This document shows, piece by piece, positions 1-64,000 of a DNA stretch of 64,000 bases. A program made the translations under genes and the position numbers. Source of the stretch: a virus; IMG/VR virus record IMGVR_UViG_3300042924_003416, positions 1 to 64,000 of that record; one strand, given 5' to 3'. The notes below the pieces were generated by a model, which was given only the letters and a program-made list of their open reading frames with translations, was not told the origin of the DNA and did not search any database. Position 1 is the first letter of the stretch. Every line of letters begins with the position of its first letter.

Positions 1-272
1 TATCTTCTTATTCATTCATTATCTTTGATATCACTGATAATACTAATGACAATATCTACTTATTGAAATTGTCTTGGGATAATCAATTGAAATGGTGGTA
101 TCAAAATGGTACTATGGACTACATGGGACGTACTCAAGGATTCCAGTCTTCTGGTCAGTTCAATGGATACCGAGTAATGATGTCTCAAACTATGCCTGCA
201 ATTTGGGTAAAAGATCCAACTAAGGTATTGAAGATTGTTATGAGAAACCCAGTAACTGGTGGATCATTCTAA
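1..272 (+). CDS. Probable major capsid protein, C-terminal end (partial)
   Basis: The reading frame is open from the first full codon at position 3 to a TAA at 270-272, so the gene begins upstream of the window. About 89 residues are visible. The tail contains GFQSSGQFNGYRVMM and, near the end, WVKDPTKVLKIVMRNP. A fold-closing stretch of this kind, with an aromatic-rich loop followed by a V-x-x-P-x-K/x-VLKI segment, resembles the C-termini of HK97-fold capsid proteins of crAss-like phages as I remember them. Position also fits: it is followed by a strong terminator and then by the structural genes that normally follow the capsid gene in this group. A TTG at 63 could open a short ORF, but the upstream frame is fully coding, so that is not a real start. 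The capsid identity is inferred. Another abundant virion protein is possible. Confidence 0.55.
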   Translation, partial: SSYSFIIFDITDNTNDNIYLLKLSWDNQLKWWYQNGTMDYMGRTQGFQSSGQFNGYRVMMSQTMPAIWVKDPTKVLKIVMRNPVTGGSF

Positions 273-289
273 TCCGACTCTATATATAC

Positions 290-319
290 AGGGAGGGGGA
301 AACTCCTCCCTATTTTTTT
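290..319 (+). terminator. Rho-independent terminator after the probable capsid gene
   Basis: AGGGAGG at 290-296 pairs with CCTCCCT at 305-311, extendable by one or two pairs inward, and is followed by seven T at 313-319. It sits 17 bases after the stop codon. It would separate the very abundant capsid transcript from the downstream genes. Confidence 0.85.
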
Positions 320-347
320 AATTTAATAACCAACAAAAAAAACCAAC

Positions 348-1367
348 ATGGAAACACAATTTACAATGGTCGAAGTAGGAGTAGGCAGCATCAAAAAAAC
401 ATCAATTGCTGTTAGACCTTACTTTGATAAACAAGCCACTAACATGGGATTAGAGGAATATGGAATGAGTCTTTTTGACGGAGTAACTCATAATGAACAA
501 TTAGCATGTCTTGAACTCAACGGAGTTGTAAGATATATTACTGGTTTAAATGAATTTGCTCCAGAAATTAAATTACTTGATCCAGATAGAAGAGAGGCAA
601 GAATTAAAGAGATAAGAAGTTCAGTTGCTGAATTAGAAAAAGAATTAGCAGCAAATGTTATTGATCCAGAAGATAAAGATTTTTGGAATAAAGTAACATT
701 ACTTCAACCTAATAATTCAGAATTTTGGAACAAGATAGAAATGTCATGTGGTAATGAACCCGTATATCTAGATCCAATTAAACCATTTGATAGAATTAAA
801 CTTCATGCTATTGAAGCAGGAGGATTTGCTATGATTGCAAAAAGTTTTGATGATGCAAGATCAAAAGCAGTTCCACCTAAATTCTACCTAGATAAAGAAG
901 AAGAAACTGTAATGGTAAGAACAGAGTACAAAAAACTCCGTAACAAAGCTTACTCAGAATTACAAAAATTATATGACAAAAACAGTACTAAGTTATTCTA
1001 CATTGCTAAAGTTGTTGATGCTAACAGTTCTCAGTATAGAAAATCAACTCCACTGGATGTTATCTATGAAAATATGGATAAATACATTGCAGGTGAAGGA
1101 GCTGAATCTAACAAGGAAAGAGCAGCAAAAGGATTTATTGATGCAGTTAATTTAGACATGGAATCATTAAAAATTAAATCAATTGTTAAAGATTCCAGTT
1201 TTTTTAAGTATATTATTAATAAGCCGGATGGATATATTTACCATAGTAAAACAAATGCTTTACTTGGAAGAAATGTATCAGATGTTATTGAGCACTTAAA
1301 AAATCCTTTAAATGAGGATATACTTAAGGATTTAATAATTTCCTGCGAGAAGTATTGGAACACTTAA
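348..1367 (+). CDS. Conserved crAss-like virion-associated protein, unknown role
   Basis: This 339-residue protein starts after the A-rich leader AACCAACAAAAA, a Bacteroidota-style initiation region without a Shine-Dalgarno box. It is mixed charged and mostly alpha-helical in appearance. It has a Glu/Lys-rich helix at about residues 80-105 and two FWNK motifs at about 112-130. The C-terminal 70 residues, with KSIVKDSSFFKYIINKPDGY, resemble a small compact domain. No signal peptide or membrane segment is seen. It is the first gene after the capsid terminator and runs into the cluster of small basic proteins with a 12-base gap. I believe similar proteins follow the capsid gene in crAss-like phages, where they are annotated only as structural. 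A decoration, scaffold or auxiliary capsid role would fit, but the sequence does not show one. Confidence 0.6.
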   Translation: METQFTMVEVGVGSIKKTSIAVRPYFDKQATNMGLEEYGMSLFDGVTHNEQLACLELNGVVRYITGLNEFAPEIKLLDPDRREARIKEIRSSVAELEKELAANVIDPEDKDFWNKVTLLQPNNSEFWNKIEMSCGNEPVYLDPIKPFDRIKLHAIEAGGFAMIAKSFDDARSKAVPPKFYLDKEEETVMVRTEYKKLRNKAYSELQKLYDKNSTKLFYIAKVVDANSSQYRKSTPLDVIYENMDKYIAGEGAESNKERAAKGFIDAVNLDMESLKIKSIVKDSSFFKYIINKPDGYIYHSKTNALLGRNVSDVIEHLKNPLNEDILKDLIISCEKYWNT

Positions 1368-1379
1368 ATTTAAAATAAA

Positions 1380-1724
1380 ATGAAAAACCTAGTTAAAGCT
1401 CAAAAAGGTATAATGGTTAAAAAACCAAAAATAAAAATAACTGGACCAAAAGACAACCCATTTAAAAAAGATGCTCCATCAGATACTACTAAAATAAAGA
1501 AGTATCAAAAAGGTGGAACAATGAAAAAAATGAAAACTGGGGGAATGGTTAATTCCAATACTAAAGTTCAAGCAGATAATACTCCTGGTTCTAAAGGAGT
1601 TAAGTCTGGAATTAATCCAAAAGCTGCTGCTTCTAAAGTTGCTAGAGGTAAAGTAGGTGGTACATCTACTGCTCCAAAAGGAGCTTTTCCTAAAGCAAAA
1701 ATGAAAGGTTCTAAAAAGTCTTAA
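1380..1724 (+). CDS. Small lysine-rich protein with KAQKG and QKGG tags
   Basis: A 114-residue, very basic, low-complexity protein rich in Lys, Gly, Ala, Ser and Thr. The N-terminus reads MKNLVKAQKG, which places the recurrent [hydrophobic]-x-K-A-Q-x-G motif at residues 4-10. Around residues 41-56 it has YQKGGTMKKMKTGGM, two copies of the x-x-G-G tag found across this cluster. The C-terminal half resembles a disordered DNA- or RNA-binding tail with GKVGG, KAKMKG and a final KKS. No enzyme motif is present. The gene begins 12 bases after its neighbour and is followed by a start only two bases downstream. I recognise the general type from environmental phages but know no function. A packaged DNA-condensing or scaffold-associated protein is an inference. 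Confidence 0.7.
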   Translation: MKNLVKAQKGIMVKKPKIKITGPKDNPFKKDAPSDTTKIKKYQKGGTMKKMKTGGMVNSNTKVQADNTPGSKGVKSGINPKAAASKVARGKVGGTSTAPKGAFPKAKMKGSKKS

Positions 1725-1726
1725 TA

Positions 1727-1879
1727 ATGACCAAAGAATTAATAAAAAGAAAAGACGGTAGTTATTCCCAGAGAGGACTCTGGGATAACATCCGTGCTAA
1801 TAAAGGTTCTGGAAAGAAACCTACAAGTCAAATGCTTAAACAGGAAAAGAAAATTAAAGCAACTACTAAAAAGAAATAG
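1727..1879 (+). CDS. 50-residue basic phage protein with GLWDNIRA motif
   Basis: A short gene running from an ATG at 1727, two bases after the previous stop, to TAG at 1877-1879, two bases before the next ATG. The exact packing between neighbours and the protein content support it. It encodes 50 residues with YSQRGLWDNIRANKGSGKKP at about 13-32 and a lysine-rich tail ending in TTKKK. The RGLWDNIRAxxxxGxKP pattern is one I recognise from many small proteins of marine and freshwater tailed phages, always of unknown function. It is probably a virion-associated or packaged peptide, given where it lies. Confidence 0.75.
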   Translation: MTKELIKRKDGSYSQRGLWDNIRANKGSGKKPTSQMLKQEKKIKATTKKK

Positions 1880-1881
1880 TT

Positions 1882-2109
1882 ATGCCGATAAAAAAAACAA
1901 CAACAGTTAAAAAAACACCTACTAAGAAATCTTCAGTAGGTATTTCTATTTCTGCACCGGCTAAGGCAGAAATGAGAAAGTGGGAAATTGAATCTGCATT
2001 AAGTACTTTAAAGAGAGCAGATGAGATTAGAAAGGATGCAAAGATGATGAATGATGTTAAGAAATTAGCTCAGGAACAAATGAGTGTTTTAAAAACATTT
2101 AGTAAATAG
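1882..2109 (+). CDS. 75-residue basic helical phage protein
   Basis: The N-terminus (residues 1-20) is a Lys/Thr-rich tail, MPIKKTTTVKKTPTKK, probably disordered. Residues 29-75 form one or two amphipathic helices with RKWEIESALSTLKRADEIRK followed by KMMNDVKKLAQEQM. Small proteins with this KWExESALxTLxxAxEIRKDxKMM pattern occur in many environmental tailed phages, but I know no function for them. It lies two bases after the previous stop and is followed by a TAGTCATGG junction, so it is almost certainly translationally coupled to its neighbours. A nucleic-acid-associated or head-internal protein is plausible because of the charge. Confidence 0.75.
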   Translation: MPIKKTTTVKKTPTKKSSVGISISAPAKAEMRKWEIESALSTLKRADEIRKDAKMMNDVKKLAQEQMSVLKTFSK

Positions 2110-2111
2110 TC

Positions 2112-2624
2112 ATGGCAAGAGTTACTGCTGATGGTGAAAAGCACAGGATTTATAAAAAAACCACCAAAAGAGGTGAGGGTAAACCTGGTAATATAATGGT
2201 CAACCATCCTACCAAAGATAAAGGACAGTGGGATACAATTGACTTAACCAAAAAGTCAGGAGCAAAAACTATTAAACAAGGTATTGCAGCAACTAGGAAG
2301 TGGCATAAAGAAAACCCTTATCCTAAACCTAAAATGGCTAATGGTGGATCTAGTCCAGCTTGGACAAGAAAAGAAGGTAAGAATCCAGAAGGTGGTCTTA
2401 ATGCAAAAGGTGTAGCAAGTTATAGAGCAGCTAATCCTGGTAGTAAACTTAAGACAGCAGTAACTACCAAACCTTCTAAACTTAAACCTGGAAGTGAAGC
2501 TGCAGGAAGACGTAAAAGTTTCTGTGCTAGGATGAGTGGAATGAAAAAAAAATTAACCAGCAGTAAAACGGCTAATGATCCTGATTCAAGGATCAATAAG
2601 TCATTAAGAAAATGGAATTGTTAA
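2112..2624 (+). CDS. Lysine-rich phage protein of the WTRKEGKNPEGGLN type (DUF6321-like)
   Basis: A 170-residue basic protein. Residues 1-75 include short strands and an HKENPYPKP segment. Then comes the tag MANGGSS, followed by a block I recognise from many environmental and T4-like phages: SPAWTRKEGKNPEGGLNAKG, then ANPGSKLKTAVTT and KPSKLKPGSEAAGRRKSF, and finally CARMSGM and LRKWNC. I believe this block is filed as DUF6321, of unknown function. The conserved Cys in FCARM and the terminal WNC suggest a small metal-binding or disulphide-stabilised fold, which is an inference. It starts two bases after a TAG stop in a TAGTCATGG junction. A DNA-binding or packaged role is suggested only by its charge and context. 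Confidence 0.8.
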   Translation: MARVTADGEKHRIYKKTTKRGEGKPGNIMVNHPTKDKGQWDTIDLTKKSGAKTIKQGIAATRKWHKENPYPKPKMANGGSSPAWTRKEGKNPEGGLNAKGVASYRAANPGSKLKTAVTTKPSKLKPGSEAAGRRKSFCARMSGMKKKLTSSKTANDPDSRINKSLRKWNC

Positions 2625-2641
2625 TTTAAATTATATTTATT

Positions 2642-3178
2642 ATGAAAAAGTGTATGTCAGGATGTGGAGGTAAAATGCAAAAAGGTGGCAAAGTTTCTCC
2701 TGTTAAGAAAATGCAAAAAGGTGGTGTAACTAAAGGTCGTTGGGAATTTAATAAAGATGGTAGTCTTAAAACATTTGAATCTGAAAGAGAAAAGAATAAA
2801 GGAACGGGTCTTAAAACAAACGATAAATATAAAAAAATACAAGAGGATATTGAAAAAAGAACTGGAAAAAAATCTTCTTTAAAGTATCAAAAGGGTGGTA
2901 TTGCAAAACAAGAAATTGTTGGTATGCCTGGATACAATGCAAGAACTGATACCATGAAAAAGGGTGGTTCAGCTAAAAAGTTTGCAGCACTGGCACCTCC
3001 ATATGACAAAGCAACCTATGCAGATAAAATTGTTGGTGCAAAGAAAAAAGCTAAATTTGGTGCATCTGTTCCAGTACAACATTCTCCATCTCCAGGTAGA
3101 GTTAGATCTTCTTCTGGTGTAGGTACAGTACCTGTAGGGGCACGTAAACAAATGGGTGGTTCAACTAAAAGAAAATAG
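2642..3178 (+). CDS. Lysine-rich protein with repeated QKGG tags
   Basis: A 178-residue highly basic protein made mostly of short tags. It has CMSGCGGKMQKGGK near the N-terminus, KKMQKGG at about 22-28, YQKGGIAK at about 82-89, TMKKGGSAKKFAALAPPYDK at about 104-123, and QMGGSTKRK at the C-terminus. The KKFAALAPPYDKxTxADKIxGAKKKAK pattern is familiar from small proteins of environmental phages but has no known function. The N-terminal CxxxCGG could bind metal. The gene lies 17 bases after its neighbour and ends in a TAGTCATGG junction. It is the richest copy of the x-x-G-G tag among the small proteins and could serve as a heavily modified or cleaved packaged protein. That is an inference from the tags and neighbours. 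Confidence 0.75.
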   Translation: MKKCMSGCGGKMQKGGKVSPVKKMQKGGVTKGRWEFNKDGSLKTFESEREKNKGTGLKTNDKYKKIQEDIEKRTGKKSSLKYQKGGIAKQEIVGMPGYNARTDTMKKGGSAKKFAALAPPYDKATYADKIVGAKKKAKFGASVPVQHSPSPGRVRSSSGVGTVPVGARKQMGGSTKRK

Positions 3179-3180
3179 TC

Positions 3181-3327
3181 ATGGCAGAAAAGAAGGATAA
3201 GAAGTGGATACAAAAAGCAGTTAACCCTAAACATAAAGGTTTCTGTACTCCAATGTCTAAACCTACTTGTACTCCTAAAAGAGCAGCTCTTGCTAGAACA
3301 TTTAAAAAAATGGCTAAAAATAAATAA
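3181..3327 (+). CDS. 48-residue basic phage protein with GFCTPMSKPTCTP motif
   Basis: This short gene fits exactly between the TAG at 3176-3178 and the next ATG at 3329. It encodes 48 residues with KKWIQKAVNPKHKGFCTPM, then KPTCTPKRAALARTFKK. The GFCTPMxKxTCTPRRxALARxFKK pattern is one I recognise from many tailed phages of aquatic environments, where it is annotated as hypothetical. Two Cys and one His may form a small metal site. It belongs to the lysine-rich cluster and starts in a TAGTCATGG junction. Confidence 0.8.
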   Translation: MAEKKDKKWIQKAVNPKHKGFCTPMSKPTCTPKRAALARTFKKMAKNK

Positions 3328-3328
3328 C

Positions 3329-3847
3329 ATGAAAAAGACAAATAAAGTTCATCCAATAACTGCATTTAGAAAAGCTAATGAATCTAGACAAGCTAAAGTA
3401 AAAAAGTCTATTAAGAAAGCTCAGGATGGTATTCAAGTACCTTATGCTTATGCACCAGCTGCAAAAACTTCTTATTGGTTTGATAACCCAAACAAAAGAG
3501 CAGCATATGATGCAGGAACTAGAGAATCAGCAGCAAGGATAAGAGATAATAACAATGATGAGAATGCTGAAAGAGAATATAAAAGATTAGCAGATAGTTA
3601 TTCACCAAATGGTCCTAACTTAGATTTACCAAATGAGATGAAAGCTTTAAATCAAAAGTATCCATACTATGAAGGTTTTGAAGAAAAACCTTTTTTAGGA
3701 GGTAAAAACAATAAAGGTTGGGATCAAGTAAGAAAAGATAAACCAATTAAAGATAAAAGCTATAAACAAATGGATCCCAAATCTGAATATATGGGAGAAC
3801 CTGAATGGAAAAAGAAAGGTGGATCTGTAAGAAGAAAAAAGAAGTAA
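3329..3847 (+). CDS. Lysine-rich protein with KKAQDG motif and C-terminal KKGG tag
   Basis: A TTG at 3290 would overlap the previous gene by 38 bases. The ATG at 3329, one base after that gene's stop, is the better start and gives 172 residues. The basic N-terminus contains the recurrent motif as IKKAQDG at residues 28-34. This is followed by a Tyr/Asn/Arg-rich middle (YAYAPAAKTSYWFDNPNKRA at about 38-57) and a C-terminal KKKGGSVRRKKK. The design of basic leader, KAQxG, body and GG tag matches the N-termini of the large cargo proteins downstream. I do not recognise the body. It may be a small packaged protein sharing a sorting or cleavage signal with the large ones. Confidence 0.75.
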   Translation: MKKTNKVHPITAFRKANESRQAKVKKSIKKAQDGIQVPYAYAPAAKTSYWFDNPNKRAAYDAGTRESAARIRDNNNDENAEREYKRLADSYSPNGPNLDLPNEMKALNQKYPYYEGFEEKPFLGGKNNKGWDQVRKDKPIKDKSYKQMDPKSEYMGEPEWKKKGGSVRRKKK

Positions 3848-3850
3848 GAC

Positions 3851-4549
3851 ATGCTTAATAGTACTATTACCATAAAGATGAAACAAAGGCTTAACAAGCT
3901 TGACAGTCAGGATTATGACAACATAACCTGTTGGCAAGTAGTTGAGTCTTTTAATAAAGCTCAGGTAGAGTGGTCAAGAAGACAGCTTCATGGTATTAAT
4001 GTTGTCAAAGAAGGTGATGAACAATCTACTCGTAGAAAAGATGACTTACAAAAATTATTAATAAGAGAACCTTTAACAGCTACAAAAAAAGATATTTATT
4101 ATGAAGGAAACATTCCGGGAGATTATCTTCAATGGAAAAGAGTAGATATCTATGCTAAGAAAGATTGTTGTGATCCAAGAAGAATGACAGTATATCTTGC
4201 AGAAGAAGGAAACCTTAATCAACTTCTAAGAGATAAAGCTAAACAACCTAACTTTGAATGGGCCGAAACTTTTGCAACACTTATTAATGATACAGTACAT
4301 TTGTATACAAATGGAGAGTTTGATATATCTGAAGCATTTCTTACCTATTATAGACAACCTAGAAAAATACAAGTAACAGGATGTTCAGATCCGTATACAG
4401 GAGCAACTTCTTCTACTGAAGTAGAATGTGAGTTTAAGGATGATATCATAGAATTAATAATAGACGAAGCAGTAAGTATTTTAGCTGGAGACATAGAGTC
4501 AGGAAACCAGTTCTCTAGAACACAAGAATCTGCAGAAAGAAGTAACTAA
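3851..4549 (+). CDS. Conserved crAss-like virion protein, probable connector or ring component
   Basis: A 232-residue protein. It opens with a helical region containing WQVVESFNKAQVEWSRRQLH (about 29-48), followed by a beta-rich middle (YYEGNIPGDYLQWKRVDIYA at about 84-103). Near the C-terminus is a helix with LIIDEAVSILAGDIESGNQF. The pattern FNKAQxEWxRRQLHG plus AGDIES.NQ is one I associate with a short conserved structural protein of crAss-like phages that lies near the capsid and connector genes. It has no signal peptide or membrane helix. It is separated from the ferritin gene by only two bases, so the two are probably made together. Assignment to a ring or neck protein is inferred from context. 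The family itself is fairly likely. Confidence 0.6.
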   Translation: MLNSTITIKMKQRLNKLDSQDYDNITCWQVVESFNKAQVEWSRRQLHGINVVKEGDEQSTRRKDDLQKLLIREPLTATKKDIYYEGNIPGDYLQWKRVDIYAKKDCCDPRRMTVYLAEEGNLNQLLRDKAKQPNFEWAETFATLINDTVHLYTNGEFDISEAFLTYYRQPRKIQVTGCSDPYTGATSSTEVECEFKDDIIELIIDEAVSILAGDIESGNQFSRTQESAERSN

Positions 4550-4551
4550 TT

Positions 4552-5166
4552 ATGGAAGCAAAACCAAGATCTTTAAAAAGACCAAATAGTAATGTTGTAG
4601 GATTAGAAAACCAACATATGGATATTTCTAAACCTAGTGAAGGAGCTACAACAGAAGTTCCAACAACTAAAACAAAGAATCCTTTACTAGATGATTCATG
4701 TGCTAGTTATCTTAACTATAGAATACAACAGGAGGAATATTCAGCAAGAATATATCTTTCAATGTCTATGTGGTTAAATAATGAAGGTTACATGGGTGCA
4801 GCTGCACTATGGAGAACATATTCTGATGAAGAAATGAAACATGCTGATATAGCACGAAAGTATATGTTATCATTTGGTATTCAACCAGCAACTCCTAGAT
4901 TAGATCAACCTAAACAAACATTTTCAGGTCTTCCTGAAATCATTAAACTTTCATTTGAACATGAGATAGAAGTTTCTAAACAAATTAAAGAAATGGCTAA
5001 TCATGCATTATCTGATGGAGATCATATGCTGTATGAACTATGTCTTGCTTATCTTAAAGAACAAGTTGAAGAACATGATAAGACTCAAACTTGGATGGAT
5101 AAATTAGAAGCATTTGGTACAGATAAGATTGCTCTTAGGTTACTTGATAACGAAATGGCAGGATAA
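4552..5166 (+). CDS. Ferritin (FtnA-type, non-haem) with N-terminal extension
   Basis: This protein of 204 residues is a bacterial-type ferritin that would oxidise Fe(II) and store iron in a 24-mer cage. The four-helix domain covers about residues 48-190. Compared with E. coli FtnA, the diiron ligands align as E61 (EEYSARIYL), E94 and H97 (DEEMKHAD), E136 (FEHEIEV), and Q171 and E174 (EQVEEHDK), with Y68 at the conserved tyrosine position. Helix spacings match to within two residues. The ferroxidase site therefore looks intact. The first 47 residues form a Ser/Thr/Pro/Lys-rich extension not found in ordinary ferritins, which could attach the cage to the virion or be cleaved. The gene starts two bases after the upstream structural gene and is the last one before an inverted repeat and candidate promoter. 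AT content matches its neighbours, so any transfer from a host is old. Confidence 0.92.
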   Translation: MEAKPRSLKRPNSNVVGLENQHMDISKPSEGATTEVPTTKTKNPLLDDSCASYLNYRIQQEEYSARIYLSMSMWLNNEGYMGAAALWRTYSDEEMKHADIARKYMLSFGIQPATPRLDQPKQTFSGLPEIIKLSFEHEIEVSKQIKEMANHALSDGDHMLYELCLAYLKEQVEEHDKTQTWMDKLEAFGTDKIALRLLDNEMAG

Positions 5167-5174
5167 TTTTTTTA

Positions 5175-5201
5175 AAAAGTTTTGATATTTAAAAAACTTT
5201 T
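5175..5201. repeat. Inverted repeat between ferritin gene and candidate promoter
   Basis: AAAAGTTTT at 5175-5183 is the exact reverse complement of AAAACTTTT at 5193-5201, with a nine-base loop. It overlaps the first bases of the candidate promoter 12-mer and is not followed by a T-run. It could be an operator, a weak terminator for the upstream operon or an RNA-processing site. Confidence 0.5.
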
Positions 5202-5220
5202 AGTATATTATAGTATATTT
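5199..5220 (+). promoter_or_regulatory. Candidate phage late promoter (TTTAGTATATTA)
   Basis: TTTAGTATATTA at 5199-5210 is followed directly by a second partial copy, TAGTATATTT, at 5211-5220. The identical 12-mer occurs at 13630 and 28821, also just upstream of a gene start, and a variant lies at 9842. It lies about 35 bases before the ATG of the next gene. Its AT-rich core is like an extended -10 element. Which polymerase reads it is unknown. Confidence 0.5.
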
Positions 5221-5244
5221 ATTTATTAACAAAAACAAAAAACA

Positions 5245-6624
5245 ATGAGTTATTTTAATCATGCTTTTAGAAAAGTCCTTTTGGCAACAAATGGAGTTTC
5301 TAATTTAAATGGTGTTCAGTTAGGTACTCCAACTGCACCAGGGGCTACAACTTATAATCAGTTAGCTCCAGCTCAAATTACATTTATTAACCCCGATGAC
5401 TTTGAAGTTTCACCAACACCTAACACAGAACCATGCTGTGGTGTTATTGTTGCTTCAGGTTCAATTTATCCAAATGATAAAATTGGTAAATTTCACGGAG
5501 GATATTTAGAGTCTAACAAGACTAAAACTATCAAACCTCAGTATGTAAGTAAATACTGGTATGTTGAAGCTAATGCTCCTTCTAGATATGTAACTAATGT
5601 TGGATACACTCCTTGGAATGTAGCTAATCCACCATCAAGTTCTAATCCAGGAGAAACAGCAGGTACTTGTTGTAAAGAATTTTTATGTGGTGAAACTTAC
5701 TATTTACGTTTAGATGTTAAAGGTTCTCCAGCATTAAGATTATTAGATCACAATGCTTACTTAACTCTTGAAGCATATACTGGATGTTGTCCAGATTCTC
5801 CAGATGATCCGTTGATTGCACCGGTACCTGTAGATCCTAGAAAAGTATATTTTGCTTGGGCAAATCAAATTTTAAATTCTCCAATCATCAATCCTTTTGT
5901 ATATCCAATTGTAACATTTTATGATGACAATACAGGAGATTGGACTTATTACTATCCAGATACAGTTAATACAGCAACATTACCACCAGCTGGTCCTGGT
6001 GTAACTTATGCTAACTACTCTGATTGGACAGAAGAAGCTTATACAGTAGATATGTGTGCAGGATTTACTTTAACTGGTGCTTATGAAGAGACTAAGTTTG
6101 GTAACTGTACATTCCAAGTTTCTGATTTCTATGAATTAGAGCCAGTAAGAATCTATGCTTCTGAAACAGATTTAACAGGTGCTCCATGTGAGTTCCAAAC
6201 ACTTTGTGTAGGTGTAGAATGTTATGGTTTACAAGCTAATGGAGTTGGGGAAACTGTAGCAAGAGATTTCATCTTGTCAGAATCTTACAGACAAAGTTTC
6301 TTCCATAGTGATTTCAGGATTCGTGAGATTACTCAAGGTGATGCAATTGTAGGATGTAATGGATTTATTAATAGAAATCAACTTTATGATAGAATTTATT
6401 TACTACATAATGTTCCACGTTTCTATAACCCATCTGGTACATTTGACAATGATCAATACTTAGTAGAGATTATTGTTGATCAAGGTGATATCAATAGCCC
6501 AACTGGGGTTTGGAATGCAATTAATGATTGGTTAGATACATGTACTACATGTAGTGCAAAACCAACTGTTACTGGTAGCAATTGTGAAGCTCCAATTGTA
6601 CCTTTCCCTGGTGACGAGGATTAA
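5245..6624 (+). CDS. Abundant virion structural protein candidate (auxiliary capsid or tail-type)
   Basis: A 459-residue protein beginning MSYFNHAFRKVLLAT. The conserved-looking block VIVASGSIYPNDKIGKFHGG at about residues 70-89 leads into YLESNKTKTIKPQYVSKYWY. Similar openings (xxYFNHAFxK..GT) and the ASGS.Y.NDKIG.FHGGY.ESNKSK block occur, from memory, in abundant structural proteins of environmental tailed phages. The rest is beta-rich with many paired cysteines (CCG, TCCKEFLC, GCC, CTTC), suggesting metal sites or disulphides in the extracellular particle. There is no signal peptide. The gene has its own candidate promoter and ends in a strong terminator, a single-gene transcript as expected for a product needed in very many copies. 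The exact position in the virion is not shown by the sequence. Confidence 0.6.
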   Translation: MSYFNHAFRKVLLATNGVSNLNGVQLGTPTAPGATTYNQLAPAQITFINPDDFEVSPTPNTEPCCGVIVASGSIYPNDKIGKFHGGYLESNKTKTIKPQYVSKYWYVEANAPSRYVTNVGYTPWNVANPPSSSNPGETAGTCCKEFLCGETYYLRLDVKGSPALRLLDHNAYLTLEAYTGCCPDSPDDPLIAPVPVDPRKVYFAWANQILNSPIINPFVYPIVTFYDDNTGDWTYYYPDTVNTATLPPAGPGVTYANYSDWTEEAYTVDMCAGFTLTGAYEETKFGNCTFQVSDFYELEPVRIYASETDLTGAPCEFQTLCVGVECYGLQANGVGETVARDFILSESYRQSFFHSDFRIREITQGDAIVGCNGFINRNQLYDRIYLLHNVPRFYNPSGTFDNDQYLVEIIVDQGDINSPTGVWNAINDWLDTCTTCSAKPTVTGSNCEAPIVPFPGDED

Positions 6625-6644
6625 TTAAAGTTTTAAAAACTCAT

Positions 6645-6684
6645 AAAAGGAGAGTGAGAGTATAACCTCTTCCTCTCCTTTTTT
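6645..6684 (+). terminator. Rho-independent terminator
   Basis: AAAAGGAGAG at 6645-6654 pairs over ten bases with CTCTCCTTTT at 6673-6682, with an 18-base loop and a T-run at 6679-6684. It lies 20 bases after the stop of the preceding structural gene and closes that short transcription unit. Confidence 0.8.
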
Positions 6685-6696
6685 ATTATAATACAT

Positions 6697-7239
6697 ATGG
6701 CAAATCATGTTTTAAGTTTAGAAATTCCTACTGTATCAAATCCTTGTGTACTTAAGATATTTGATACCAGTGTATATTCACCATTAGTAGGTTTGCATAA
6801 TCCAAGATTGGAAGTAGTTATTCCTGGGTTTACATATACTGCAGAATTAGCATTTACACCTGATTCTACTCCTACACTTACAGCATGTGATTTAGGATTA
6901 CAAACAGAAAACTGTGGTACATCTTATGTTAATTTGCCAGATGGTATTTATGGTATTAAATATATTGTAGATCCAGAGTGTCAAGTATATGTAAGTTATA
7001 ATCATCTTAGAATAACTTGTGCTCTAAATAGATATGAAAAAATACTTTGTACTTTGAGTATCTCAGATTGTGATCCTCCAGCAAAGATTAAGCAGAAGCT
7101 GAGAGATCTTCATTTAATTAAAATGTATTTAGAAGCAGCAAAAGCAAAAGTAGAAACATGTCATGAAAACCAAGAAGGTATGACATTATTTAATTATGCT
7201 GTCAAACTTTTAAATAAATTTGAATGTAGAAATTGTTAA
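6697..7239 (+). CDS. Two-domain phage structural protein (beta-sandwich plus helical Cys domain)
   Basis: Residues 1-110 are beta-rich and contain the block NLPDGIYGIKYIVDPECQVY followed by YNHLRITCALNRY, a pattern I recognise from crAss-like and related Bacteroidota phages. Residues 115-180 are helical, with LRDLHLIKMYLEAAKAKVET followed by CHENQEGMTLFNYAVKLLNK and a terminal ECRNC, which may bind zinc with the earlier Cys. The gene follows the terminator at 6684 with only 12 bases, and a TATAAT lies at 6687-6692, too close to the ATG for a normal leader. It starts the appendage gene run. It is likely a head- or tail-fibre-associated adaptor. That role is an inference. Confidence 0.6.
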   Translation: MANHVLSLEIPTVSNPCVLKIFDTSVYSPLVGLHNPRLEVVIPGFTYTAELAFTPDSTPTLTACDLGLQTENCGTSYVNLPDGIYGIKYIVDPECQVYVSYNHLRITCALNRYEKILCTLSISDCDPPAKIKQKLRDLHLIKMYLEAAKAKVETCHENQEGMTLFNYAVKLLNKFECRNC

Positions 7240-7258
7240 CTTTTAAAAACCAACAAAA

Positions 7259-7462
7259 ATGAGTACTTGTCCTAATTGTAATAAAAAATTATCCTGTGGA
7301 TGTCAGATGAGAACAGCATCTAATGGTAGAAAAGTATGTACTAATTGCTCCTCTTCCTATGAAAGAAGTTTAAAACCTCAAAAAGTAGAACCAGCAAAAC
7401 AAGTTGATGCTAATGTTTGGGGGAAGGATAGATATAAAAACTTAAGTAAATTTATCAAATAA
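7259..7462 (+). CDS. Small zinc-ribbon-like protein
   Basis: A 67-residue protein with CPNC at residues 4-7, then CGC at about 13-15, and CTNC at about 27-30, an arrangement typical of a small treble-clef or ribbon zinc site. After residue 35 it is a basic tail with KPQKVEPAK and a WGKDRYKNL segment. Very similar short proteins (xxCPNCxKKLSCGCQxRxAxxGxxVCxxC) are familiar from environmental tailed phages, always of unknown role. The leader AAACCAACAAAAATG matches that of the gene at 348. It ends one base before the next ATG, so it is coupled to the large Cys-rich protein downstream and may assist or cap it. Confidence 0.7.
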   Translation: MSTCPNCNKKLSCGCQMRTASNGRKVCTNCSSSYERSLKPQKVEPAKQVDANVWGKDRYKNLSKFIK

Positions 7463-7463
7463 A

Positions 7464-9842
7464 ATGGCCGGAGTTCCTAGATATAATATTATACCATGTT
7501 GTCCTGAGTCAGGTACTCAAATAACAAACTTTCATATACCTGATGGTCCAGTACCCAATGGTGTATATGTATACAATGGAACAAATACTGTTATTAATGG
7601 TGTATCATTTGAAAATGGTCAGTGTTATACAATACAAGGAGCTGGTACTAATTTTGTTTCCTATCCTGAAGCACCAAGTTATAATGATTTTACACTTGTT
7701 TCTAATTGTTCTGATGAACAATGTATTGCATGTGAACCACTGTTTGACCGTGAAATAATAAGATTCACAAGCTGTTGTGATGATACTGAGTTCTTAGAAT
7801 TTATATATGATGGTACAACAGATTATGGTACACTTGTAAAACCTACTACATTATTTCCAGGCTTTTCAGATAGTTGTTATATAGTAAATACTTATTTAGG
7901 TTCAAATTGGGTTGGTTTAGGACCTGCCCCTTCTTTAGCTTATTTTACAGTAATTACAACAGATCCTGAAGCAAAGTGTACAGATCCTGAATACCAAGAA
8001 ATATGTGACTGTCAACCAAAGTGTTATACACTAGTTAATTGTGATGGTATATCATTTCCTAGTACAAATCCATTTTTAGAAACTCAAGCTACTGTAGGTG
8101 ACTATGTAGTAATTTCTATAGATGGTGAATTATCAACCTGGTTACTACTAGAAAATACAGGACCTTGTAATAATCCTTTTAATGACTTTGGTATTTCTGA
8201 TACTCCTCCAACACCTTGTCCTTGTTTATGTTACGAGATTGTTGGTACTTTAAAATCATTATTATATGTTAATTGTGATAATGAAGTAGTTAAGGATTCT
8301 ACAATAAAAAAGTTTTGTTCAAGAATCTATCCTATTTTTTCTGGTACACCTGGTCAATTTCAAATAATTCAAGGTGAAGAATGTATAGACGGTTTATGTC
8401 CTACTGTTTGTTATAAACTTACAAACTGTGACACAGAAGAAGTTATATATTCTACTCTTCAGACTTTATCTCAATATGTAAATACAAATTCTGTAGTTTC
8501 ATTATTAGGATATGAAGGTTGTTGGAATGTAGATGAAAGTACATCAACAGATTGTGATTGTATTACTGTAACTATAGAAGATAGATCTGGAGTAACTGAA
8601 TATACAGCAACTACTGTAGGGACTTATAATGGTTGGGGCACATGGAAATTTACAATTGGTACAGATGAATTTTTTATTTGGAATAATGATATAAATCCTA
8701 ATTCAGAATGGTTAATTTCAATTAATGACTGTTGTGGAAATCCAGGTCAGACTTATGCAGAAAGTAAAGTTAACAGTGATTGTCCAGAATCAATTAGTGA
8801 TGGTAGTCCAACAGGTTGGGTAATTCAAGAAGGAGTTCCATGGATAAATGTTCAAACTGAAAAATGTCCGGGTCCTTGTGAATGTCCTGTAGATATTACT
8901 ATACTTCAAGAGTTTACTTCTTGTGAGACTTGTGAACCATATGTAGCTTATAAACTTCAGAATTGTGAAAAGATATATGAAGTACAATATACTACTCAAG
9001 ATTTATCAGCATATGTAAATCAAGTTGTAGAAACTGATTGTGGATGTTTTACTGTACAACAAATTAATTATGTACCACCATCTGAAACATTAGTTATAAT
9101 TGATAATACTTTTAAAACATGTAATAACTGTTTATCTACATTTTATTTACTGACAGATTGTGCTGGTGAAGTTGGTGATATAGTAACTACAACAGATTTA
9201 TCTGACTATGTAGGGGGTGTTATTAAAATAGAGAATTGTGATACATGTTGGGAAGTAACTACAACTAGAACATTTACTGAGTTATCTAATGTTGTAGTAG
9301 TTAATTCTTATGAAGGTTGCCCAGAATGTGGTATTGATTTACCATGTGTATGTTCTAAAATAACTAATCTTACATTAACTGAACAAACAGTTGAATACAT
9401 TGATTGTGAAGATGAAACACAAGAAATAACATTGGAGGTAGGAGAAACATCTGAAAAAATTTGTTTAAAAAAATGGATATTTCCTAATTTACCTGATGGT
9501 CAGTTTCTCTACCCAGAATACTTTGGTAATTGTCAAAATGGAGTATGTCCACAACCTGTATTTAAAAATAACAGAACTGTAAGACCTGGCTACAATACTC
9601 CTGTATGTACACCTAATAAGTATGATGAGATAACATGTAGGTTTGCAGATATAATGTATAAAGTAGTTCTTGAAAAAAGATACGGTATAACTAACTGTTG
9701 TCCTGATGAAGATGACAAATGGTTAGTACAAAAAGAGTTAATAGATTTACAAGCTTTAAAAGATCCAAACTATAATTGTCCAAGTTGCCCATGCCCTTGT
9801 AATTCAGGAAAAACATGTTCTACTTGCAATTGTAAAAAATAA
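7464..9842 (+). CDS. Cys-rich repeat protein, probable appendage or adhesin
   Basis: A 792-residue, extremely Cys-rich beta protein. A module of about 50-60 residues recurs, with the form Y-x-L-x-[N/D]-C, then D-L-S-x-Y-V, then C-[W/F]-x-V. Clear copies read YKLTNCDTEEVIYSTLQTLS, YKLQNCEKIYEVQYTTQDLS and YLLTDCAGEVGDIVTTTDLS. Weaker ones lie near the N-terminus (YTLVNCDGISF). The last 70 residues hold a separate helical segment, KRYGITNCCPDEDDKWLVQK, and a Cys cluster, CPSCPCPCNSGKTCSTCNC. I recognise this module family from large virion proteins of environmental phages. It is probably a rigid, metal- or disulphide-stabilised fibre or host-binding arm. It sits between the zinc-ribbon gene and two fibre-like genes. 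Confidence 0.65.
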   Translation: MAGVPRYNIIPCCPESGTQITNFHIPDGPVPNGVYVYNGTNTVINGVSFENGQCYTIQGAGTNFVSYPEAPSYNDFTLVSNCSDEQCIACEPLFDREIIRFTSCCDDTEFLEFIYDGTTDYGTLVKPTTLFPGFSDSCYIVNTYLGSNWVGLGPAPSLAYFTVITTDPEAKCTDPEYQEICDCQPKCYTLVNCDGISFPSTNPFLETQATVGDYVVISIDGELSTWLLLENTGPCNNPFNDFGISDTPPTPCPCLCYEIVGTLKSLLYVNCDNEVVKDSTIKKFCSRIYPIFSGTPGQFQIIQGEECIDGLCPTVCYKLTNCDTEEVIYSTLQTLSQYVNTNSVVSLLGYEGCWNVDESTSTDCDCITVTIEDRSGVTEYTATTVGTYNGWGTWKFTIGTDEFFIWNNDINPNSEWLISINDCCGNPGQTYAESKVNSDCPESISDGSPTGWVIQEGVPWINVQTEKCPGPCECPVDITILQEFTSCETCEPYVAYKLQNCEKIYEVQYTTQDLSAYVNQVVETDCGCFTVQQINYVPPSETLVIIDNTFKTCNNCLSTFYLLTDCAGEVGDIVTTTDLSDYVGGVIKIENCDTCWEVTTTRTFTELSNVVVVNSYEGCPECGIDLPCVCSKITNLTLTEQTVEYIDCEDETQEITLEVGETSEKICLKKWIFPNLPDGQFLYPEYFGNCQNGVCPQPVFKNNRTVRPGYNTPVCTPNKYDEITCRFADIMYKVVLEKRYGITNCCPDEDDKWLVQKELIDLQALKDPNYNCPSCPCPCNSGKTCSTCNCKK

Positions 9843-9853
9843 TTTGTATATTA
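9842..9853 (+). promoter_or_regulatory. Candidate promoter, variant of TTTAGTATATTA
   Basis: ATTTGTATATTA matches the 12-mer found at 5199, 13630 and 28821 at ten of twelve positions, including the whole GTATATTA core. It starts at the stop codon of the preceding gene and ends 15 bases before the ATG at 9869. A still weaker GTATATAT lies before the gene at 12146. Confidence 0.35.
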
Positions 9854-9868
9854 TAATAAGATAAAAAT

Positions 9869-12103
9869 ATGAAGCCTTTAAATTTAGATAACAGACCTTG
9901 TTCACCAATATCATCTAATTGTGTGGTATGGCAAGGACCTACATTAGATTGTATTGGATTATGCAATGGAGATACTATATCTGATGTAGTAGCTAAAATG
10001 GCAACAGAGCTTTGTACTTTGTTAGATCAAACTAATGTAACAAACTATGATCTTACATGTCTTGGAATAACAGCTTGTGGTCCAAAAGATTTTCAAGCTC
10101 TTATTCAATTACTTATAGATAGAATTTGTGAATTAAATAATGTTGAATCTCCAGGTCAGTTACTAAGTGCATCAGCATGTCCTGATTGTGTTGTATCAGT
10201 TGCTCCATGTTTTGTAGAAAATGGTCAAACTACAATGCAGTTAATTGATTATGTACAAATGATTGCAAATAAAATTTGTAGTTTAATTGAGGCAATTGAT
10301 AATTTACAAACTCAAATAAATAATTTAGATATTAGAGTAACTGTATTGGAGAATACACCTCCTCCAACTTTTACATTACCTAGTATAGATACAGGATGTT
10401 TACAAAGTTATATTTCTGGAATACCAGAATCAGCAACAATTGATATTGTTTTAAACACATTGCTCAATGATCCAATAATAGGTTACTGTGCATTAGTTGG
10501 TTCTACTGGTTTACCTGCAGATTTAGTTTCTGCTGTAGCAGGTGCATGTATAACATCTTCAACTATAACATTAACAGATCCACCAAATCCATTTGGAACT
10601 GTATATGCTAGTTGGGTTGATTCCCCTGCAACAGTAGCTGATACTATTACAAACTTATGGATTGCATTATGTGACATATATAACTTTGTATCTACTTTAA
10701 CTCCTGGACCTAGTTTAACAATTGAAGAACCATGTCCATGCAATGAAGGTATAGCAAATGATGCTGACATATATGTTCATATTGATATTTCTTCAGGTCC
10801 TTATTCTGAAGATACATGTCCCGGTAGTTTTCTTGCAAATAAAGAAGTTTTATGTACAGCAGTTTATAACTGGTATACAAATTATCAAACAGCAAATCCA
10901 AGTTATACTGGTAATTTATATATTTTTGAAATTTCACTTCCTGAGACATATTTAAAATTTCCAAGAATAATTAAAAATGGTAATTTATCAGCTATAACTA
11001 CACCTGTTGGATTTAATTGGTTAAATCCTTTAACAGCAACTACTGTTGGAGCTGTAGTTCCACCTAATTGGAATACTCTAAGTTGGGCACCACCTACTAG
11101 TATTTTATTTATATCATTTGTAAATGAAGCAAATAATGGATCAGTAGCTGCTCAAACTTACCATGGACAAAATAATCCACCTTCACTAACTTTAAATCAA
11201 TTGCAACCAACATCAGGGTGGACAACAGATCATGCTGAATTTGTATTTGATTATAATAATCATTGGGACTTTTTTAGAGGTGTAATATATCCAGCTAATA
11301 GTTTTGATAACACATCAAGAAATTTTTTATTACATGCATATGCAGCAACAACAAATGGCCCAATAACTTCAAGTGGTTTATCTACAGCACTGGGTTCAAA
11401 TTTTGATGCTACTTTTAGTGGAATGACATATCCTATTAGTAATGTATATGTAACAGCAAATAAAGGACTATGGAATTATAATTGGACTCCTGTACTTAAT
11501 AAAACAACAACTGGAGGAGGTTGTATCATTGAGTTTACAGAAGAAGAATTTGCAACTGACTTAGATAACATATTAGGAAGTGGACCTTGTGATTGTGCAT
11601 CATTAATAAATTCATGGAACCCTACTACACAAACATTAGCACTAAATTCATTAACGTCATGTTCATTAGATATAAGTGTGAGTGAAAATGGATGTATTAG
11701 TATTGAACTACCTCCTGAACCATTAATGTTAAGAACTCAAGAGATTACTCAAGTTTGTCCATTATATGTAGAAATTATTAGATCAGATAATAATAACTAT
11801 TTTGAGGCAAGTGTAACAGGTGGAATAGAACCTTATACTTATAATTGGTCTTTTGCTAGTTCAATAAAAAATGATGTTGGAGAATTAATAAGTCAGGCAC
11901 CAAATAATTCTATGTTACTATTGGAACCTATAGTTGATTTTCCTGAAAGAATATCTTATACAATTAACGATGCACTATGGACTCTTTCTATAAATAATTC
12001 AATAGACACTTCTGTAGGAGGTTTATTAAAATTAGTTGTAACTGATGCAAATGGTTGTAAAGCAAAAGATGTTCATTTCATATGGGATAAAATTATTCCA
12101 TAG
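9869..12103 (+). CDS. Fibre or adhesin with coiled coil, possible vWA-like domain and SprB-like repeat
   Basis: A 744-residue protein. Residues 1-115 form a Cys-containing helical base opening MKPLNLDNRPCSPISSNCVV, a start I recognise from fibre-like proteins of environmental phages. A short coiled coil, LIEAIDNLQTQINNLDIRVT, lies at about 136-155. The central part (about 300-570) begins ADIYVHIDISSG and continues with a helix and GNLYIFEISL, like a Rossmann-type vWA domain with an imperfect MIDAS. The C-terminus (about 650-740) carries VTGGIEPYTYNWSF and LKLVVTDANGCKAKD, the hallmark of SprB repeats in Bacteroidota adhesins. No signal peptide is seen, as expected for a virion protein. Host recognition is the likely role, and the vWA call is tentative. 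Confidence 0.6.
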   Translation: MKPLNLDNRPCSPISSNCVVWQGPTLDCIGLCNGDTISDVVAKMATELCTLLDQTNVTNYDLTCLGITACGPKDFQALIQLLIDRICELNNVESPGQLLSASACPDCVVSVAPCFVENGQTTMQLIDYVQMIANKICSLIEAIDNLQTQINNLDIRVTVLENTPPPTFTLPSIDTGCLQSYISGIPESATIDIVLNTLLNDPIIGYCALVGSTGLPADLVSAVAGACITSSTITLTDPPNPFGTVYASWVDSPATVADTITNLWIALCDIYNFVSTLTPGPSLTIEEPCPCNEGIANDADIYVHIDISSGPYSEDTCPGSFLANKEVLCTAVYNWYTNYQTANPSYTGNLYIFEISLPETYLKFPRIIKNGNLSAITTPVGFNWLNPLTATTVGAVVPPNWNTLSWAPPTSILFISFVNEANNGSVAAQTYHGQNNPPSLTLNQLQPTSGWTTDHAEFVFDYNNHWDFFRGVIYPANSFDNTSRNFLLHAYAATTNGPITSSGLSTALGSNFDATFSGMTYPISNVYVTANKGLWNYNWTPVLNKTTTGGGCIIEFTEEEFATDLDNILGSGPCDCASLINSWNPTTQTLALNSLTSCSLDISVSENGCISIELPPEPLMLRTQEITQVCPLYVEIIRSDNNNYFEASVTGGIEPYTYNWSFASSIKNDVGELISQAPNNSMLLLEPIVDFPERISYTINDALWTLSINNSIDTSVGGLLKLVVTDANGCKAKDVHFIWDKIIP

Positions 12104-12145
12104 TAAATAATAATTGTATATATGTTTAATTTAAAATAAAAAAAA

Positions 12146-13531
12146 ATGGCAACTCACACATGTAATCAAAACTGCGGCTGTACAAATAGTTACACTGTAA
12201 CTGCACCTTGTCCACCTGCATGTTCAGAAGTATTTAATGCATCTTGTATTGTATATACAGGTACCGATATAACTTGTAATACAGATACAGTAATTAAAAG
12301 ATATGACTACTTAGATACAGTAATTACTAAATTAGTAAACTATATCTGTAATACTGTAGCTCCTGTTACTCAAGTTGTAGGATCAACTTATATTGATGTT
12401 GTACCTAATACAATAGGTAATGTTACTACTTTTACAGTATCTGTTGATATTGCTCAATTAGATGTTTACTTTGCTAATGCATTTCAAAATGATCTTTTTG
12501 CATCAATATTAGCAGGACCTGGAATTGCAGTAGCTACAAATGCTATTACAGGAACAGTAACAATATCTCATCAAGATACATCTGCTGTAAATAACTTAAA
12601 TAGTGATAATTCTGGTAATACTTTTATTCAAGATATTGCTTTTTCATTTGATACATTTGGTCATGTTACTGGTGCTTCTGTAGTAGCAGTTAGTGTTACT
12701 CCCCCGAATGATTATCTAAATGTTCAGATATTTCCAGATTCTCCATCATATGTATGGGGTACTGACAATAATTCAACAGATATTCAAACTGCACAAGGTC
12801 CTGCTGATACACTAAATGTTGTAGCAGGAACAGGTATTGTTCTTAATGCAAGTACTGTATCTGGTACAGAAGCAATTAGAATTACTAATGATGCTCCTGA
12901 TCAAACTGTAGTTTTAAATGAAGGAGCTGGTATTGATGTTACTGGTACATATCCTAACTTTACAATTGCAAATACTGATCCGGGTTCTGCTGTTACATTG
13001 ACATCAGCAGGTGTTGCTACAGAATCATTAGTTAATGATGGAGTTGGTCCAGCTTTGGCAACTAAAGGATTAAAAGCTAATACAGGTATTTCATTAGTAT
13101 CAACAGCTACTGATATTTCAATTACAAATACAGCACCTAACATTGTACAAAATGTATTTACTACATTTACTGCTACAACAGGAAGTACTACAGCAAATAC
13201 ATCTACAGACACACTAACAGTAGTTGGAGCCGGAGGTATTACTACTTCTATTGCAGGAGATACATTAACTATCACTGGTTCTGGTGGAGGTGGTGTTGGA
13301 AAGTATATTGAGACAACACCTACAATTAGTGGTGGAGGTAGTATTGGTATTAATCATGCTTTAAACACACCACATGTAATTTTATCGGTGACATTAGTTA
13401 GTAGTGGATTTGCAATAAATCCAGGAGTAGATTATAATTGGGTAGTTGTTGATAATGATAATATTACTATAAATGATTTTCCAACTGGATCATGGAGTGG
13501 TGAACCAGTACGTGTTACAGTTATTGGATAA
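12146..13531 (+). CDS. Fibre protein with repeated beta-strand motifs
   Basis: A 461-residue protein, low in charge and rich in Thr, Val, Ile, Asn and Gly. The N-terminal 70 residues are Cys-rich (CNQNCGC, CPPAC) and likely attach to the particle. From about residue 90 onwards a motif recurs: G-x-G-I-x-V/D, several strand residues, then ITNT, seen as AGPGIAVATNAITGTVTI, EGAGIDVTGTYPNFTIANT and ANTGISLVSTATDISITNT. Such repeats are typical of trimeric beta-structured phage fibres. The C-terminal 80 residues (from GVGKYIETTP) look like a distinct tip domain. Its stop is followed by the terminator at 13573, so it ends the appendage operon. Which appendage it forms is not shown. Confidence 0.65.
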   Translation: MATHTCNQNCGCTNSYTVTAPCPPACSEVFNASCIVYTGTDITCNTDTVIKRYDYLDTVITKLVNYICNTVAPVTQVVGSTYIDVVPNTIGNVTTFTVSVDIAQLDVYFANAFQNDLFASILAGPGIAVATNAITGTVTISHQDTSAVNNLNSDNSGNTFIQDIAFSFDTFGHVTGASVVAVSVTPPNDYLNVQIFPDSPSYVWGTDNNSTDIQTAQGPADTLNVVAGTGIVLNASTVSGTEAIRITNDAPDQTVVLNEGAGIDVTGTYPNFTIANTDPGSAVTLTSAGVATESLVNDGVGPALATKGLKANTGISLVSTATDISITNTAPNIVQNVFTTFTATTGSTTANTSTDTLTVVGAGGITTSIAGDTLTITGSGGGGVGKYIETTPTISGGGSIGINHALNTPHVILSVTLVSSGFAINPGVDYNWVVVDNDNITINDFPTGSWSGEPVRVTVIG

Positions 13532-13572
13532 AAAGAAGTTACAGGTTGTTGGTTTCTGTGACAACAAGGCAT

Positions 13573-13603
13573 AACCCTCACACTTGTGGGGGTTTTGTTT
13601 TTT
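13573..13603 (+). terminator. Rho-independent terminator after fibre genes
   Basis: AACCCTCACA at 13573-13582 pairs with TGTGGGGGTT at 13585-13594, including one G-T pair, and is followed by a T-rich tract to 13603. A weaker hairpin (GTTACAG with CTGTGAC) lies just upstream, between the stop codon and this terminator. This closes the appendage operon and precedes the next candidate promoter. Confidence 0.8.
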
Positions 13604-13629
13604 AATTACATTTGTTAATGTCATTTATT

Positions 13630-13641
13630 TTTAGTATATTA
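13630..13641 (+). promoter_or_regulatory. Candidate promoter TTTAGTATATTA directly before a start codon
   Basis: The same 12-mer as at 5199 and 28821. It lies between the terminator ending at 13603 and the ATG at 13644, so a new transcript is expected here. Only two bases separate it from the start codon, which implies a leaderless or nearly leaderless message if the motif is a -10-type element. Confidence 0.5.
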
Positions 13642-13643
13642 AT

Positions 13644-14225
13644 ATGAAGGAATTTAAAAAACCTGATGTAAAAGCTTCTAGGTATAGACCAGAAGTTAGC
13701 ACTATTTTGAACAAAGAGTTCTTTGATAATTTTAAAAAAACACATCCTAGATATAAGGATATTGATAATAAAATACTTAGAAAGATAATTAAAAGATTTA
13801 ATCAAGTATTATATCAAACAGTTATTGATACTAGAGATGGTGTTCAGTTACCAGAACAAATAGGTTGGCTATTTATAGGAACATGTCAAAGAAGCAAAAA
13901 AGATAATGTTGACTATGCTAAGTCTAATAAATATGGTGTTACTGTAACTAATAACAATTGGGAAACTGATGGTAAGTTAGCTAAAATATTCTTTAGTAAC
14001 TATGCACCAAAACACAAAATTAAGAATAGAGAATTTTGGGGTTTTACTGCATCTAGAGAATTTAAAAGAACCGTTGCAAAACTATATCCAGAAAATTGGA
14101 ATATGTATGTTCAAGTGTTACCCGGATCAAAAATTGATAAAGTATATAATAGTGCTATGTACAAAGACTACTTAAACAGAGTAAATAAAGTTGCTTTAAA
14201 AAGCTATAATGAATTTGACATATGA
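13644..14225 (+). CDS. Conserved crAss-like virion protein, connector or tail block
   Basis: A 193-residue basic protein. The N-terminal half includes helices with FDNFKKTHPRYKDIDNKILR and a strand-rich DGVQLPEQIGWLFIGTC. The second half has NNWETDGKLAKIFFSNYAPK and NREFWGFTASREFKRTVAKL, which I associate with a conserved short protein next to the connector genes of crAss-like phages. The only early ATG is at 13644, two bases after a promoter-like motif. Its stop overlaps the next start by four bases (ATGA), so the next two genes are translationally coupled to it. No catalytic motif is visible. A structural or assembly role is inferred from position. Confidence 0.6.
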   Translation: MKEFKKPDVKASRYRPEVSTILNKEFFDNFKKTHPRYKDIDNKILRKIIKRFNQVLYQTVIDTRDGVQLPEQIGWLFIGTCQRSKKDNVDYAKSNKYGVTVTNNNWETDGKLAKIFFSNYAPKHKIKNREFWGFTASREFKRTVAKLYPENWNMYVQVLPGSKIDKVYNSAMYKDYLNRVNKVALKSYNEFDI

Positions 14226-14884
14226 CAACAATTGGTGAAGCAATATCAAGAGTAAGGAATACCCTTAAAGCTGTTAAGGAGGATCCTTTTCTTACAGATA
14301 GGACTATATACTATTCTTTAACAAAGTATGGTCAAACTCTTCTTAAGAGAGAAGACAATCAATTTAGATTGATGAAGATAAGTTCTATTTTTAAAGTGCT
14401 TCCGTATGTTGAACTTATTGATGTAGATAAAGTAGAGGCTGGTTGTATTGGTGTATATTCAGGATGTTACTTTAAAAGATCTAAAGATAAACTACCAACT
14501 ATATTTGATGGAGCTATGGGACCTATCATACGTACAGTATCTTCTATAGATGGTGGTATAGAAATGTTTAGGACAGATCCTGGTACTTGGGTTTCTATAA
14601 CTAAGTCGACAACATTTAAGTATAATAAGAGACCTTACTTCTGGTATCTTAATGGTTACTTATATTGTCCTAATATAGATTGGGATGCAATTAGAGTAGA
14701 AGCTGTTTTTGAAGGTGCTATAGAATCTTGTGATACTGATGCATGTCAAATAAGACAAGATGATCCTTTACCTTTTCCAGAATATTTATTTTCTGAAATA
14801 GAGCAATTTGTAGTAAAAGAATTAACCATGGCTATGCAGGTACCAACTGATGGACCTGATGATAGTCAAAATGCACTTAGATAA
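14222..14884 (+). CDS. Probable ring or head-tail adaptor protein
   Basis: A 220-residue protein starting in an ATGA overlap. The N-terminus is helical, TIGEAISRVRNTLKAVKEDP, followed by FLTDRTIYYSLTKYGQTLLK. The middle is beta-rich, with IFDGAMGPIIRTVSSIDGG and TTFKYNKRPYFWYLNGYLYC. The helix-first, beta-later plan and the FLTDRxIYxxLxKY segment match what I remember of a conserved connector-region protein of crAss-like phages. The gene lies immediately before another connector candidate and the very large tail protein. Its place in the neck stack is inferred from gene order. Confidence 0.6.
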   Translation: MTTIGEAISRVRNTLKAVKEDPFLTDRTIYYSLTKYGQTLLKREDNQFRLMKISSIFKVLPYVELIDVDKVEAGCIGVYSGCYFKRSKDKLPTIFDGAMGPIIRTVSSIDGGIEMFRTDPGTWVSITKSTTFKYNKRPYFWYLNGYLYCPNIDWDAIRVEAVFEGAIESCDTDACQIRQDDPLPFPEYLFSEIEQFVVKELTMAMQVPTDGPDDSQNALR

Positions 14885-15930
14885 TGGACTTTAATTACAC
14901 ACTAAAATATAGAACATTTGACCAGTTGCTGGAAGATGTTACTATTGACTTAAATACATTTGCTCTTGAAAATATGATTGAGCCTCAACAGTTAATTAAA
15001 GTAACTCGTAAGGTTAACTATCAATTAGGATTGAGAATAAATCAAACTAAAGAAGTTGTGTTAGATGTTTGTCACCATAAGGTAAAACTTCCTGATGACT
15101 TTTATACATTTAACTTTGCAATGATATGTGGAGAGTTTAAAGAAGTTGTTGGTTATGATGGTATGGCCGGAGGAACTAATATTCAAGAAGTACCATATAG
15201 AGAAGCACCAAGTACTGTTAATACATGTGCTCCTGAAACAGTAAACTGTAGAACATGTAATTCAAATCCATGTAATCATACAGCAGCCTGTGAACTTAAT
15301 CACCCTATAACAGATCCTATACCCACTGCATATGATCCTAATAATCCTTACGGTAATACATGTATTGCTCCAAGAGTATTCATGAACTGCAAGGGTGAAA
15401 AATGGGAACTAATACAAGTCATTAATCCTAGTCTTACAAGAGTTTCTACTTATCTTAAACCGTTAAGAATGAAAGCAAGTCAAGAGATTGAATGTGACTG
15501 TCCAAATCTTTATCATAACACAGCTGATGAAGGATGGATTAAAAACGGATTTTTAAATACAACATTTGAAAGTGGTAAAGTATATTTAAATTATCAAGGT
15601 GACTTGTCTGATGATAACGGTAACTTAATGGTTCCTGATCATGAACTTTTAAATGAGTATTATGAATATGCATTAAAACAAAGAATCTTTGAAAATTTAT
15701 TTATAAATGGTGAAGATGTTTCACAAAGAATGCAGTTAATTGAAGCAAGACTTAAAGAGGCAAGAACTAATGCACTTAGTTTAGTTAATACACCAAACTT
15801 TAAAGAGATGGAACAAATTTGGTGGACTAATAGAAAAGCTATGTATGGTAAGTACTATTACATGTTTATGAGTCATTCTCCAAATAATCCTTACTTAAGA
15901 AGATATTCTTCAAACAATAGAATTATCTAG
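14884..15930 (+). CDS. Probable ring or tail-tube-region protein
   Basis: A 348-residue protein whose ATG overlaps the previous stop by one base. The N-terminus has YRTFDQLLEDVTIDLNTFAL and then a VTRKVNYQLGLRINQTKEVV strand-helix unit. Around residues 100-150 there is a Cys cluster (NTCAPETVNCRTCNSNPC), possibly metal-binding. The C-terminus is helical, with LLNEYYEYALKQRIFENLFI and a Tyr-rich tail. An LxDVxxDLxxF...I....LIK...KVN..LG.RI opening recurs, from memory, in crAss-like phages next to the large stabilization-type tail protein. The function is therefore probably structural, at the portal-tail interface. It ends two bases before the next ATG. Confidence 0.6.
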   Translation: MDFNYTLKYRTFDQLLEDVTIDLNTFALENMIEPQQLIKVTRKVNYQLGLRINQTKEVVLDVCHHKVKLPDDFYTFNFAMICGEFKEVVGYDGMAGGTNIQEVPYREAPSTVNTCAPETVNCRTCNSNPCNHTAACELNHPITDPIPTAYDPNNPYGNTCIAPRVFMNCKGEKWELIQVINPSLTRVSTYLKPLRMKASQEIECDCPNLYHNTADEGWIKNGFLNTTFESGKVYLNYQGDLSDDNGNLMVPDHELLNEYYEYALKQRIFENLFINGEDVSQRMQLIEARLKEARTNALSLVNTPNFKEMEQIWWTNRKAMYGKYYYMFMSHSPNNPYLRRYSSNNRII

Positions 15931-15932
15931 TT

Positions 15933-18900
15933 ATGGCAAAAGATCAAGGTTTACAAGATACGTCTAAGATTATTACTAATTCTTTTACTAAAGGATTGAA
16001 TAAAGATTCTGATCCTTCATTTGTACAAGAAGGAATGTGGACACATGCAATCAATGTAGTTAACAATACTATTGAAGGTGACGTAGGTACACTATCTAAT
16101 GAAACATCAAATATTCTGTGTGCTCAAGCTGGTAAAACAATGCCTCCAATAGCAACTCATAAATATATCATTGGAGCTATTTATTTGTACTCAGATAAAT
16201 GGATAATTCTTACAGCTGGTCATTCTACTACAGGTCAAAGAATTACTTCTGAAATAGGTCTTCTTGAAGAAGATGTATGTAGATATAGAGAGATTGTGCA
16301 AGCTCCTTGTTTAAACTTTGATAAAAGATATATTATATCAGGAGCTTCCAGAGAAAAAGAAGATTGTTCATGGCAAGTATATTGGTCAGATGGATTTAAT
16401 CCTGATAGAACTTTAAATATTGGAGATCCACAAACATGGCCTACATTAGACTATCAATGGTTAGGTGGTTCTGATATGAACTATTATTCTAATGGAACCG
16501 TTATTGATTTTCTTTGGCCAGGTGTTTCTTGGAATGAAAGAGTAACAGTACCTGATCCATGTGAATTTATTTCATATGTAAACTCACTAGATTGTGATGC
16601 AACAAGACTTGCTAGACTAATGAACACACCATGTCTTAATTTAATTTTAGGGCAATCTGGAGGTACACTTGCTAATGGAACTTATTTTGCACTTATTGCA
16701 TATACAATAAAAGGTCAAAGAGTAACAGATTATTTTTCACAAAGTAACTATCAATTTATTTATACAGTAAATGATTTAGAAGGTTCATTAACATTAGAAG
16801 TTAATGCGGATAGTGAAAACTTTGATGAATTTGTTTTAGTACTTGTTGAAGCAACAAATCAACAAACTGTTGCAACACAAATGGGTTTTTATTCTACTAA
16901 TACTACTATAATTGCTATAGATCAAATTAATCCTAGTAATGTAAAAATACCATTAGAACAATTACCAATTCAAACTCCTGTATTTGAAACATCTGATCAA
17001 ATGACTGATGTTAATGGTTATCTTTTAAGAGTTGGTCCAAAGTCTAAATTTGATTTTAACTATCAACCACTTGCAAATATGATTAAAGCAAGATGGGCTA
17101 GTGTTGAATATCCTGCTGATTATTATATCAATGGTGGTAATAAAACTAATTATCTTAGAGATGAGGTTTATACTTTTTATATAAGATGGGTATACAACAC
17201 AGGAGATAAGTCTGCTTCATATCATATACCAGGTAGAGCACCAAGAAACTTTCAAATTCCAGGAGGTTCCATATTACCTGAAAATGCAGATTTTACTATA
17301 GTTCATGATAAAAATGAATTAGCAACTGATGACAAAGTATTTGAAGTATATAACACAGCTACTCAGTTATCATATCCAACTCTAGTACCAAATGCTACAC
17401 AAAATCCATTAGGTCAATGGGTTATGGATGATGGTGGTGTATTACTTGCTGTTGGAGAAATGGGTTATTGGCAATCTACAGAAAAGTATCCTGACAATAG
17501 ACCTGACATATGGAATCCAAGTACATATTGTTGGACTGGTTTTGATGGTAAAAGTGGTGCATATGATCTTTGTGGAAAAAATATTAGGCATCATAAATTT
17601 CCAGAAAATTTTATTGCTAATGATAATTCTACAAGTGCATTACATTTTAGACCTAATCCCAATCCTGCAACATCAGGTAGTGAGTTTAGTATAAGATTAA
17701 TGGGTGTATATTTTGAAAATATAATAATACCTAAAGACAATGATGGAAATGATATCCCAGGTATTGTAGGTTATGAAATTTTAAGAGGATCTAGAGAAGG
17801 TAATAAGACTATTATTGCTAAAGGAATGGTTAACAACTTTAGAACATTTAAATTAAGAGGATCATTAGCACAAAACAGAACAGGGTTATATGCTAACTAT
17901 CCTTATAATACTATTAAACCAATTGGACATAGTAATACCCCATCGAATCATAATTACCAATACAATGATCCTTATATAAAAAATGATGATGCAAATAATG
18001 ATGTAGTAAATCAAGATATACCTACAGATATATTTACATTCCATTCTCCGGATACAATGTTCAGGACTCCGTTTCTTTCTACTACAGAGTTTAAATTATA
18101 TGGAACATTAAGTGGTTATGCAGATATGGCATTCCAAGAACCTAATGGTCATCCTAAATGGAAGTTGCTTTCTAACTATGTTGTTCTTCCAATGATTATT
18201 GCAGGTGTAGCTGAAGCTATCATATCTATGTTAGGTAAAAGAACAGTAAATGAACCAATTATAAATTCATATACAGAACAACTTAGAGGAACAGGTGGTA
18301 CTGGTGCAATTAATCTTAGTTTCGGTCCAACTGGTTCAGGAACATTTGCAGGAGGTAATAGTACACCTGGAACAGGAGGACAAATTGAGGATTCTCTTCC
18401 ACAAAATAATGCTCTAATTGGTATAAGTAATCAAATAACTACTTATAATAGTTTTATAAACTCATATTATTCTAGTGGTAATGCATTAACTGATGCACTT
18501 ACAGCTGTTGCATTTGGATATAGTAATACAGCATACAGTAATCAAATGAGTAGTTTAATAGGTGTTGTAAATGGTTTTTCAGAAGATGCTGGTATACCAA
18601 ATTTATTATCACTTGCTGGAACAATTGAGTTTCCTAAATGGGCATACTTAGATCCTTTTACTAGATCTTTAGGAGCATTAAATCAACTTGCATTTTACTT
18701 TTCAGAAGGAGCAGATATAACATTAAAAGTTTTTTATGCTCTTACACCATACAGACAATATGGATTACAATTGTTGTCACATGGTTTTTATAGTAATATG
18801 ACTAGAATATCTTCTACAGAACTATCAAGATTTAAAATTGAGACTAGTTTTTATATGAGAGATAATATTCAAGATGTACCAAAGTATCAAGATGCTACAT

Positions 18901-21488
18901 CACTTACATATTATAACTATAGTATTAATAATCTTAAACGATCAGATGCAGTAGTAGTTAGAACAAAATCAGGACCTTATTATAATCTAGCATTTCCTAA
19001 TGGAATAAATACAGGACCTCATTTAATAACTTCTGGTTTTCAAGATAAATCATTAGTAACACTTGGAACTGTTGTACAAAATAACTCAGACCCTGCTTTT
19101 CTTAGTAGTACTAATCTTCCTGACTTTGATAATAATGATAAAGTTAAACCATTTAGTTTACAAATTGCAAGTCATTATGGTGGATTAAAAGGTAGAGTTA
19201 GAAATCAATATGGTCAATTAGGAACTGAATTTCAAATTGCCATTAGTCCATGTGAACAGCAATTACCTAAGATGTCAGTAACAGATTGGACATGTCCTAC
19301 AGATAATATACTTTATACTTTTAAAACAATAAAATCAACTCCTTTATTTTTTGGAGGGGATACTTATATAAATCGTTACACTGAAAAAAATAACATGATG
19401 TTCTTTTATGATTGGTTATATGGACAACCTGATGGTTTTGAATATAACTATTATTTAAGAAGCATGATACCTCAAGCTAGATTTAAAGTAAATAGTATAA
19501 ACTATGATGTAAGTGATTTAGCTGAACTATTTAATTTTAGTGCACCTGCTGTTCCAGGTACAGGAGCTTTTCCTGGTAGATTTTATAATCTAGATTATTT
19601 TGTACCATTTTCACTTGGTCTTAGAAAATATAATTATACAAATGATACCAAAGGTGGTATTCCAGGTATATTTCCTTTTACAAGTTTTTTTGAACAAGAA
19701 AAAGGTTTGTGGTCAGTAAGAGAAGCATATTTTTATTTAGCAAATTCAGGTATAAGAGATTTCTTTGTTGAATCTGAAGTACTTGTAGACTTTAGAAAAC
19801 AAAGTACTAGAGAAGGTGGTAAACATTATGATCCGTATAGATACACAGATTATCCTGCTATGTTTGATATGAATCCAAACATCATGGGTAGATTAAGTGA
19901 ATATCTATATGATTATTCTTTAAGTGTATCTAAATTATATAATCAATATTTTTCTTCTGGAAATCTTCAATCAAGATATTATGATCCTAAAGTAGCTAAG
20001 TTATGTTACAAGTATTATCCTGATAGAATTATTTATTCACTACCTCAACAAGATGAGGCAATAAAAGATAGTTGGTTTATTTACTTAATTAATAATTATA
20101 AAGAATTTAAAGGCCAAATCTCTGGAGTTAAAGCAATTAATAAAAGTGGTTTATTTATAACATTTAAAAATGAAAGCCCATTAATGTATCAGGGTGTTGA
20201 TACTCTTGAAACAGATCTAAATACTAAGATTACAATTGGAGATGGTGGTTTATTTTCACAACCACAACAAGCTGTTACAAATGCAGACAAAGCATATGAG
20301 TATGGTTCTTCACAAAATAGATTATCAGTTATTTCTACTCCTGTAGGAATATTCTATATGTCTCAAAATCAAGGACGTGTATTTACTTATGGACAAGGAT
20401 TACAAGAAATATCTCAAGCAGGATTAAAATGGTGGTTTATATTATACATGCCATACAAACTTACTCAAGATTTTCCTGACTACCCATGGCAAGATAATCC
20501 AGTAGCAGGTATTGGTTGTCAATCAATTTATGATAGTTCAAGTTCAATACTTTATTTTACAAAAAAAGATTTTAAACTTAAAGACCAATATAAAAATAGA
20601 GTTACTTATAGACCTATTAATGCAGATGGTTCTGGTGATGACTTTATTTTAGATAATAATCAAAATGCAAGATATAATTTAGGTGATCCATTTTTATTTG
20701 AAGATTCATCATGGACATTAAGCTATGACCCTAAACAACAATATTGGATTAGTTTTCATGACTGGCATCCTGATTTAGTTATACCTACTAAAGATATTTT
20801 CTTAACCAGTAAAAAAGATAGCATATGGAAACATAACTTTATCTGTGATGGTTTTTGTAATTTCTATGGGCAGCAATACGGATTTGAAATTGAGTTTCCA
20901 ATTGTAACTGGTCAGTCTGTTATGACTACTAGATCATTTGAATATATACTTGAAGCTTACAGAAGAAAAGGAAATAGTTGTATAGATCAACATCATGTAC
21001 TTGACTATAATTTTGATAAAGCTGTAGTATATAATTCAGAACAAGTTTCCGGATATCTTAATTTAAATTTGTATCCTAAGAACAATATAAATGAATCATT
21101 ACAATACCCTAGGTTAGGTGCTAACTTAGCTTCTTATGATATTCTTTTCTCTAAAGAAGAACAAAAATATAGATTTAATCAATTCTGGGATATAACAAAA
21201 GATAGAGATGAGTTTCCAATAGGTTCTGATTATCCACCTACTGGACCAGTAATACCTGGTACTACAATTCTACAAGGTAATTATTCTTCAGAAAATACAT
21301 GGATTACATCTTCAGATGGATATACTAGAATTCTTAATCCAGCTAACATGGATTATAATAAGTCAGAATTTCAAAGAAAGAAATTTAGGCATTACTTAAA
21401 TTTCTTAACTTTAAGACGTGAACAATGTAATGATGTAAACATGATAGTTAAAATGTCAAATAGTAAAAATCAATTTTCCCCTAGGTGA
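15933..21488 (+). CDS. Very large tail protein of the stabilization or muzzle type
   Basis: A 1851-residue protein. The N-terminus reads ITNSFTKGLNKDSDPSFVQE and continues with GMWTHAINVVNNTIEGDVGT, the typical opening of the large tail proteins of crAss-like phages that correspond to podovirus tail-stabilization proteins and form the distal tail or muzzle. The body is dominated by aromatic- and Asn-rich beta segments, consistent with a propeller or beta-helical tail part. It includes a Gly/Thr-rich stretch at about 785-820 (GTGGTGAINLSFGPTGSGTF) next to a hydrophobic helix (VVLPMIIAGVAEAIISMLGK at about 752-771). It would lie outside the capsid and contact the host surface. Its TGA stop overlaps the next ATG by one base. 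The family assignment is from the N-terminal pattern, size and gene order. Confidence 0.75.
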   Translation: MAKDQGLQDTSKIITNSFTKGLNKDSDPSFVQEGMWTHAINVVNNTIEGDVGTLSNETSNILCAQAGKTMPPIATHKYIIGAIYLYSDKWIILTAGHSTTGQRITSEIGLLEEDVCRYREIVQAPCLNFDKRYIISGASREKEDCSWQVYWSDGFNPDRTLNIGDPQTWPTLDYQWLGGSDMNYYSNGTVIDFLWPGVSWNERVTVPDPCEFISYVNSLDCDATRLARLMNTPCLNLILGQSGGTLANGTYFALIAYTIKGQRVTDYFSQSNYQFIYTVNDLEGSLTLEVNADSENFDEFVLVLVEATNQQTVATQMGFYSTNTTIIAIDQINPSNVKIPLEQLPIQTPVFETSDQMTDVNGYLLRVGPKSKFDFNYQPLANMIKARWASVEYPADYYINGGNKTNYLRDEVYTFYIRWVYNTGDKSASYHIPGRAPRNFQIPGGSILPENADFTIVHDKNELATDDKVFEVYNTATQLSYPTLVPNATQNPLGQWVMDDGGVLLAVGEMGYWQSTEKYPDNRPDIWNPSTYCWTGFDGKSGAYDLCGKNIRHHKFPENFIANDNSTSALHFRPNPNPATSGSEFSIRLMGVYFENIIIPKDNDGNDIPGIVGYEILRGSREGNKTIIAKGMVNNFRTFKLRGSLAQNRTGLYANYPYNTIKPIGHSNTPSNHNYQYNDPYIKNDDANNDVVNQDIPTDIFTFHSPDTMFRTPFLSTTEFKLYGTLSGYADMAFQEPNGHPKWKLLSNYVVLPMIIAGVAEAIISMLGKRTVNEPIINSYTEQLRGTGGTGAINLSFGPTGSGTFAGGNSTPGTGGQIEDSLPQNNALIGISNQITTYNSFINSYYSSGNALTDALTAVAFGYSNTAYSNQMSSLIGVVNGFSEDAGIPNLLSLAGTIEFPKWAYLDPFTRSLGALNQLAFYFSEGADITLKVFYALTPYRQYGLQLLSHGFYSNMTRISSTELSRFKIETSFYMRDNIQDVPKYQDATSLTYYNYSINNLKRSDAVVVRTKSGPYYNLAFPNGINTGPHLITSGFQDKSLVTLGTVVQNNSDPAFLSSTNLPDFDNNDKVKPFSLQIASHYGGLKGRVRNQYGQLGTEFQIAISPCEQQLPKMSVTDWTCPTDNILYTFKTIKSTPLFFGGDTYINRYTEKNNMMFFYDWLYGQPDGFEYNYYLRSMIPQARFKVNSINYDVSDLAELFNFSAPAVPGTGAFPGRFYNLDYFVPFSLGLRKYNYTNDTKGGIPGIFPFTSFFEQEKGLWSVREAYFYLANSGIRDFFVESEVLVDFRKQSTREGGKHYDPYRYTDYPAMFDMNPNIMGRLSEYLYDYSLSVSKLYNQYFSSGNLQSRYYDPKVAKLCYKYYPDRIIYSLPQQDEAIKDSWFIYLINNYKEFKGQISGVKAINKSGLFITFKNESPLMYQGVDTLETDLNTKITIGDGGLFSQPQQAVTNADKAYEYGSSQNRLSVISTPVGIFYMSQNQGRVFTYGQGLQEISQAGLKWWFILYMPYKLTQDFPDYPWQDNPVAGIGCQSIYDSSSSILYFTKKDFKLKDQYKNRVTYRPINADGSGDDFILDNNQNARYNLGDPFLFEDSSWTLSYDPKQQYWISFHDWHPDLVIPTKDIFLTSKKDSIWKHNFICDGFCNFYGQQYGFEIEFPIVTGQSVMTTRSFEYILEAYRRKGNSCIDQHHVLDYNFDKAVVYNSEQVSGYLNLNLYPKNNINESLQYPRLGANLASYDILFSKEEQKYRFNQFWDITKDRDEFPIGSDYPPTGPVIPGTTILQGNYSSENTWITSSDGYTRILNPANMDYNKSEFQRKKFRHYLNFLTLRREQCNDVNMIVKMSNSKNQFSPR

Positions 21489-24343
21489 TGTATAATAAAA
21501 AAGTACTTATAGATTCTCTTAAGAAGTTAGGAAGTGCAAAAGCTCCAACTCAAAAGAAAGATATTATTGTGGGTTCAAATAATCCTGCACAGATGTTATC
21601 TATGAAAAAAGGAGGTTCTTCTGTAGATAAGAAGTTGAGTGTAAAAAAATCTAATATACAAGGTAAAGGTTTATTTATTGATCAACCCATTAGAAAAGGA
21701 GAAATCATTGGTTTAGCTCATCTTAATAATCAAGCTACTCCTGTAGTAGGTAAATACCATAATCACTCAGAAGATAGTCCTACTGCAGTAAACATATCTA
21801 AAGGAAATAAAAGATATTTAGTAGCTGCTAGAGATTTACCTGCCGGTACTGAAATTACTACTAACTATAGATTACAACCTGAGTTAGAACAACCTGAAGA
21901 CTTTATGCAAAAAGGAGGAATGACTCCTCAGAAAGATGGTTATAGAACTTATTCACCATTTAAAAATCTTCCTTTTATTGATGTAGAAACAGACACTATT
22001 GATACAGACAATATAGTATATGATTTACAATTGAGGGCTAATAATGGAGTTACTAAAAATGTACAAAAAAATACAGGCTTACATAAAATTCCAGGAGCAA
22101 CTGTTATAAGAGAAATTCCTATGGGTAGAAAAGGAGGATCTGCTCCTAAACTTCCTAAAAAGAAAAACTCTAAAGGATACTCAAGAAGTCTTGAAGCAAC
22201 AAATAGATTATTTGCAGAACATCCATTCTTTGCTCAATCAAAATCTAGAAAGAATAAAATATATGATCCTAATTCAAAGTACTTCCAATTTGGTGGTATG
22301 TTTACTGAAAAAGGAGCTAATGTATATTTTAATCCAACATACATGAATAACTTTACAGGTGGTACTAATTCATATGAAAAAAATATGCTTGGTTCATACC
22401 GTACAGGTTTTTCTCCTGTTGTTGGTATAGAAGGTTCATTAAGTAAAAGTAGAAGAGCTGATGAAGAAAAGGGAAGAGGTTGGTTATATAATGCATATGC
22501 CGGACTTAATCCTAATGCAATGAAAGAAGGTAACTATACTCCTTCTGCAGGTTTAAGTTTTGATTTTGAAAATTCACCACAAGATAGAGTCTTTAGACCT
22601 TTTGCTCAAATAGGTGCTGACTATAATCCTGATACTGGTCTTAATGCTGGAGCAACAACTGGTGCTAGATTTCCTTTTACACCTTATGGAAATAAAAGAA
22701 TTAAACCTGGATATGCAATAGGTCATTTAGATATATATGGTGGTATTAGAGGTGGTTATGGTAAAATGAAAGCTGATGGTGCAGGTCCTTCAGGAGGTTT
22801 AGCATATGGTGCAAGAGTTCATGGTAAATATATGCCTGAAAGAAAATCAGTTCTTGGTAAACTGATGGGTAAAGGTGCTTATTTTTATGGTGATGCAGGA
22901 ATACAGTTTGATCCTCAAAAAGGTCAACTAAGTCAGAAAATGAAAGATTATACTATTCCTTCTGGAGCGGTTGATTATTATGGTAATGCAGCAACAGCTA
23001 GTGGAAGTGATCAAGATTCAGGTCTTAAATTTGGTAATACTATTTATGCAAATGTTGGTGTCAAAAAAGAACTTGATGATATTAAGTTTAAAAAAGATGA
23101 CAGAGCAAGAAAAATTCAAGAGATTGAAGATAATGAAAAAAGAGCATTTCAGGAAAATGAAATAAAACAAGTAATAGAAAAACCTAAAAAAGAATGTCCT
23201 GAAGGAGAAGAAAGACATTGTGCTGATTGTCCTTGTGAACCAATAGAAAGAGTAAGTCATCCAAGATGGTTGCAAGAAGGTGGTGAGTATATTGAAACAG
23301 AACTTACTCCAGAAGAAATAGAACAGTATGCTAAAGGAGGGTATATCATAGAAGATATTTCTATACCTTCATTACCTAAAGCTCAATTGGGTAAAATTAT
23401 AAAAAGTACAAAGAATATAGTATTTCCACCAACTCCAGATCAAAAATTTCTTACTAATTATATATCAAATAATTTTGGCCCTCATGTTACTTCTCAACAT
23501 TCAGCAGATATTGCAAGAAGATTAGCAAGAGAACAATATCAACGTGCTGTACTAGATGCTCAACAGGCAGCACTGTTTAATGCAAGTAATATAGATATAT
23601 CTACACTACCTCAACAACGTGTTGCTGATTTACAAAATTTAGTTACACCAGCTATTCAAAGTAAAATAAATAAAGTTAACTTACATGAAGCAGAAGACTT
23701 ATTAAAAACTTTAGATCCAAGTGAACTTGATAAATACATTGATTACAGACCATTTAGAATTTATACACCTTCAGGTAGTTTAGCACTTCATCAAAATACA
23801 GATAATTTAAAAGATAACTTATTTTCTTTTAATGTATTTATGAATAAACCTAGAGAAGCTGGATTAGCATTTAATTATGCAAATAAGTTTTTTCCATATA
23901 AGAATCCATCAATTTTAGAAAAGAATAGTTTGAGTTTAGATTCATTTAACATGTTAGCTAACATGGGTCGTAGACCAGAATGGGATATACAATTTGATGA
24001 TATGATTGATATGAATGCTTTAGCTCGTCATAGTAAATTATTTGAAGGATTACCTTCTGTAGGTAGGATAGGTGCTGGTCATTTTGATAAAGCTACTGGT
24101 GAAGAGATGTTAAGAAGGTTAAATGCTATGATTGCTGAAAAAGGTTTTTCTGAAAAAGCAGACTGGCAATACACTCCAATTTCAGGAGATAACTTAGGTA
24201 TCCATAAATTTATGTTACCTAACTATAAAATAACTAGAAAATACAGTGAAGGTGGAGATTTTGAATATGAACTTGGAGATGAAGTAGATGAAACTACTAT
24301 GCAAGAATTAGAAAAATTAGGTTATACATTTGAACAAATATAG
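21488..24343 (+). CDS. Cargo-type protein with SET domain, beta-barrel-like region and internal LPKAQLG site
   Basis: The ATG at 21488 overlaps the previous TGA; a GTG three bases earlier is less likely. It gives 951 residues. Residues 51-129 form a compact SET domain: VKKSNIQGKGLF (G59-x-G61), then NHSEDSP (N92-H93-S94), then ARDLPAGTEITTNYR (Y127). This order and spacing match the small viral enzyme vSET, so S-adenosylmethionine-dependent lysine methylation is plausible. Residues about 275-540 alternate polar and hydrophobic residues with Gly/Tyr, as in AYAGLNPNA, AQIGADYNP, DIYGGIRGGYG and YANVGVKKEL, resembling an outer-membrane beta-barrel. A CPEGEERHCADCPC knot follows. At about 600-640 an ELTPEEIEQYAKGGYIIE segment meets LPKAQLGKI, after which a second, helical protein-like part begins. 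It looks like two joined proteins. The cargo role is inferred from context. Confidence 0.7.
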   Translation: MYNKKVLIDSLKKLGSAKAPTQKKDIIVGSNNPAQMLSMKKGGSSVDKKLSVKKSNIQGKGLFIDQPIRKGEIIGLAHLNNQATPVVGKYHNHSEDSPTAVNISKGNKRYLVAARDLPAGTEITTNYRLQPELEQPEDFMQKGGMTPQKDGYRTYSPFKNLPFIDVETDTIDTDNIVYDLQLRANNGVTKNVQKNTGLHKIPGATVIREIPMGRKGGSAPKLPKKKNSKGYSRSLEATNRLFAEHPFFAQSKSRKNKIYDPNSKYFQFGGMFTEKGANVYFNPTYMNNFTGGTNSYEKNMLGSYRTGFSPVVGIEGSLSKSRRADEEKGRGWLYNAYAGLNPNAMKEGNYTPSAGLSFDFENSPQDRVFRPFAQIGADYNPDTGLNAGATTGARFPFTPYGNKRIKPGYAIGHLDIYGGIRGGYGKMKADGAGPSGGLAYGARVHGKYMPERKSVLGKLMGKGAYFYGDAGIQFDPQKGQLSQKMKDYTIPSGAVDYYGNAATASGSDQDSGLKFGNTIYANVGVKKELDDIKFKKDDRARKIQEIEDNEKRAFQENEIKQVIEKPKKECPEGEERHCADCPCEPIERVSHPRWLQEGGEYIETELTPEEIEQYAKGGYIIEDISIPSLPKAQLGKIIKSTKNIVFPPTPDQKFLTNYISNNFGPHVTSQHSADIARRLAREQYQRAVLDAQQAALFNASNIDISTLPQQRVADLQNLVTPAIQSKINKVNLHEAEDLLKTLDPSELDKYIDYRPFRIYTPSGSLALHQNTDNLKDNLFSFNVFMNKPREAGLAFNYANKFFPYKNPSILEKNSLSLDSFNMLANMGRRPEWDIQFDDMIDMNALARHSKLFEGLPSVGRIGAGHFDKATGEEMLRRLNAMIAEKGFSEKADWQYTPISGDNLGIHKFMLPNYKITRKYSEGGDFEYELGDEVDETTMQELEKLGYTFEQI

Positions 24344-24345
24344 TC

Positions 24346-27300
24346 ATGGCTAAATATAGAATAACAAGCATTCCTGCTAATTTACCACAAGCTCAAGATG
24401 GAGGATCTTTTTGGAAAAAAAAATATAATGTTGCTAAGAGTAAAAAACTTAAAAGAAATAAAACAAATACTTCTAAAAGATCTGCAGGAAACTTTTCTAA
24501 TGAAGTAGGAGAATCTATCTCACAAGACCTACCTATGGTAGAAGTCCAAGGTGTTGATCAACCTTCTTACTGGAATCAAATGTCAAGTGATGTTGTACAA
24601 GGTATAGAATGCCCTCCAGGAAAAGAAAACTTTGAAGGAAATTGTTTAACTGAAGATGAAATTCTTAGTATTCTAGATGCTAGAACTGCAGAGATGAAAC
24701 AAAAGAATTTTGATAGACGTGTAGAACAAGGTTTTAAAAAATCAAATGTTTTTGCAGATTCAGAATATGCTTCAAAAATGTTAGGTCGTTATATTTCTGC
24801 TAGGAATCAACAAGAACAAGACTATGATAATTATGCAAATAAGTACTATGATACTTTTAAAAAATCTAAAAAAAGTGATAAAATACAACCGTTTAAAAAG
24901 TTTTCTGCAGAAGAACTAGATCAATTACAAGATGTAGTTGATCAAGAAGGTAATGTAGTTATTGATGAAACAACAGGACAACCACTGCAACAAGCTAAAA
25001 TTGATGCATTTAAAAATAACTTTTTAATTAATAAAACAAAAGATGGTTTTTATGAACTGTATCCAAAAGATATTGTTAGAGATAGAATTTTACAAAGTGG
25101 TTTTAACGAAGAACAATTTAAAAATTTTTGGGGATTAGATCCAGAACAAGTAAAGGAACAGGTAGGTGATATGATAGGTACGGCTAATGAAATCTATAAT
25201 CAAAGATTACAACAACGTATTATTAAAACAGCCATTGATAAAAATATATCTGTTGAAGATGCAATTAAAACAATACCTAAATCTGAAGGTACTCAAACTG
25301 GATTAACAAATAGATTTAAAAAATCTACTCAAAAAATAATTGATGACACTTTTGATATCTATACAAATAGTATGTTAGAGTCTATGTTGTATGATCCTGA
25401 TGTTGCAAAAAAAGATGAAGATGTATTTTATTCAGAAGATCCTAAAACAGCATGGGAAAATAAATATCATGCAGGTGATTTAAAATATATTTCTGACAAA
25501 CAAAGAAAAGGTCAAAAAGCATATGATGAAGCAATTAAAAATTTTAGTAATATAGGTAGTAGTGGTGCATCAGATGAATATTATCAAAATCAAGGTAGGT
25601 ATGATGACAGGATGGCACAACAAAGATTAAAAAATCAAGGTGTACAAAAAGCAATAAATTTATCAAGAGCTGAATCGGCAAGACAAGGAGCACAAGATAA
25701 AAAGTTTAATGATGCATTTGGTCAGTATTTAAGTAATCAAGGAACATCTTATCAAAAAGAATTATTAGGAAAAGCATTTGATAAACTTAGAGCTGACCCT
25801 AAAGCAAAAATAAATTTTTTAAGAGATATTGAAAAATATCCAGACTTGGTTATGGGGGATGTTTTTAATTTAACAGATGATGAGTCTGGTAAAACATATT
25901 CTGATTTATATTCAGAACGTCTTAATGATAGCTATATGAATAGTTTAAAGGCAAGACAAAATACATTTAAAGAAGGTAGTTATAAACCTGAACTTACAAC
26001 AGGTAATAAAATATTTGACTATCTTAGACATCCTTTTCATGCAGCATATTATGCAATGCACCCAACACAAGATATGCATGGTAATTGGAATATTGATTAT
26101 GATACAAGACTAAAGCTTGAAAAAGAAAAAGGTATAAATTTAGGTACTATGGATAAAGTACAAGGATTTAATCCTATGTCAGTTTTAAATTTGACACCAC
26201 TTCAAGCTCTTAATCCTTTTAAAATAGGTAGTAATTTAAGACAGGGATATGATAAAGGAAATTTTATAGGAGCATTAGGTGATGAAATTGTTGATATTGG
26301 TACATCAGTTGGAGCTGCAAAAGGTTTTAATGCATTATCAGGAAGTGGTTTAGGATTAACAAAGGGAGCAGGAACTTTAGTAAGTAGTATATTTAATCCC
26401 TTTAGTGATATAGGATATGCTTTAAAAGCTGGAAAAAATTTAGATAATGCAACTGATTATATTAAAAAAGGTGATTATAAAAATGCAGCTTGGGAAGGTT
26501 TAGAAGGTGGATTAAATGCTATACCACTTATAGGCTTACCAAAGTATTTAAAAGGTTTTAATAGATTTAATGATGCAACAAGTGGATTTAATTTTAATAG
26601 AACATTTAATAATGCAAATCAATTAAATTTTAATAGCCCTAACTTACTTGGAACACAACAAATACCTAAATATAATATATTGAATAAAGATGGACAACTC
26701 ATTCGTAATCAATATAAAAATGGAGGGTCTCTTCCTAAAGCACAATTAGGTAAAATAGTTAGTAGTTTAAAATTATTGGAACCTGTAGAAGTATATGGTA
26801 AACAATTTTTAAGATCACATTATAATCCTTTATCTTATCCTGTTAAACTTGCTGGTTCAAAAGTAGCAGGTTTAAGTTCAGGTGCATTTAGACAACCTGG
26901 AGAAATTGCAAAAGCATTACTTGCAAAAGAAGGTGATTTAACATACAAAGGTCAAAATACAGTTATAGTAAGACCTGGAAGTGAAATTGAAAAAATATAT
27001 ACAGAAGGTGGTAGAGATTTAGTAAAAAATTATATGTTAGGTCAGACAAAAGGATTGCAAGAATTAATGTATGATTTTGAAAAAGATCCTGGACTTAACC
27101 AAGCAATAGATTATTATGGACCATTAAAAGCATATGAATTATATTCTAAAATACCACATGGTGAAAACTTAGGTATACAAGATTTTATGAAACAGGCTTC
27201 AGGTTTTAGTTTTAATAAAGATAAAGTTATTGATGATCTTATGAGTGGGTTTGATCAAAATCTTAATATATTTGATCAATCAAAAAATACTAGATTACTT

Positions 27301-28791
27301 TTTGATTTAAAAAGAGATTTGGGTGAAGAAGCAGGTAATGCAAAATATAGTGAAATTGCAAAAGATAATTTAAAATATTTGTTTGATCAGTATGGTAATG
27401 ACGTTATACCTTTTCAAGCAAATGTAGATCCTATGCATACAAAAGATTTAATACTAAGAGGTAATCCCATAATGCCGCTAGATGATATTGGAGGTCATAT
27501 GGGATTTTTAAAAAAAGGTCCTGATGGTAATTATGATTTTACAACTAGAGATTTGTGGAGTTTTAGACCTAGTGCTTATGGTAAAAGATATGCTGGAGAT
27601 AGTACTGCAAAAGCTTTATTTAAAGATGCTCAAGTTCAGTTGATGGATACTTTTGGTAAACCATTTATTCTACATCAAACTAATCCTATTAAATTTAAAG
27701 AAGGTGGTGATTTACCAAAAGCTAAGATGGGTTGGCCTCCTGGAGGTTTTAGATCCCTAAGAAAAATTCCAACAGTATTTGGTAGAGAAGTTTACAGACC
27801 AAGCAGTACTATTTTTAACACAGGAATAAAAACAGGAAATATTCATGTTCCTAAAAAAATAGACTTTTTAAAAGAAACTGGACCAGAAATAGACGAACGT
27901 GTTAGAAGAAATTTAATATGGGATTTTGATGAGTATACTGGAGGAGATCCTGCTAACCTACCAGGAATATCAAGTTATATAGGTAGAGGTCTAGCATCTC
28001 CCACTGAATTAACAAAGTATTTAGGTGATTTTGATTTTAAACCTTTTTCAGATGGATGGCAAGTAAGAAATCAAATGATGAATGCATTTGATGGACCTCA
28101 ATGGGCAGCAGGTAAAAATGATTTTTTTACTGAATCTGAATTAATAAACCTTGTTAATCAACAAAGTGAATGGCAAAAAGCAAGAAATTCATTTGATGAT
28201 ATGTATCCTGAAAATCCTGCTATGGGAATTATGAATGCATTTAGTGGGGATAACAGTAGAGAAGAGTTATTTAGTAATCTTTACCCTAATGCATCTATGC
28301 CAAATTTTAGAAGTAAGTTTACAACACCAGAACAAGAAGCTTTATTACAACAAAATTTACCTTGGCAATATTCAGTAAGAGATAAAGGTATGCTTAATAG
28401 TTGGAAATTAAATCCTTTTCTTGCTGATACACTTAATGATAAAATTTTACCTTCATTTAAAAGACTAACAAACTTTAAAAAAGATTTAGCAGATGATAAT
28501 CATATGGTTGGAGAATATAGAGGAATGTTAGGTGTAAAATATGAAGATTGGAAAAATGCATCACCAGAACAAATTAGTAAATGGGCAAAAGAAATAAATA
28601 AAAAACTTTATAATAGAGATTTTAATCGTTATAAAAGTGATATAGAAAAACCATTTAAAGGAAGTGATGCATGGAATCAAATAACATCTCAACCAGGTTG
28701 GAAAAATAAAAATGGAGGTGTTGCTATGAAACTTACCAAAAAGGAAATAGACAAATATGTTCAAGGAGGATACATTGTAGAAGAAGAATAA
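24346..28791 (+). CDS. Large cargo-type multi-module protein
   Basis: A 1481-residue protein that starts in a TAGTCATGG junction. The basic N-terminus MAKYRITSIPANLPQAQDGG carries the recurrent motif at residues 13-19. A CPPGKENFEGNC unit lies at about 90. Residues 100-600 are charged and helical. A Gly/Ala-rich hydrophobic stretch around 620-690, with ALSGSGLGLTKGAGTLVSSI, could insert in membranes. Two further motif copies, each after a GG tag, lie at about 795 (NGGSLPKAQLGKI) and 1125 (EGGDLPKAKMGW), and each begins a new domain. The protein ends with KLTKKEIDKYVQGGYIVEEE, the same C-terminal signature that sits inside the preceding protein. I know no named domain here. The motif layout suggests three or four modules that may be separated during virion maturation. 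Confidence 0.6.
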   Translation: MAKYRITSIPANLPQAQDGGSFWKKKYNVAKSKKLKRNKTNTSKRSAGNFSNEVGESISQDLPMVEVQGVDQPSYWNQMSSDVVQGIECPPGKENFEGNCLTEDEILSILDARTAEMKQKNFDRRVEQGFKKSNVFADSEYASKMLGRYISARNQQEQDYDNYANKYYDTFKKSKKSDKIQPFKKFSAEELDQLQDVVDQEGNVVIDETTGQPLQQAKIDAFKNNFLINKTKDGFYELYPKDIVRDRILQSGFNEEQFKNFWGLDPEQVKEQVGDMIGTANEIYNQRLQQRIIKTAIDKNISVEDAIKTIPKSEGTQTGLTNRFKKSTQKIIDDTFDIYTNSMLESMLYDPDVAKKDEDVFYSEDPKTAWENKYHAGDLKYISDKQRKGQKAYDEAIKNFSNIGSSGASDEYYQNQGRYDDRMAQQRLKNQGVQKAINLSRAESARQGAQDKKFNDAFGQYLSNQGTSYQKELLGKAFDKLRADPKAKINFLRDIEKYPDLVMGDVFNLTDDESGKTYSDLYSERLNDSYMNSLKARQNTFKEGSYKPELTTGNKIFDYLRHPFHAAYYAMHPTQDMHGNWNIDYDTRLKLEKEKGINLGTMDKVQGFNPMSVLNLTPLQALNPFKIGSNLRQGYDKGNFIGALGDEIVDIGTSVGAAKGFNALSGSGLGLTKGAGTLVSSIFNPFSDIGYALKAGKNLDNATDYIKKGDYKNAAWEGLEGGLNAIPLIGLPKYLKGFNRFNDATSGFNFNRTFNNANQLNFNSPNLLGTQQIPKYNILNKDGQLIRNQYKNGGSLPKAQLGKIVSSLKLLEPVEVYGKQFLRSHYNPLSYPVKLAGSKVAGLSSGAFRQPGEIAKALLAKEGDLTYKGQNTVIVRPGSEIEKIYTEGGRDLVKNYMLGQTKGLQELMYDFEKDPGLNQAIDYYGPLKAYELYSKIPHGENLGIQDFMKQASGFSFNKDKVIDDLMSGFDQNLNIFDQSKNTRLLFDLKRDLGEEAGNAKYSEIAKDNLKYLFDQYGNDVIPFQANVDPMHTKDLILRGNPIMPLDDIGGHMGFLKKGPDGNYDFTTRDLWSFRPSAYGKRYAGDSTAKALFKDAQVQLMDTFGKPFILHQTNPIKFKEGGDLPKAKMGWPPGGFRSLRKIPTVFGREVYRPSSTIFNTGIKTGNIHVPKKIDFLKETGPEIDERVRRNLIWDFDEYTGGDPANLPGISSYIGRGLASPTELTKYLGDFDFKPFSDGWQVRNQMMNAFDGPQWAAGKNDFFTESELINLVNQQSEWQKARNSFDDMYPENPAMGIMNAFSGDNSREELFSNLYPNASMPNFRSKFTTPEQEALLQQNLPWQYSVRDKGMLNSWKLNPFLADTLNDKILPSFKRLTNFKKDLADDNHMVGEYRGMLGVKYEDWKNASPEQISKWAKEINKKLYNRDFNRYKSDIEKPFKGSDAWNQITSQPGWKNKNGGVAMKLTKKEIDKYVQGGYIVEEE

Positions 28792-28807
28792 ACTTTATAA
28801 GTTTATT
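28787..28807. repeat. Palindrome overlapping a stop codon
   Basis: AATAAACTT at 28787-28795 is the exact reverse complement of AAGTTTATT at 28799-28807, with a three-base TAT loop. The TAA stop at 28789-28791 is inside the stem. The core TAAACTTTAYAAGTTTATT is repeated at 37380-37398, again on a stop codon. There is no T-run, so it may be an RNA-processing site, an attenuator or an operator. Confidence 0.55.
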
Positions 28808-28820
28808 GATTAAATTAAAA

Positions 28821-28832
28821 TTTAGTATATTA
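28821..28832 (+). promoter_or_regulatory. Candidate promoter TTTAGTATATTA
   Basis: The third exact copy of the 12-mer, 14 bases after the palindrome and 16 bases before the ATG at 28849. It would start transcription of the second block of cargo genes. Confidence 0.5.
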
Positions 28833-28848
28833 GTATATAACACATCTT

Positions 28849-31800
28849 ATGAAAAAATCAGTAAGAATAAGAAAAGCTCTTCCAGGTGAAAAACCTGGTT
28901 ACTATAATAAGACTGCAAAGTTTTTACAAAAAGCTCAAATGGGTATGCAAGTTGGTTCTCCAAGTATGGATCCTCAAAGATTAAATAAGGTATATGAGAA
29001 TGTATATATATCATTAAAACAGTCTACTCCTCCTGATGTAGTTTATAATGAACTTGTTACAGAATATGCTTTAGATCAGGATACTTCATTAAGTATTCTT
29101 AGAGCTGCTTTAGGTCAGTTATCTCAAGAAGGTTATTTTGATGAATCTGAATTAGAGGGTGAGAGTACATCTCAAAGTGAAGAAGAAACTCAAGAAGAAG
29201 ATACTTCTGCCCAAGAAGAACAACAAGCATCAGATGATGCAGAACAACAACAACTTGCTGAGTCATCTGAAGGTTATTATGATGATGAAGAAGCATTAAA
29301 CAATGACACATCCCATCTTGAAGATGAACAGTATGAGCAACAAGAAGCATTTAGATATGGTGGGTACTGGCAAGATGGTGGAGAAAGTGAAGAAGTATAT
29401 GATGAATCAGAGTATCAAGATGAAGAAAATTATTCTGATGAATCTGATACACGTGAAAATGTAGTTGATCAATATAATTATCCTGGACAATCAACAATGG
29501 AGAAACCTTTCTCTATAGAAGATTTAATGGCTATTACTCCAGGGATGCAAGGACAAGAAGCATTTCCAGATATATCAGCTTATTTAGGTGATTATCAACC
29601 TGTAGCAGATTCATATCAACCAGAGAATTATTTACCTCAAGCACAGTATGGTACTATTATTAAAGCTGCTAAAGCTGCTGCAGATGCACTTAAAGTAGAC
29701 CCTCCTATCTTAAGACAACCGTTTACTAACTTAAGTACTTTACGTAAGTACATACCTATTTCTACTCTTACAGGAGAAGCAGTAACTAAATTACCATTAA
29801 TTGGATCTAAACTTGCACCTAAATTAGCAACTACTTTTACTCAAAATAGAGATGAGTTGTTTAAAGTAATGCAGGGTCAGTCCCCTAAGACAGGTATATT
29901 TAGTCAAACTGGTAGTTATGCTGGTGGAGCTGATGGTAGTTTATCTGCTGATAGATTATTGTTGTATCAAGATGATGTATTTAATATTATTGATCAAATA
30001 GAAAATGGAGGACGTTCTGCTTTTCAATTTATGGATATTGATCCTGTTGCAAAAAATGATGGATTAATAAGTGGATTGTATCCATTAGATTCTAAAATTG
30101 TAAGTGGTGTTGATGATAATGGTTTTAAATTCTTTGAATTAAATAAAACATTTACTCCAGGTGAAAAATTACCATTTGGTACTTTACCTTCTAAAGCTAA
30201 AGAAGTTACATTTAAAAATAGATTCTATTATAAGACTGATGAGGCTGGTCAAGTACAAGTATTTGATTCTTTAGGTAATCCTTTATCTCAAGGTGCTCAA
30301 ACTAAATTTGAAGTTGCAAGACCTTTTGGAACAACTGTTTCAAGAACACTTACTGATCCAATACTAAGAAATTCTAATACACCATTTCCTAGTTTTAGAA
30401 CAGGATACGAAGGTGGAAGACTTACTGAAACTATGGGTGAAAAACCTATGACTTTTGCAGACATGGGTGTAAGAGGTAAGATTGGTAGAGGATTAGAAAC
30501 ATTTGGTTTTACTGGTTTAAATCTTCCTTTTAGAACAGGAGCTGATGCTATTCAAAAAGTTGACTATCCAGTATTTGGATATACTAATAAAGCTTTAGGA
30601 CCTAATGTAATAGATCCTGCTACTGAAGGATCTTATGCAAAAGATATTGCAAATGCAATGAACTATAAATATAGAGTTGGCCGTAATACATTACTTGGTC
30701 TTGGTGCTCTAGGTGCATTAGGTTATACAGGATATAATGCTTATAATAAATGTCAATGTGAAGATCCTCTTGCTCCAAACTATCAAATGAAAGATAAGTA
30801 TGATAACTGTCCTTGTGGTACTGATGTAGGTAGTAGGAGAACTTTAGATCCAACAGCTAATCCTTTTACTGAACAAGTTGATCCAAGATCTTTAACTATG
30901 CCTGATAGTATGCAATTTCTTATTCAAAAAGGAATTTATCCAAGTGCAGAAAATTATTACAGGTATCAAGATAGTAATGTTGTAAATCCAAATATGGAGA
31001 ACAGTATTCCTGCAGATGATTTTGCATATGGTGGTGCATTACCAAGAGCACAAAAAGGTCGTATTATTAAAGGTGTTGCAAAAACAATGAAAACTTTAAA
31101 AGCACAACCTACACCAAAAGGAGTAACCATACCAAAAAATATGTCTGACATTCCAATACCTAAATATAATGTAAAAGGTATGGATGCAAGAAAAGCATTT
31201 GAAGATGATTTAAGACTTGATCAAGATTTTATAGATTTTCAAAATAATGATCAATTTTTACAGTACAGTCCAGGTTTTCAAACTAACCAACAACGCTTAG
31301 ATTCTGAACCTCTTCGTGATTTCTTTAAATATGTAACTGGATATTCTGATCCTCTTGAAATAAAACAATTTTTAAATACCCCTGGTATAACAAAATATAA
31401 TAAATTTGGTGTCCCTTTTGCAACAAGAGATTTTAAAATGATGCAAACACCTTTTGAAGATCCTTTTAATCTTTTAGATGATGGTTTTAATATACCACCT
31501 TATCAAAAAGGAGGTATTTCAAAAAATCAGTTTATTAAAAAGTTTACTTCAATGTATCAAGAAGGTGGGGAAAAAGATCCAAAAGATCCTTCACTAGGTA
31601 AAGGAAAAAGGTTTGATACTCTTACTAATGATGTAGAAGCTAGAAAAGATATATTTAAAAGTAAACTTAAAAATAATTCTAATGTAGCTCTTACAGAAGA
31701 GATATATAAAAATGCTCAGAGTAATCCTCAGATTCTAAGCATGTTAATGCAAGATGGTCAAAAAGAAAATCTTGCAGAAAATGATAATATGCAAACAGCA

Positions 31801-33900
31801 CAATATGGTGGTGTTAAAGAAGATAGTATACCAAATTGGTATAGAGGTTATCAATCTATGATGACTCCTGCACAATATAAAAAACTGTACAAACAGTTAC
31901 GTAGAATGATACCTAAAGGTGTAGATATTTCAAAAGCTAATATTGCATCTAACTTTTTTGATAGGGGAACAACTTTACCACCATATGGTCATGTTATGAC
32001 ATATCCTCAATATGATGATATGATGAATAGAATGACTATGCCAATGATGATAGATCCAAATACTTTTGGATTTAGAGGTACTAGTATTCCTTCACAACTT
32101 CAAGCAGAAGATGCAGTAAATAAAAATAATCAAAAAGGTACACAATTTTTACCTGAACTATCTCCTGACTTTATTGATTCACCATTAACACCTGAATTAA
32201 AAGGTCAAGATTTTTTACAGTTTTATGAAGACTATCCAACTCAACTTCAACAAAAAGATTTTTTTCCATTTGTTGATTATCCTGCAGTTGCTGAACATGG
32301 TGGGTTTGTAGATACTGATGCTGAAGAACCTTTATATAAGTTTATATATGGTGGTGATGAACCAGAATATTATGAACAGTATGGTTTACCAGAAGCACAG
32401 TACGGTGCTGATGTTTCTGGTATTTATGACTATATTGATGGTCTTCAGAAGAATGCTAAGAATAATGATCCTGATCCTAATCCTAAAGAAAATGAAGATA
32501 AGAAAGATGATCAAGATATAATTGAATGTGGACCAGGAACAGTATGGAGTAAAACATATCAATCTTGTATTCCTAGATCTAAAGTAACATATAATCAAAG
32601 ACAAGTAAGAAGAAGTCCTGGATTCTTTAATACTATGTTACCTTGGAATGCACCATTTGGTTATGCCGGTTCATGGACAAAACAGATGTCTTTACCATAT
32701 TATTTAGGAAGTAAAGATCCTTATAAAGGTCAATTAACAGGAGCTCCTGTTGCTAGATACGTAACTAAAAAAGGTATTTTAGGTAGACCTAAAAAATGGA
32801 TAGACATTTACAATACTGGCAGCGGTTCTGGTAGCATAAATCCTATAGAGTTAGAAAAACTGATGGAACAAAACAGAAGAGGTTCCAATAGAAACATGAA
32901 TAAAAATCAGTTTAATAATCCTTCAGAAGATAGAGTAAGTGGTAGAGATCAGTTAGAAAGTGATCTTAAAAAGAGAATGGGTTATTCAGATGAAGAGTGG
33001 GAAAGCACTAGTGAAAAAGATAAGAGAAGAGAGATAAGAGCTGAGAGATATAACCAAGGTAAAGGTTTAAGATATAAGACTAATGAAGCTTATGAAAATC
33101 TTAAAGATTCTGCATTAGGTAATACTGCTAAATTTTATGGAAACATAGGTAAAAAAGTAAAAAACTTTCTTACTAGAAAAGATTATGGTGGTGCTGGTGG
33201 ATGGGATCCTTTTGCATTAGGTAGTGGATTAAGTACTGGTGTTGGTCAAAACATGTCTGCATTTGCACCTTATTCACAACAACAACAATTTGAGAATAGT
33301 TTGTTTGGTACTAAAGGTCCTTCTGCAGCTCCTAAACCACAACAGAATCCTCTTGCTAATGTTAATTTTGGTACGGGCTCTTATGCTGAGACTGCAAATA
33401 CTGGACATACATTAGGTGCACAAGGTCAAGAAATTATTCCACAAAAAGAACCAGAAGCACCTGAAAATGAATATGTAGGTGTTGAAAACAAAAGAAAAGA
33501 TATGCAAAATGTAGATCCTGAAGCAGGAGTAAATGTTACTAATGCAGCTATCAGAGGTGGTTTAGGAGTACTAAGTAGAATGCAGAATGCAGGAAGAGAA
33601 AGAAATTTCTTATTAGATACTGTTGATCCAATGAACTTATATGCATCTGCAAATGAAACTGACAGAGGTGACTGGCAAGACTTTGGTTCTAAATCTGGTA
33701 TGTTAAGATATGATCAAGAAGGACAAGACAGAAGTAGTAGAGCTACCTATGGTAATTATGCTAATGCAGCATATGGTGGATACATGCAAGAGGGTGGATT
33801 CTATGAAGAACCATACTTTGAAGAAGACGAAGAAGTATATATGACTCCAGATGAATTAGAACAATTTTTACAAGCCGGAGGACAAGTTGAATATTTATAA
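28849..33900 (+). CDS. Large cargo-type multi-module protein with acidic region and hydrophobic segment
   Basis: A 1683-residue protein. The basic N-terminus MKKSVRIRKALPG leads to KFLQKAQMGMQ, with the recurrent motif at residues 26-32. Residues about 95-215 are strongly acidic (Glu/Gln/Asp/Tyr-rich) and contain YGGYWQDGG. Motif copies start further modules at about 262 (LPQAQYGTIIKAA), 729 (LPRAQKGRIIKG) and 1180 (LPEAQYGAD), two of them preceded by YGG. A hydrophobic stretch, LLGLGALGALGYTGYNAY, at about 612-630 is followed at once by CQCEDPLAPNYQMKDKYDNC. A second Cys unit, CGPGTVWSKTYQSC, lies at about 1227. The C-terminus EVYMTPDELEQFLQAGGQVE resembles those of two other proteins here. 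It follows its own candidate promoter and is spaced eight bases from the next gene. Packaging and ejection are inferred. Confidence 0.6.
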   Translation: MKKSVRIRKALPGEKPGYYNKTAKFLQKAQMGMQVGSPSMDPQRLNKVYENVYISLKQSTPPDVVYNELVTEYALDQDTSLSILRAALGQLSQEGYFDESELEGESTSQSEEETQEEDTSAQEEQQASDDAEQQQLAESSEGYYDDEEALNNDTSHLEDEQYEQQEAFRYGGYWQDGGESEEVYDESEYQDEENYSDESDTRENVVDQYNYPGQSTMEKPFSIEDLMAITPGMQGQEAFPDISAYLGDYQPVADSYQPENYLPQAQYGTIIKAAKAAADALKVDPPILRQPFTNLSTLRKYIPISTLTGEAVTKLPLIGSKLAPKLATTFTQNRDELFKVMQGQSPKTGIFSQTGSYAGGADGSLSADRLLLYQDDVFNIIDQIENGGRSAFQFMDIDPVAKNDGLISGLYPLDSKIVSGVDDNGFKFFELNKTFTPGEKLPFGTLPSKAKEVTFKNRFYYKTDEAGQVQVFDSLGNPLSQGAQTKFEVARPFGTTVSRTLTDPILRNSNTPFPSFRTGYEGGRLTETMGEKPMTFADMGVRGKIGRGLETFGFTGLNLPFRTGADAIQKVDYPVFGYTNKALGPNVIDPATEGSYAKDIANAMNYKYRVGRNTLLGLGALGALGYTGYNAYNKCQCEDPLAPNYQMKDKYDNCPCGTDVGSRRTLDPTANPFTEQVDPRSLTMPDSMQFLIQKGIYPSAENYYRYQDSNVVNPNMENSIPADDFAYGGALPRAQKGRIIKGVAKTMKTLKAQPTPKGVTIPKNMSDIPIPKYNVKGMDARKAFEDDLRLDQDFIDFQNNDQFLQYSPGFQTNQQRLDSEPLRDFFKYVTGYSDPLEIKQFLNTPGITKYNKFGVPFATRDFKMMQTPFEDPFNLLDDGFNIPPYQKGGISKNQFIKKFTSMYQEGGEKDPKDPSLGKGKRFDTLTNDVEARKDIFKSKLKNNSNVALTEEIYKNAQSNPQILSMLMQDGQKENLAENDNMQTAQYGGVKEDSIPNWYRGYQSMMTPAQYKKLYKQLRRMIPKGVDISKANIASNFFDRGTTLPPYGHVMTYPQYDDMMNRMTMPMMIDPNTFGFRGTSIPSQLQAEDAVNKNNQKGTQFLPELSPDFIDSPLTPELKGQDFLQFYEDYPTQLQQKDFFPFVDYPAVAEHGGFVDTDAEEPLYKFIYGGDEPEYYEQYGLPEAQYGADVSGIYDYIDGLQKNAKNNDPDPNPKENEDKKDDQDIIECGPGTVWSKTYQSCIPRSKVTYNQRQVRRSPGFFNTMLPWNAPFGYAGSWTKQMSLPYYLGSKDPYKGQLTGAPVARYVTKKGILGRPKKWIDIYNTGSGSGSINPIELEKLMEQNRRGSNRNMNKNQFNNPSEDRVSGRDQLESDLKKRMGYSDEEWESTSEKDKRREIRAERYNQGKGLRYKTNEAYENLKDSALGNTAKFYGNIGKKVKNFLTRKDYGGAGGWDPFALGSGLSTGVGQNMSAFAPYSQQQQFENSLFGTKGPSAAPKPQQNPLANVNFGTGSYAETANTGHTLGAQGQEIIPQKEPEAPENEYVGVENKRKDMQNVDPEAGVNVTNAAIRGGLGVLSRMQNAGRERNFLLDTVDPMNLYASANETDRGDWQDFGSKSGMLRYDQEGQDRSSRATYGNYANAAYGGYMQEGGFYEEPYFEEDEEVYMTPDELEQFLQAGGQVEYL

Positions 33901-33908
33901 CAATACCA

Positions 33909-36900
33909 ATGATAAAAGTTAGAATTAAAAAAGTACCTAAAGCAAGAACTGGATACCAAGTTCAAGGAGCATTAGTTAATGATGTACCTGCAATGGGAGG
34001 TATGGACTACAATGCTTATATAGGTAAAGAAAAACTTAAGGAAAGTAAGTACATCACCGCTGTCCCTAGAGAAGAAGCAAATCTTGAAGCAGAGGGAGGT
34101 GAAACAGTATATGGAGACATCAATGGTGATGGAATGCCAGAACATAAAATCATCAAAGGACCAAGACATGCTCAAGGTGGAGTTCCTCTAAGTCTTCCTG
34201 AAGATACTTTTATCTTTAGTGATACCAGAGCTATGAGGATAAAAGATCCTGAGATACTTACTATGTTTGGTAAAGGTGGTGCAAATAAATCTTTTACACC
34301 TGCAGAACTTGCTAAACAATATGATGTACAGAAATATAGAAAACTTTTAGAAGATCCTGATACAGATGCAATAGAAAGAAAGACTGCTGAGTTGATGATC
34401 AAAAAGTATGTTATAAAACTTGGTTGTCTTGCTCTTACACAAGAGTCTATGAAAGGATTCCCTCAAGGAATTCCTGCCGTAGCAAAACCTTGTATGGAAG
34501 CTAAAGGTCTTACAGAACAAGATATATTACCAAGTAAAGAAATACAAGGTCTAAATGAACAGTTGAAGCAACAAATGCAACAACAAGAAGGAGGAGATGA
34601 AAATCAAGTTCAAGAGGCTGTTGACATGAATGAAGGAAATCCTGTTGCTGAACCTACACAACAAGAACCTCAAGGTGAAATGCCTCCATCTCCAGAAGAA
34701 ATGATGATGTATGGTGGTCATAGAAGATTAAGAAGAGGTCAAATGGGAATGGAACAAGTTCCACAAGAAATGATGGAGCCTCAACAAGAACAAGGAGGAG
34801 GAGATGAGATGATGGAAATTGTTCAAGAAGTTCAATCTGCTTTAGAAAGAGGTGCTGACCCTTCTGAAGTTGTTATGAATTTATTAGAGAATAATGTTCC
34901 TCCACAAGCAATAGTAGAAATCTTTGCTCAATTGGGTGCAGATCCACAACAAGCTGCTGGTCTTGTAGAACAAGTAATAAGTCAAGCTCAAGGTGGTGGT
35001 CAAGAACAAATGATGCAAGAACAACCTATGTCAGAAGAAGAAGCAATGATGATGCAACAACAACAGATGCAACAACAAGCTCCTCCAATGGCAATGTATG
35101 GGATGACTATGGGTGGTTATGATATGCCTTTTTTTGACATACCTCAAGCTGAATATGGAATGTCTATGGGTTCTGGTATGTCTCAAAACTATCAGGGAAG
35201 ACCTAAAAGAATTCCTGGATCAGGTCCTATGTTTCCATTAACAAGAGCAGACAATGGTATTGTGGTTGATGGTAGTAATATGACAGAAGAACAACTACAA
35301 AGAGCAATTTGGAATGAACAACAAAAAGCACTTAAAGATTGGAAAGATAAAAATCCCGGTAAAGATCCAAAAACATCTGGTTATAAAGAACCACAAATTA
35401 ATGTAAAACGTAAAGATGCATCAGGTAAAGTTATAACTTCAAAGTTAAAATCATCAGGATTTATTATTCCTGAAGGTAAAGATATTAGTGATTTAAAAGG
35501 TTTTCCTGATACACCAAGAGGGAGAACTGTTGCTGCACAGTATATGTTAATTGAAGATAACTTAAAAAATCCTATAGTTCAAGCTGAGATTATTAAAAAT
35601 ACTAAAGAAGCAATTGAAAATCCTGATGCTTGGACAGGTAAAGGTGGTAAAAGAAATGCAAATAACACATGGTCTAAAAAATATGGATCTTTACCAGATG
35701 ACGAAGAAATTATAAAACAAGCATTAAATCATCAAAAAAGAAATTTAATGTTTGAAGCTAATGAAGTAGATCCTCAATTATTTACAGATGTTGGTGATGC
35801 TTTAGATAAAGCAAGTACAGTTGTATCTGAAAAATATATAAATCCTAAAACAGGAAAACCCTATACTTTAAAAGAAGCCCAATCTGAATTAAAAAGATTA
35901 ACTGATAAGGGATACACAAGTATAGCAAAGATGTCAGAGAAACTTAAAGTTCCTTTAGATCCTTTAGGAAAAGATCGAGTTTTACAACAAGCTACAATGC
36001 ATTCATATGCAAAGTCTTATCAAAATTTTCAAAAAGGTGACTATGATTCTAATCCAGATGCTAAATATGCTATGGATAATTTTTTAGGTAATGTAAGTTT
36101 AGTACATGCCGGAGCAAATGATGAAACCTCAATGGGTGCTTTATATGGTACAATTGGTAATAAAATATCACCTCTTGATGATAAATATAATTATGCTAAT
36201 AATAACTGGTATGATTTTGCAAATAGTTCAAAAGGAGATAGTAGATTTACAACTTATGGTGATACAAGTGCTGGTCATAGATATATGGTTGGTAAAAGAA
36301 ATTATGAATTTGAAGATTTACCACCCGAAGTAGATCCAAATTGTCAATGTGCAGATCCTAATAAACCTAACTATGGTCAGTATAAAGATGCTAATGGAAA
36401 TTGTAGTTGTACTCCTCCAGATGTTCCAAAAGATAAACCAAAGAATTGCCCATGTAGAAAGTCTGATGGAACAGAAATAAACATGACTCCTGATAAAGAT
36501 GGTAACTGTCCTCCTTGTACAGAAGAACAAACTATTGAAACTCCTGCACCTCCTGCTGAATGGTGGTTACAAGATACTATTAAAACTACTGGTGCATTTG
36601 GAGACTTAATGGGTATTAAAAAATATATGCCGTGGGCACCAGGAGTTGAACTTGGAACACCAAGACCAACTTTTATGGATCCTACAAGAGAACTTGCTGC
36701 TAATGCAGAACAAGCAAACATCCAAACCCAAGGTATGGCACAGTTTGCAGGACCTCAAGCATTGTCTGCAAGATCATCTGGTATACAAGGTCAAGCTGCT
36801 AAGAATGCTGCTGATGTACTTGCTAAGTATAATAATGCTAATGTTAATGTTGCAAATCAATTTGAAATGAAAGCAAATGACATTAGAAATCAAGAGAGTA

Positions 36901-37382
36901 TGTTAAAACAAGCAACTGCTCAAAGAGTCTATGATCAGAATACAGTTGCTAACCAACAGTTTGATAATGCTAAGTTGGCAATGAGAAATCAGTTAAGAAA
37001 CTACTATACTAATGCAATTACTAACAGATGGAAAACAGATGCTCTTAATCAAATGTTCCCTAACTATGCTGTATCTGCTGGAGTAGGTGGAAGAATGGAT
37101 TATAGACCTTCAGAAAGAACTCCTAACCCAACACAGACTACAGGTAAAACTAGAGAAGAGTGGTTCATGTGGTGTAAAAACAATGGAGATCCTAATCCTT
37201 CTGCATGTGCTCAAAGAATGATGGATAATAAAGGAAGTTCAAGTAGTAGCAGTGATGGGGCAGATGCAAACATGATTAAAACTATGTATGGTCAATATGG
37301 TGGGGCTATGTATCCAGATGATGATTTTTATGAAGATGGAGGATATGTACATGTTAATTCATGGCTACCATTTATAATGTAA
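33909..37382 (+). CDS. Conserved crAss-like cargo or structural protein with Met/Gln-rich region
   Basis: A 1157-residue protein. The N-terminus MIKVRIKKVPKARTGYQ carries the recurrent motif at residues 9-15. Residues 75-110 contain GPRHAQGGVPLSLPEDTFIF followed by SDTRAM, a block I associate with large internal virion proteins of crAss-like phages. Residues about 215-410 are extraordinarily rich in Gln, Met and Glu (QQQQMQQQAPPMAMYG) with helical parts between, and end at another motif copy, DIPQAEYGMSM. At about 812-834 a CQCADPNKPNYGQYKDANGN unit and more Cys pairs occur. The C-terminal quarter is a long Asn/Ala/Gln-rich helix (AKNAADVLAKYNNANVNVAN) and a Ser-rich stretch, then YGGAMYPDDDFYEDGGY. 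It is probably ejected with the genome. Exact role unknown. Confidence 0.6.
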   Translation: MIKVRIKKVPKARTGYQVQGALVNDVPAMGGMDYNAYIGKEKLKESKYITAVPREEANLEAEGGETVYGDINGDGMPEHKIIKGPRHAQGGVPLSLPEDTFIFSDTRAMRIKDPEILTMFGKGGANKSFTPAELAKQYDVQKYRKLLEDPDTDAIERKTAELMIKKYVIKLGCLALTQESMKGFPQGIPAVAKPCMEAKGLTEQDILPSKEIQGLNEQLKQQMQQQEGGDENQVQEAVDMNEGNPVAEPTQQEPQGEMPPSPEEMMMYGGHRRLRRGQMGMEQVPQEMMEPQQEQGGGDEMMEIVQEVQSALERGADPSEVVMNLLENNVPPQAIVEIFAQLGADPQQAAGLVEQVISQAQGGGQEQMMQEQPMSEEEAMMMQQQQMQQQAPPMAMYGMTMGGYDMPFFDIPQAEYGMSMGSGMSQNYQGRPKRIPGSGPMFPLTRADNGIVVDGSNMTEEQLQRAIWNEQQKALKDWKDKNPGKDPKTSGYKEPQINVKRKDASGKVITSKLKSSGFIIPEGKDISDLKGFPDTPRGRTVAAQYMLIEDNLKNPIVQAEIIKNTKEAIENPDAWTGKGGKRNANNTWSKKYGSLPDDEEIIKQALNHQKRNLMFEANEVDPQLFTDVGDALDKASTVVSEKYINPKTGKPYTLKEAQSELKRLTDKGYTSIAKMSEKLKVPLDPLGKDRVLQQATMHSYAKSYQNFQKGDYDSNPDAKYAMDNFLGNVSLVHAGANDETSMGALYGTIGNKISPLDDKYNYANNNWYDFANSSKGDSRFTTYGDTSAGHRYMVGKRNYEFEDLPPEVDPNCQCADPNKPNYGQYKDANGNCSCTPPDVPKDKPKNCPCRKSDGTEINMTPDKDGNCPPCTEEQTIETPAPPAEWWLQDTIKTTGAFGDLMGIKKYMPWAPGVELGTPRPTFMDPTRELAANAEQANIQTQGMAQFAGPQALSARSSGIQGQAAKNAADVLAKYNNANVNVANQFEMKANDIRNQESMLKQATAQRVYDQNTVANQQFDNAKLAMRNQLRNYYTNAITNRWKTDALNQMFPNYAVSAGVGGRMDYRPSERTPNPTQTTGKTREEWFMWCKNNGDPNPSACAQRMMDNKGSSSSSSDGADANMIKTMYGQYGGAMYPDDDFYEDGGYVHVNSWLPFIM

Positions 37383-37398
37383 ACTTTACAAGTTTATT
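37380..37398. repeat. Palindrome overlapping a stop codon, second copy
   Basis: TAAACTT at 37380-37386 pairs with AAGTTTA at 37390-37396 with a TAC loop. The TAA stop is the first three bases. It differs from the copy at 28787 at one loop base only, over the shared 19 bases. No TTTAGTATATTA motif follows before the next start at 37439. Confidence 0.5.
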
Positions 37399-37438
37399 AA
37401 ACTTAAAAAATTTTAATAGTTTTACACAAACATAAATT

Positions 37439-40400
37439 ATGGCAACGTATTTACAAGGAGTCACAGATTATATACCAGATTATCAGCCGTTTCAGCCGGA
37501 TTTAAATTTCTATTCTAATCTATTACAGGCTAAACAAAGTCAATATGATACTAATTGGAAACAATTAAATAATCTTTATGGTCAATTATATGGTGCTGAT
37601 TTAACTCATGATATGAATATCAAGAAGAAAGATGAACTATTAAAACAAATTGACTTTAATCTTAAAAGAGTATCTGGGTTAGATCTTTCTCTAGAGCAGA
37701 ATGTAGATCAAGCAACACAAGTATTTAGACCATTTTATGAAGATCAGTATCTTATGAAAGATATGGCTTGGACTAAAAACTGGAAAAATACATATCAGTA
37801 TGCTGAAGGTTTAAGAAAGTCACAAGATAAAAAACAAAGAGAACAGTGGTGGAAAGAAGGTGTTCAAGGTCTTGAGTTAAGAAGACAAATGTTTAAAGAT
37901 GCAAATCTTGAAGAAACATTAGGAATGGCAAATGCTGAATATACACCCTTTGTCAATGCTGGTCAAACATACTTTGATCTTGCTAAAAAATATAATGTAG
38001 GAAAGATAGAGGAAAAACCTGATTCTTCTGGATTATATATGGTAAGAAAAAAGAATGGAGAACTTATTCTTCCTACATTACAAAATATGTTTTTAGCTGA
38101 ATATGCAAATAATCCTGGAATACAGGACATGTATAGAGAAGCTGCTTTTGTAGAAAGGATGAACTATGCTTATCAAAATAAAGATAAATTTGGTAGTGTA
38201 CTTGAAGCAGAAAAAGATTACATTAAAACTAAGTATGATTATATTAAAAATTATGCTTCAAAAAATAATGCTAAAGCTCAAGATGAGTTAAGTGTTACTA
38301 AAAACTTACAAGGTTCATTAGAAGAAGATGTTAAAAAAGGAAATGTTAATCCTCAGCAACAATCTTATGCAGAACAACTTCAAAGTCTTTTAGCAGTAAA
38401 TAGTGCTGTAGCAGACAATGCTGAAAAAGTAAATAGTCAAATTAATGATAAACAAGCTACTACTACACAAAAAGGTTATGATGAAGATATACTATCTGAT
38501 TTAGACTTAGCAAGATTAAAAGTTGATGCTGGATTTGCATCTATAAGAGCAGAACAAGATATACTAGGTGCTGCAAATAATTATGCAGATCTAAATAGTG
38601 AATTTATAGTTAAAGCAAATCCTGTTGGTCTTGAGTTCTTAAGACATAAACATGCTACTCAAAGACAAGCACAATCAGCTAGAGATAGACAAGCAGAGAT
38701 ACAACAGAGACATGAGAATGCAATGTTTCAAAAAGCTGTTGATTATAATGTGAGTAGAAATTACTGGTCATTTGATGAGAATGGTAAATTAAATACTAAC
38801 CCTCAAGCAAATGGATTTAATTCCACATTTACAACTCCAGATGGAACAAATACTGAAGGTAAATTTACTTTTGATGCTTTGCAAAAAATGGCAAGAGAAC
38901 AGTTAATTAAAAATAATGCTGCTGGTGGTGTTGATGCTTTAATGAAAATGATTCATGCAGGTGTTACTAGTAATGGAGGTTCACAATTTACTGCAGCTCA
39001 ATTAGCAAAAATGATAACTAAAATTAATCCTAGTGATCCTACTGCTAAAAGAATTCTTAAAGAAGGAAGTACTCCAGAGAATTTAAAACAAATTCAACAA
39101 GTATGGAATAATGTTTGGAATAGTTATAAAAAAGATCCTAATGGTTTCACAATGAGAACAGCAAGTTCAGGACAAATTCATAATCTACATGAGGTTATGA
39201 AAAACTGGGCTGGTGCACATTCTGCTACATCATTAGCACAAGACTTTAGTAAGAATCAATCTTTAATTCAATTAGAGCAACTTGGAAGAGCTGACATGGC
39301 ACTGAATGAAACACGTAATAAAAACTATGACAATATTAAAGCTAAGTTTTCACAAGACTTAAATTATATAGTTAAGAAAGTTAAAGAAAAAGATCCTAAA
39401 GCATATGCTAATGTAACAGATGCTAAAATAGAGCAAGCTGTTAATTTAATGATTAATAGATATGTTCTTGATGGTAAAGGTCATACAGAAGAGTTTAACA
39501 AAATTGCTCCTGAAATAGATAGACAGGTGTCAGCAATACTTGGATTTAATATTGGTAAAAGTACTAATCAAGCTTCAGAAGCTAAATGGTATAACTATGT
39601 GTTTCCTTTAACTAATATACCAAGAATTCTTGGTGACGGAAGAGAAACTGTAGAAGGTTCAGCATCATGGGTAGCTGATGTATTTGATCAATCTTTTGAT
39701 GAACTTACAAATTTAGATCCTGATAATGGTGGTTTAACACCTTATTTTCCTAATATTAAAAAGTCAGGAGATGATAATCAATATGGTCTTGCTACTGAAA
39801 CAACAAATATAAAAGTTGCTCCAGGAGTTAATTGGGATCCAGGAAATCAATCTGCATCAGGTATGTTCTCTACAATTTTAGGAACTCTTTGGGATCAAGA
39901 TATAAATCAATATAGGATAACATTGGAAGGTAATCAATTACCAGCAGACGTAGAAGCTCCAACAGGTATTGATAAATCTGAAGCACTTGCAATTGTAAGA
40001 GAACTTCAAGGAAGATTAAATACTGATGATAAACTAGAACCATTTTTTATAGGTGCAACATCTATGTCAATGGAAAGTGAAAAGCTAGGTTCTATGAAAT
40101 TAATGGCACCAAGAGATGTTATTGAAAAAGTTATTAAAAGTATGGCTGGTGATGATGTTAAAGAATTAGATATAAAAGCTAAAATAGATAATATTTATCA
40201 GAAAGGTATTACATTTATTGCTCCTAAACAAACTTGGGAAAGTAATAGATTATTTAACATGCAATTTGCTACTCCTACAGAAGCAGCATTAAGAGTTGGA
40301 CCAATTAAATATGAGGATCCTAATGGTAACGGTAGATACAGAATTGAGAAAGTACCAGGTTCTGGAGACTATATTGGTATAGTTGAATTAAATGAACTTA

Positions 40401-40636
40401 AACCTAATGGTGAGGTAAATGTCCTTACTAGACAGTGGGATGTAAATGTAAAAAGTGGAAAGACTATTGATTTAAAAGAACAAGAAAGTTTTAACATGAT
40501 TCAAAGTGCAATTCCATTAAATCTTGATATGTTTAAAAGAATACATCAATCTGGAGATCCTGCTACATTAGAAAAGGCAACTAAAAATCTCGGACAAAGA
40601 CCTAATAATCCTTTTTGGAACTATAATAAGAAATAA
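37439..40636 (+). CDS. Conserved crAss-like cargo protein, helical
   Basis: A 1065-residue, mainly alpha-helical protein. The N-terminus MATYLQGVTDYIPDYQPFQP followed by DLNFYSNLLQAKQSQYD is characteristic, from memory, of a large internal protein conserved across crAss-like phages and encoded just before the polymerase genes. Residues 30-420 are predicted coils and helices with many Gln, Lys and Asn, such as ATQRQAQSARDRQAEIQQRH at about 400-419. The C-terminal 250 residues become beta-rich (GNGRYRIEKVPGSGDYIGIV). There is no KAQxG motif or GG tag, in contrast to the four preceding large proteins. It precedes the polymerase-region giants by two bases. A packaged, ejected role is inferred from family and order. 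Confidence 0.7.
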   Translation: MATYLQGVTDYIPDYQPFQPDLNFYSNLLQAKQSQYDTNWKQLNNLYGQLYGADLTHDMNIKKKDELLKQIDFNLKRVSGLDLSLEQNVDQATQVFRPFYEDQYLMKDMAWTKNWKNTYQYAEGLRKSQDKKQREQWWKEGVQGLELRRQMFKDANLEETLGMANAEYTPFVNAGQTYFDLAKKYNVGKIEEKPDSSGLYMVRKKNGELILPTLQNMFLAEYANNPGIQDMYREAAFVERMNYAYQNKDKFGSVLEAEKDYIKTKYDYIKNYASKNNAKAQDELSVTKNLQGSLEEDVKKGNVNPQQQSYAEQLQSLLAVNSAVADNAEKVNSQINDKQATTTQKGYDEDILSDLDLARLKVDAGFASIRAEQDILGAANNYADLNSEFIVKANPVGLEFLRHKHATQRQAQSARDRQAEIQQRHENAMFQKAVDYNVSRNYWSFDENGKLNTNPQANGFNSTFTTPDGTNTEGKFTFDALQKMAREQLIKNNAAGGVDALMKMIHAGVTSNGGSQFTAAQLAKMITKINPSDPTAKRILKEGSTPENLKQIQQVWNNVWNSYKKDPNGFTMRTASSGQIHNLHEVMKNWAGAHSATSLAQDFSKNQSLIQLEQLGRADMALNETRNKNYDNIKAKFSQDLNYIVKKVKEKDPKAYANVTDAKIEQAVNLMINRYVLDGKGHTEEFNKIAPEIDRQVSAILGFNIGKSTNQASEAKWYNYVFPLTNIPRILGDGRETVEGSASWVADVFDQSFDELTNLDPDNGGLTPYFPNIKKSGDDNQYGLATETTNIKVAPGVNWDPGNQSASGMFSTILGTLWDQDINQYRITLEGNQLPADVEAPTGIDKSEALAIVRELQGRLNTDDKLEPFFIGATSMSMESEKLGSMKLMAPRDVIEKVIKSMAGDDVKELDIKAKIDNIYQKGITFIAPKQTWESNRLFNMQFATPTEAALRVGPIKYEDPNGNGRYRIEKVPGSGDYIGIVELNELKPNGEVNVLTRQWDVNVKSGKTIDLKEQESFNMIQSAIPLNLDMFKRIHQSGDPATLEKATKNLGQRPNNPFWNYNKK

Positions 40637-40638
40637 AA

Positions 40639-43600
40639 ATGGCAGAAGAAACAATAGGTGGTGCTGAAAATTTAGAAAGTCAACCATCTGCTTTTGATCA
40701 ATTACTAGCAAAAAGTGATATGTTAAATCCAGCAAGGATTGAACAACCTATGGCTCCAAAAGTTAATTGGCAAGATAACTTTGTTAACCCAACTAATTAT
40801 ATAAAAGATAATACTGCAGGTGTATCTCCTAACTATCCTCCTTCAGAAGTAAAAGCTGCACAAAGAAGTGGTGCAATGGGTGGTAGTTTTGAAGCAATCC
40901 TAGATAAAGGGATGGCTAAAATTAATGGTATGTCTGACGTAGGTTCATATGCAGAACCTTATGCATATGATACATCTCCTAAAGGTACATTTAGAGATAG
41001 ATACAAAGGATATGGTCAAGAAACATTTAATAAAATTGGATTTCATCCACTTATAGATAATGAAACTTGGTTTAATCAGAATACTACATTTGGTGATGAT
41101 TTAAAAAGATGGTCAACTAATTCTCTTTGGCCAATGGTTTCTAAAGGATTTATGGATCCTATTAAATCATATCAAAGTATAATGAATGGTGATGGTCTTT
41201 TCAATGCAGATGAACAAAGTGCAAGAGACTATGAATATTATAATGCAATTGGTGCATCAACTAAAGGTGGTCTAGGTGGGTTTACTGTAAACTTACTTAA
41301 CTCTGCATCTTATTCTATGGGTATCTTACTTGAAGGTGCTGTAGAAGGAGCACTAATTGGAGGAATGTTTAGTGGTGGTAATCCAACTGCTGGTGCATTA
41401 GAAGGAGGTGCTGCATTTGCAAGAAAGTTAGGTAGTTTACCTAAGTCATTAATAGATGCTACAAAAGCAACTGGTAAGTTACTTTCTAGTGTAAAAAATT
41501 ATTCCAACTTAGCAAAAGCAAAAGAACTATATAAATCTGCCGGCTCAAGTTTTGGAAATTTTATAAATCCATTACATAATACATTTGAAGCATATCATCA
41601 ATTAAAAAATACTGATAACATAACAAACCTTGCAAGAAGTTCTGCTACTGCAGGAGCACTTTGGCATGATATGATGTCTATGAACCTAGCACTTTCAGAA
41701 GGTAAACTTGAAGGTGGTTTTACAAGATATCAAGGATATGATAAATTATATAATGAATTTATGGCTGATCCTAAGAATGGGGGTAAACCTCCTTCATTAG
41801 AAGAGCAAGAGTCAATGATGAGACAGGCATCTAAAGGTGCATGGTTAAATACTACTCTTAACACAGGCCTTATATTTCTTAGTAATAAAATAGCATTCCC
41901 ATCTATTACAAATGCAAGTTTTCTAAAAGGAGTTCCTAAGTTTGCTTTTGGTAAAGTTGTTGGTAATGTTGGAAAAGAGTATCAAATATTATTTGATCCT
42001 GGTAAAAAAGCTTTAGAAGGTGTATTTGCAAAACAAAAAATAAGTTTTGGAAATGCAATTAAATCATTAGCAAAACCAGCAACATATGGTAAAGTAGGTT
42101 TAAACTATTTTAAAGCCAATGTTGTTGAAGGTGGTCAAGAAGTTTCTCAAGATGTATTACAAGAAGCAGTTCAAGATTATTATGTTCAATCTTATAAAAA
42201 TAAAGATGCAAGAAATTATAGATACGGTGCTGGTTTATTAGGTAGTGCAATCAGTAAACAATGGAACACTCAAGGTCTTGAAACATTTCTTTCTGGTTTT
42301 TTAATGGGTAGTATATTACAAGCTCCTGGAAAAATTAAGAGTTATGCAACAATGGGGTATAATGATTACTTTAAAAAAGATGCAAGTTATCAAGAATATA
42401 TAAAAGGTAGAGAACAAGTTGCTGATGATGTAGTAAATGAATTAAACACCATGTACAAAAGTGGTGATTATTTTTTTGATCCAAGAATTAATAACTATGC
42501 TAATCAAGCACTAGCTGCTAATGTAGTAGATGATCCAGATAGTCATACTACAAAAGAAATAAAAGATACTGAATTTGCTGCTTTCCAATCAGCTGTACTT
42601 GGTTCATTACAAAGAGGAACATTTGATATGTTCTTAAATCATTATAAGGGTTATAAACAAGCAACTCCAGAAGATATTGAACAAGCATGGAATTTAAAAC
42701 CAGGTGAAGGTGTAAAAGCATTAGAAAGATTTGACAAAGCAATAGAAAATGCAGAAAAAATCCGTGATAGATGGAACACTGCAAAAGACAAAATGAAATT
42801 CATGGCAAATCTTGATGACTATGAAGAAGGTAGTGATGAGTATAAGATAGCTGAAATTTATAACAAAGCATATAATCAGTCTTTATATAATTATGTTTTC
42901 TTACATAACTCATATGATGACAATGTCAATAGATTAGGTAAGCTGTATCAAAATCTTTCTTCTTTATCTGTAATAAAAAATTCTACTTTCTCTGACTTTG
43001 TGGGGTTAGTTGATTCTAACAGACTGTCTCAAGAAATTGAAATGCTTAAAACAGAAGTAGAAAGTTTAGAAAGTTTTGGAACAACAGAAGCACTTACTGA
43101 AGCTGCAAGAAAAAGAGGATTATCTGAATTGTATTCAAAATTTCAAGAGAAACAAGAGGAACTTGTAGATTTGTTTGTAAACAAAAGTTTCCTTGACAAT
43201 ATTGTTAATGAAATAAAACAAGAAGATCCAGATCTTACTGATAATCAGGCTACTATAAAAGCAATTAATAAAGTAGTTGATGATTATGATCAAGGTAAAA
43301 GTAATGAGTTCATAGAATATAAAGAAGCATTTTCTGAATTACTTTATGGAATGGCTGAGACTCCTGAAAAGAAACTAAAACTTGAGGAGGAAATACAAAA
43401 TGTTGGTGGTATTGATGTTCTATTTGATGAACTTTTAGATACACATATTCTTAAAAATGAAAATGCAAGATTAATTCAATATGTTAATACACTTGCAAAT
43501 CCAAGAGAGTTCTATGAACACTTGATGAGAAACTTTAAGTTTATGAAAGACCTCTATGATAATAGAGAGGAAACCATAAAGGAAATTGTAAATGGAGAAA

Positions 43601-46600
43601 TTGAAGCAATTGAGAACAATACTTTATTAAATACATTAGCTGATCAAGGTATATACATTGATCTAGAGGAGTTTGCTAAGTGGGTTGAAAATAAAAGATA
43701 CTTACCTGAAGAATTTTTTGATGTTAAAAATAAAAGAGTTATTACTAAAGGTTCTGTACTTTATCAAGACATACTAGATATCTTTTTTAGAGCAGCACAA
43801 CTTGCTGAAAAAAAACCGGCAGGTGATCCTTTAACTCAGAAACAATTACTTGATAAAAAAATTGAGGATCTTGAAAATGATAGAGGTATAGCTTTACAAA
43901 AAGAATTTGATAAGTATGTTGAAGCTTTTAAGAAAAGATATGGATTTACTCCAGAAGAATATGAAGCACAAGAAGAAGCAAGAGTTGCAGAAGAAGAAAT
44001 TAGTGAAGAAGATAGAAAAGAAGCAGAAAGTTTAAAAAAGTTTCTTGAAAATGCTGCAGAAAAACTACAGTCAGATAATTATATTGAAGTACAAGCAGCA
44101 GCTGAAGCTGTTGTAGAGAGGATATTTGATAAAGAAGGAGAAAGAGCTCCAGAAGAGTTCTTTCAAGAACAAGTTGAAATTTATGAAAATGATCCTGAAA
44201 AAAATGCAGTAATCAGAGAACTGATTAAAAAGTTTGATAGTGAAGACATAGCTGATAATGTTGATGCAGCATTAAAATCTCAAATCTATGGAGAGGCTGT
44301 TGCTACTGCACTTAATTTAATAAATGAAACACTTAGTAAAACACCTGCAGCACCTACAATAGATGTAGAGAATACCAAAGAATACCTTGCATATCAAGAA
44401 GCAATTCAAGCTATCAATGATAAGTTTGATGCTCTTATTTCTGAGGTAAAAGAAACTTTTAGACAAAAAGGAGTAGATGAAAATACTCCAGATGAATATA
44501 CTACTAAAACTGATTTTGAAGACTTTGATTTACCTTATCAAGAAGAAATAACAAATCTATTTGATCAGTATTTAGTAGATATATTAGGTGAGTCAATTGA
44601 TATTAAAACCAAAGATCCTCTTGAATATGAAAGATTAAGAACAAACTGGTTGGAACAACAAACACCTTTGATTGCAAAGTTTAATCAACAAGCAAAAGAA
44701 ATTGCTTTAGAAAAAGCAAGAAAACTTGCTGAACCACCTCAATTAAAATTTATTCCTGATCTTAAAATTAATGCTCAAACTACTACATATACTATAGCTT
44801 CTTTAATAAATAGATTTAAAAAGTTTTTAGAAAATGGAGAATATACTGATCCTAAGAGTAAAAAATTAATACAGTTAACTCCTGAAGATATTCAAAATAT
44901 TAATGATGATATAGAATCATTAAATGGATATCTTAATGCAAGAGTAGCTGTAGCTGCACCAAGAAATATTGCAGAACAAACTATTGACATTATTCAAGAG
45001 TATGTGATTAACAAACAAAGTGAACTTGTTGATTTACTTGATGAAGACGGCAATGTAATAGGTAGAACTTTTAAAGACAGAGGTCCTGGAGATCCTGTTC
45101 CTGATCGTACTACTCAAGTAGCAGAAGAAATAGAGAATAGTTTAAAGGACAAAGATTCATTTGAGTATAGTCCAATTAAACCTCAAGTAGATGAAGAAGG
45201 GAATGTTTCACTTTCTCCTGTTGAAAGATTGTATAATCAGTTTTTTAAAGATCCTGAAATTGTCCCTGAAGATCGTATTAGACTATTCATGGATGCATTT
45301 AAGAGAGAAGCATTTAGAGGTTGGAAAGAATTTAGATATCCTGAAAAACTTGAGGCAGTTGAAAATTCATTAAAGACTGTTGGTACATATGATGACTTAA
45401 GAAAAACTATAAGTAAATATGCATTTAAAGAATCAGCAGATGCTGGTGATTATGTTGATGGACTAATTAGAATATTCTTAACTCCTAATGCAGCTACAGC
45501 ATCTAACTTTAGTGAGTTTACTCATGATTCTACTGTACAAATTAAAGGTCGTGATATTAAGGTATCAGATATAATGTCTAGAAAAGCATTTGACAAATTG
45601 TTTTCTCCTGTTACTCCAACAAGTCCAGGTGGTATTATTACTAAGTTTAGACTAGGTATTGTAGATGGAACATACATGATTCTTTCTGAAAACGTAAAAT
45701 TATTTGACAAGTCTTTAAGAAATGGTAAAGGTGTTACAGGTGAGGTAGATTTACTTCTTGTTAGAGAAGATGGTTCAGTAGCTATTGTAGATATTAAAAC
45801 TAAATCTCTTAAAGAAAGAAAAGGTAAATTAGTTAGTGGTTGGAAAGACTTTGGTAATCCAGATGCTAAATATGAAAGTTCAACATACTTTAGAGCTCAA
45901 CAATCTATATACGGATATCAGTTTTATAATAATACAGCTATTACTCCTGATCTTAAACTAATGCCATTTGATATGTTGCTTAGTAAAGAGAAGATAGGTT
46001 ATATAGAAGATATAGATTTAGCAGAGATTCTTGAAGATGGTAAAGATACTATTGACTTAGAATACTTACCAGAGATAGAAAACTTTGGTATTCAAAAGAT
46101 AACTCCAGAGATCAAAGCTCCAATTAAAAGAGAAGAAGTAGAAGCTAAAGTTGAAGAAGGTCTTCCTGAATCAGATCCTACAATGAACACATTAAAAGAC
46201 AACTTAAACAAAGCTGTAATCTATAATGGTCGTTCAGGTAAACTAGTAAGAATGCCTGATGGTGGATTTGGTGTTGAAGTAATAACAAATGATGATATAA
46301 CTACATTACAACTTACATTAGATACATTACAAGCCAATCTTGATATAGAAAAACAATATGGTTCAGAAGAATCTATTGCTGAATTAGAAAGAGATATCAA
46401 AAGAATATCTGATGCTATTGAATCTAATAAAGGTATTACAGAAATATTTCCATTACAAGAAAATCTAAATAAAGTTACTAATGGAGATGTTTCTTTTGAT
46501 AAAGTGGGTCTTCAACTTGTAATACCAATTGATAAAGTAGGTCAGTTATCAACTGTTAAAGGCCAAGTCATTAATGCATCTTTCTCTAATAAAGAAGAAA

Positions 46601-48111
46601 CAATAGCTAGTATTAATGGTGTTAGATATGATGTATTACGTGATGCTTCAGGAAATATAACTACTCTTAGTTATATGATTAATGATCAAGCAATTAGTAA
46701 ACTAAACAAAGAAATCAAAGATATAAATGATAAGATTACTAAGTTACGTAATAATCAAGCTGTAGAAGAAACAGATGGAACAGTAAGTCGGAATTATAAA
46801 CAAGATTCAATTATAACACGTATTGCTGATTTACAAAATCAAGTAAGAACTCTTACTGGTAAAAAGACATTTCTTTCAGAAACTAATAAGAAGATGTATT
46901 TATATGGTGAGAATGCTAATGATTATATATTTGCATTAAACAGATTACCTAATAACTTTCAAAGATTAACTAAAGAAAATACAAAAGCTCAAGAAACTCA
47001 AGATCTTAAATCTATTAGTAACTTATCATTGAGTACAGCTATTGCAGATACTATTACTGAAATACTATCAGAAAACTATCCTGCAGAATTAGATATGTTA
47101 TTTGATGGTACTTTTGATTACAAGTTTAAAGCTAAACCAAAAATCAACAAGTGGATAGATACATCTATTGAAAAATTATATGCACTAGGTTATACTGTTA
47201 TAAACAGAGGTGATCTAGTTGATGATATACAAAATCAAATTAATGCTTTGTTAGAATTAAAAAATGATCTAACATTAATTAAATTAACAAGAGAACGTAA
47301 AATTAAAAATTATGCAGAAGTCAGAAAAATCTTTACAGAAGGACAACGAGTACAGGAAGGGACTAGTGTACCTAAGAATGAAAGGACTACCAGAGGAAAA
47401 ACAGAAGGAGTTCCTAGACAAGCTACAAGAGAGGAACTTAAAGACCTTGTCAAACAAGCAAGAGAAGAAATCTTAACTGATGTTTTTGATGAACCAGTAG
47501 TATTTGAAGAAGTAGGTACTCTTAGTGAAGCTATGTTAAACGATATAGGTACTATAGAAAATATAGCTAAATTAAATACTATAGAATTAATCTATCAAAA
47601 AGCATTTTTAGAGGCACAAGAAAGAGGAGAGGATGCAACTGAACTTACTAAATCATATAAGAAAAGATTGCAAGAATTAAAAACAATTAATGCTGTTTCA
47701 AATGTAGAAATTGGAGAGTATCTTATCAGTAAAAATCCTATCTTTACAGATATTTCTGGAGAAATAGTACAAGTAGTAGATATTTTTGATATATATGAAG
47801 AAGAAGTTGCTTATCCTCCAGGAACTCAAAGTACTGTTACTTTAAAGAATATTAAAACCGGAGAAGTTAAAGAATTTACAGACGCATTCTTTGCAGAAAA
47901 TTTTGAAAAAACAACTATGGAAGCAACACAACCAGAACCAGAAGTAGAATTAACACCAGTAGATATAGAAGATTCTAAAGAGTCAAAAGATACTATTGAT
48001 GATTTAATTAAAAATGGACAAGATGCTATTGCTGAAGCTAAAGAAAAAGCAAAAACATCAGATAGTCAATCAAGATGGAATAAATTAGGAAACAACTCAA
48101 AATTTTGTTAA
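40639..48111 (+). CDS. Giant cargo protein with PD-(D/E)XK nuclease-like domain
   Basis: A 2490-residue protein. After a disordered start, residues about 213-260 are hydrophobic and Gly-rich (MGILLEGAVEGALIGGMFSG), with a second weak hydrophobic segment at about 550-564, as expected for a protein that crosses or perturbs a membrane on ejection. Residues about 700-1450 are charged helices and coiled coils. A RecB-like PD-(D/E)XK domain lies at about 1640-1790: GEVDLLLVREDGSVAIVDIK gives D1704 and the D1718-x-K1720 pair, and FRAQQSIYGYQFY at about 1753 supplies the Q-x3-Y helix typical of this nuclease class. Its substrate could be host DNA. The last 100 residues are Glu/Pro-rich linkers ending NNSKFC. 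It lies one base before the polymerase gene. Confidence 0.65.
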   Translation: MAEETIGGAENLESQPSAFDQLLAKSDMLNPARIEQPMAPKVNWQDNFVNPTNYIKDNTAGVSPNYPPSEVKAAQRSGAMGGSFEAILDKGMAKINGMSDVGSYAEPYAYDTSPKGTFRDRYKGYGQETFNKIGFHPLIDNETWFNQNTTFGDDLKRWSTNSLWPMVSKGFMDPIKSYQSIMNGDGLFNADEQSARDYEYYNAIGASTKGGLGGFTVNLLNSASYSMGILLEGAVEGALIGGMFSGGNPTAGALEGGAAFARKLGSLPKSLIDATKATGKLLSSVKNYSNLAKAKELYKSAGSSFGNFINPLHNTFEAYHQLKNTDNITNLARSSATAGALWHDMMSMNLALSEGKLEGGFTRYQGYDKLYNEFMADPKNGGKPPSLEEQESMMRQASKGAWLNTTLNTGLIFLSNKIAFPSITNASFLKGVPKFAFGKVVGNVGKEYQILFDPGKKALEGVFAKQKISFGNAIKSLAKPATYGKVGLNYFKANVVEGGQEVSQDVLQEAVQDYYVQSYKNKDARNYRYGAGLLGSAISKQWNTQGLETFLSGFLMGSILQAPGKIKSYATMGYNDYFKKDASYQEYIKGREQVADDVVNELNTMYKSGDYFFDPRINNYANQALAANVVDDPDSHTTKEIKDTEFAAFQSAVLGSLQRGTFDMFLNHYKGYKQATPEDIEQAWNLKPGEGVKALERFDKAIENAEKIRDRWNTAKDKMKFMANLDDYEEGSDEYKIAEIYNKAYNQSLYNYVFLHNSYDDNVNRLGKLYQNLSSLSVIKNSTFSDFVGLVDSNRLSQEIEMLKTEVESLESFGTTEALTEAARKRGLSELYSKFQEKQEELVDLFVNKSFLDNIVNEIKQEDPDLTDNQATIKAINKVVDDYDQGKSNEFIEYKEAFSELLYGMAETPEKKLKLEEEIQNVGGIDVLFDELLDTHILKNENARLIQYVNTLANPREFYEHLMRNFKFMKDLYDNREETIKEIVNGEIEAIENNTLLNTLADQGIYIDLEEFAKWVENKRYLPEEFFDVKNKRVITKGSVLYQDILDIFFRAAQLAEKKPAGDPLTQKQLLDKKIEDLENDRGIALQKEFDKYVEAFKKRYGFTPEEYEAQEEARVAEEEISEEDRKEAESLKKFLENAAEKLQSDNYIEVQAAAEAVVERIFDKEGERAPEEFFQEQVEIYENDPEKNAVIRELIKKFDSEDIADNVDAALKSQIYGEAVATALNLINETLSKTPAAPTIDVENTKEYLAYQEAIQAINDKFDALISEVKETFRQKGVDENTPDEYTTKTDFEDFDLPYQEEITNLFDQYLVDILGESIDIKTKDPLEYERLRTNWLEQQTPLIAKFNQQAKEIALEKARKLAEPPQLKFIPDLKINAQTTTYTIASLINRFKKFLENGEYTDPKSKKLIQLTPEDIQNINDDIESLNGYLNARVAVAAPRNIAEQTIDIIQEYVINKQSELVDLLDEDGNVIGRTFKDRGPGDPVPDRTTQVAEEIENSLKDKDSFEYSPIKPQVDEEGNVSLSPVERLYNQFFKDPEIVPEDRIRLFMDAFKREAFRGWKEFRYPEKLEAVENSLKTVGTYDDLRKTISKYAFKESADAGDYVDGLIRIFLTPNAATASNFSEFTHDSTVQIKGRDIKVSDIMSRKAFDKLFSPVTPTSPGGIITKFRLGIVDGTYMILSENVKLFDKSLRNGKGVTGEVDLLLVREDGSVAIVDIKTKSLKERKGKLVSGWKDFGNPDAKYESSTYFRAQQSIYGYQFYNNTAITPDLKLMPFDMLLSKEKIGYIEDIDLAEILEDGKDTIDLEYLPEIENFGIQKITPEIKAPIKREEVEAKVEEGLPESDPTMNTLKDNLNKAVIYNGRSGKLVRMPDGGFGVEVITNDDITTLQLTLDTLQANLDIEKQYGSEESIAELERDIKRISDAIESNKGITEIFPLQENLNKVTNGDVSFDKVGLQLVIPIDKVGQLSTVKGQVINASFSNKEETIASINGVRYDVLRDASGNITTLSYMINDQAISKLNKEIKDINDKITKLRNNQAVEETDGTVSRNYKQDSIITRIADLQNQVRTLTGKKTFLSETNKKMYLYGENANDYIFALNRLPNNFQRLTKENTKAQETQDLKSISNLSLSTAIADTITEILSENYPAELDMLFDGTFDYKFKAKPKINKWIDTSIEKLYALGYTVINRGDLVDDIQNQINALLELKNDLTLIKLTRERKIKNYAEVRKIFTEGQRVQEGTSVPKNERTTRGKTEGVPRQATREELKDLVKQAREEILTDVFDEPVVFEEVGTLSEAMLNDIGTIENIAKLNTIELIYQKAFLEAQERGEDATELTKSYKKRLQELKTINAVSNVEIGEYLISKNPIFTDISGEIVQVVDIFDIYEEEVAYPPGTQSTVTLKNIKTGEVKEFTDAFFAENFEKTTMEATQPEPEVELTPVDIEDSKESKDTIDDLIKNGQDAIAEAKEKAKTSDSQSRWNKLGNNSKFC

Positions 48112-48112
48112 A

Positions 48113-51100
48113 ATGGCATGTAAACTAGATAAAGATCAAGTATTAGATCTTTATGAAGCACTTTATGGAGAAGTAGCAGATAGATTAAAAGACTCATCGT
48201 TACCTCCTGTTGATTTAAATCAATTAGTACAATCAGCATATGCTGTTGTAAAACTTAATTCTGAAGATCAAGTAAAGGCTATGTTATATGCACAGGCTGT
48301 TCCTGATGTATTTCATTTAGTAACACAAGACACAGAAGTAAATGATTATTTAGTTGATAATAATTTTGACTTTACTGGTCTTGCAAAAATGAGAAAACAG
48401 TTTGCTGATCTTGCTGAAGTTGGTAAAACTGTTGCAACTAAAAAAAAGAGCAAGGACGAAATTGATTCTGAAATAAAAGATACAAATAAAACTAAAAAAG
48501 ATTTTGTACCTAAGATTGATATTGATAACGAAACACTTTGGTCATATAATGAATACAATGGTGCTAAAGTTACTAGTGCATGGACTACATCTATTCAAAT
48601 TGCCTACTCTGAAAATCCTGAAGAAGTATCTGAAGAAGACAGGAATAAAATTGATCCAGAAAAAATACTTTTTAGTGATGTAATAAAAGCTATATCTCAA
48701 ATATCTAAAGATAGAGTTGGTACTGAAGATATACAATATCAAGGTAAAACAATTGCACTTACTGCTCAGTTAACTAGAAGTGTTCCAAAAGAACTTCTTG
48801 TACAAAATGATAGAGATCATTTAGAAAAATATCCAAATACTAATGGTGTAATTGCAATTCTTACTGATGAGAAAGGTAACAATTTATACTTTAAACCAGA
48901 TGGTTCTTTGACTGATAACCCATCTGAGGGTAGGATAGTGTATCAATATTTACGTAGAGTAAATCTTGTAGATGGTAAATTACTGCTTTCTAATAGAAGT
49001 AACAGATTATATAATTTAGTTGATCCAGTTAAAATAGCTGAAAGACAAAGAGATCAAATAGTTGAAGCTAAAGGAGAAGTTACTGAAACACAGTTTAAAC
49101 AACTTGTAAAAGATATTGCTGCCCGTCAAGAAAAAGAACTAAATGATTTATATCAACTTAGAACATTACTAGAATCATCGGAACAAAATCTACAATTAAC
49201 TCTTCCTATTACAGGAGGAACATTTGGTATTCCAACAACATCAGTTAAAACTGTAACTTTAGAAGAGGCTGGAGTAACTGAAACTGATTTAAAAAGTTAT
49301 ACTCCAATTACTACTGGTGAAAAAAAGGGTCTACAATACATTATTGTAAACAAACAAAAAGCCGGTGGTCTTACAGTTAGTCAACAGTTATTTTTACAAC
49401 GATCAGATATAGATCCTGAATTAGCAGATAAAATTGCTACTATCTTAACTACCACAGTTGAGTTAAAAGGTAGACAACTTTCTCCAGATGAAAGAAAATC
49501 ATACTTTGAAATCTTTATTAATAATGCTCGTGCAAAAAAATCTAATACAAACCGTGATAGAATTCAAGCTAAAGTATTGACAATTAATAATCAAAAGACA
49601 TTAGTTGTAGAAATAAATGGTAAAAAAATTGATGATGCTATTCTTTATACTGAAGAAGGTAAACAAATGATTTTAAATCATTTACTTGCAGCTAGACCTA
49701 AGAAAGTTAGTAAAGGTAAAGAAGAAGGTTCTAATGGATATTGGCCAGCAAATGTTCAATACAATAATAAATATAGAAACACTACATTCACTGATTATAC
49801 AATTGAGGATGGTAAGATTATTAGTACAAGTAGAAAATACTTTGATGTAATTAAACCTTATGTAAAGATTACATATACAGATGAGGTATTAGCACAAGAA
49901 AAAGGTATTAATGCATATCTTAATTATGTTATCCCAGAAGGAACAATTGAGTATGAAGGATATATACCTGTAGGAAGACCTAAACCAAAAGCTGAACCTG
50001 AAAAGAAAACTAAAAAGGATAAAGAAGAAACTAAAAAAGCTCCTAAAAAACAAGCAAGAACTAAACCTGTAACTACTGGTGCATCAAAAGAAGTGTCTGC
50101 ATATGAGATTTCTATGAAGAAACAAATTAAAGATGCAGGTGGAAAAGTTGAAGGTTATAAAACTAGAATGAAGGTTGCTGATTTAGCTGAAGCAGTTGGG
50201 TTAACTGAAAAACAAATAACTGAGTTTAGGTCTATTGCATTAGAAGCTACTGCTGATACTAAGACTACAGTAAAACCAGAACCATTAACAGCACCAGAAG
50301 TTAAAGAAGTTAATATACAAAGTAATCCTTCTACTAGAATAACATTAGTAGATGATATTATTAATGGTTCTTCTAACTCGGCTTTTTATAAAAGAGATAA
50401 ACTTAACAGAGATAAACTCCGTAATAAGTTTCTTGATAAAGTATTTACTTCAAAATCAGATAGAGCTGCAGCAGAAAAATGGTGGAATAATTCTCCATTA
50501 AGTAAGTTCATTTCTCTTGAAAGAATTACTGAAGTAGTGAACTCTGATGCATTTGCAACATGGTCAGGTTATGGTATTACATTATATGAAGCTGATGGTG
50601 GGACATCTGTAGATTTATACCATGAAGCATGGCATGGATTCTCTCAACTATTACTTACTAAAGATGAGAAAGTAAAACTTTATGAAGAAATACAAAGTCT
50701 TCCTAAATATAAAGGAAAAAGTTTCTTTGATATAGAAGAAGATTTAGCTGAAGAGTTTAGAGGGTATGCAAAATCTAAAGGTAAAAAAGCAACTCGTGGT
50801 TTCTTAGGTAAAATCTTTGATAAGATTTATCAGTTTATACAAAAGCTTTTTGGAAAAACTACTAAGAAAGAAGTAGCAACAAAACTTCAAGATATTGAAT
50901 CTGTCAAAGAATTATTTGACAAACTATACAGAGCCTCTGAAAATCCAGAGATTCTATCTAATCTAAAACCTTCTATGGATAATGTAATGTTTGGGAAACT
51001 AAATAGAAGCAAAGTCATCAATGATAATTTTACATTAGAAGAGTCTAAAGAAATTGCAGATGCTATAGATAGTATGATGGCTGTTATTTTCCAAAACTAT

Positions 51101-54100
51101 AACAGAGACTTTAATACTACATCTGCAGCATTAAAACTTTTAAAAGATCCGGAAAACAAAAAAGATCTTTACAAAGATATTTATGACAGATTTGAAAGAC
51201 TAAGAATAAAATATGCTGAAGAAGCTGAAAAGAATATTGATCTTATTATTGATCCACAATTTAGCAAAGAGTTTGAATTATTAATTAAGATAACAGACAA
51301 TTTTGGAAATCTTACTGATTCACTTAGTGGTAAAGAAAAGAATAATGTTATTGCATATCATTTAGAAAAATCTAGATACAAAGTACTTGCTGATGAATAT
51401 GATGAGATCGAAGATCCAAGTAATATTGAGAAGAGTTATTTGTTTAGATTAAATGAAGGAGGTAATACAGTTTCATCTAAAGAACTTGCTAGTCAAGAAA
51501 CTATGATGTTATTGGCAAGTATCTTTGATGTAACTAGAGAAAATGGAGAGATCATTTATAATCGAGATGGTTTGTTTGGTCTTCCTAAATTACAAGATAT
51601 AACTATTACGTGGAATAGACTTGCTAAAATTTTAGAGGGTTCATTTGATGAAATAGATATGTATGTAAGAATTTTTGAAAATTCTGAAAACTATCCTGAG
51701 CTACAACAACTTCAGACTTTATTACCTAATCCTTTCTTTACAATTGAAAGTGCTATGGGTATGTATAATCCTTTAGAGTTTGAAGCAGAAACAAATTTCT
51801 GGCAAGACTTTAAAAAACCAAGGGTGCCGTTTATTCAATTAAACTTAAATAAGGAAGAAATAAAATCTAAAGATGTACTTGTAAGAGCATTTGAAGCACG
51901 GGTTGCAAAAGCAAACTTTGATGTGTATCAAGTAATCCAGGACTGGAAAAATAACTTTACTACTGCAGATTCTACAGTTAATCCATATGTATCTAAACAC
52001 TCAAAACTAGGTTACAACATTTTAAACACTGGTAAGATTGTAAAAGACTTTGGAGTAAATGGTGTATTTAATTATAAAAAAGCAGATGAATTTTTAAGAG
52101 CAATTGGTATAGTACTAGACCCATCTAGTGCAGCTATAAGATCAATTATAAACAGTACGTCAGAACCATTTGGAACTACATTTGGTGTAGACAGAATGTA
52201 TGAAGTAATCAAAAAAGTAAATAAGAGTACATCTCCTGATGCATTTCAATTTAAAAGAGATCCACTTACATATTTTATCAACGGTCTTCCAACTTCATTA
52301 AGAGATAATGAGGAAGAAAGTGAAGAAGTAAGAGGTAGAATCAGAGCTCTTGCAGAGATACAAAATGCATTCTCTGATAGTTATTCTAACTTTAGTGTTC
52401 AGACTCCAGAAGGAAATAGAGTTTGGGAACATATGGTAGACAATACTATTACAAGAATTGTAACTGCAATTAATCATGCAGAGTCTTGGGAAGAACTAAC
52501 TACTGATGAAGGGGATCCTGCACGTAGATTCCAACATATGAGATGGCTAAATGAAAAGAATAATACATTTAGTCCTTTTTCAAAACTACTTAACTCTATC
52601 TTTGATTTAGATCCTATGTCAGATACATATGGTCAAAAAATTACTGATACTAAAATACTACTACAACATGTGGCTGGTACTCAAATGGTGAGTAAAAGAA
52701 ATGAAGGTGGAACTTCTACAGCTGCTATGGATGCAACAAGTAAGTTTTTGCAAGAGTTTCATACAATGTTGTTAAGTGGTGTTGAAGAGTTTATGAGACA
52801 TGCTTCTAAGAATACATCTATGGGTATGACTCTTGACGGTGAAGTTAAAACATACAATGGTAAAAAAGCTTCTAAATTATATATAGATGTTGAATCTTTC
52901 TTAGAGTATGCTGATGGAGAAATAAAAGGGTATGATATTGTTGAAGGATATATTGCTGCAGAAGCAAACAGAATAGTTAGATTCCAACAAGGAATTGATA
53001 AGTTTAAAAACTATGCCGGCTACAATAGAAAAGTAAAAAGAAAAGACAATAAAAAAACTCCTGTAATGGCTGGTCAAGCATTTACAGCATTTGATGATAT
53101 ATTGTCTCAGGATCTACAAGCAGATCTTTATTCTATATTAGATGCAGCTTCAGAAAATCCATTAACTGATTTTGATCTTATGAAAGAATTGGATAACAAT
53201 CCTGAAATAAGAAACAGAATTAGAAAAGATGTAGCTCAATATTTTAATCTTGAGACTAATAAAAACTTAGCTAGATTACAAAAAGCTAAGTATGTAGATA
53301 ATGGATTAATGGAAAGAATCCGTGTTACAAATGAAGATCTTACAGATAAAGATATAGAACGTGCACTAATGAAAGCATATACATATAACTCTTTCATCCA
53401 TAAGATGGAAACAGTAATACTTGCATATGGTGACTTAGCACAATATAATCATGCTAAAGAAGAATTCCATAAAAGAAATGCTGGTTTAGGTTCTGGAGGT
53501 AGAGGATTCCGTGCAGATAAAAGAGCTCAGATATATTTAAGTTCTTTGAAAAACTATTATGCTGATAGACAAGGTTATGAAACTAGAAACTATGATGGTA
53601 CTCTTGTAACTGCTATCATGAAAGAAATGACATTTAATTCTGTAATGTATAATGAATACAGAGATGCCATTGAAGAAGCAACCTATGAAAGAACTAAAGA
53701 TAGAAAGAAAGCAAAACAAATTGCAGATACAGCAGCATCAGAATACTTTGGATCTAACAAACCTCAGATGAAGATTGCTGATGGTCAGGGTTTTATTACT
53801 ATGGAATACTACAGGATCCTTAAGAAAGCTGAAGGTAACTGGAGTGATCAACAAGAGTTACTTTATAGAAAAATTTCTATGGGAGAAAATATAACTGCAG
53901 AAAATGTAGTAGAATTTTTTCCACCTTATAAATTACAGTACTTTGGTAATATTCAATCAGAGGGTCTTCCTGTAAATTCATTCCATAAGTTTTCACTTGC
54001 TCCGTTAATTCCTGGAGTATGGAAATCTGGTACACCAATTTATGATTTACATGAAAAAATGATGAAAGATCAAGTAGATTATGTTTTATTTGAGTCAGGA

Positions 54101-57100
54101 TCAAAAGTAAGTCATATTGGAAATGGAGATAACATGCTTAATGAAGACGGTAGTCTAAACAAAAAGGCAGAATTTACTAAGAATATTGTCTATGCTGAAT
54201 TCTTAAAAAACCAAACAGAAATTAACTCTACCTATAAACAAAAATCAATCTTCTCAACTCAGTTAAGAAAATTAATTTTAGAGGGTCTTTATGCTCAAGG
54301 TTCAATTAAGTCTACAAAATATAAAGACATAACAAATACTAGAGTTAAAAAATATATAGACCACGTAGAAGAGTATACTGAGCTATTAAAGTTGGAACTT
54401 CTAGAAGAAATGGGATATGAAGAAACATCCCCTGGAGAATATAAAGCAAAAGATAAATCAAGTACAGCTAAACTAATAAACATTATCAGAACTAATCTTG
54501 AAAGAGAAGATCTTTTAAGTGATAATCTTATTGAGTTTATTGATGTGTATGATAATAGTGGAGACTTAGTTCATGACTTATCATTTCATCCAGAGGCTGC
54601 TAAAATAGAGAAGTTATTATTATCTATGATTAATAAGAGAATTATTAAACAGAAAGTTGCCGGAGAACCACTTGTACAAGTATCTGTTGGACTAACTGCT
54701 AATCAATTTTCTAAACCTGACTTAAAAAAAGCAACTAAAGATGAGATTAAAAAATGGGCTTCTACAACATATACACTTCCAACTTATCATAGAAAGTCAA
54801 ATGGTTATACTGCAGCTGCAAAAGTTATGATTGCAATGCAAGGGACTTATTATAATCTTTTTAATCTAGAATATGATAATGATGAAACTGTTGGTGTTTA
54901 TGATGAGAGTGGTGTTTTAAATATGGATGAATCTTTAGCTAGATTAAATGAGAAGATTAAAGATGACAAATGGTTAGATGCTAATAATGAAGCTAACAGA
55001 AAAGCAATAACATTAGTTGGTGTTAGGATTCCTGTTCAGGGTCTAAACTCTATGGAATTTGCTGAGGTATTTGAATTCTTACCACCACAAGCCGGTAATA
55101 TTATTGTTCCTCCTGCTGAGATAGTTGCTAAGTCTGGTGGTGACTTTGACATTGATAAACTTACAATCTTCATGAATACACTTGATGAAGATGGGAAAGT
55201 TATTGAAAGACAGTACAAAGACAACAATGACATTAAAAAACTTAGAGGTACTGATGAATTTGAAAATGCTGTTAAAGCTCAGAAAGCAGGATTAGAAAAT
55301 GAACTAATTCAAGATATTAAAAATATTCTTGAACTTCCTGAGAACTATGCTTCTTTGATCATGCCAAATGGTACTTTCATTCTTAAAGAAATTGCAGAAA
55401 AATTATCTGCAGACGTAATGGAATATAATCCAAAAGAAAATAGAATGACAGATGATACTGGGGAGATCAGTCCTACAAGAGTATTAGAATCATTGTATAA
55501 CGTATACAAACATGAATCTAATATTGTAGGTAAGAAAACTCTAGGTCTTGGTGCAATTGAAAATACATTTAATGTTATCATGAATACCATTGGTGCTTAT
55601 ATGCCAGATACTTATGTAATAAAAGAAGTAACAAGAAAAAGTAACATGAGGCTGAGACATAATAAGATGGAAAGAAGAGGTAAAGAGGTCATCTCTATGT
55701 CAGACCTTTACGATGTTGATGGAACAAATAAAATATCAGATGTTATTTCTCAGATGATCAATGGATGGGTGGACGTTGAAAAAGATGCATGGATCTTCTT
55801 TATCCAGGGTAACTATGAGGTTGCTCCAACATTATTATATCTTATTAAAGCTGGTGTACCTGTAAAAGAAGCAATTTACTTTGTATCTAATCCATTGGTT
55901 AGAGAGTATGTAGATGAGCAACGTCTTGCAAAATCTACATTTGCCGATGTACTTAACAAAAAACCTGACGGTCCAGGACTTGCAAAATATAAAGCAGCAT
56001 CTGAAGTAATTAAAAAATACTTTACTAAAGATGAACTTGCAGGTAATTCAAAAAATGATGATAGATATTTAAAAGGACAAGAACTTTTAGAAGATTATTT
56101 TAAAGATAAAAAACAAAAGCATTTTACTGAAGAAAACATGTTGAATCTTATTCAAACGGATGATAGAAAAAGTAATATGGCAAAAGCTATGTTCTTACAT
56201 TATCTAGAACTAGAACAACAGATTGCTGGTTATACTGCACTTAAAATGGCATCTAATCCAGATACTGCTACTAAGTCTACTCTTTCTGATGTAGAACAGA
56301 CAGAGGCTAATATTGAGAATTTATTCTTTGACCCAAGAGTTCCATTAGAGATTGTTGAAGCTATGATGGAGGATTCTATTTTAAAGTCATTCTTTAATGG
56401 TCCCCTTGCACTAGCTGTAAGTAGACCTTTATTTAAATTAAGATATCACAAGGAAATTAGTGAATATTTAATTGCTAGAAAAGGTCAAATAAATAATGAT
56501 CTTCAAACTACATTCCCTGGACAGAATATTGAGATGTTTAGTAATATCTTTAGAAATGACCTTGTAAGTTTTATTCTGCAAAATGCTATTAGAAAATATA
56601 AAAAACAGGATGGATTTATGTCTTTAGATATGGAAACAACTATTCCTGTATCAATGGCTAAAGAATTAAAAAGAGGAGCCTTTGTAAAGAACGGTACTTT
56701 GTACATGGATATGAAGCAGATTAAAAAAGAATTTAAAGATAGTGCTTGGGTTAGAAACTCTGAAGTAGAGAACAGTTATAAAGACAGAGAACTTTATGAA
56801 TTAGATCCTTCTACTTTCATGAATCATTACGGTGCAAACTTTGATGAATATTTAAAATTTGTTGCTGAGAGAGAATATATTAGATATATAAAACCATTGA
56901 ATACTGAGTTTACAAATTCATTTGAATTTCAAGAAGAACTTGATAGCACTAAAGAATTATTTCCAGATTTAACTAATGAAAAAGCTGTAAGGTATACATA
57001 TGAAAAACTGATTGCTATAAAAGCATTAGATAATTCATATAATTTCTTCCATCTTTTTAGAGATGATGATAATTCATTTTCTGTAAGATTGTCTAAGTTG

Positions 57101-58267
57101 ATACAAAACTATCCTGAACTAGCTAAAAATTATCCTATTATAGGTAAATTAAAACTTGATTCAACTAAAGAGAATGATGCATTTAATATATTACTTGCTG
57201 ATAAAGACTTTGATAATGATAAATCAAATCTTTATACACAAGATTTAAAAAAACTTTCTGATAGAACAGTTGTAAAATTAACTGACCCAGAAGAAAATGC
57301 TAGACTAAGTGACATGTTTAAATACTTAAACACTTTTGCTTTTTTACAAACCGGATTAAACAAGACTAAGTTAAGCTTTACTAATGTAGTGGACTATACA
57401 GACTTTTTATCTATTGTAGAAGGTGAGTCTAGTAAGTTTATTGAAGCTTTAAATAAAAAAGGATTTACACTTTTAGATAATTTCTATGATCAATTCATAA
57501 GAGAGAATAATAAAAAAATTAGTCCAAATAGAGATCGATTTAAAGATTATTTATCTACTATTGATTATGAAAATGTAGAAAGAATACTTCCTGTAGAAAA
57601 TCCTACTATAAAGAAAGATAGAAATGCTGAATCAGATGTAGAAGAAGTTATTTTAGATTCTACTAATCAAGATACAATAGCTGAAGTAAAAAGATTTAAT
57701 CTTAAGAATACAGATGATCCTAATGTTTATACTTACAATGATAAGAATGCTACAAATGCAACTTACTATTTAAATCTTGGTAAAAATAATCCTGATGTTG
57801 TCTTTGTACATAACATAAGTATTTATGAAATTAAACCGGAACAAATTGCTGCAGGTAGAAATCTTGGAGGTTCTGCTTACTTTATGACAGAAGTAGGAGA
57901 TATGTCAGTTAATTTCCCAACTGATTTATTTGCAAGTGTTGTTAATGGTAGAAAGATAGACATTGCATCAGATCAATATCAAACACTTAAAAATATTTGG
58001 GAGAAAAGAATTAATATACTTAAACAAATTCAAGAAAAAGGTGGTAAACTTGCATTTCCTGAGTATGGTTTTGGTGATCCTAACACCATGCCTCAAGAAT
58101 TATTCGTATATTTAAGTAAGAGATTGTTTGAAGAGTTTGGATATATCAATCCTGGTTCTACAAAATATAACCAGGTAAGAGAAATGATAATAAAAACTCA
58201 AGGAATCTCTGATGAAGAAATAGAAATGCAATTAGAATTAGAAGAAGACCCTTTTAAATGTTCATAA
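48113..58267 (+). CDS. Giant virion RNA polymerase with HEAWH metallopeptidase-like domain
   Basis: A 3384-residue protein. The catalytic signature of crAss-like phage virion RNA polymerases is clear at about 2290-2360: RIPVQGLNSMEFAEVFEFLP, then VPPAEIVAKSGGDFDIDKL, with the Mg-binding aspartates D2344, D2346 and D2348 in DFDID. This family is a single-chain relative of the two-barrel polymerases and is ejected with the DNA to transcribe early genes. At 837-841 HEAWH, followed by AEEFRGYA with E880/E881, forms a gluzincin-type zinc site. A Lys-rich linker at about 625-670 separates this from the N-terminal third. The C-terminal domain (from about 3220), with GGSAYFMTEVGDMSVNFPTD and KLAFPEYGFGD, is distinct and may be an unrelated enzyme. 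It is larger than the about 2200 residues I remember for the phi14:2 homologue. Termini read MACKL and FKCS. Confidence 0.85.
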   Translation: MACKLDKDQVLDLYEALYGEVADRLKDSSLPPVDLNQLVQSAYAVVKLNSEDQVKAMLYAQAVPDVFHLVTQDTEVNDYLVDNNFDFTGLAKMRKQFADLAEVGKTVATKKKSKDEIDSEIKDTNKTKKDFVPKIDIDNETLWSYNEYNGAKVTSAWTTSIQIAYSENPEEVSEEDRNKIDPEKILFSDVIKAISQISKDRVGTEDIQYQGKTIALTAQLTRSVPKELLVQNDRDHLEKYPNTNGVIAILTDEKGNNLYFKPDGSLTDNPSEGRIVYQYLRRVNLVDGKLLLSNRSNRLYNLVDPVKIAERQRDQIVEAKGEVTETQFKQLVKDIAARQEKELNDLYQLRTLLESSEQNLQLTLPITGGTFGIPTTSVKTVTLEEAGVTETDLKSYTPITTGEKKGLQYIIVNKQKAGGLTVSQQLFLQRSDIDPELADKIATILTTTVELKGRQLSPDERKSYFEIFINNARAKKSNTNRDRIQAKVLTINNQKTLVVEINGKKIDDAILYTEEGKQMILNHLLAARPKKVSKGKEEGSNGYWPANVQYNNKYRNTTFTDYTIEDGKIISTSRKYFDVIKPYVKITYTDEVLAQEKGINAYLNYVIPEGTIEYEGYIPVGRPKPKAEPEKKTKKDKEETKKAPKKQARTKPVTTGASKEVSAYEISMKKQIKDAGGKVEGYKTRMKVADLAEAVGLTEKQITEFRSIALEATADTKTTVKPEPLTAPEVKEVNIQSNPSTRITLVDDIINGSSNSAFYKRDKLNRDKLRNKFLDKVFTSKSDRAAAEKWWNNSPLSKFISLERITEVVNSDAFATWSGYGITLYEADGGTSVDLYHEAWHGFSQLLLTKDEKVKLYEEIQSLPKYKGKSFFDIEEDLAEEFRGYAKSKGKKATRGFLGKIFDKIYQFIQKLFGKTTKKEVATKLQDIESVKELFDKLYRASENPEILSNLKPSMDNVMFGKLNRSKVINDNFTLEESKEIADAIDSMMAVIFQNYNRDFNTTSAALKLLKDPENKKDLYKDIYDRFERLRIKYAEEAEKNIDLIIDPQFSKEFELLIKITDNFGNLTDSLSGKEKNNVIAYHLEKSRYKVLADEYDEIEDPSNIEKSYLFRLNEGGNTVSSKELASQETMMLLASIFDVTRENGEIIYNRDGLFGLPKLQDITITWNRLAKILEGSFDEIDMYVRIFENSENYPELQQLQTLLPNPFFTIESAMGMYNPLEFEAETNFWQDFKKPRVPFIQLNLNKEEIKSKDVLVRAFEARVAKANFDVYQVIQDWKNNFTTADSTVNPYVSKHSKLGYNILNTGKIVKDFGVNGVFNYKKADEFLRAIGIVLDPSSAAIRSIINSTSEPFGTTFGVDRMYEVIKKVNKSTSPDAFQFKRDPLTYFINGLPTSLRDNEEESEEVRGRIRALAEIQNAFSDSYSNFSVQTPEGNRVWEHMVDNTITRIVTAINHAESWEELTTDEGDPARRFQHMRWLNEKNNTFSPFSKLLNSIFDLDPMSDTYGQKITDTKILLQHVAGTQMVSKRNEGGTSTAAMDATSKFLQEFHTMLLSGVEEFMRHASKNTSMGMTLDGEVKTYNGKKASKLYIDVESFLEYADGEIKGYDIVEGYIAAEANRIVRFQQGIDKFKNYAGYNRKVKRKDNKKTPVMAGQAFTAFDDILSQDLQADLYSILDAASENPLTDFDLMKELDNNPEIRNRIRKDVAQYFNLETNKNLARLQKAKYVDNGLMERIRVTNEDLTDKDIERALMKAYTYNSFIHKMETVILAYGDLAQYNHAKEEFHKRNAGLGSGGRGFRADKRAQIYLSSLKNYYADRQGYETRNYDGTLVTAIMKEMTFNSVMYNEYRDAIEEATYERTKDRKKAKQIADTAASEYFGSNKPQMKIADGQGFITMEYYRILKKAEGNWSDQQELLYRKISMGENITAENVVEFFPPYKLQYFGNIQSEGLPVNSFHKFSLAPLIPGVWKSGTPIYDLHEKMMKDQVDYVLFESGSKVSHIGNGDNMLNEDGSLNKKAEFTKNIVYAEFLKNQTEINSTYKQKSIFSTQLRKLILEGLYAQGSIKSTKYKDITNTRVKKYIDHVEEYTELLKLELLEEMGYEETSPGEYKAKDKSSTAKLINIIRTNLEREDLLSDNLIEFIDVYDNSGDLVHDLSFHPEAAKIEKLLLSMINKRIIKQKVAGEPLVQVSVGLTANQFSKPDLKKATKDEIKKWASTTYTLPTYHRKSNGYTAAAKVMIAMQGTYYNLFNLEYDNDETVGVYDESGVLNMDESLARLNEKIKDDKWLDANNEANRKAITLVGVRIPVQGLNSMEFAEVFEFLPPQAGNIIVPPAEIVAKSGGDFDIDKLTIFMNTLDEDGKVIERQYKDNNDIKKLRGTDEFENAVKAQKAGLENELIQDIKNILELPENYASLIMPNGTFILKEIAEKLSADVMEYNPKENRMTDDTGEISPTRVLESLYNVYKHESNIVGKKTLGLGAIENTFNVIMNTIGAYMPDTYVIKEVTRKSNMRLRHNKMERRGKEVISMSDLYDVDGTNKISDVISQMINGWVDVEKDAWIFFIQGNYEVAPTLLYLIKAGVPVKEAIYFVSNPLVREYVDEQRLAKSTFADVLNKKPDGPGLAKYKAASEVIKKYFTKDELAGNSKNDDRYLKGQELLEDYFKDKKQKHFTEENMLNLIQTDDRKSNMAKAMFLHYLELEQQIAGYTALKMASNPDTATKSTLSDVEQTEANIENLFFDPRVPLEIVEAMMEDSILKSFFNGPLALAVSRPLFKLRYHKEISEYLIARKGQINNDLQTTFPGQNIEMFSNIFRNDLVSFILQNAIRKYKKQDGFMSLDMETTIPVSMAKELKRGAFVKNGTLYMDMKQIKKEFKDSAWVRNSEVENSYKDRELYELDPSTFMNHYGANFDEYLKFVAEREYIRYIKPLNTEFTNSFEFQEELDSTKELFPDLTNEKAVRYTYEKLIAIKALDNSYNFFHLFRDDDNSFSVRLSKLIQNYPELAKNYPIIGKLKLDSTKENDAFNILLADKDFDNDKSNLYTQDLKKLSDRTVVKLTDPEENARLSDMFKYLNTFAFLQTGLNKTKLSFTNVVDYTDFLSIVEGESSKFIEALNKKGFTLLDNFYDQFIRENNKKISPNRDRFKDYLSTIDYENVERILPVENPTIKKDRNAESDVEEVILDSTNQDTIAEVKRFNLKNTDDPNVYTYNDKNATNATYYLNLGKNNPDVVFVHNISIYEIKPEQIAAGRNLGGSAYFMTEVGDMSVNFPTDLFASVVNGRKIDIASDQYQTLKNIWEKRINILKQIQEKGGKLAFPEYGFGDPNTMPQELFVYLSKRLFEEFGYINPGSTKYNQVREMIIKTQGISDEEIEMQLELEEDPFKCS

Positions 58268-58268
58268 T

Positions 58269-61200
58269 ATGGTTTGCCAAGTACAATTAAATTCAATAAA
58301 GTTTTTAGAAAAAAATGGAGCTACAGATGATATAAGAAGAATTATCAATGAAGATCTGTTTAATAAATTAAATGATAGCCTTACTGATAAGGCAGAAAGA
58401 ATATATGGTCTTGAAACTAATGGTAGTAAACTTTTTAGTGTAAATACTTCTGAACATATTGATCCATATAGATCAACCTACTGGAGAGATGCTAAGGTTA
58501 GAGTACTAAGAGCTGAACCTAATGTAAAACTTTTTGAAAGACTTCAGGAACTTTTTAATGCACGTAATGACAAACCGATGTTTATGAAAGCTCCAGAAGT
58601 GGATTATTCATTAAAGATTGTTAATGCTTTAAATAAAATTAATAGAAATAAATTTGAATCTTCAAAATTACAAGGTTGGTTAAATGATCTTCAGAAACAA
58701 GGAGTATCTGCTCAACAATTAGAACTTTTTAAAGAAGTAGCTAAACCAGGTATGACTAAAGATGAAATAGCTGCTGCTATTGCTGCTACTTATAGTTATA
58801 CTATTGAGATTAATACTGCTAAAACACCAAAAGTAGGTGAAAAATTTTTAGATAGAGAATATGGTTATGAATTAGAAGTGACAGAAGAAACTTTACAAAA
58901 TCAAATTAATGATGGTTTTGTAGATAATAATTTAAATACTCAATATTATTCTAATCTAACAGTTCCCGGAGGTACTAACTATACAGAACAAGAAATAGCT
59001 ACACCAGCAATTACACCAAGTATTAAAGGACATGCTCAGTTTGCTACAGATAAAGGTATAGGTTGGTTTAGAAGTGATGAGCAATCTATTAAAGAAACTG
59101 GTCCTATTAAATATTTTGTAGAAAATGCATTTGAAGATATACAATCTGAGTTATTTACTAATATAGAAGAAGCTAAAAAATTACAAAAAAAATGGTCACA
59201 AGATTATCCTGAATTAAAATTTGAAATAGTAAAATCTTCAACATATATTTCTATATTATCAAAAACCCGTAGAGTACTAGAAGTACAATCTGATTTGTTT
59301 CAGAAAGGTAGAGATAGAGAAAATTTAATAGAAGATAAAAACATGTCTTCTAACATAACAGATTCTAATAAAGAAGAATTTGAAGTTGCAAAAAGATTAG
59401 GAATTGAAGAAGAAGATGAAGAAGGAAATTTATCATATACTTATAAAGGTGTAAATTATTTTCAAGACATCTTTACAGATAACTATTTAAAATATGGATT
59501 ACCTAGTTCTAATACAAAAGGAAACCAATTCCTACAACTACTAAACAAAGACAATAACTGGATTAATTTCTTTACTAAGTCTATTATACAAGATAGTGCT
59601 AAGAAAGGATATGAAAAAGTATTGTTTCCTTCTGGTAATACAGCTAGTAAAGTAGAAGGACACACTACTTTAGAAGAGTTTAAAAAACAAAAAGAGGATA
59701 GAATTAGATTTTTAGATGGTGAAATTAATGACCCTGAAAATATAGAAAGAAGAATTGAAGAAGCTAAAAAAGAAAAAGAACAGGTTAAACAAGAACTTGA
59801 AAGAGTAGAGAGAGAAGGTTTTGGTGCTTTAAAACCTATCTATAACTTCTATGAAAATACTGTAACTAATATTCTTAAAAAACAAGGCTATAGTCCTAAA
59901 AAAATTACAGATGAGTATGGTAATACTTGGAATGAAATTACTATAGATCAAACAAGAGATACATCTCCTATAGCTTTTATGAGAGAAAATGTAAACCCTG
60001 CTCTTCAAGAGATCAACGGAGTTCTTTTTATGGATGTAAATCTAGATCAATTACAAGATCAAAGATCAAAAGAAATTGCTGAAGTACTTGCTCAAAGATT
60101 ATCACTTAGTACTAATACACAGTTTAGAAATGTATCAGCTGAAGAGGCTGCAAATATTTTAAAGAACCGACCTGTTAAGTATAACGGAGAACCAGCATTT
60201 TACTATGCAGGAACAGTTTATGTAGTAGGAGAAAATATTAATGTGAGGACTGTACTACATGAATTCTCACATCCGGTCTTGAATGCATTAAGACAGACCA
60301 ACAACATCCTATTTCAGAATCTCTATAATCAAGCACTTGCTACTGAAGAAGGTCAGGGTATCTATTACTATGTAGTAAACAACTATCCAGAACTAGAAGA
60401 AAACTCAGATCTATTCAAAGAGGAAGTACTTGCTTATGCAATGCAGTTAAAAGCACTCAACAGAATCAACAATGACATTGAGACAGAAGGGTATCAAAAC
60501 TTCATGAATAAACTTCTTGCTGCTATCAAACAACTACTTAGAAAACTATTTGGTAGTAAAATAGATGTAGCTAAGTTAGATGTAGATACTTCATTAGAGG
60601 AGATGGCAGATATGCTCTTGGATAAAGACTTTGAATTCAAGACAGATAGAATAAATGAAGAAGACCTTGCAATGTTTTCCAGGGAAGTTGTTGAAAGGGC
60701 TCGTGAACTAAACAAGTTTTCTAATAAGGAGTCTATGCAGAAAGTTGTTAAAAGTACTTTTGAAACAACTAGAAGAGTACTCTCTGAAGCTGAAGGATTT
60801 AAAGGAGATAAAGCATCTAGAAAATTATTAAGAGAATCTTTATTTGAAAAAGGTACTAATAGATACATCCGTGAAGTCTTAAGAACATTAAGAGACAACT
60901 TAGATAGTAATATTGAAGACCAAGCTCAAAATCAACTCATACAAAATGCATTAGATACTGCTAGAGAAGAAATGGATGTGGATTTAGAAAGAGCAACGGC
61001 ACTGGTAAATTCATTGGATACAATCAATAGCATGACTAAGAACATGTTATTAGATATATCTAAACTTAGTGGAACTAATATCAATAACAGAAGTACTATT
61101 GCACTATTGATGCTTTACAAATCTAATTCAAAAGCCTGGTTAAAAATGGTTCAAGAAATAGATGAGGCATTGACATCTGAAGGTGGTTTTGTGGATACTA

Positions 61201-64000
61201 ATAATCCTTTCTATAAAACTTTAAATGAAATAGTATTAAACATCACAAGAGTCAATACTAACATTGCAAATATTCTTAAGAATAACAATGTTCAGTTTTA
61301 TGTAGAGATTACGGGATACATGTCCAAGTATGTTCAAGATAGACTTAAGGGTAACTTAGGTATAGCACTGAAACAAACTTTTCCAACAGAACAATTAGAA
61401 CGTGAGGTAAATGACCTATATGACAAAGTAGTTCAACAAAAACTTACTGAAGATGATATAGATGCATTGGTAAAGAAAGGTGTTCCTGAAAATGTTCTAA
61501 CAGGCTTTTTAAAAGAATATAAAGAACTTGTTGTTGATGAAGATAAAATCAAAGCTGCTCTTACTGGAGGAGCTCATGATGTTACTTGGTTTAATAGATG
61601 GTTGGAAAGTTATAGCTCTAGTAATGATGTTATAGTGGGACCATTAGCAATGTTTATTCAAAATGAAAAGACCCAGGTACAGAATCTTGTTTGGGAACAG
61701 TCTATGAAGTTTAGAAATAAACTTGAGAAACTTTTACCTAAAGTAGGATTTAGTAAACTTAATTCCGTTGCAATGAGAGAGAGAATGGGATTTAAGGATA
61801 AAATATTCTACATGGATAAGAAGACAGGAAAACCTGTTGAAAAAGAAATTTGGAGTTATTTAGGTGCATTTAAAGATTATAGATATCACTATGATTTATT
61901 AGACTATAACTTAGAAGAAGCAAAGAAAACTGAAGATGTCAATAAAATTGCTCAAGCTCAGATGGAGTTTGATGAATTCAAAAGAGACTACATGTGGCAG
62001 GAGTTTGTTCCTGAGTTCTATGAGAAAGATGATATCTTTAAACAGTCTGAGGTAGGTCAATTAGCATACTATGTAAGGAAACAAAAACTGCAGGCTTTTA
62101 ATAACTTGGTTAACTCCATGGAAAATGAGCTTGAAAGATTTGAGAAGTACTCAACTATACAAGCTGCATTTAGAGAGTTCCAACAGTTATATTCTCTTAC
62201 CTATGAAGATGGTACTCCTAAAATTGATGATCCGGCCAGAGGTGTTTATGATTTAAGTATTGCAAAAGTATTGCAAGAACATAGAGCAGCTACAAAAGGG
62301 TTCTACGAATGGAGACCAATTGAGGGTATGTTACAAAGTGCTTACAATGAATTTATAGATTTACTTGCAACAAAACAAATTTTTCCTGGATCCGGAGAAT
62401 TTAAAAGAGAACTTGAAAAATGGAGAAGACAAAACCTTAGAATGGAGTATAACCAAGAATATTGGGACTCTAGAGTTGCTTTAACAACTGAACTAAGGGA
62501 ACTTCAAGCAAAAATGAATGAAGTTGCAAATTCTAGATTTGATGTTGCTGCAGCATTTCAAACCATAAATGACTTAATATATAGCTATCGGGATGAACAA
62601 GGTGAACCTGATAGTAATGCAATGGGTAAAACAAGACTTGAAAGAATTAAAGATGCAGAACAAGCTATTGCAGACTTTAAGTTTCAGTATGATATATCCA
62701 CAGGTCTTTCTAAAGAAGATTCTGAGGAGTTAAAAAATCTACAGTATAAAGCAAGAAAAGGTTTACTACAAGCTGGTTCTCCAGAATCTAAAAGATATTT
62801 CTATCTATTAGAACTGCAAGAAAAAGAAGGTATTAATCCTGCAGATGCAGCAAGAATTCAAGAGATATTTACTGAGTTATCACAATTAACTGAAAATCTT
62901 CCTACTGTATATTACATAGAGACATTAAACTATAATCTCTCTAAACAAAATATAAAAGAAGTTGATGAAGATGACGTTGATAATTTTATAAATTCAGATG
63001 AGTTCCAAGACATGCTGGATGCTGATGAAGGATTTAAAGAATGGTTTAATCTTAATCATTATACAATAAATGTATATGATGAAAAATCAAGAAGTTACAT
63101 ACCTAGATATAAAAGAACAAAAGCAAATACTGTTGCTATACCAAAAGATTCTTCTCAAATAAAATATACTAGAATATTAAATAGAGAAGGTAATGAGGTT
63201 TTACTTATGGGTGCTCCTAATGCTAGACACTCTAGATATGAAGTAAAAGATCAGTATAGAACTATTCCTTTTGGAGCTGCTAAAGAAGATTATGTAGGTA
63301 AGTTTATTGATAATAAAAATCAATGGCTACCAAGGATGTATCAACCTGGACAAAAATATAGTGCTAAGGATAACAGGTTCATGAATGAAAGATACTTTCA
63401 GATGCAAGCTAGTAATTCTGCAGAGTTTCAACTATTAGAAGCCATTAAAGAATATCATCTACAGAATCAGAAAGGTATGAGTAACTATAGTAAACTCTAT
63501 CTTGATATGCCTAGATATGCTCTTAGAAAAGGGGACATTTATCAGTCATTACAAAAAGCAAATTATGGTTCTAGGTTTTCTGAAATAGGAAGTAATATTC
63601 AAGAGTGGACTAAGCAGTTAATTGGTAGATCAGTTACTGATTCTGAAAGAACTTCAGATAAGTATTCTATTTCTAATGAAAATAATTATGATCCAAATAA
63701 TAACTTAGTTAATACAGATCTTGACGGTAATCAAATTACTTATGTTCCTGTATCAGGTATTTATAATCTTGATATAGAAAATCAAGATGCTGATATCTTC
63801 CAGGGATTATTTAAATATGCATTAAGTATTCAGACACAAGGAAAACTTTTAGAGAGTTTACCTCTTGTTAACTCTATACTAGATACATTAGAAGATCCTG
63901 ACAATGCTCCAAAAGATTTAGAAAAATTTGATAAGAATATTTATAGTCTAAAAGGGGCCCTAACTTTTGCAAAGAAAAAATTCTCAACTAATAACCGTCT
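58269..64000 (+). CDS. Giant polyvalent-type protein with zinc metallopeptidase motif (partial, runs off the window)
   Basis: The ATG at 58269 lies one base after the polymerase stop. The frame was checked as open at several places and at the window end, giving at least 1910 residues and no stop. Residues about 330-470 carry a signature I know from phage polyvalent proteins: LEVQSDLFQKGRD, then a W-containing helix, then SAKKGYEKVLFPSGNTASKV. Residues 664-668 are HEFSH with E718/E719 in EEVLAYA downstream, a gluzincin-type site. It is followed by a basic helix ending IKQLLRKLFGSK, very like the IYQFIQKLFGK that follows HEAWH in the polymerase. The remaining 1100 residues are charged helices. 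It is likely an ejected effector or a polymerase partner. The true end lies outside the window. Confidence 0.7.
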   Translation, partial: MVCQVQLNSIKFLEKNGATDDIRRIINEDLFNKLNDSLTDKAERIYGLETNGSKLFSVNTSEHIDPYRSTYWRDAKVRVLRAEPNVKLFERLQELFNARNDKPMFMKAPEVDYSLKIVNALNKINRNKFESSKLQGWLNDLQKQGVSAQQLELFKEVAKPGMTKDEIAAAIAATYSYTIEINTAKTPKVGEKFLDREYGYELEVTEETLQNQINDGFVDNNLNTQYYSNLTVPGGTNYTEQEIATPAITPSIKGHAQFATDKGIGWFRSDEQSIKETGPIKYFVENAFEDIQSELFTNIEEAKKLQKKWSQDYPELKFEIVKSSTYISILSKTRRVLEVQSDLFQKGRDRENLIEDKNMSSNITDSNKEEFEVAKRLGIEEEDEEGNLSYTYKGVNYFQDIFTDNYLKYGLPSSNTKGNQFLQLLNKDNNWINFFTKSIIQDSAKKGYEKVLFPSGNTASKVEGHTTLEEFKKQKEDRIRFLDGEINDPENIERRIEEAKKEKEQVKQELERVEREGFGALKPIYNFYENTVTNILKKQGYSPKKITDEYGNTWNEITIDQTRDTSPIAFMRENVNPALQEINGVLFMDVNLDQLQDQRSKEIAEVLAQRLSLSTNTQFRNVSAEEAANILKNRPVKYNGEPAFYYAGTVYVVGENINVRTVLHEFSHPVLNALRQTNNILFQNLYNQALATEEGQGIYYYVVNNYPELEENSDLFKEEVLAYAMQLKALNRINNDIETEGYQNFMNKLLAAIKQLLRKLFGSKIDVAKLDVDTSLEEMADMLLDKDFEFKTDRINEEDLAMFSREVVERARELNKFSNKESMQKVVKSTFETTRRVLSEAEGFKGDKASRKLLRESLFEKGTNRYIREVLRTLRDNLDSNIEDQAQNQLIQNALDTAREEMDVDLERATALVNSLDTINSMTKNMLLDISKLSGTNINNRSTIALLMLYKSNSKAWLKMVQEIDEALTSEGGFVDTNNPFYKTLNEIVLNITRVNTNIANILKNNNVQFYVEITGYMSKYVQDRLKGNLGIALKQTFPTEQLEREVNDLYDKVVQQKLTEDDIDALVKKGVPENVLTGFLKEYKELVVDEDKIKAALTGGAHDVTWFNRWLESYSSSNDVIVGPLAMFIQNEKTQVQNLVWEQSMKFRNKLEKLLPKVGFSKLNSVAMRERMGFKDKIFYMDKKTGKPVEKEIWSYLGAFKDYRYHYDLLDYNLEEAKKTEDVNKIAQAQMEFDEFKRDYMWQEFVPEFYEKDDIFKQSEVGQLAYYVRKQKLQAFNNLVNSMENELERFEKYSTIQAAFREFQQLYSLTYEDGTPKIDDPARGVYDLSIAKVLQEHRAATKGFYEWRPIEGMLQSAYNEFIDLLATKQIFPGSGEFKRELEKWRRQNLRMEYNQEYWDSRVALTTELRELQAKMNEVANSRFDVAAAFQTINDLIYSYRDEQGEPDSNAMGKTRLERIKDAEQAIADFKFQYDISTGLSKEDSEELKNLQYKARKGLLQAGSPESKRYFYLLELQEKEGINPADAARIQEIFTELSQLTENLPTVYYIETLNYNLSKQNIKEVDEDDVDNFINSDEFQDMLDADEGFKEWFNLNHYTINVYDEKSRSYIPRYKRTKANTVAIPKDSSQIKYTRILNREGNEVLLMGAPNARHSRYEVKDQYRTIPFGAAKEDYVGKFIDNKNQWLPRMYQPGQKYSAKDNRFMNERYFQMQASNSAEFQLLEAIKEYHLQNQKGMSNYSKLYLDMPRYALRKGDIYQSLQKANYGSRFSEIGSNIQEWTKQLIGRSVTDSERTSDKYSISNENNYDPNNNLVNTDLDGNQITYVPVSGIYNLDIENQDADIFQGLFKYALSIQTQGKLLESLPLVNSILDTLEDPDNAPKDLEKFDKNIYSLKGALTFAKKKFSTNNR

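Follow-up and report, generated by a model that had tools for sequence, protein, structure and literature searches.

The ferritin gene and its neighborhood

The window (the whole 64,000-nucleotide stretch of viral DNA analyzed here) comes from a virus record of 85,773 bases, whose plus strand carries virion-type genes as far as 65.6 kb and whose minus strand carries replication-type genes past that point. A tagged ferritin gene of the FtnA type lies at 4552 to 5166 (+) and encodes 204 amino acids. Its ATG is 2 nt past the stop of a 232-amino-acid gene at 3851 to 4549 (+), and on the right is a tail/appendage gene at 5245 to 6624 (+), which is also the right neighbor in relatives whose slot contains a ferritin, contains a Dps-like gene, or is empty. 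A first-pass annotation had placed the ferritin two bases after a structural gene and ahead of appendage genes, and this placement holds, the structural gene being that of the R3/4 neck ring protein.

The R3/4 gene anchors the slot. Its product matches the Pfam family CrAss_Ring_3_4 weakly and under the cut-off (E value, 0.0012), matches the virion structural protein family phrog_29507 with an E value of 5e-12, and has a homolog in Cellulophaga phage phi4:1, gp062 (BLASTP, 1e-13; profile, 6e-19), which is annotated as structural from tandem mass spectrometry (MS/MS) data. Further along the same strand are CrAss ring protein 2 (14222 to 14884; PF25702; E value, 1.7e-22), which marks the phage group, and CrAss ring protein 1 (14884 to 15930; PF24228; E value, 6e-10). 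Because ring proteins 1 and 2 score above the cut-off, and given the weak R3/4 match and the gp062 homology, we regard the phage as crAss-like: its CrAss ring proteins form part of a virion block, with the replication genes on the opposite side, as in the Crassvirales type. Ring protein 2 is also found in 23 of 26 tested carriers of ferritin or Dps, the remaining three being fragments. The Lightbulbvirus phi4:1 resembles this phage in its R2 and R3/4 homologs and its block of MS-verified structural proteins and differs in having neither a ferritin nor a Dps-like gene in the regions checked.

One other gene of the virion block enters the argument below. The giant open reading frame (ORF) at 48113 to 58267 (+) has no Pfam, PHROG, or PDB sequence match, and many of its BLASTP homologs contain the motif (G/S)xDFD(I/N)DK(L/M), which we take to be the DFDxD-type motif of the crAss-like virion RNA polymerase. 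Given that no family matches this ORF, the name putative virion RNA polymerase rests on motif and position.

Residues 53 to 186 of the 4552 to 5166 product match the Pfam ferritin family PF00210 (E value, 7e-25), and the best PDB sequence match is the Vibrio cholerae ferritin 3qz3 (E value, 2.6e-22). Residues 52 to 202 align without gaps to residues 8 to 158 of the Escherichia coli FtnA chain 1eum, and hence phage numbering equals FtnA numbering plus 44. In this register, the FtnA ferroxidase ligands E17, E50, H53, E94, Q127, and E130 become E61, E94, H97, E138, Q171, and E174 of the phage protein; Y24 becomes Y68, and E93, E170, and E173 correspond to the third iron site of FtnA. The first-pass annotation had listed six diiron ligands and Tyr68, all of which stand except E136, which was misnumbered: residue 136 is also a glutamate, but the ligand is E138. 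All 10 residues are invariant among 40 aligned phage ferritins.

The ferritin core, which contains helices A to E and these metal-binding residues, is encoded at 4693 to 5163 (+). An AlphaFold2 model built with a 40-row homolog alignment (mean pLDDT, 83.9) has helices at residues 48 to 77, 81 to 107, 127 to 154, 158 to 188, and 192 to 203, that is, the four-helix bundle and short fifth helix of an FtnA-type ferritin, and in Foldseek it matches 1eum (TMt, 0.95; root mean square deviation, 1.0 Å) and 3qz3 (TMt, 0.93). The structure prediction against FtnA proposed at first pass has therefore returned a four-helix diiron bundle, and the Pfam match, the 1eum match, and the Crassvirales-type virion block together bear out the original reading of an intact ferritin in a virion-gene operon. 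Compared with the five nearest relatives, the core has dN/dS values of about 0.01 to 0.08; by this measure it is under purifying selection. These values, the E values, and 56 homologous phage loci exclude a chance match. Based on the full ligand set, the modeled ferritin fold with its fifth helix, and the purifying selection, the cage is very probably active, as the first-pass annotation had ventured. The protein thus shares with bacterial FtnA (1eum and 3qz3) the fold, the five helices, all ferroxidase ligands, the third-site glutamates, and the tyrosine at the Y24 position; it differs from FtnA in its roughly 30% identity, its NYRxxQEE signature, its tag and linker, and its location in a phage late operon.

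The 56 viral loci that contain this ferritin family share an invariant NYRxxQEE signature in helix A, and they place the gene at several sites. In group A, which includes most contigs, the ferritin lies between R3/4 and the tail gene of the 5245 type. In group B (L039, L042 to L046, and L048 to L055), an untagged ferritin directly follows a giant ORF homologous to that at 48113 to 58267, and its right neighbor is mostly another large ORF, homologous in some cases to the ORF at 58269; a targeted scan for group B ferritins returned no contigs beyond those known. The gene follows a muzzle-type gene region in L047, lies between a homolog of the ORF at 40639 and a giant DFDID protein in L056, precedes a terminase-type gene in L021, and lies in a lysis/terminase region in L027 (lysis and terminase are names assigned by sequence reading). 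Every contig compared is metagenomic, and the matches in annotated phages are only four unannotated gut fragments. A scan of genome contigs for a donor returned mostly actinobacterial ferritins, at 24 to 34% identity. One 5.5-kb contig binned to a Tissierellales metagenome-assembled genome (L148) carries a phage-type ferritin with 66% identity beside a glycosyltransferase-like ORF; it is probably a mis-binned phage fragment.

Tag, linker, and enzyme in the slot behind R3/4

What occupies this slot in other phages? Among the 80 nearest R3/4 relatives, 9 have a ferritin and 62 have a gene of 149 to 172 amino acids that occupies this position and begins in the same way, as in MEAKPRMLKRPTQPEV (Dps-like, L064) versus MEAKPRMLKRPESSVV (ferritin, L061). 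With three further R3/4 queries added to these R3/4-seeded searches, the census came to 175 distinct R3/4-adjacent sites: 138 contain a DUF5856/Dps-like gene, 19 contain a ferritin, 16 are empty, and 2 contain small unrelated ORFs; ferritin is perhaps somewhat overrepresented in these counts, since the R3/4 seeds were taken from ferritin carriers. A ferroxidase-type gene is therefore present in 157 of the 175 slots. The first-pass annotation had asked for a survey of the same locus in related phages; the 56 ferritin loci and the 19 ferritin sites of the census refute an absence of the gene from all relatives. The possibility that the ferritin is an essential structural part was considered and rejected, given the empty sites and the many relatives that lack it.

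The alternative gene belongs to DUF5856/PF19174 (E values, 4e-12 to 2e-15) and to phrog_858, "starvation-inducible transcriptional regulator." H70, H82, D97, and E101 are invariant in all 138 sequences, and their 12/15/4 spacing is exactly that which H51, H63, D78, and E82 have in E. coli Dps; the partner gene thus has the H-12-H-15-D-4-E arrangement of the intersubunit Dps ferroxidase center. Nearly all top Foldseek matches of its model are Dps proteins at a probability of 1.00, but with weak E values (about 0.01) and TM scores of about 0.5. The tentative case for a Dps fold combines the family match and the ligand spacing with a structural match that is weak. The gene shares the locus with the ferritin and has the same tag in relatives; it belongs to another family than ferritin, and its Foldseek E value to solved Dps structures is weak.

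Ferritin and Dps-like genes appear nearly mutually exclusive. Both occur in 2 of 32 ferritin contigs, and none of 27 contigs without a ferritin at the site has one elsewhere; these absences, and with them the exclusivity, are provisional because many contigs are incomplete. The two double carriers, L014 and L019, have a tagged ferritin whose gene overlaps by 1 nt the untagged Dps-like gene behind it, which looks like an exchange intermediate. On the R3/4 tree, the three slot states require at least 11 changes, and well-supported branches alone require at least 4 for each state, counts that are approximate because the tree has long branches.

The exchange has well-defined boundaries. The ferritin gene begins with a tag, MEAKPRSLKRP (4552 to 4584, +), that is common to the ferritin and the Dps-like gene of relatives, and continues with a disordered, variable linker (residues 12 to 47; 4585 to 4692, +); the right boundary of the exchanged module and the intergenic stretch span 5164 to 5244 (+). 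In a BLASTN comparison with the Dps carrier L064, the alignment covers R3/4 and reaches 34 nt into the gene, to 4585, and homology resumes at 5167, the first base past the ferritin stop; with Dps-bearing L065, homology ends at 4581 and resumes at 5164; and with the empty relative L085, it ends at 4558, leaving the remnant ATGGAAG, and resumes at 5164. Homology is thus lost just past the tag and regained at the ferritin stop: the linker and enzyme domain are exchanged while the tag is kept, and this exchange has happened at least several times. The first-pass annotation was right that an N-terminal extension, of roughly 47 residues, is present, and the extension matters; its meaning changes, since it is not a ferritin feature but is shared with the Dps-like gene that holds this position in most relatives. 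Judged by these comparisons, the extension is a property of the locus. As a separate observation, in the close relative L085 (region 3001 to 5850 of that locus), whose R3/4 is 95% identical at the protein level, all that is left of the gene in the slot is its first 7 nt, and an early stop follows; this looks like a loss that was clean and recent.

The tag has the consensus R-[ML]-L-K-R-P, in which the arginine usually stands two residues ahead of L-K-R and the proline often follows. In 138 Dps-like rows, the core columns hold L in 129, K in 125, and R in 124; exact LKR is found in 18 of 24 ferritin rows adjoining R3/4, the rest being LKK or decayed. Almost no ORF in these loci outside the slot starts with an LKR-type tag. 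Away from R3/4, the ferritin lacks the tag in L027, L047, and group B, and in L021 the tag is decayed (KELLKAL versus KRLLKRL in L012) beside a similar linker. Tags are net positive in every case counted (+1 to +4; mean, +2.3 for Dps-like proteins and +1.6 for ferritins), and the Dps-like linkers are slightly negative. In the AlphaFold2 model, residues 1 to 20 are disordered at low pLDDT and residues 21 to 40 have a pLDDT of about 60 to 69. The linker varies in length and has a dN/dS of about 0.2 to 0.8 versus 0.01 to 0.08 for the core; the dN/dS of the tag gives a noisy signal that, for the Dps-like proteins, matches the value of the linker and is no lower. Codon variants of the tag are present but few in this AT-rich DNA, and the tag may have been retained by chance, as DNA only. 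Its conservation could also serve DNA binding or translation start instead of docking.

A proposed role for the cage

In a large group of crAss-like phages, then, the slot behind the R3/4 ring gene codes for a conserved N-terminal peptide, a linker that is flexible, and a ferroxidase domain of the ferritin superfamily. The domain is Dps-like in most relatives, with an FtnA-type ferritin substituted behind the same peptide in this phage and some others. On this basis we posit the following mechanism. Because the gene is 2 nt downstream of R3/4, we infer that the ferritin is made late, probably by translational coupling to R3/4. The products would assemble into cages, presumably a 24-mer for ferritin and a 12-mer for Dps, and would oxidize and store Fe(II). 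The tag may then dock the cage on a phage partner, for which the R3/4 neck ring and packaged DNA are the first candidates; this step is less certain, and it is suggested by a nearly invariant leucine motif that survives domain exchange and is tied to the R3/4 neighborhood. The docked cage would shield the genome and packaged enzymes from iron and peroxide damage, both as the host dies and inside the particle. As we read the sequence pattern, the cage is probably docked on the virion neck or on packaged DNA, where it would quench Fe(II) and reactive oxygen species (ROS), and the pattern suggests a need of these viruses for an iron-handling cage, which the tag would bring to a set place. We consider the chances evenly balanced that the slot holds a late, exchangeable, tag-addressed cage that the tag docks on a phage partner. 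A broader proposal is that crAss-like phages carry a modular cage, addressed by an N-terminal peptide to the neck ring or packaged genome, in which Dps-like and ferritin versions are interchangeable and which serves as an iron/ROS-quenching cage on virions or assembly intermediates; we hold this with slightly less assurance.

The untagged ferritins in late regions of other crAss-like phages imply that the tag is not required for the enzyme to be useful. Could the cage then work free in the cytoplasm, removing Fe(II) from degraded host iron proteins late in infection and outside the particle, with the tag a leftover or a translation-coupling element? The slot gene is dispensable, as the 16 empty sites indicate, and untagged homologs lie in the lysis/terminase region of L027 and, in many cases, beside the vRNAP-like gene. 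The Dps and Mn-catalase genes of gut phages such as the Gratiaviridae, likewise phage-encoded members of the ferritin superfamily, are proposed to relieve oxidative stress (PMC8008677), a reading of the cytoplasmic kind; these are other phages, and the passages on them describe no shared locus, tag, or exchange. A purely cytoplasmic role leaves unexplained, however, why a short amino-acid motif persists among divergent Dps-like proteins and passes to ferritin as well, and why it is lost or decays where the gene has moved from R3/4; we regard such a role as a serious rival, though less likely than docking. Slightly less probable, and likewise a serious rival, is that the tag binds DNA in the manner of the Lys-rich N terminus of E. 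coli Dps. In that case, the exchange would have made a maxi-ferritin into a protein that coats and protects phage DNA as Dps does. The net positive charge of all tags counted and the Dps-like nature of the resident slot gene fit such a tail, but the charge is modest, the Dps-like linkers are slightly negative, and the near-invariant leucine and defined motif resemble a docking peptide more than a loose basic tail. This possibility partly overlaps the docking model, in which packaged DNA is one of the possible partners.

The first-pass annotation had also raised entry through host iron uptake, the "Ferrojan horse," in which an iron-loaded cage on the tail or neck is bait for iron-uptake receptors. 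The neck and tail gene neighborhood is compatible with it, as is gp217 of the Kuttervirus Sajous1, a protein called ferritin-like by Phyre2 (22% identity to its template), encoded near a tail completion gene and detected by MS in particle preparations (PMC10892097). But that phage, from another family, infects TonB and FeoB mutants normally, so that an entry role was examined there and none was found (PMC10892097); moreover, iron stays inside a ferritin cage, and the swap partner is a Dps-like protein at a neck gene, not a receptor-binding gene. We found no support for such an entry route in this phage and consider it very improbable. We give almost no credence to a chance passenger, or a recently acquired host gene with no selected function: the patchy distribution would suit it, but the purifying selection and invariant ligands contradict it, as do the common helix-A signature, the many carriers, and the repeated use of one slot.

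Ferritin-superfamily genes in phages were known before, usually singly and with guessed roles. Our literature search, with subscription journals mostly outside it, returned nothing on ferritin in Crassvirales, on DUF5856, on a tagged Dps behind R3/4, or on a tagged Dps/ferritin exchange; it likewise returned no proteomics on any ferritin or Dps-like carrier, the nearest MS-mapped relative being phi4:1, which lacks the gene. An exchange between two families in one slot points to ferroxidase activity, at a set place or time, as the selected trait, and the short tag makes the binding partner a directly testable question. Whether virions contain enzymes that handle iron, and why Dps genes occur in phages, both become experimentally tractable questions in an abundant phage order. 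If the docking model is true, there would be virions or assembly intermediates with an attached iron/ROS-quenching enzyme cage.

Other features of the virion block

Three further observations concern the virion genes. In the group B contig L042 (positions 112 to 7986), the giant DFDID-motif protein has a helicase domain of the PIF1/UvrD-like kind at its end (AAA_30; E value, 5e-19), fused to the putative virion RNA polymerase. A short motif, [SAL]L-x-KAQ-x-G, is absent from the ferritin and recurs near the N termini of, and within, small Lys-rich and giant cargo-like virion proteins (1380 to 1724, 3290 to 3847, 21485 to 24343, 24346 to 28791, 28849 to 33900, and 33909 to 37382). Searched as [KRQ][AM][QR]xG, it occurs 13 times in this genome versus 2.2 expected by shuffling and, as [KRQ]A[QR]xG, 47 times versus 15 in related loci; the motif may direct packaging or maturation cleavage. 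Finally, in the appendage region at 7259 to 9842, the proteins encoded at 7259 and 7464 are strikingly Cys-rich, with CxxC repeats, and are possibly metal binding or disulfide stabilized.

Follow-up and report, generated by a model that had tools for sequence, protein, structure and literature searches.

An insert-less SET domain as an exchangeable module in a probable virion cargo protein of a crAss-like phage

The window analyzed here, the first 64,000 nucleotides of the 85.8-kb virus record IMGVR_UViG_3300042924_003416, carries a 951-residue mosaic protein encoded directly behind a muzzle-type tail gene. A SET domain lies near its N-terminus, the only one in the record. The original prediction had placed a SET protein in a cargo-type position between the tail and polymerase genes, and the flanking genes bear this out. 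The features are as follows (all coordinates refer to the window).

15933–21488, + strand: muzzle-type tail gene directly upstream, 1851 aa; matches the virion structural protein gp043 of phi17:2, and its family profile gives a collinear, weak alignment to phi-crAss001 gp44
21488–24343, + strand: 951-aa mosaic ORF with the SET domain; the A of its ATG is also the final base of the muzzle-gene stop codon (TGATG)
21488–21571, + strand: N-terminal tag MYNKKVLIDSLKKLGSAKAPTQKKDIIV, aa 1–28; in 49 of 70 distinct post-muzzle ORFs, with or without SET
21629–21907, + strand: SET domain without SET-I insert, aa 48–140 (GKG 59–61, H78, G88, N92-H93-S94, E122, Y127, ELEQP 132–136), from Pfam, PDB profile search, fold match and conservation
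21926–22123, + strand: DGYR module, aa 147–212, a small beta domain after SET; together with SET it is found again in DHH-SET proteins from other phages
22145–22297, + strand: Lys-rich SRSLEATN module, aa 220–270; in 60 of the 70 slot ORFs, 42 of them without SET
22301–23122, + strand: Gly/aromatic-rich, beta-barrel-like stretch, aa 272–545, assigned from composition; one weak relative, in locus L142
23285–23359, + strand: internal copy of the motif that ends cargo ORFs, ETELTPEEIEQYAKGGYIIEDI, aa 600–624 (profile match 1e-14); in relatives the motif is also C-terminal and at internal junctions
23372–23392, + strand: LPKAQLG motif, aa 629–635, candidate processing or packaging junction from enrichment counts in the window and relatives
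23396–24247, + strand: C-terminal domain, aa 637–920; 40–42% identity to parts of ORFs in loci L016, L003, L005, L006 and L141
24248–24340, + strand: C-terminal motif ELGDEVDETTMQELEKLGYTFEQI, aa 921–951; its profile finds 15 of the 46 slot ORFs that are complete
48113–58267, + strand: ORF of a virion-type RNA polymerase, lying further downstream and bearing the motif GGDFDIDKL; matches phi-crAss001 gp50 (36.6 bits), with the DFDxD motif in both

For the muzzle, the polymerase and two other ORFs, phmmer against the PDB was too insensitive, and direct comparison with phi-crAss001 was informative; there, bit scores are the safer guide because the E-values refer to six sequences.

With the ATG at 21488 as residue 1, GKG (59–61), NHSEDSP (92–98) and EITTNY (122–127) follow one another in order, as originally read from the translation. 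This ordered series occurred once among the window proteins and in none of 300 shuffled proteomes. Pfam PF00856 matched the full 951-aa ORF (E 5.6e-5, 23.9 bits) and, more strongly, the isolated domain (E 2.1e-7, 31.8 bits), both above the cut-off of 22.4 bits. Viral contig scans yielded 16 SET relatives at first and then 80, and all 38 relatives sampled matched PF00856 at E ≤ 0.01 (best 1.1e-13). A profile of 38 domains searched against the PDB returned vSET (1n3j) as the top chain (E 1.2e-10), followed by chains of MLL, EZH2 and SETD8. The first AlphaFold model of the domain, with block means of 83–93 pLDDT over aa 51–130, is predicted to resemble vSET most closely among PDB entries (Foldseek, 3kma, E 5.4e-5, prob 1.00, TM 0.64 by target length). 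A second model, built with 41 sequences, returned SET and PR domains all down its PDB match list; its matches among predicted viral structures included SET proteins from giant viruses and from uncultured phages. Besides vSET, many further SET domains reach prob 1.00 in the PDB fold comparisons. Residues 48–140 are thus a true SET domain. The full-ORF Pfam score, just over its cut-off, is what a chance motif match or composition artefact might give, but the profile, structure and family evidence is concordant and the shuffled proteomes lacked the motif series; the PDB profile search rules this reading out, and we give it practically no chance. The location first proposed (residues 51–129) was right and the extent too short: the conserved unit starts at residue 48 and reaches approximately residue 140 because [ED]LEQPxxF belongs to it. 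A phmmer search of the whole ORF against the PDB gave no SET match; its one weak hit, a STAGA subunit, lay away from the SET region and was rejected. Comparing 15 kb of nucleotide sequence with phage records gave no match.

The best solved relative by profile and fold is vSET, the H3K27 methyltransferase A612L of PBCV-1 (PDB 1n3j, 3kma), to which the domain had been called close. This closeness holds for overall kinship and for the shared GxG, NHS..PN, E-I-T-x2-Y and C-terminal L-x-x-P motifs, but does not extend to several features of vSET. In the 38-domain profile alignment, the phage domain has no counterpart to the SET-I insert of vSET (~21 aa), an element that contributes to the substrate groove. 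Of the vSET active-site tyrosines, which we take to be Y16, Y50, Y105 and Y109, only Y105 is kept, as phage Y127; Y16, Y50 and Y109 have no equivalents. The position of vSET L34 is occupied by an invariant histidine, H78, and the phage domain, unlike vSET, sits inside a 951-aa mosaic protein. In SET domains the classical tyrosine stands in the motif E-Y-x-G, and H78 aligns one residue past that place. The same position is His in cyanophage and pelagiphage relatives and Arg in P22-like ones.

Across 55 distinct domains, S55, I57, G61, H78, G88, N92, H93, G120, E122, Y127 and P136 are invariant, Y127 being the catalytic tyrosine of the C-terminal motif. The invariance of N92 and H93 is partly selected for, since both fall in a search pattern; this does not apply to H78, G61, E122 or Y127. 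Pairwise dN/dS was ~0.04–0.2 in 12 pairs, and the SET domain is under purifying selection. Together with the invariant GxG, N-H and Y127 and the family-specific H78, this argues for a conserved active site, which looks like one with an altered substrate channel. Because SET-I and the equivalents of Y16, Y50 and Y109 are absent, substrate recognition cannot simply be vSET-like, and with three of the four active-site tyrosines missing as well as the insert, catalysis is not assured. The same absences would fit a compact beta-clip kept as a structural, protein-binding or AdoMet-sensing cargo module without methyl transfer, as would the Pfam match of part of the domain to the SAF family, another beta-clip fold. 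Against such a module, the polar residues N92, H93, H78, E122 and Y127 stay invariant in the 55 domains, which come from quite different protein contexts; strong purifying selection and the existence of free forms of ~100 aa also speak against it, and we consider a non-catalytic SET fold distinctly unlikely. An active enzyme is the reading that we prefer: with the AdoMet-site motifs and the catalytic tyrosine kept, methyl transfer from AdoMet to lysine is the most likely activity, and with SET-I missing, the substrate would have to bind another surface or an adjacent module.

The SET ORF directly follows the muzzle-type gene in crAss-like relatives. To guard against sampling bias, loci were fetched by the muzzle alone, and in 67 of 69 the next ORF shares its first base with the end of the muzzle stop codon; the SET ORF is therefore probably translationally coupled to the muzzle gene. 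The 70 distinct ORFs in this slot (window included, some cut by contig ends) carried the MYNKKVLIDSLKKLGSAKAPTQKKDIIV-type tag in 49 cases, SRSLEATN in 60 and SET in 22, and SET and SRSLEATN occurred together in 18 of the 22. Many complete slot ORFs end in a short GYxxEx-type motif. In most slot ORFs without SET, a TRIPSxxITMxGVxYPV module adjoins the tag, and in three loci (L141, L150 and L199) this module and SET stand on one polypeptide. The slot ORF is thus a fixed, tagged carrier whose several exchangeable modules include SET.

Residues 56–212 of the window ORF, spanning most of SET and the DGYR module, share 44–47% identity with proteins of the L050/L060 group; the DGYR module was modelled with pLDDT of ~85–93 over aa 168–213, and homology between it and the TRIPS module is suggested. 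The Gly/aromatic-rich stretch at 22301–23122 resembles an outer-membrane beta-barrel, which, if real, could matter for ejection across the outer membrane; a viral contig scan with this region found zero relatives. The C-terminal motif is 53–71% identical between otherwise unlike ORFs. Its general form, ELTPEEIExYxxGGYIVEE with the variant ELGDEVDEATMxxLKKLGYTFEKI, terminates many cargo ORFs and occurs internally just before LPKAQxG. In the window it lies at 23285–23359, at 24248–24340, at the C-terminus of ORF 24346–28791 and, by eye, also at that of 28849–33900. The internal copies before LPKAQxG look as if tagged units had been fused.

LPKAQxG itself is present in the window ORFs starting at 21488, 24346 and 28849, as a variant at the N-terminus of the ORF at 33909, and in loci L135–L214. 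Seven copies were observed in the window proteins, against 0.04 expected by shuffling. In the muzzle-linked loci, the pattern [LIVM]P[KRQ][AS][QRK]xG was absent from the 205,814 aa encoded by ORFs upstream of the muzzle stop and occurred 39 times in the 131,591 aa downstream of it, 19 of the 39 within 50 aa of the first Met. We regard the motif as a candidate site for the processing or packaging of cargo proteins.

In phi-crAss001, the gene right behind the muzzle gp44 encodes cargo protein C1 (gp45), which is found in the capsid and tail (PMC10172136). Like gp45, the window ORF comes immediately after the muzzle gene and ahead of the virion polymerase genes, but gp45 is not reported to have a SET. 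Profiles of SET, the tag, the terminal motif and the modules gave no meaningful score against gp45 or gp46 of phi-crAss001. Searches with the muzzle-type gene hit virion structural proteins from Cellulophaga phages. With an E-value of 1.3e-10, the slot's TRIPS module matches the N-terminal part of phi17:2 gp041, whose annotation is virion structural protein. Judging from position, tags and the TRIPS module, the SET ORF is probably packed in the virion. Rhodoferax phage P26218 and Pseudoalteromonas phage PH1 have a SET gene directly before a gene annotated 'DNA ejection', an arrangement that we count as a putative independent link of SET with ejection. A virion association does not extend to the whole SET family, since the gene has metabolic or unrelated neighbours in cyanophage P-SSM7, in pelagiphage Kolga and in the L071 group.

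We propose that this crAss-like phage carries the SET domain as an exchangeable payload within a virion cargo protein, and that the domain probably acts as an AdoMet-dependent lysine methyltransferase on a host protein after ejection, a combined claim to which we give about an even chance. The ORF occupies a constant position immediately after the muzzle gene and is probably translated in a coupled manner; the terminal tags common to the slot would presumably serve packaging, and the modules between them, SET included, are swapped among related phages. Action would most likely fall early in infection, post-ejection, on a host protein, with co-packaged phage proteins as the main alternative target. 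We accordingly order the readings with a host-protein target first, co-packaged phage proteins second and a non-catalytic SET fold third.

The second of these readings takes up the original suggestion that lysine-rich phage proteins could be a substrate. Several small Lys-rich proteins with repeated KGG motifs are encoded at 1380–3847, upstream of the structural genes. As an assembly-time modifier, SET would methylate phage lysines, for example in these proteins or in SRSLEATN in cis, and so tune packing or ejection. The SET gene lies within the late structural block, Lys-rich KGG motifs recur in the small window proteins and in cargo ORFs alike, and the Lys-rich SRSLEATN module accompanies SET in most slot SET ORFs, all of which fits such a role. 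Against it, SRSLEATN is also found in 42 slot ORFs without SET, and records that have SET and records that lack it both contain a relative of the protein at 2642–3178, so neither shows a specific pairing with SET; by this indirect co-occurrence check, the proteins at 1380–3847 appear to have no specific or exclusive link with it. We regard an assembly-time role as rather unlikely and retain a host protein as the preferred target.

SET enzymes are associated with lysine methylation chiefly in eukaryotes, where the domain methylates histones. If packaging is true, a virion-packed phage SET would offer a direct way into the effects of crAss-like phages on their host in the first minutes of infection. 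The post-muzzle slot reads as a catalogue of swappable payloads with common tags, and these tags could lead to other early-acting phage proteins. In its most far-reaching form, which we advance tentatively and hold to be doubtful, the proposal would be that crAss-like phages deliver interchangeable enzyme modules via the tail on tagged carriers, one of them a new class of SET methyltransferase, lacking SET-I and relying on an invariant His, that methylates a host protein at the start of infection.

SET domains had been thought rare in phages; this did not hold up, as they are not very rare. They are carried by PHROGs families, cultured cyanophages, a pelagiphage and P22-like podophages. Two unlabelled PHROGs families (34170 and 28741), the P22-like podophages P26218, PH1, MW202744 and zth2-2, and cyanophages P-RSM6 and P-SSM7 likewise have the insert-less SET core; unlike in the window ORF, these are ~100-aa free proteins or are fused behind a domain related to tail-fibre PHROGs. 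The free ~100-aa form occurs in cyanophages and a pelagiphage, and the P22-like podophage domains differ from the window SET by an Arg at the H78 position. Other fusions include ~690-aa phage proteins with a DHH-like N-terminal domain followed by SET and the DGYR module (L050–L067, L071–L073), a fusion of SET to a Polbeta-like domain in L037 (below the Pfam cut-off) and, in the L074 group, SET behind an N-terminus that by eye looks like a nucleotidylyltransferase. Phage SET is already known from annotations and the unlabelled PHROGs: one phage record names vSET, and an ORF of Stenotrophomonas phage Ps15 receives an annotation-level mention (PMC9025141). An open-access literature search found no paper on SET in crAss-like phages; in the crassvirus atlas, 'set domain' means the immunoglobulin C2-set type, and that mention was discarded. 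Within open-access literature, no description appears to exist of the insert-less family, of how it is exchanged in the post-muzzle slot or of its repeated link with ejection genes.

A PADLOC search, bearing on an anti-defence role, gave no match. Cellular genomes were scanned with a closer alignment, the 38-sequence alignment being too diverse for this purpose. The matches were distant only, mostly in Rhodanobacteraceae at ~30% identity, with longer inserts in those inspected, which leaves a recent host origin of the SET domain without support. Two predicted small SET proteins of giant viruses (BFVD) match the fold closely: A0A481YSP5 of Marseillevirus LCMAC101 (100 aa; 39% identity to the window SET, rmsd 2.5 over 98 alignment columns) and A0A1V0S9N9 of Catovirus CTV1 (128 aa; 26% identity, rmsd 1.4 over 91 columns). 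They come from viruses of eukaryotes and stand outside any large phage cargo protein. An insert-less SET core that is conserved across phages and giant-virus-like bears on the minimal size of a SET methyltransferase and on the spread of the fold. The likeness to giant-virus proteins may be a trace of transfer between phages and giant viruses.
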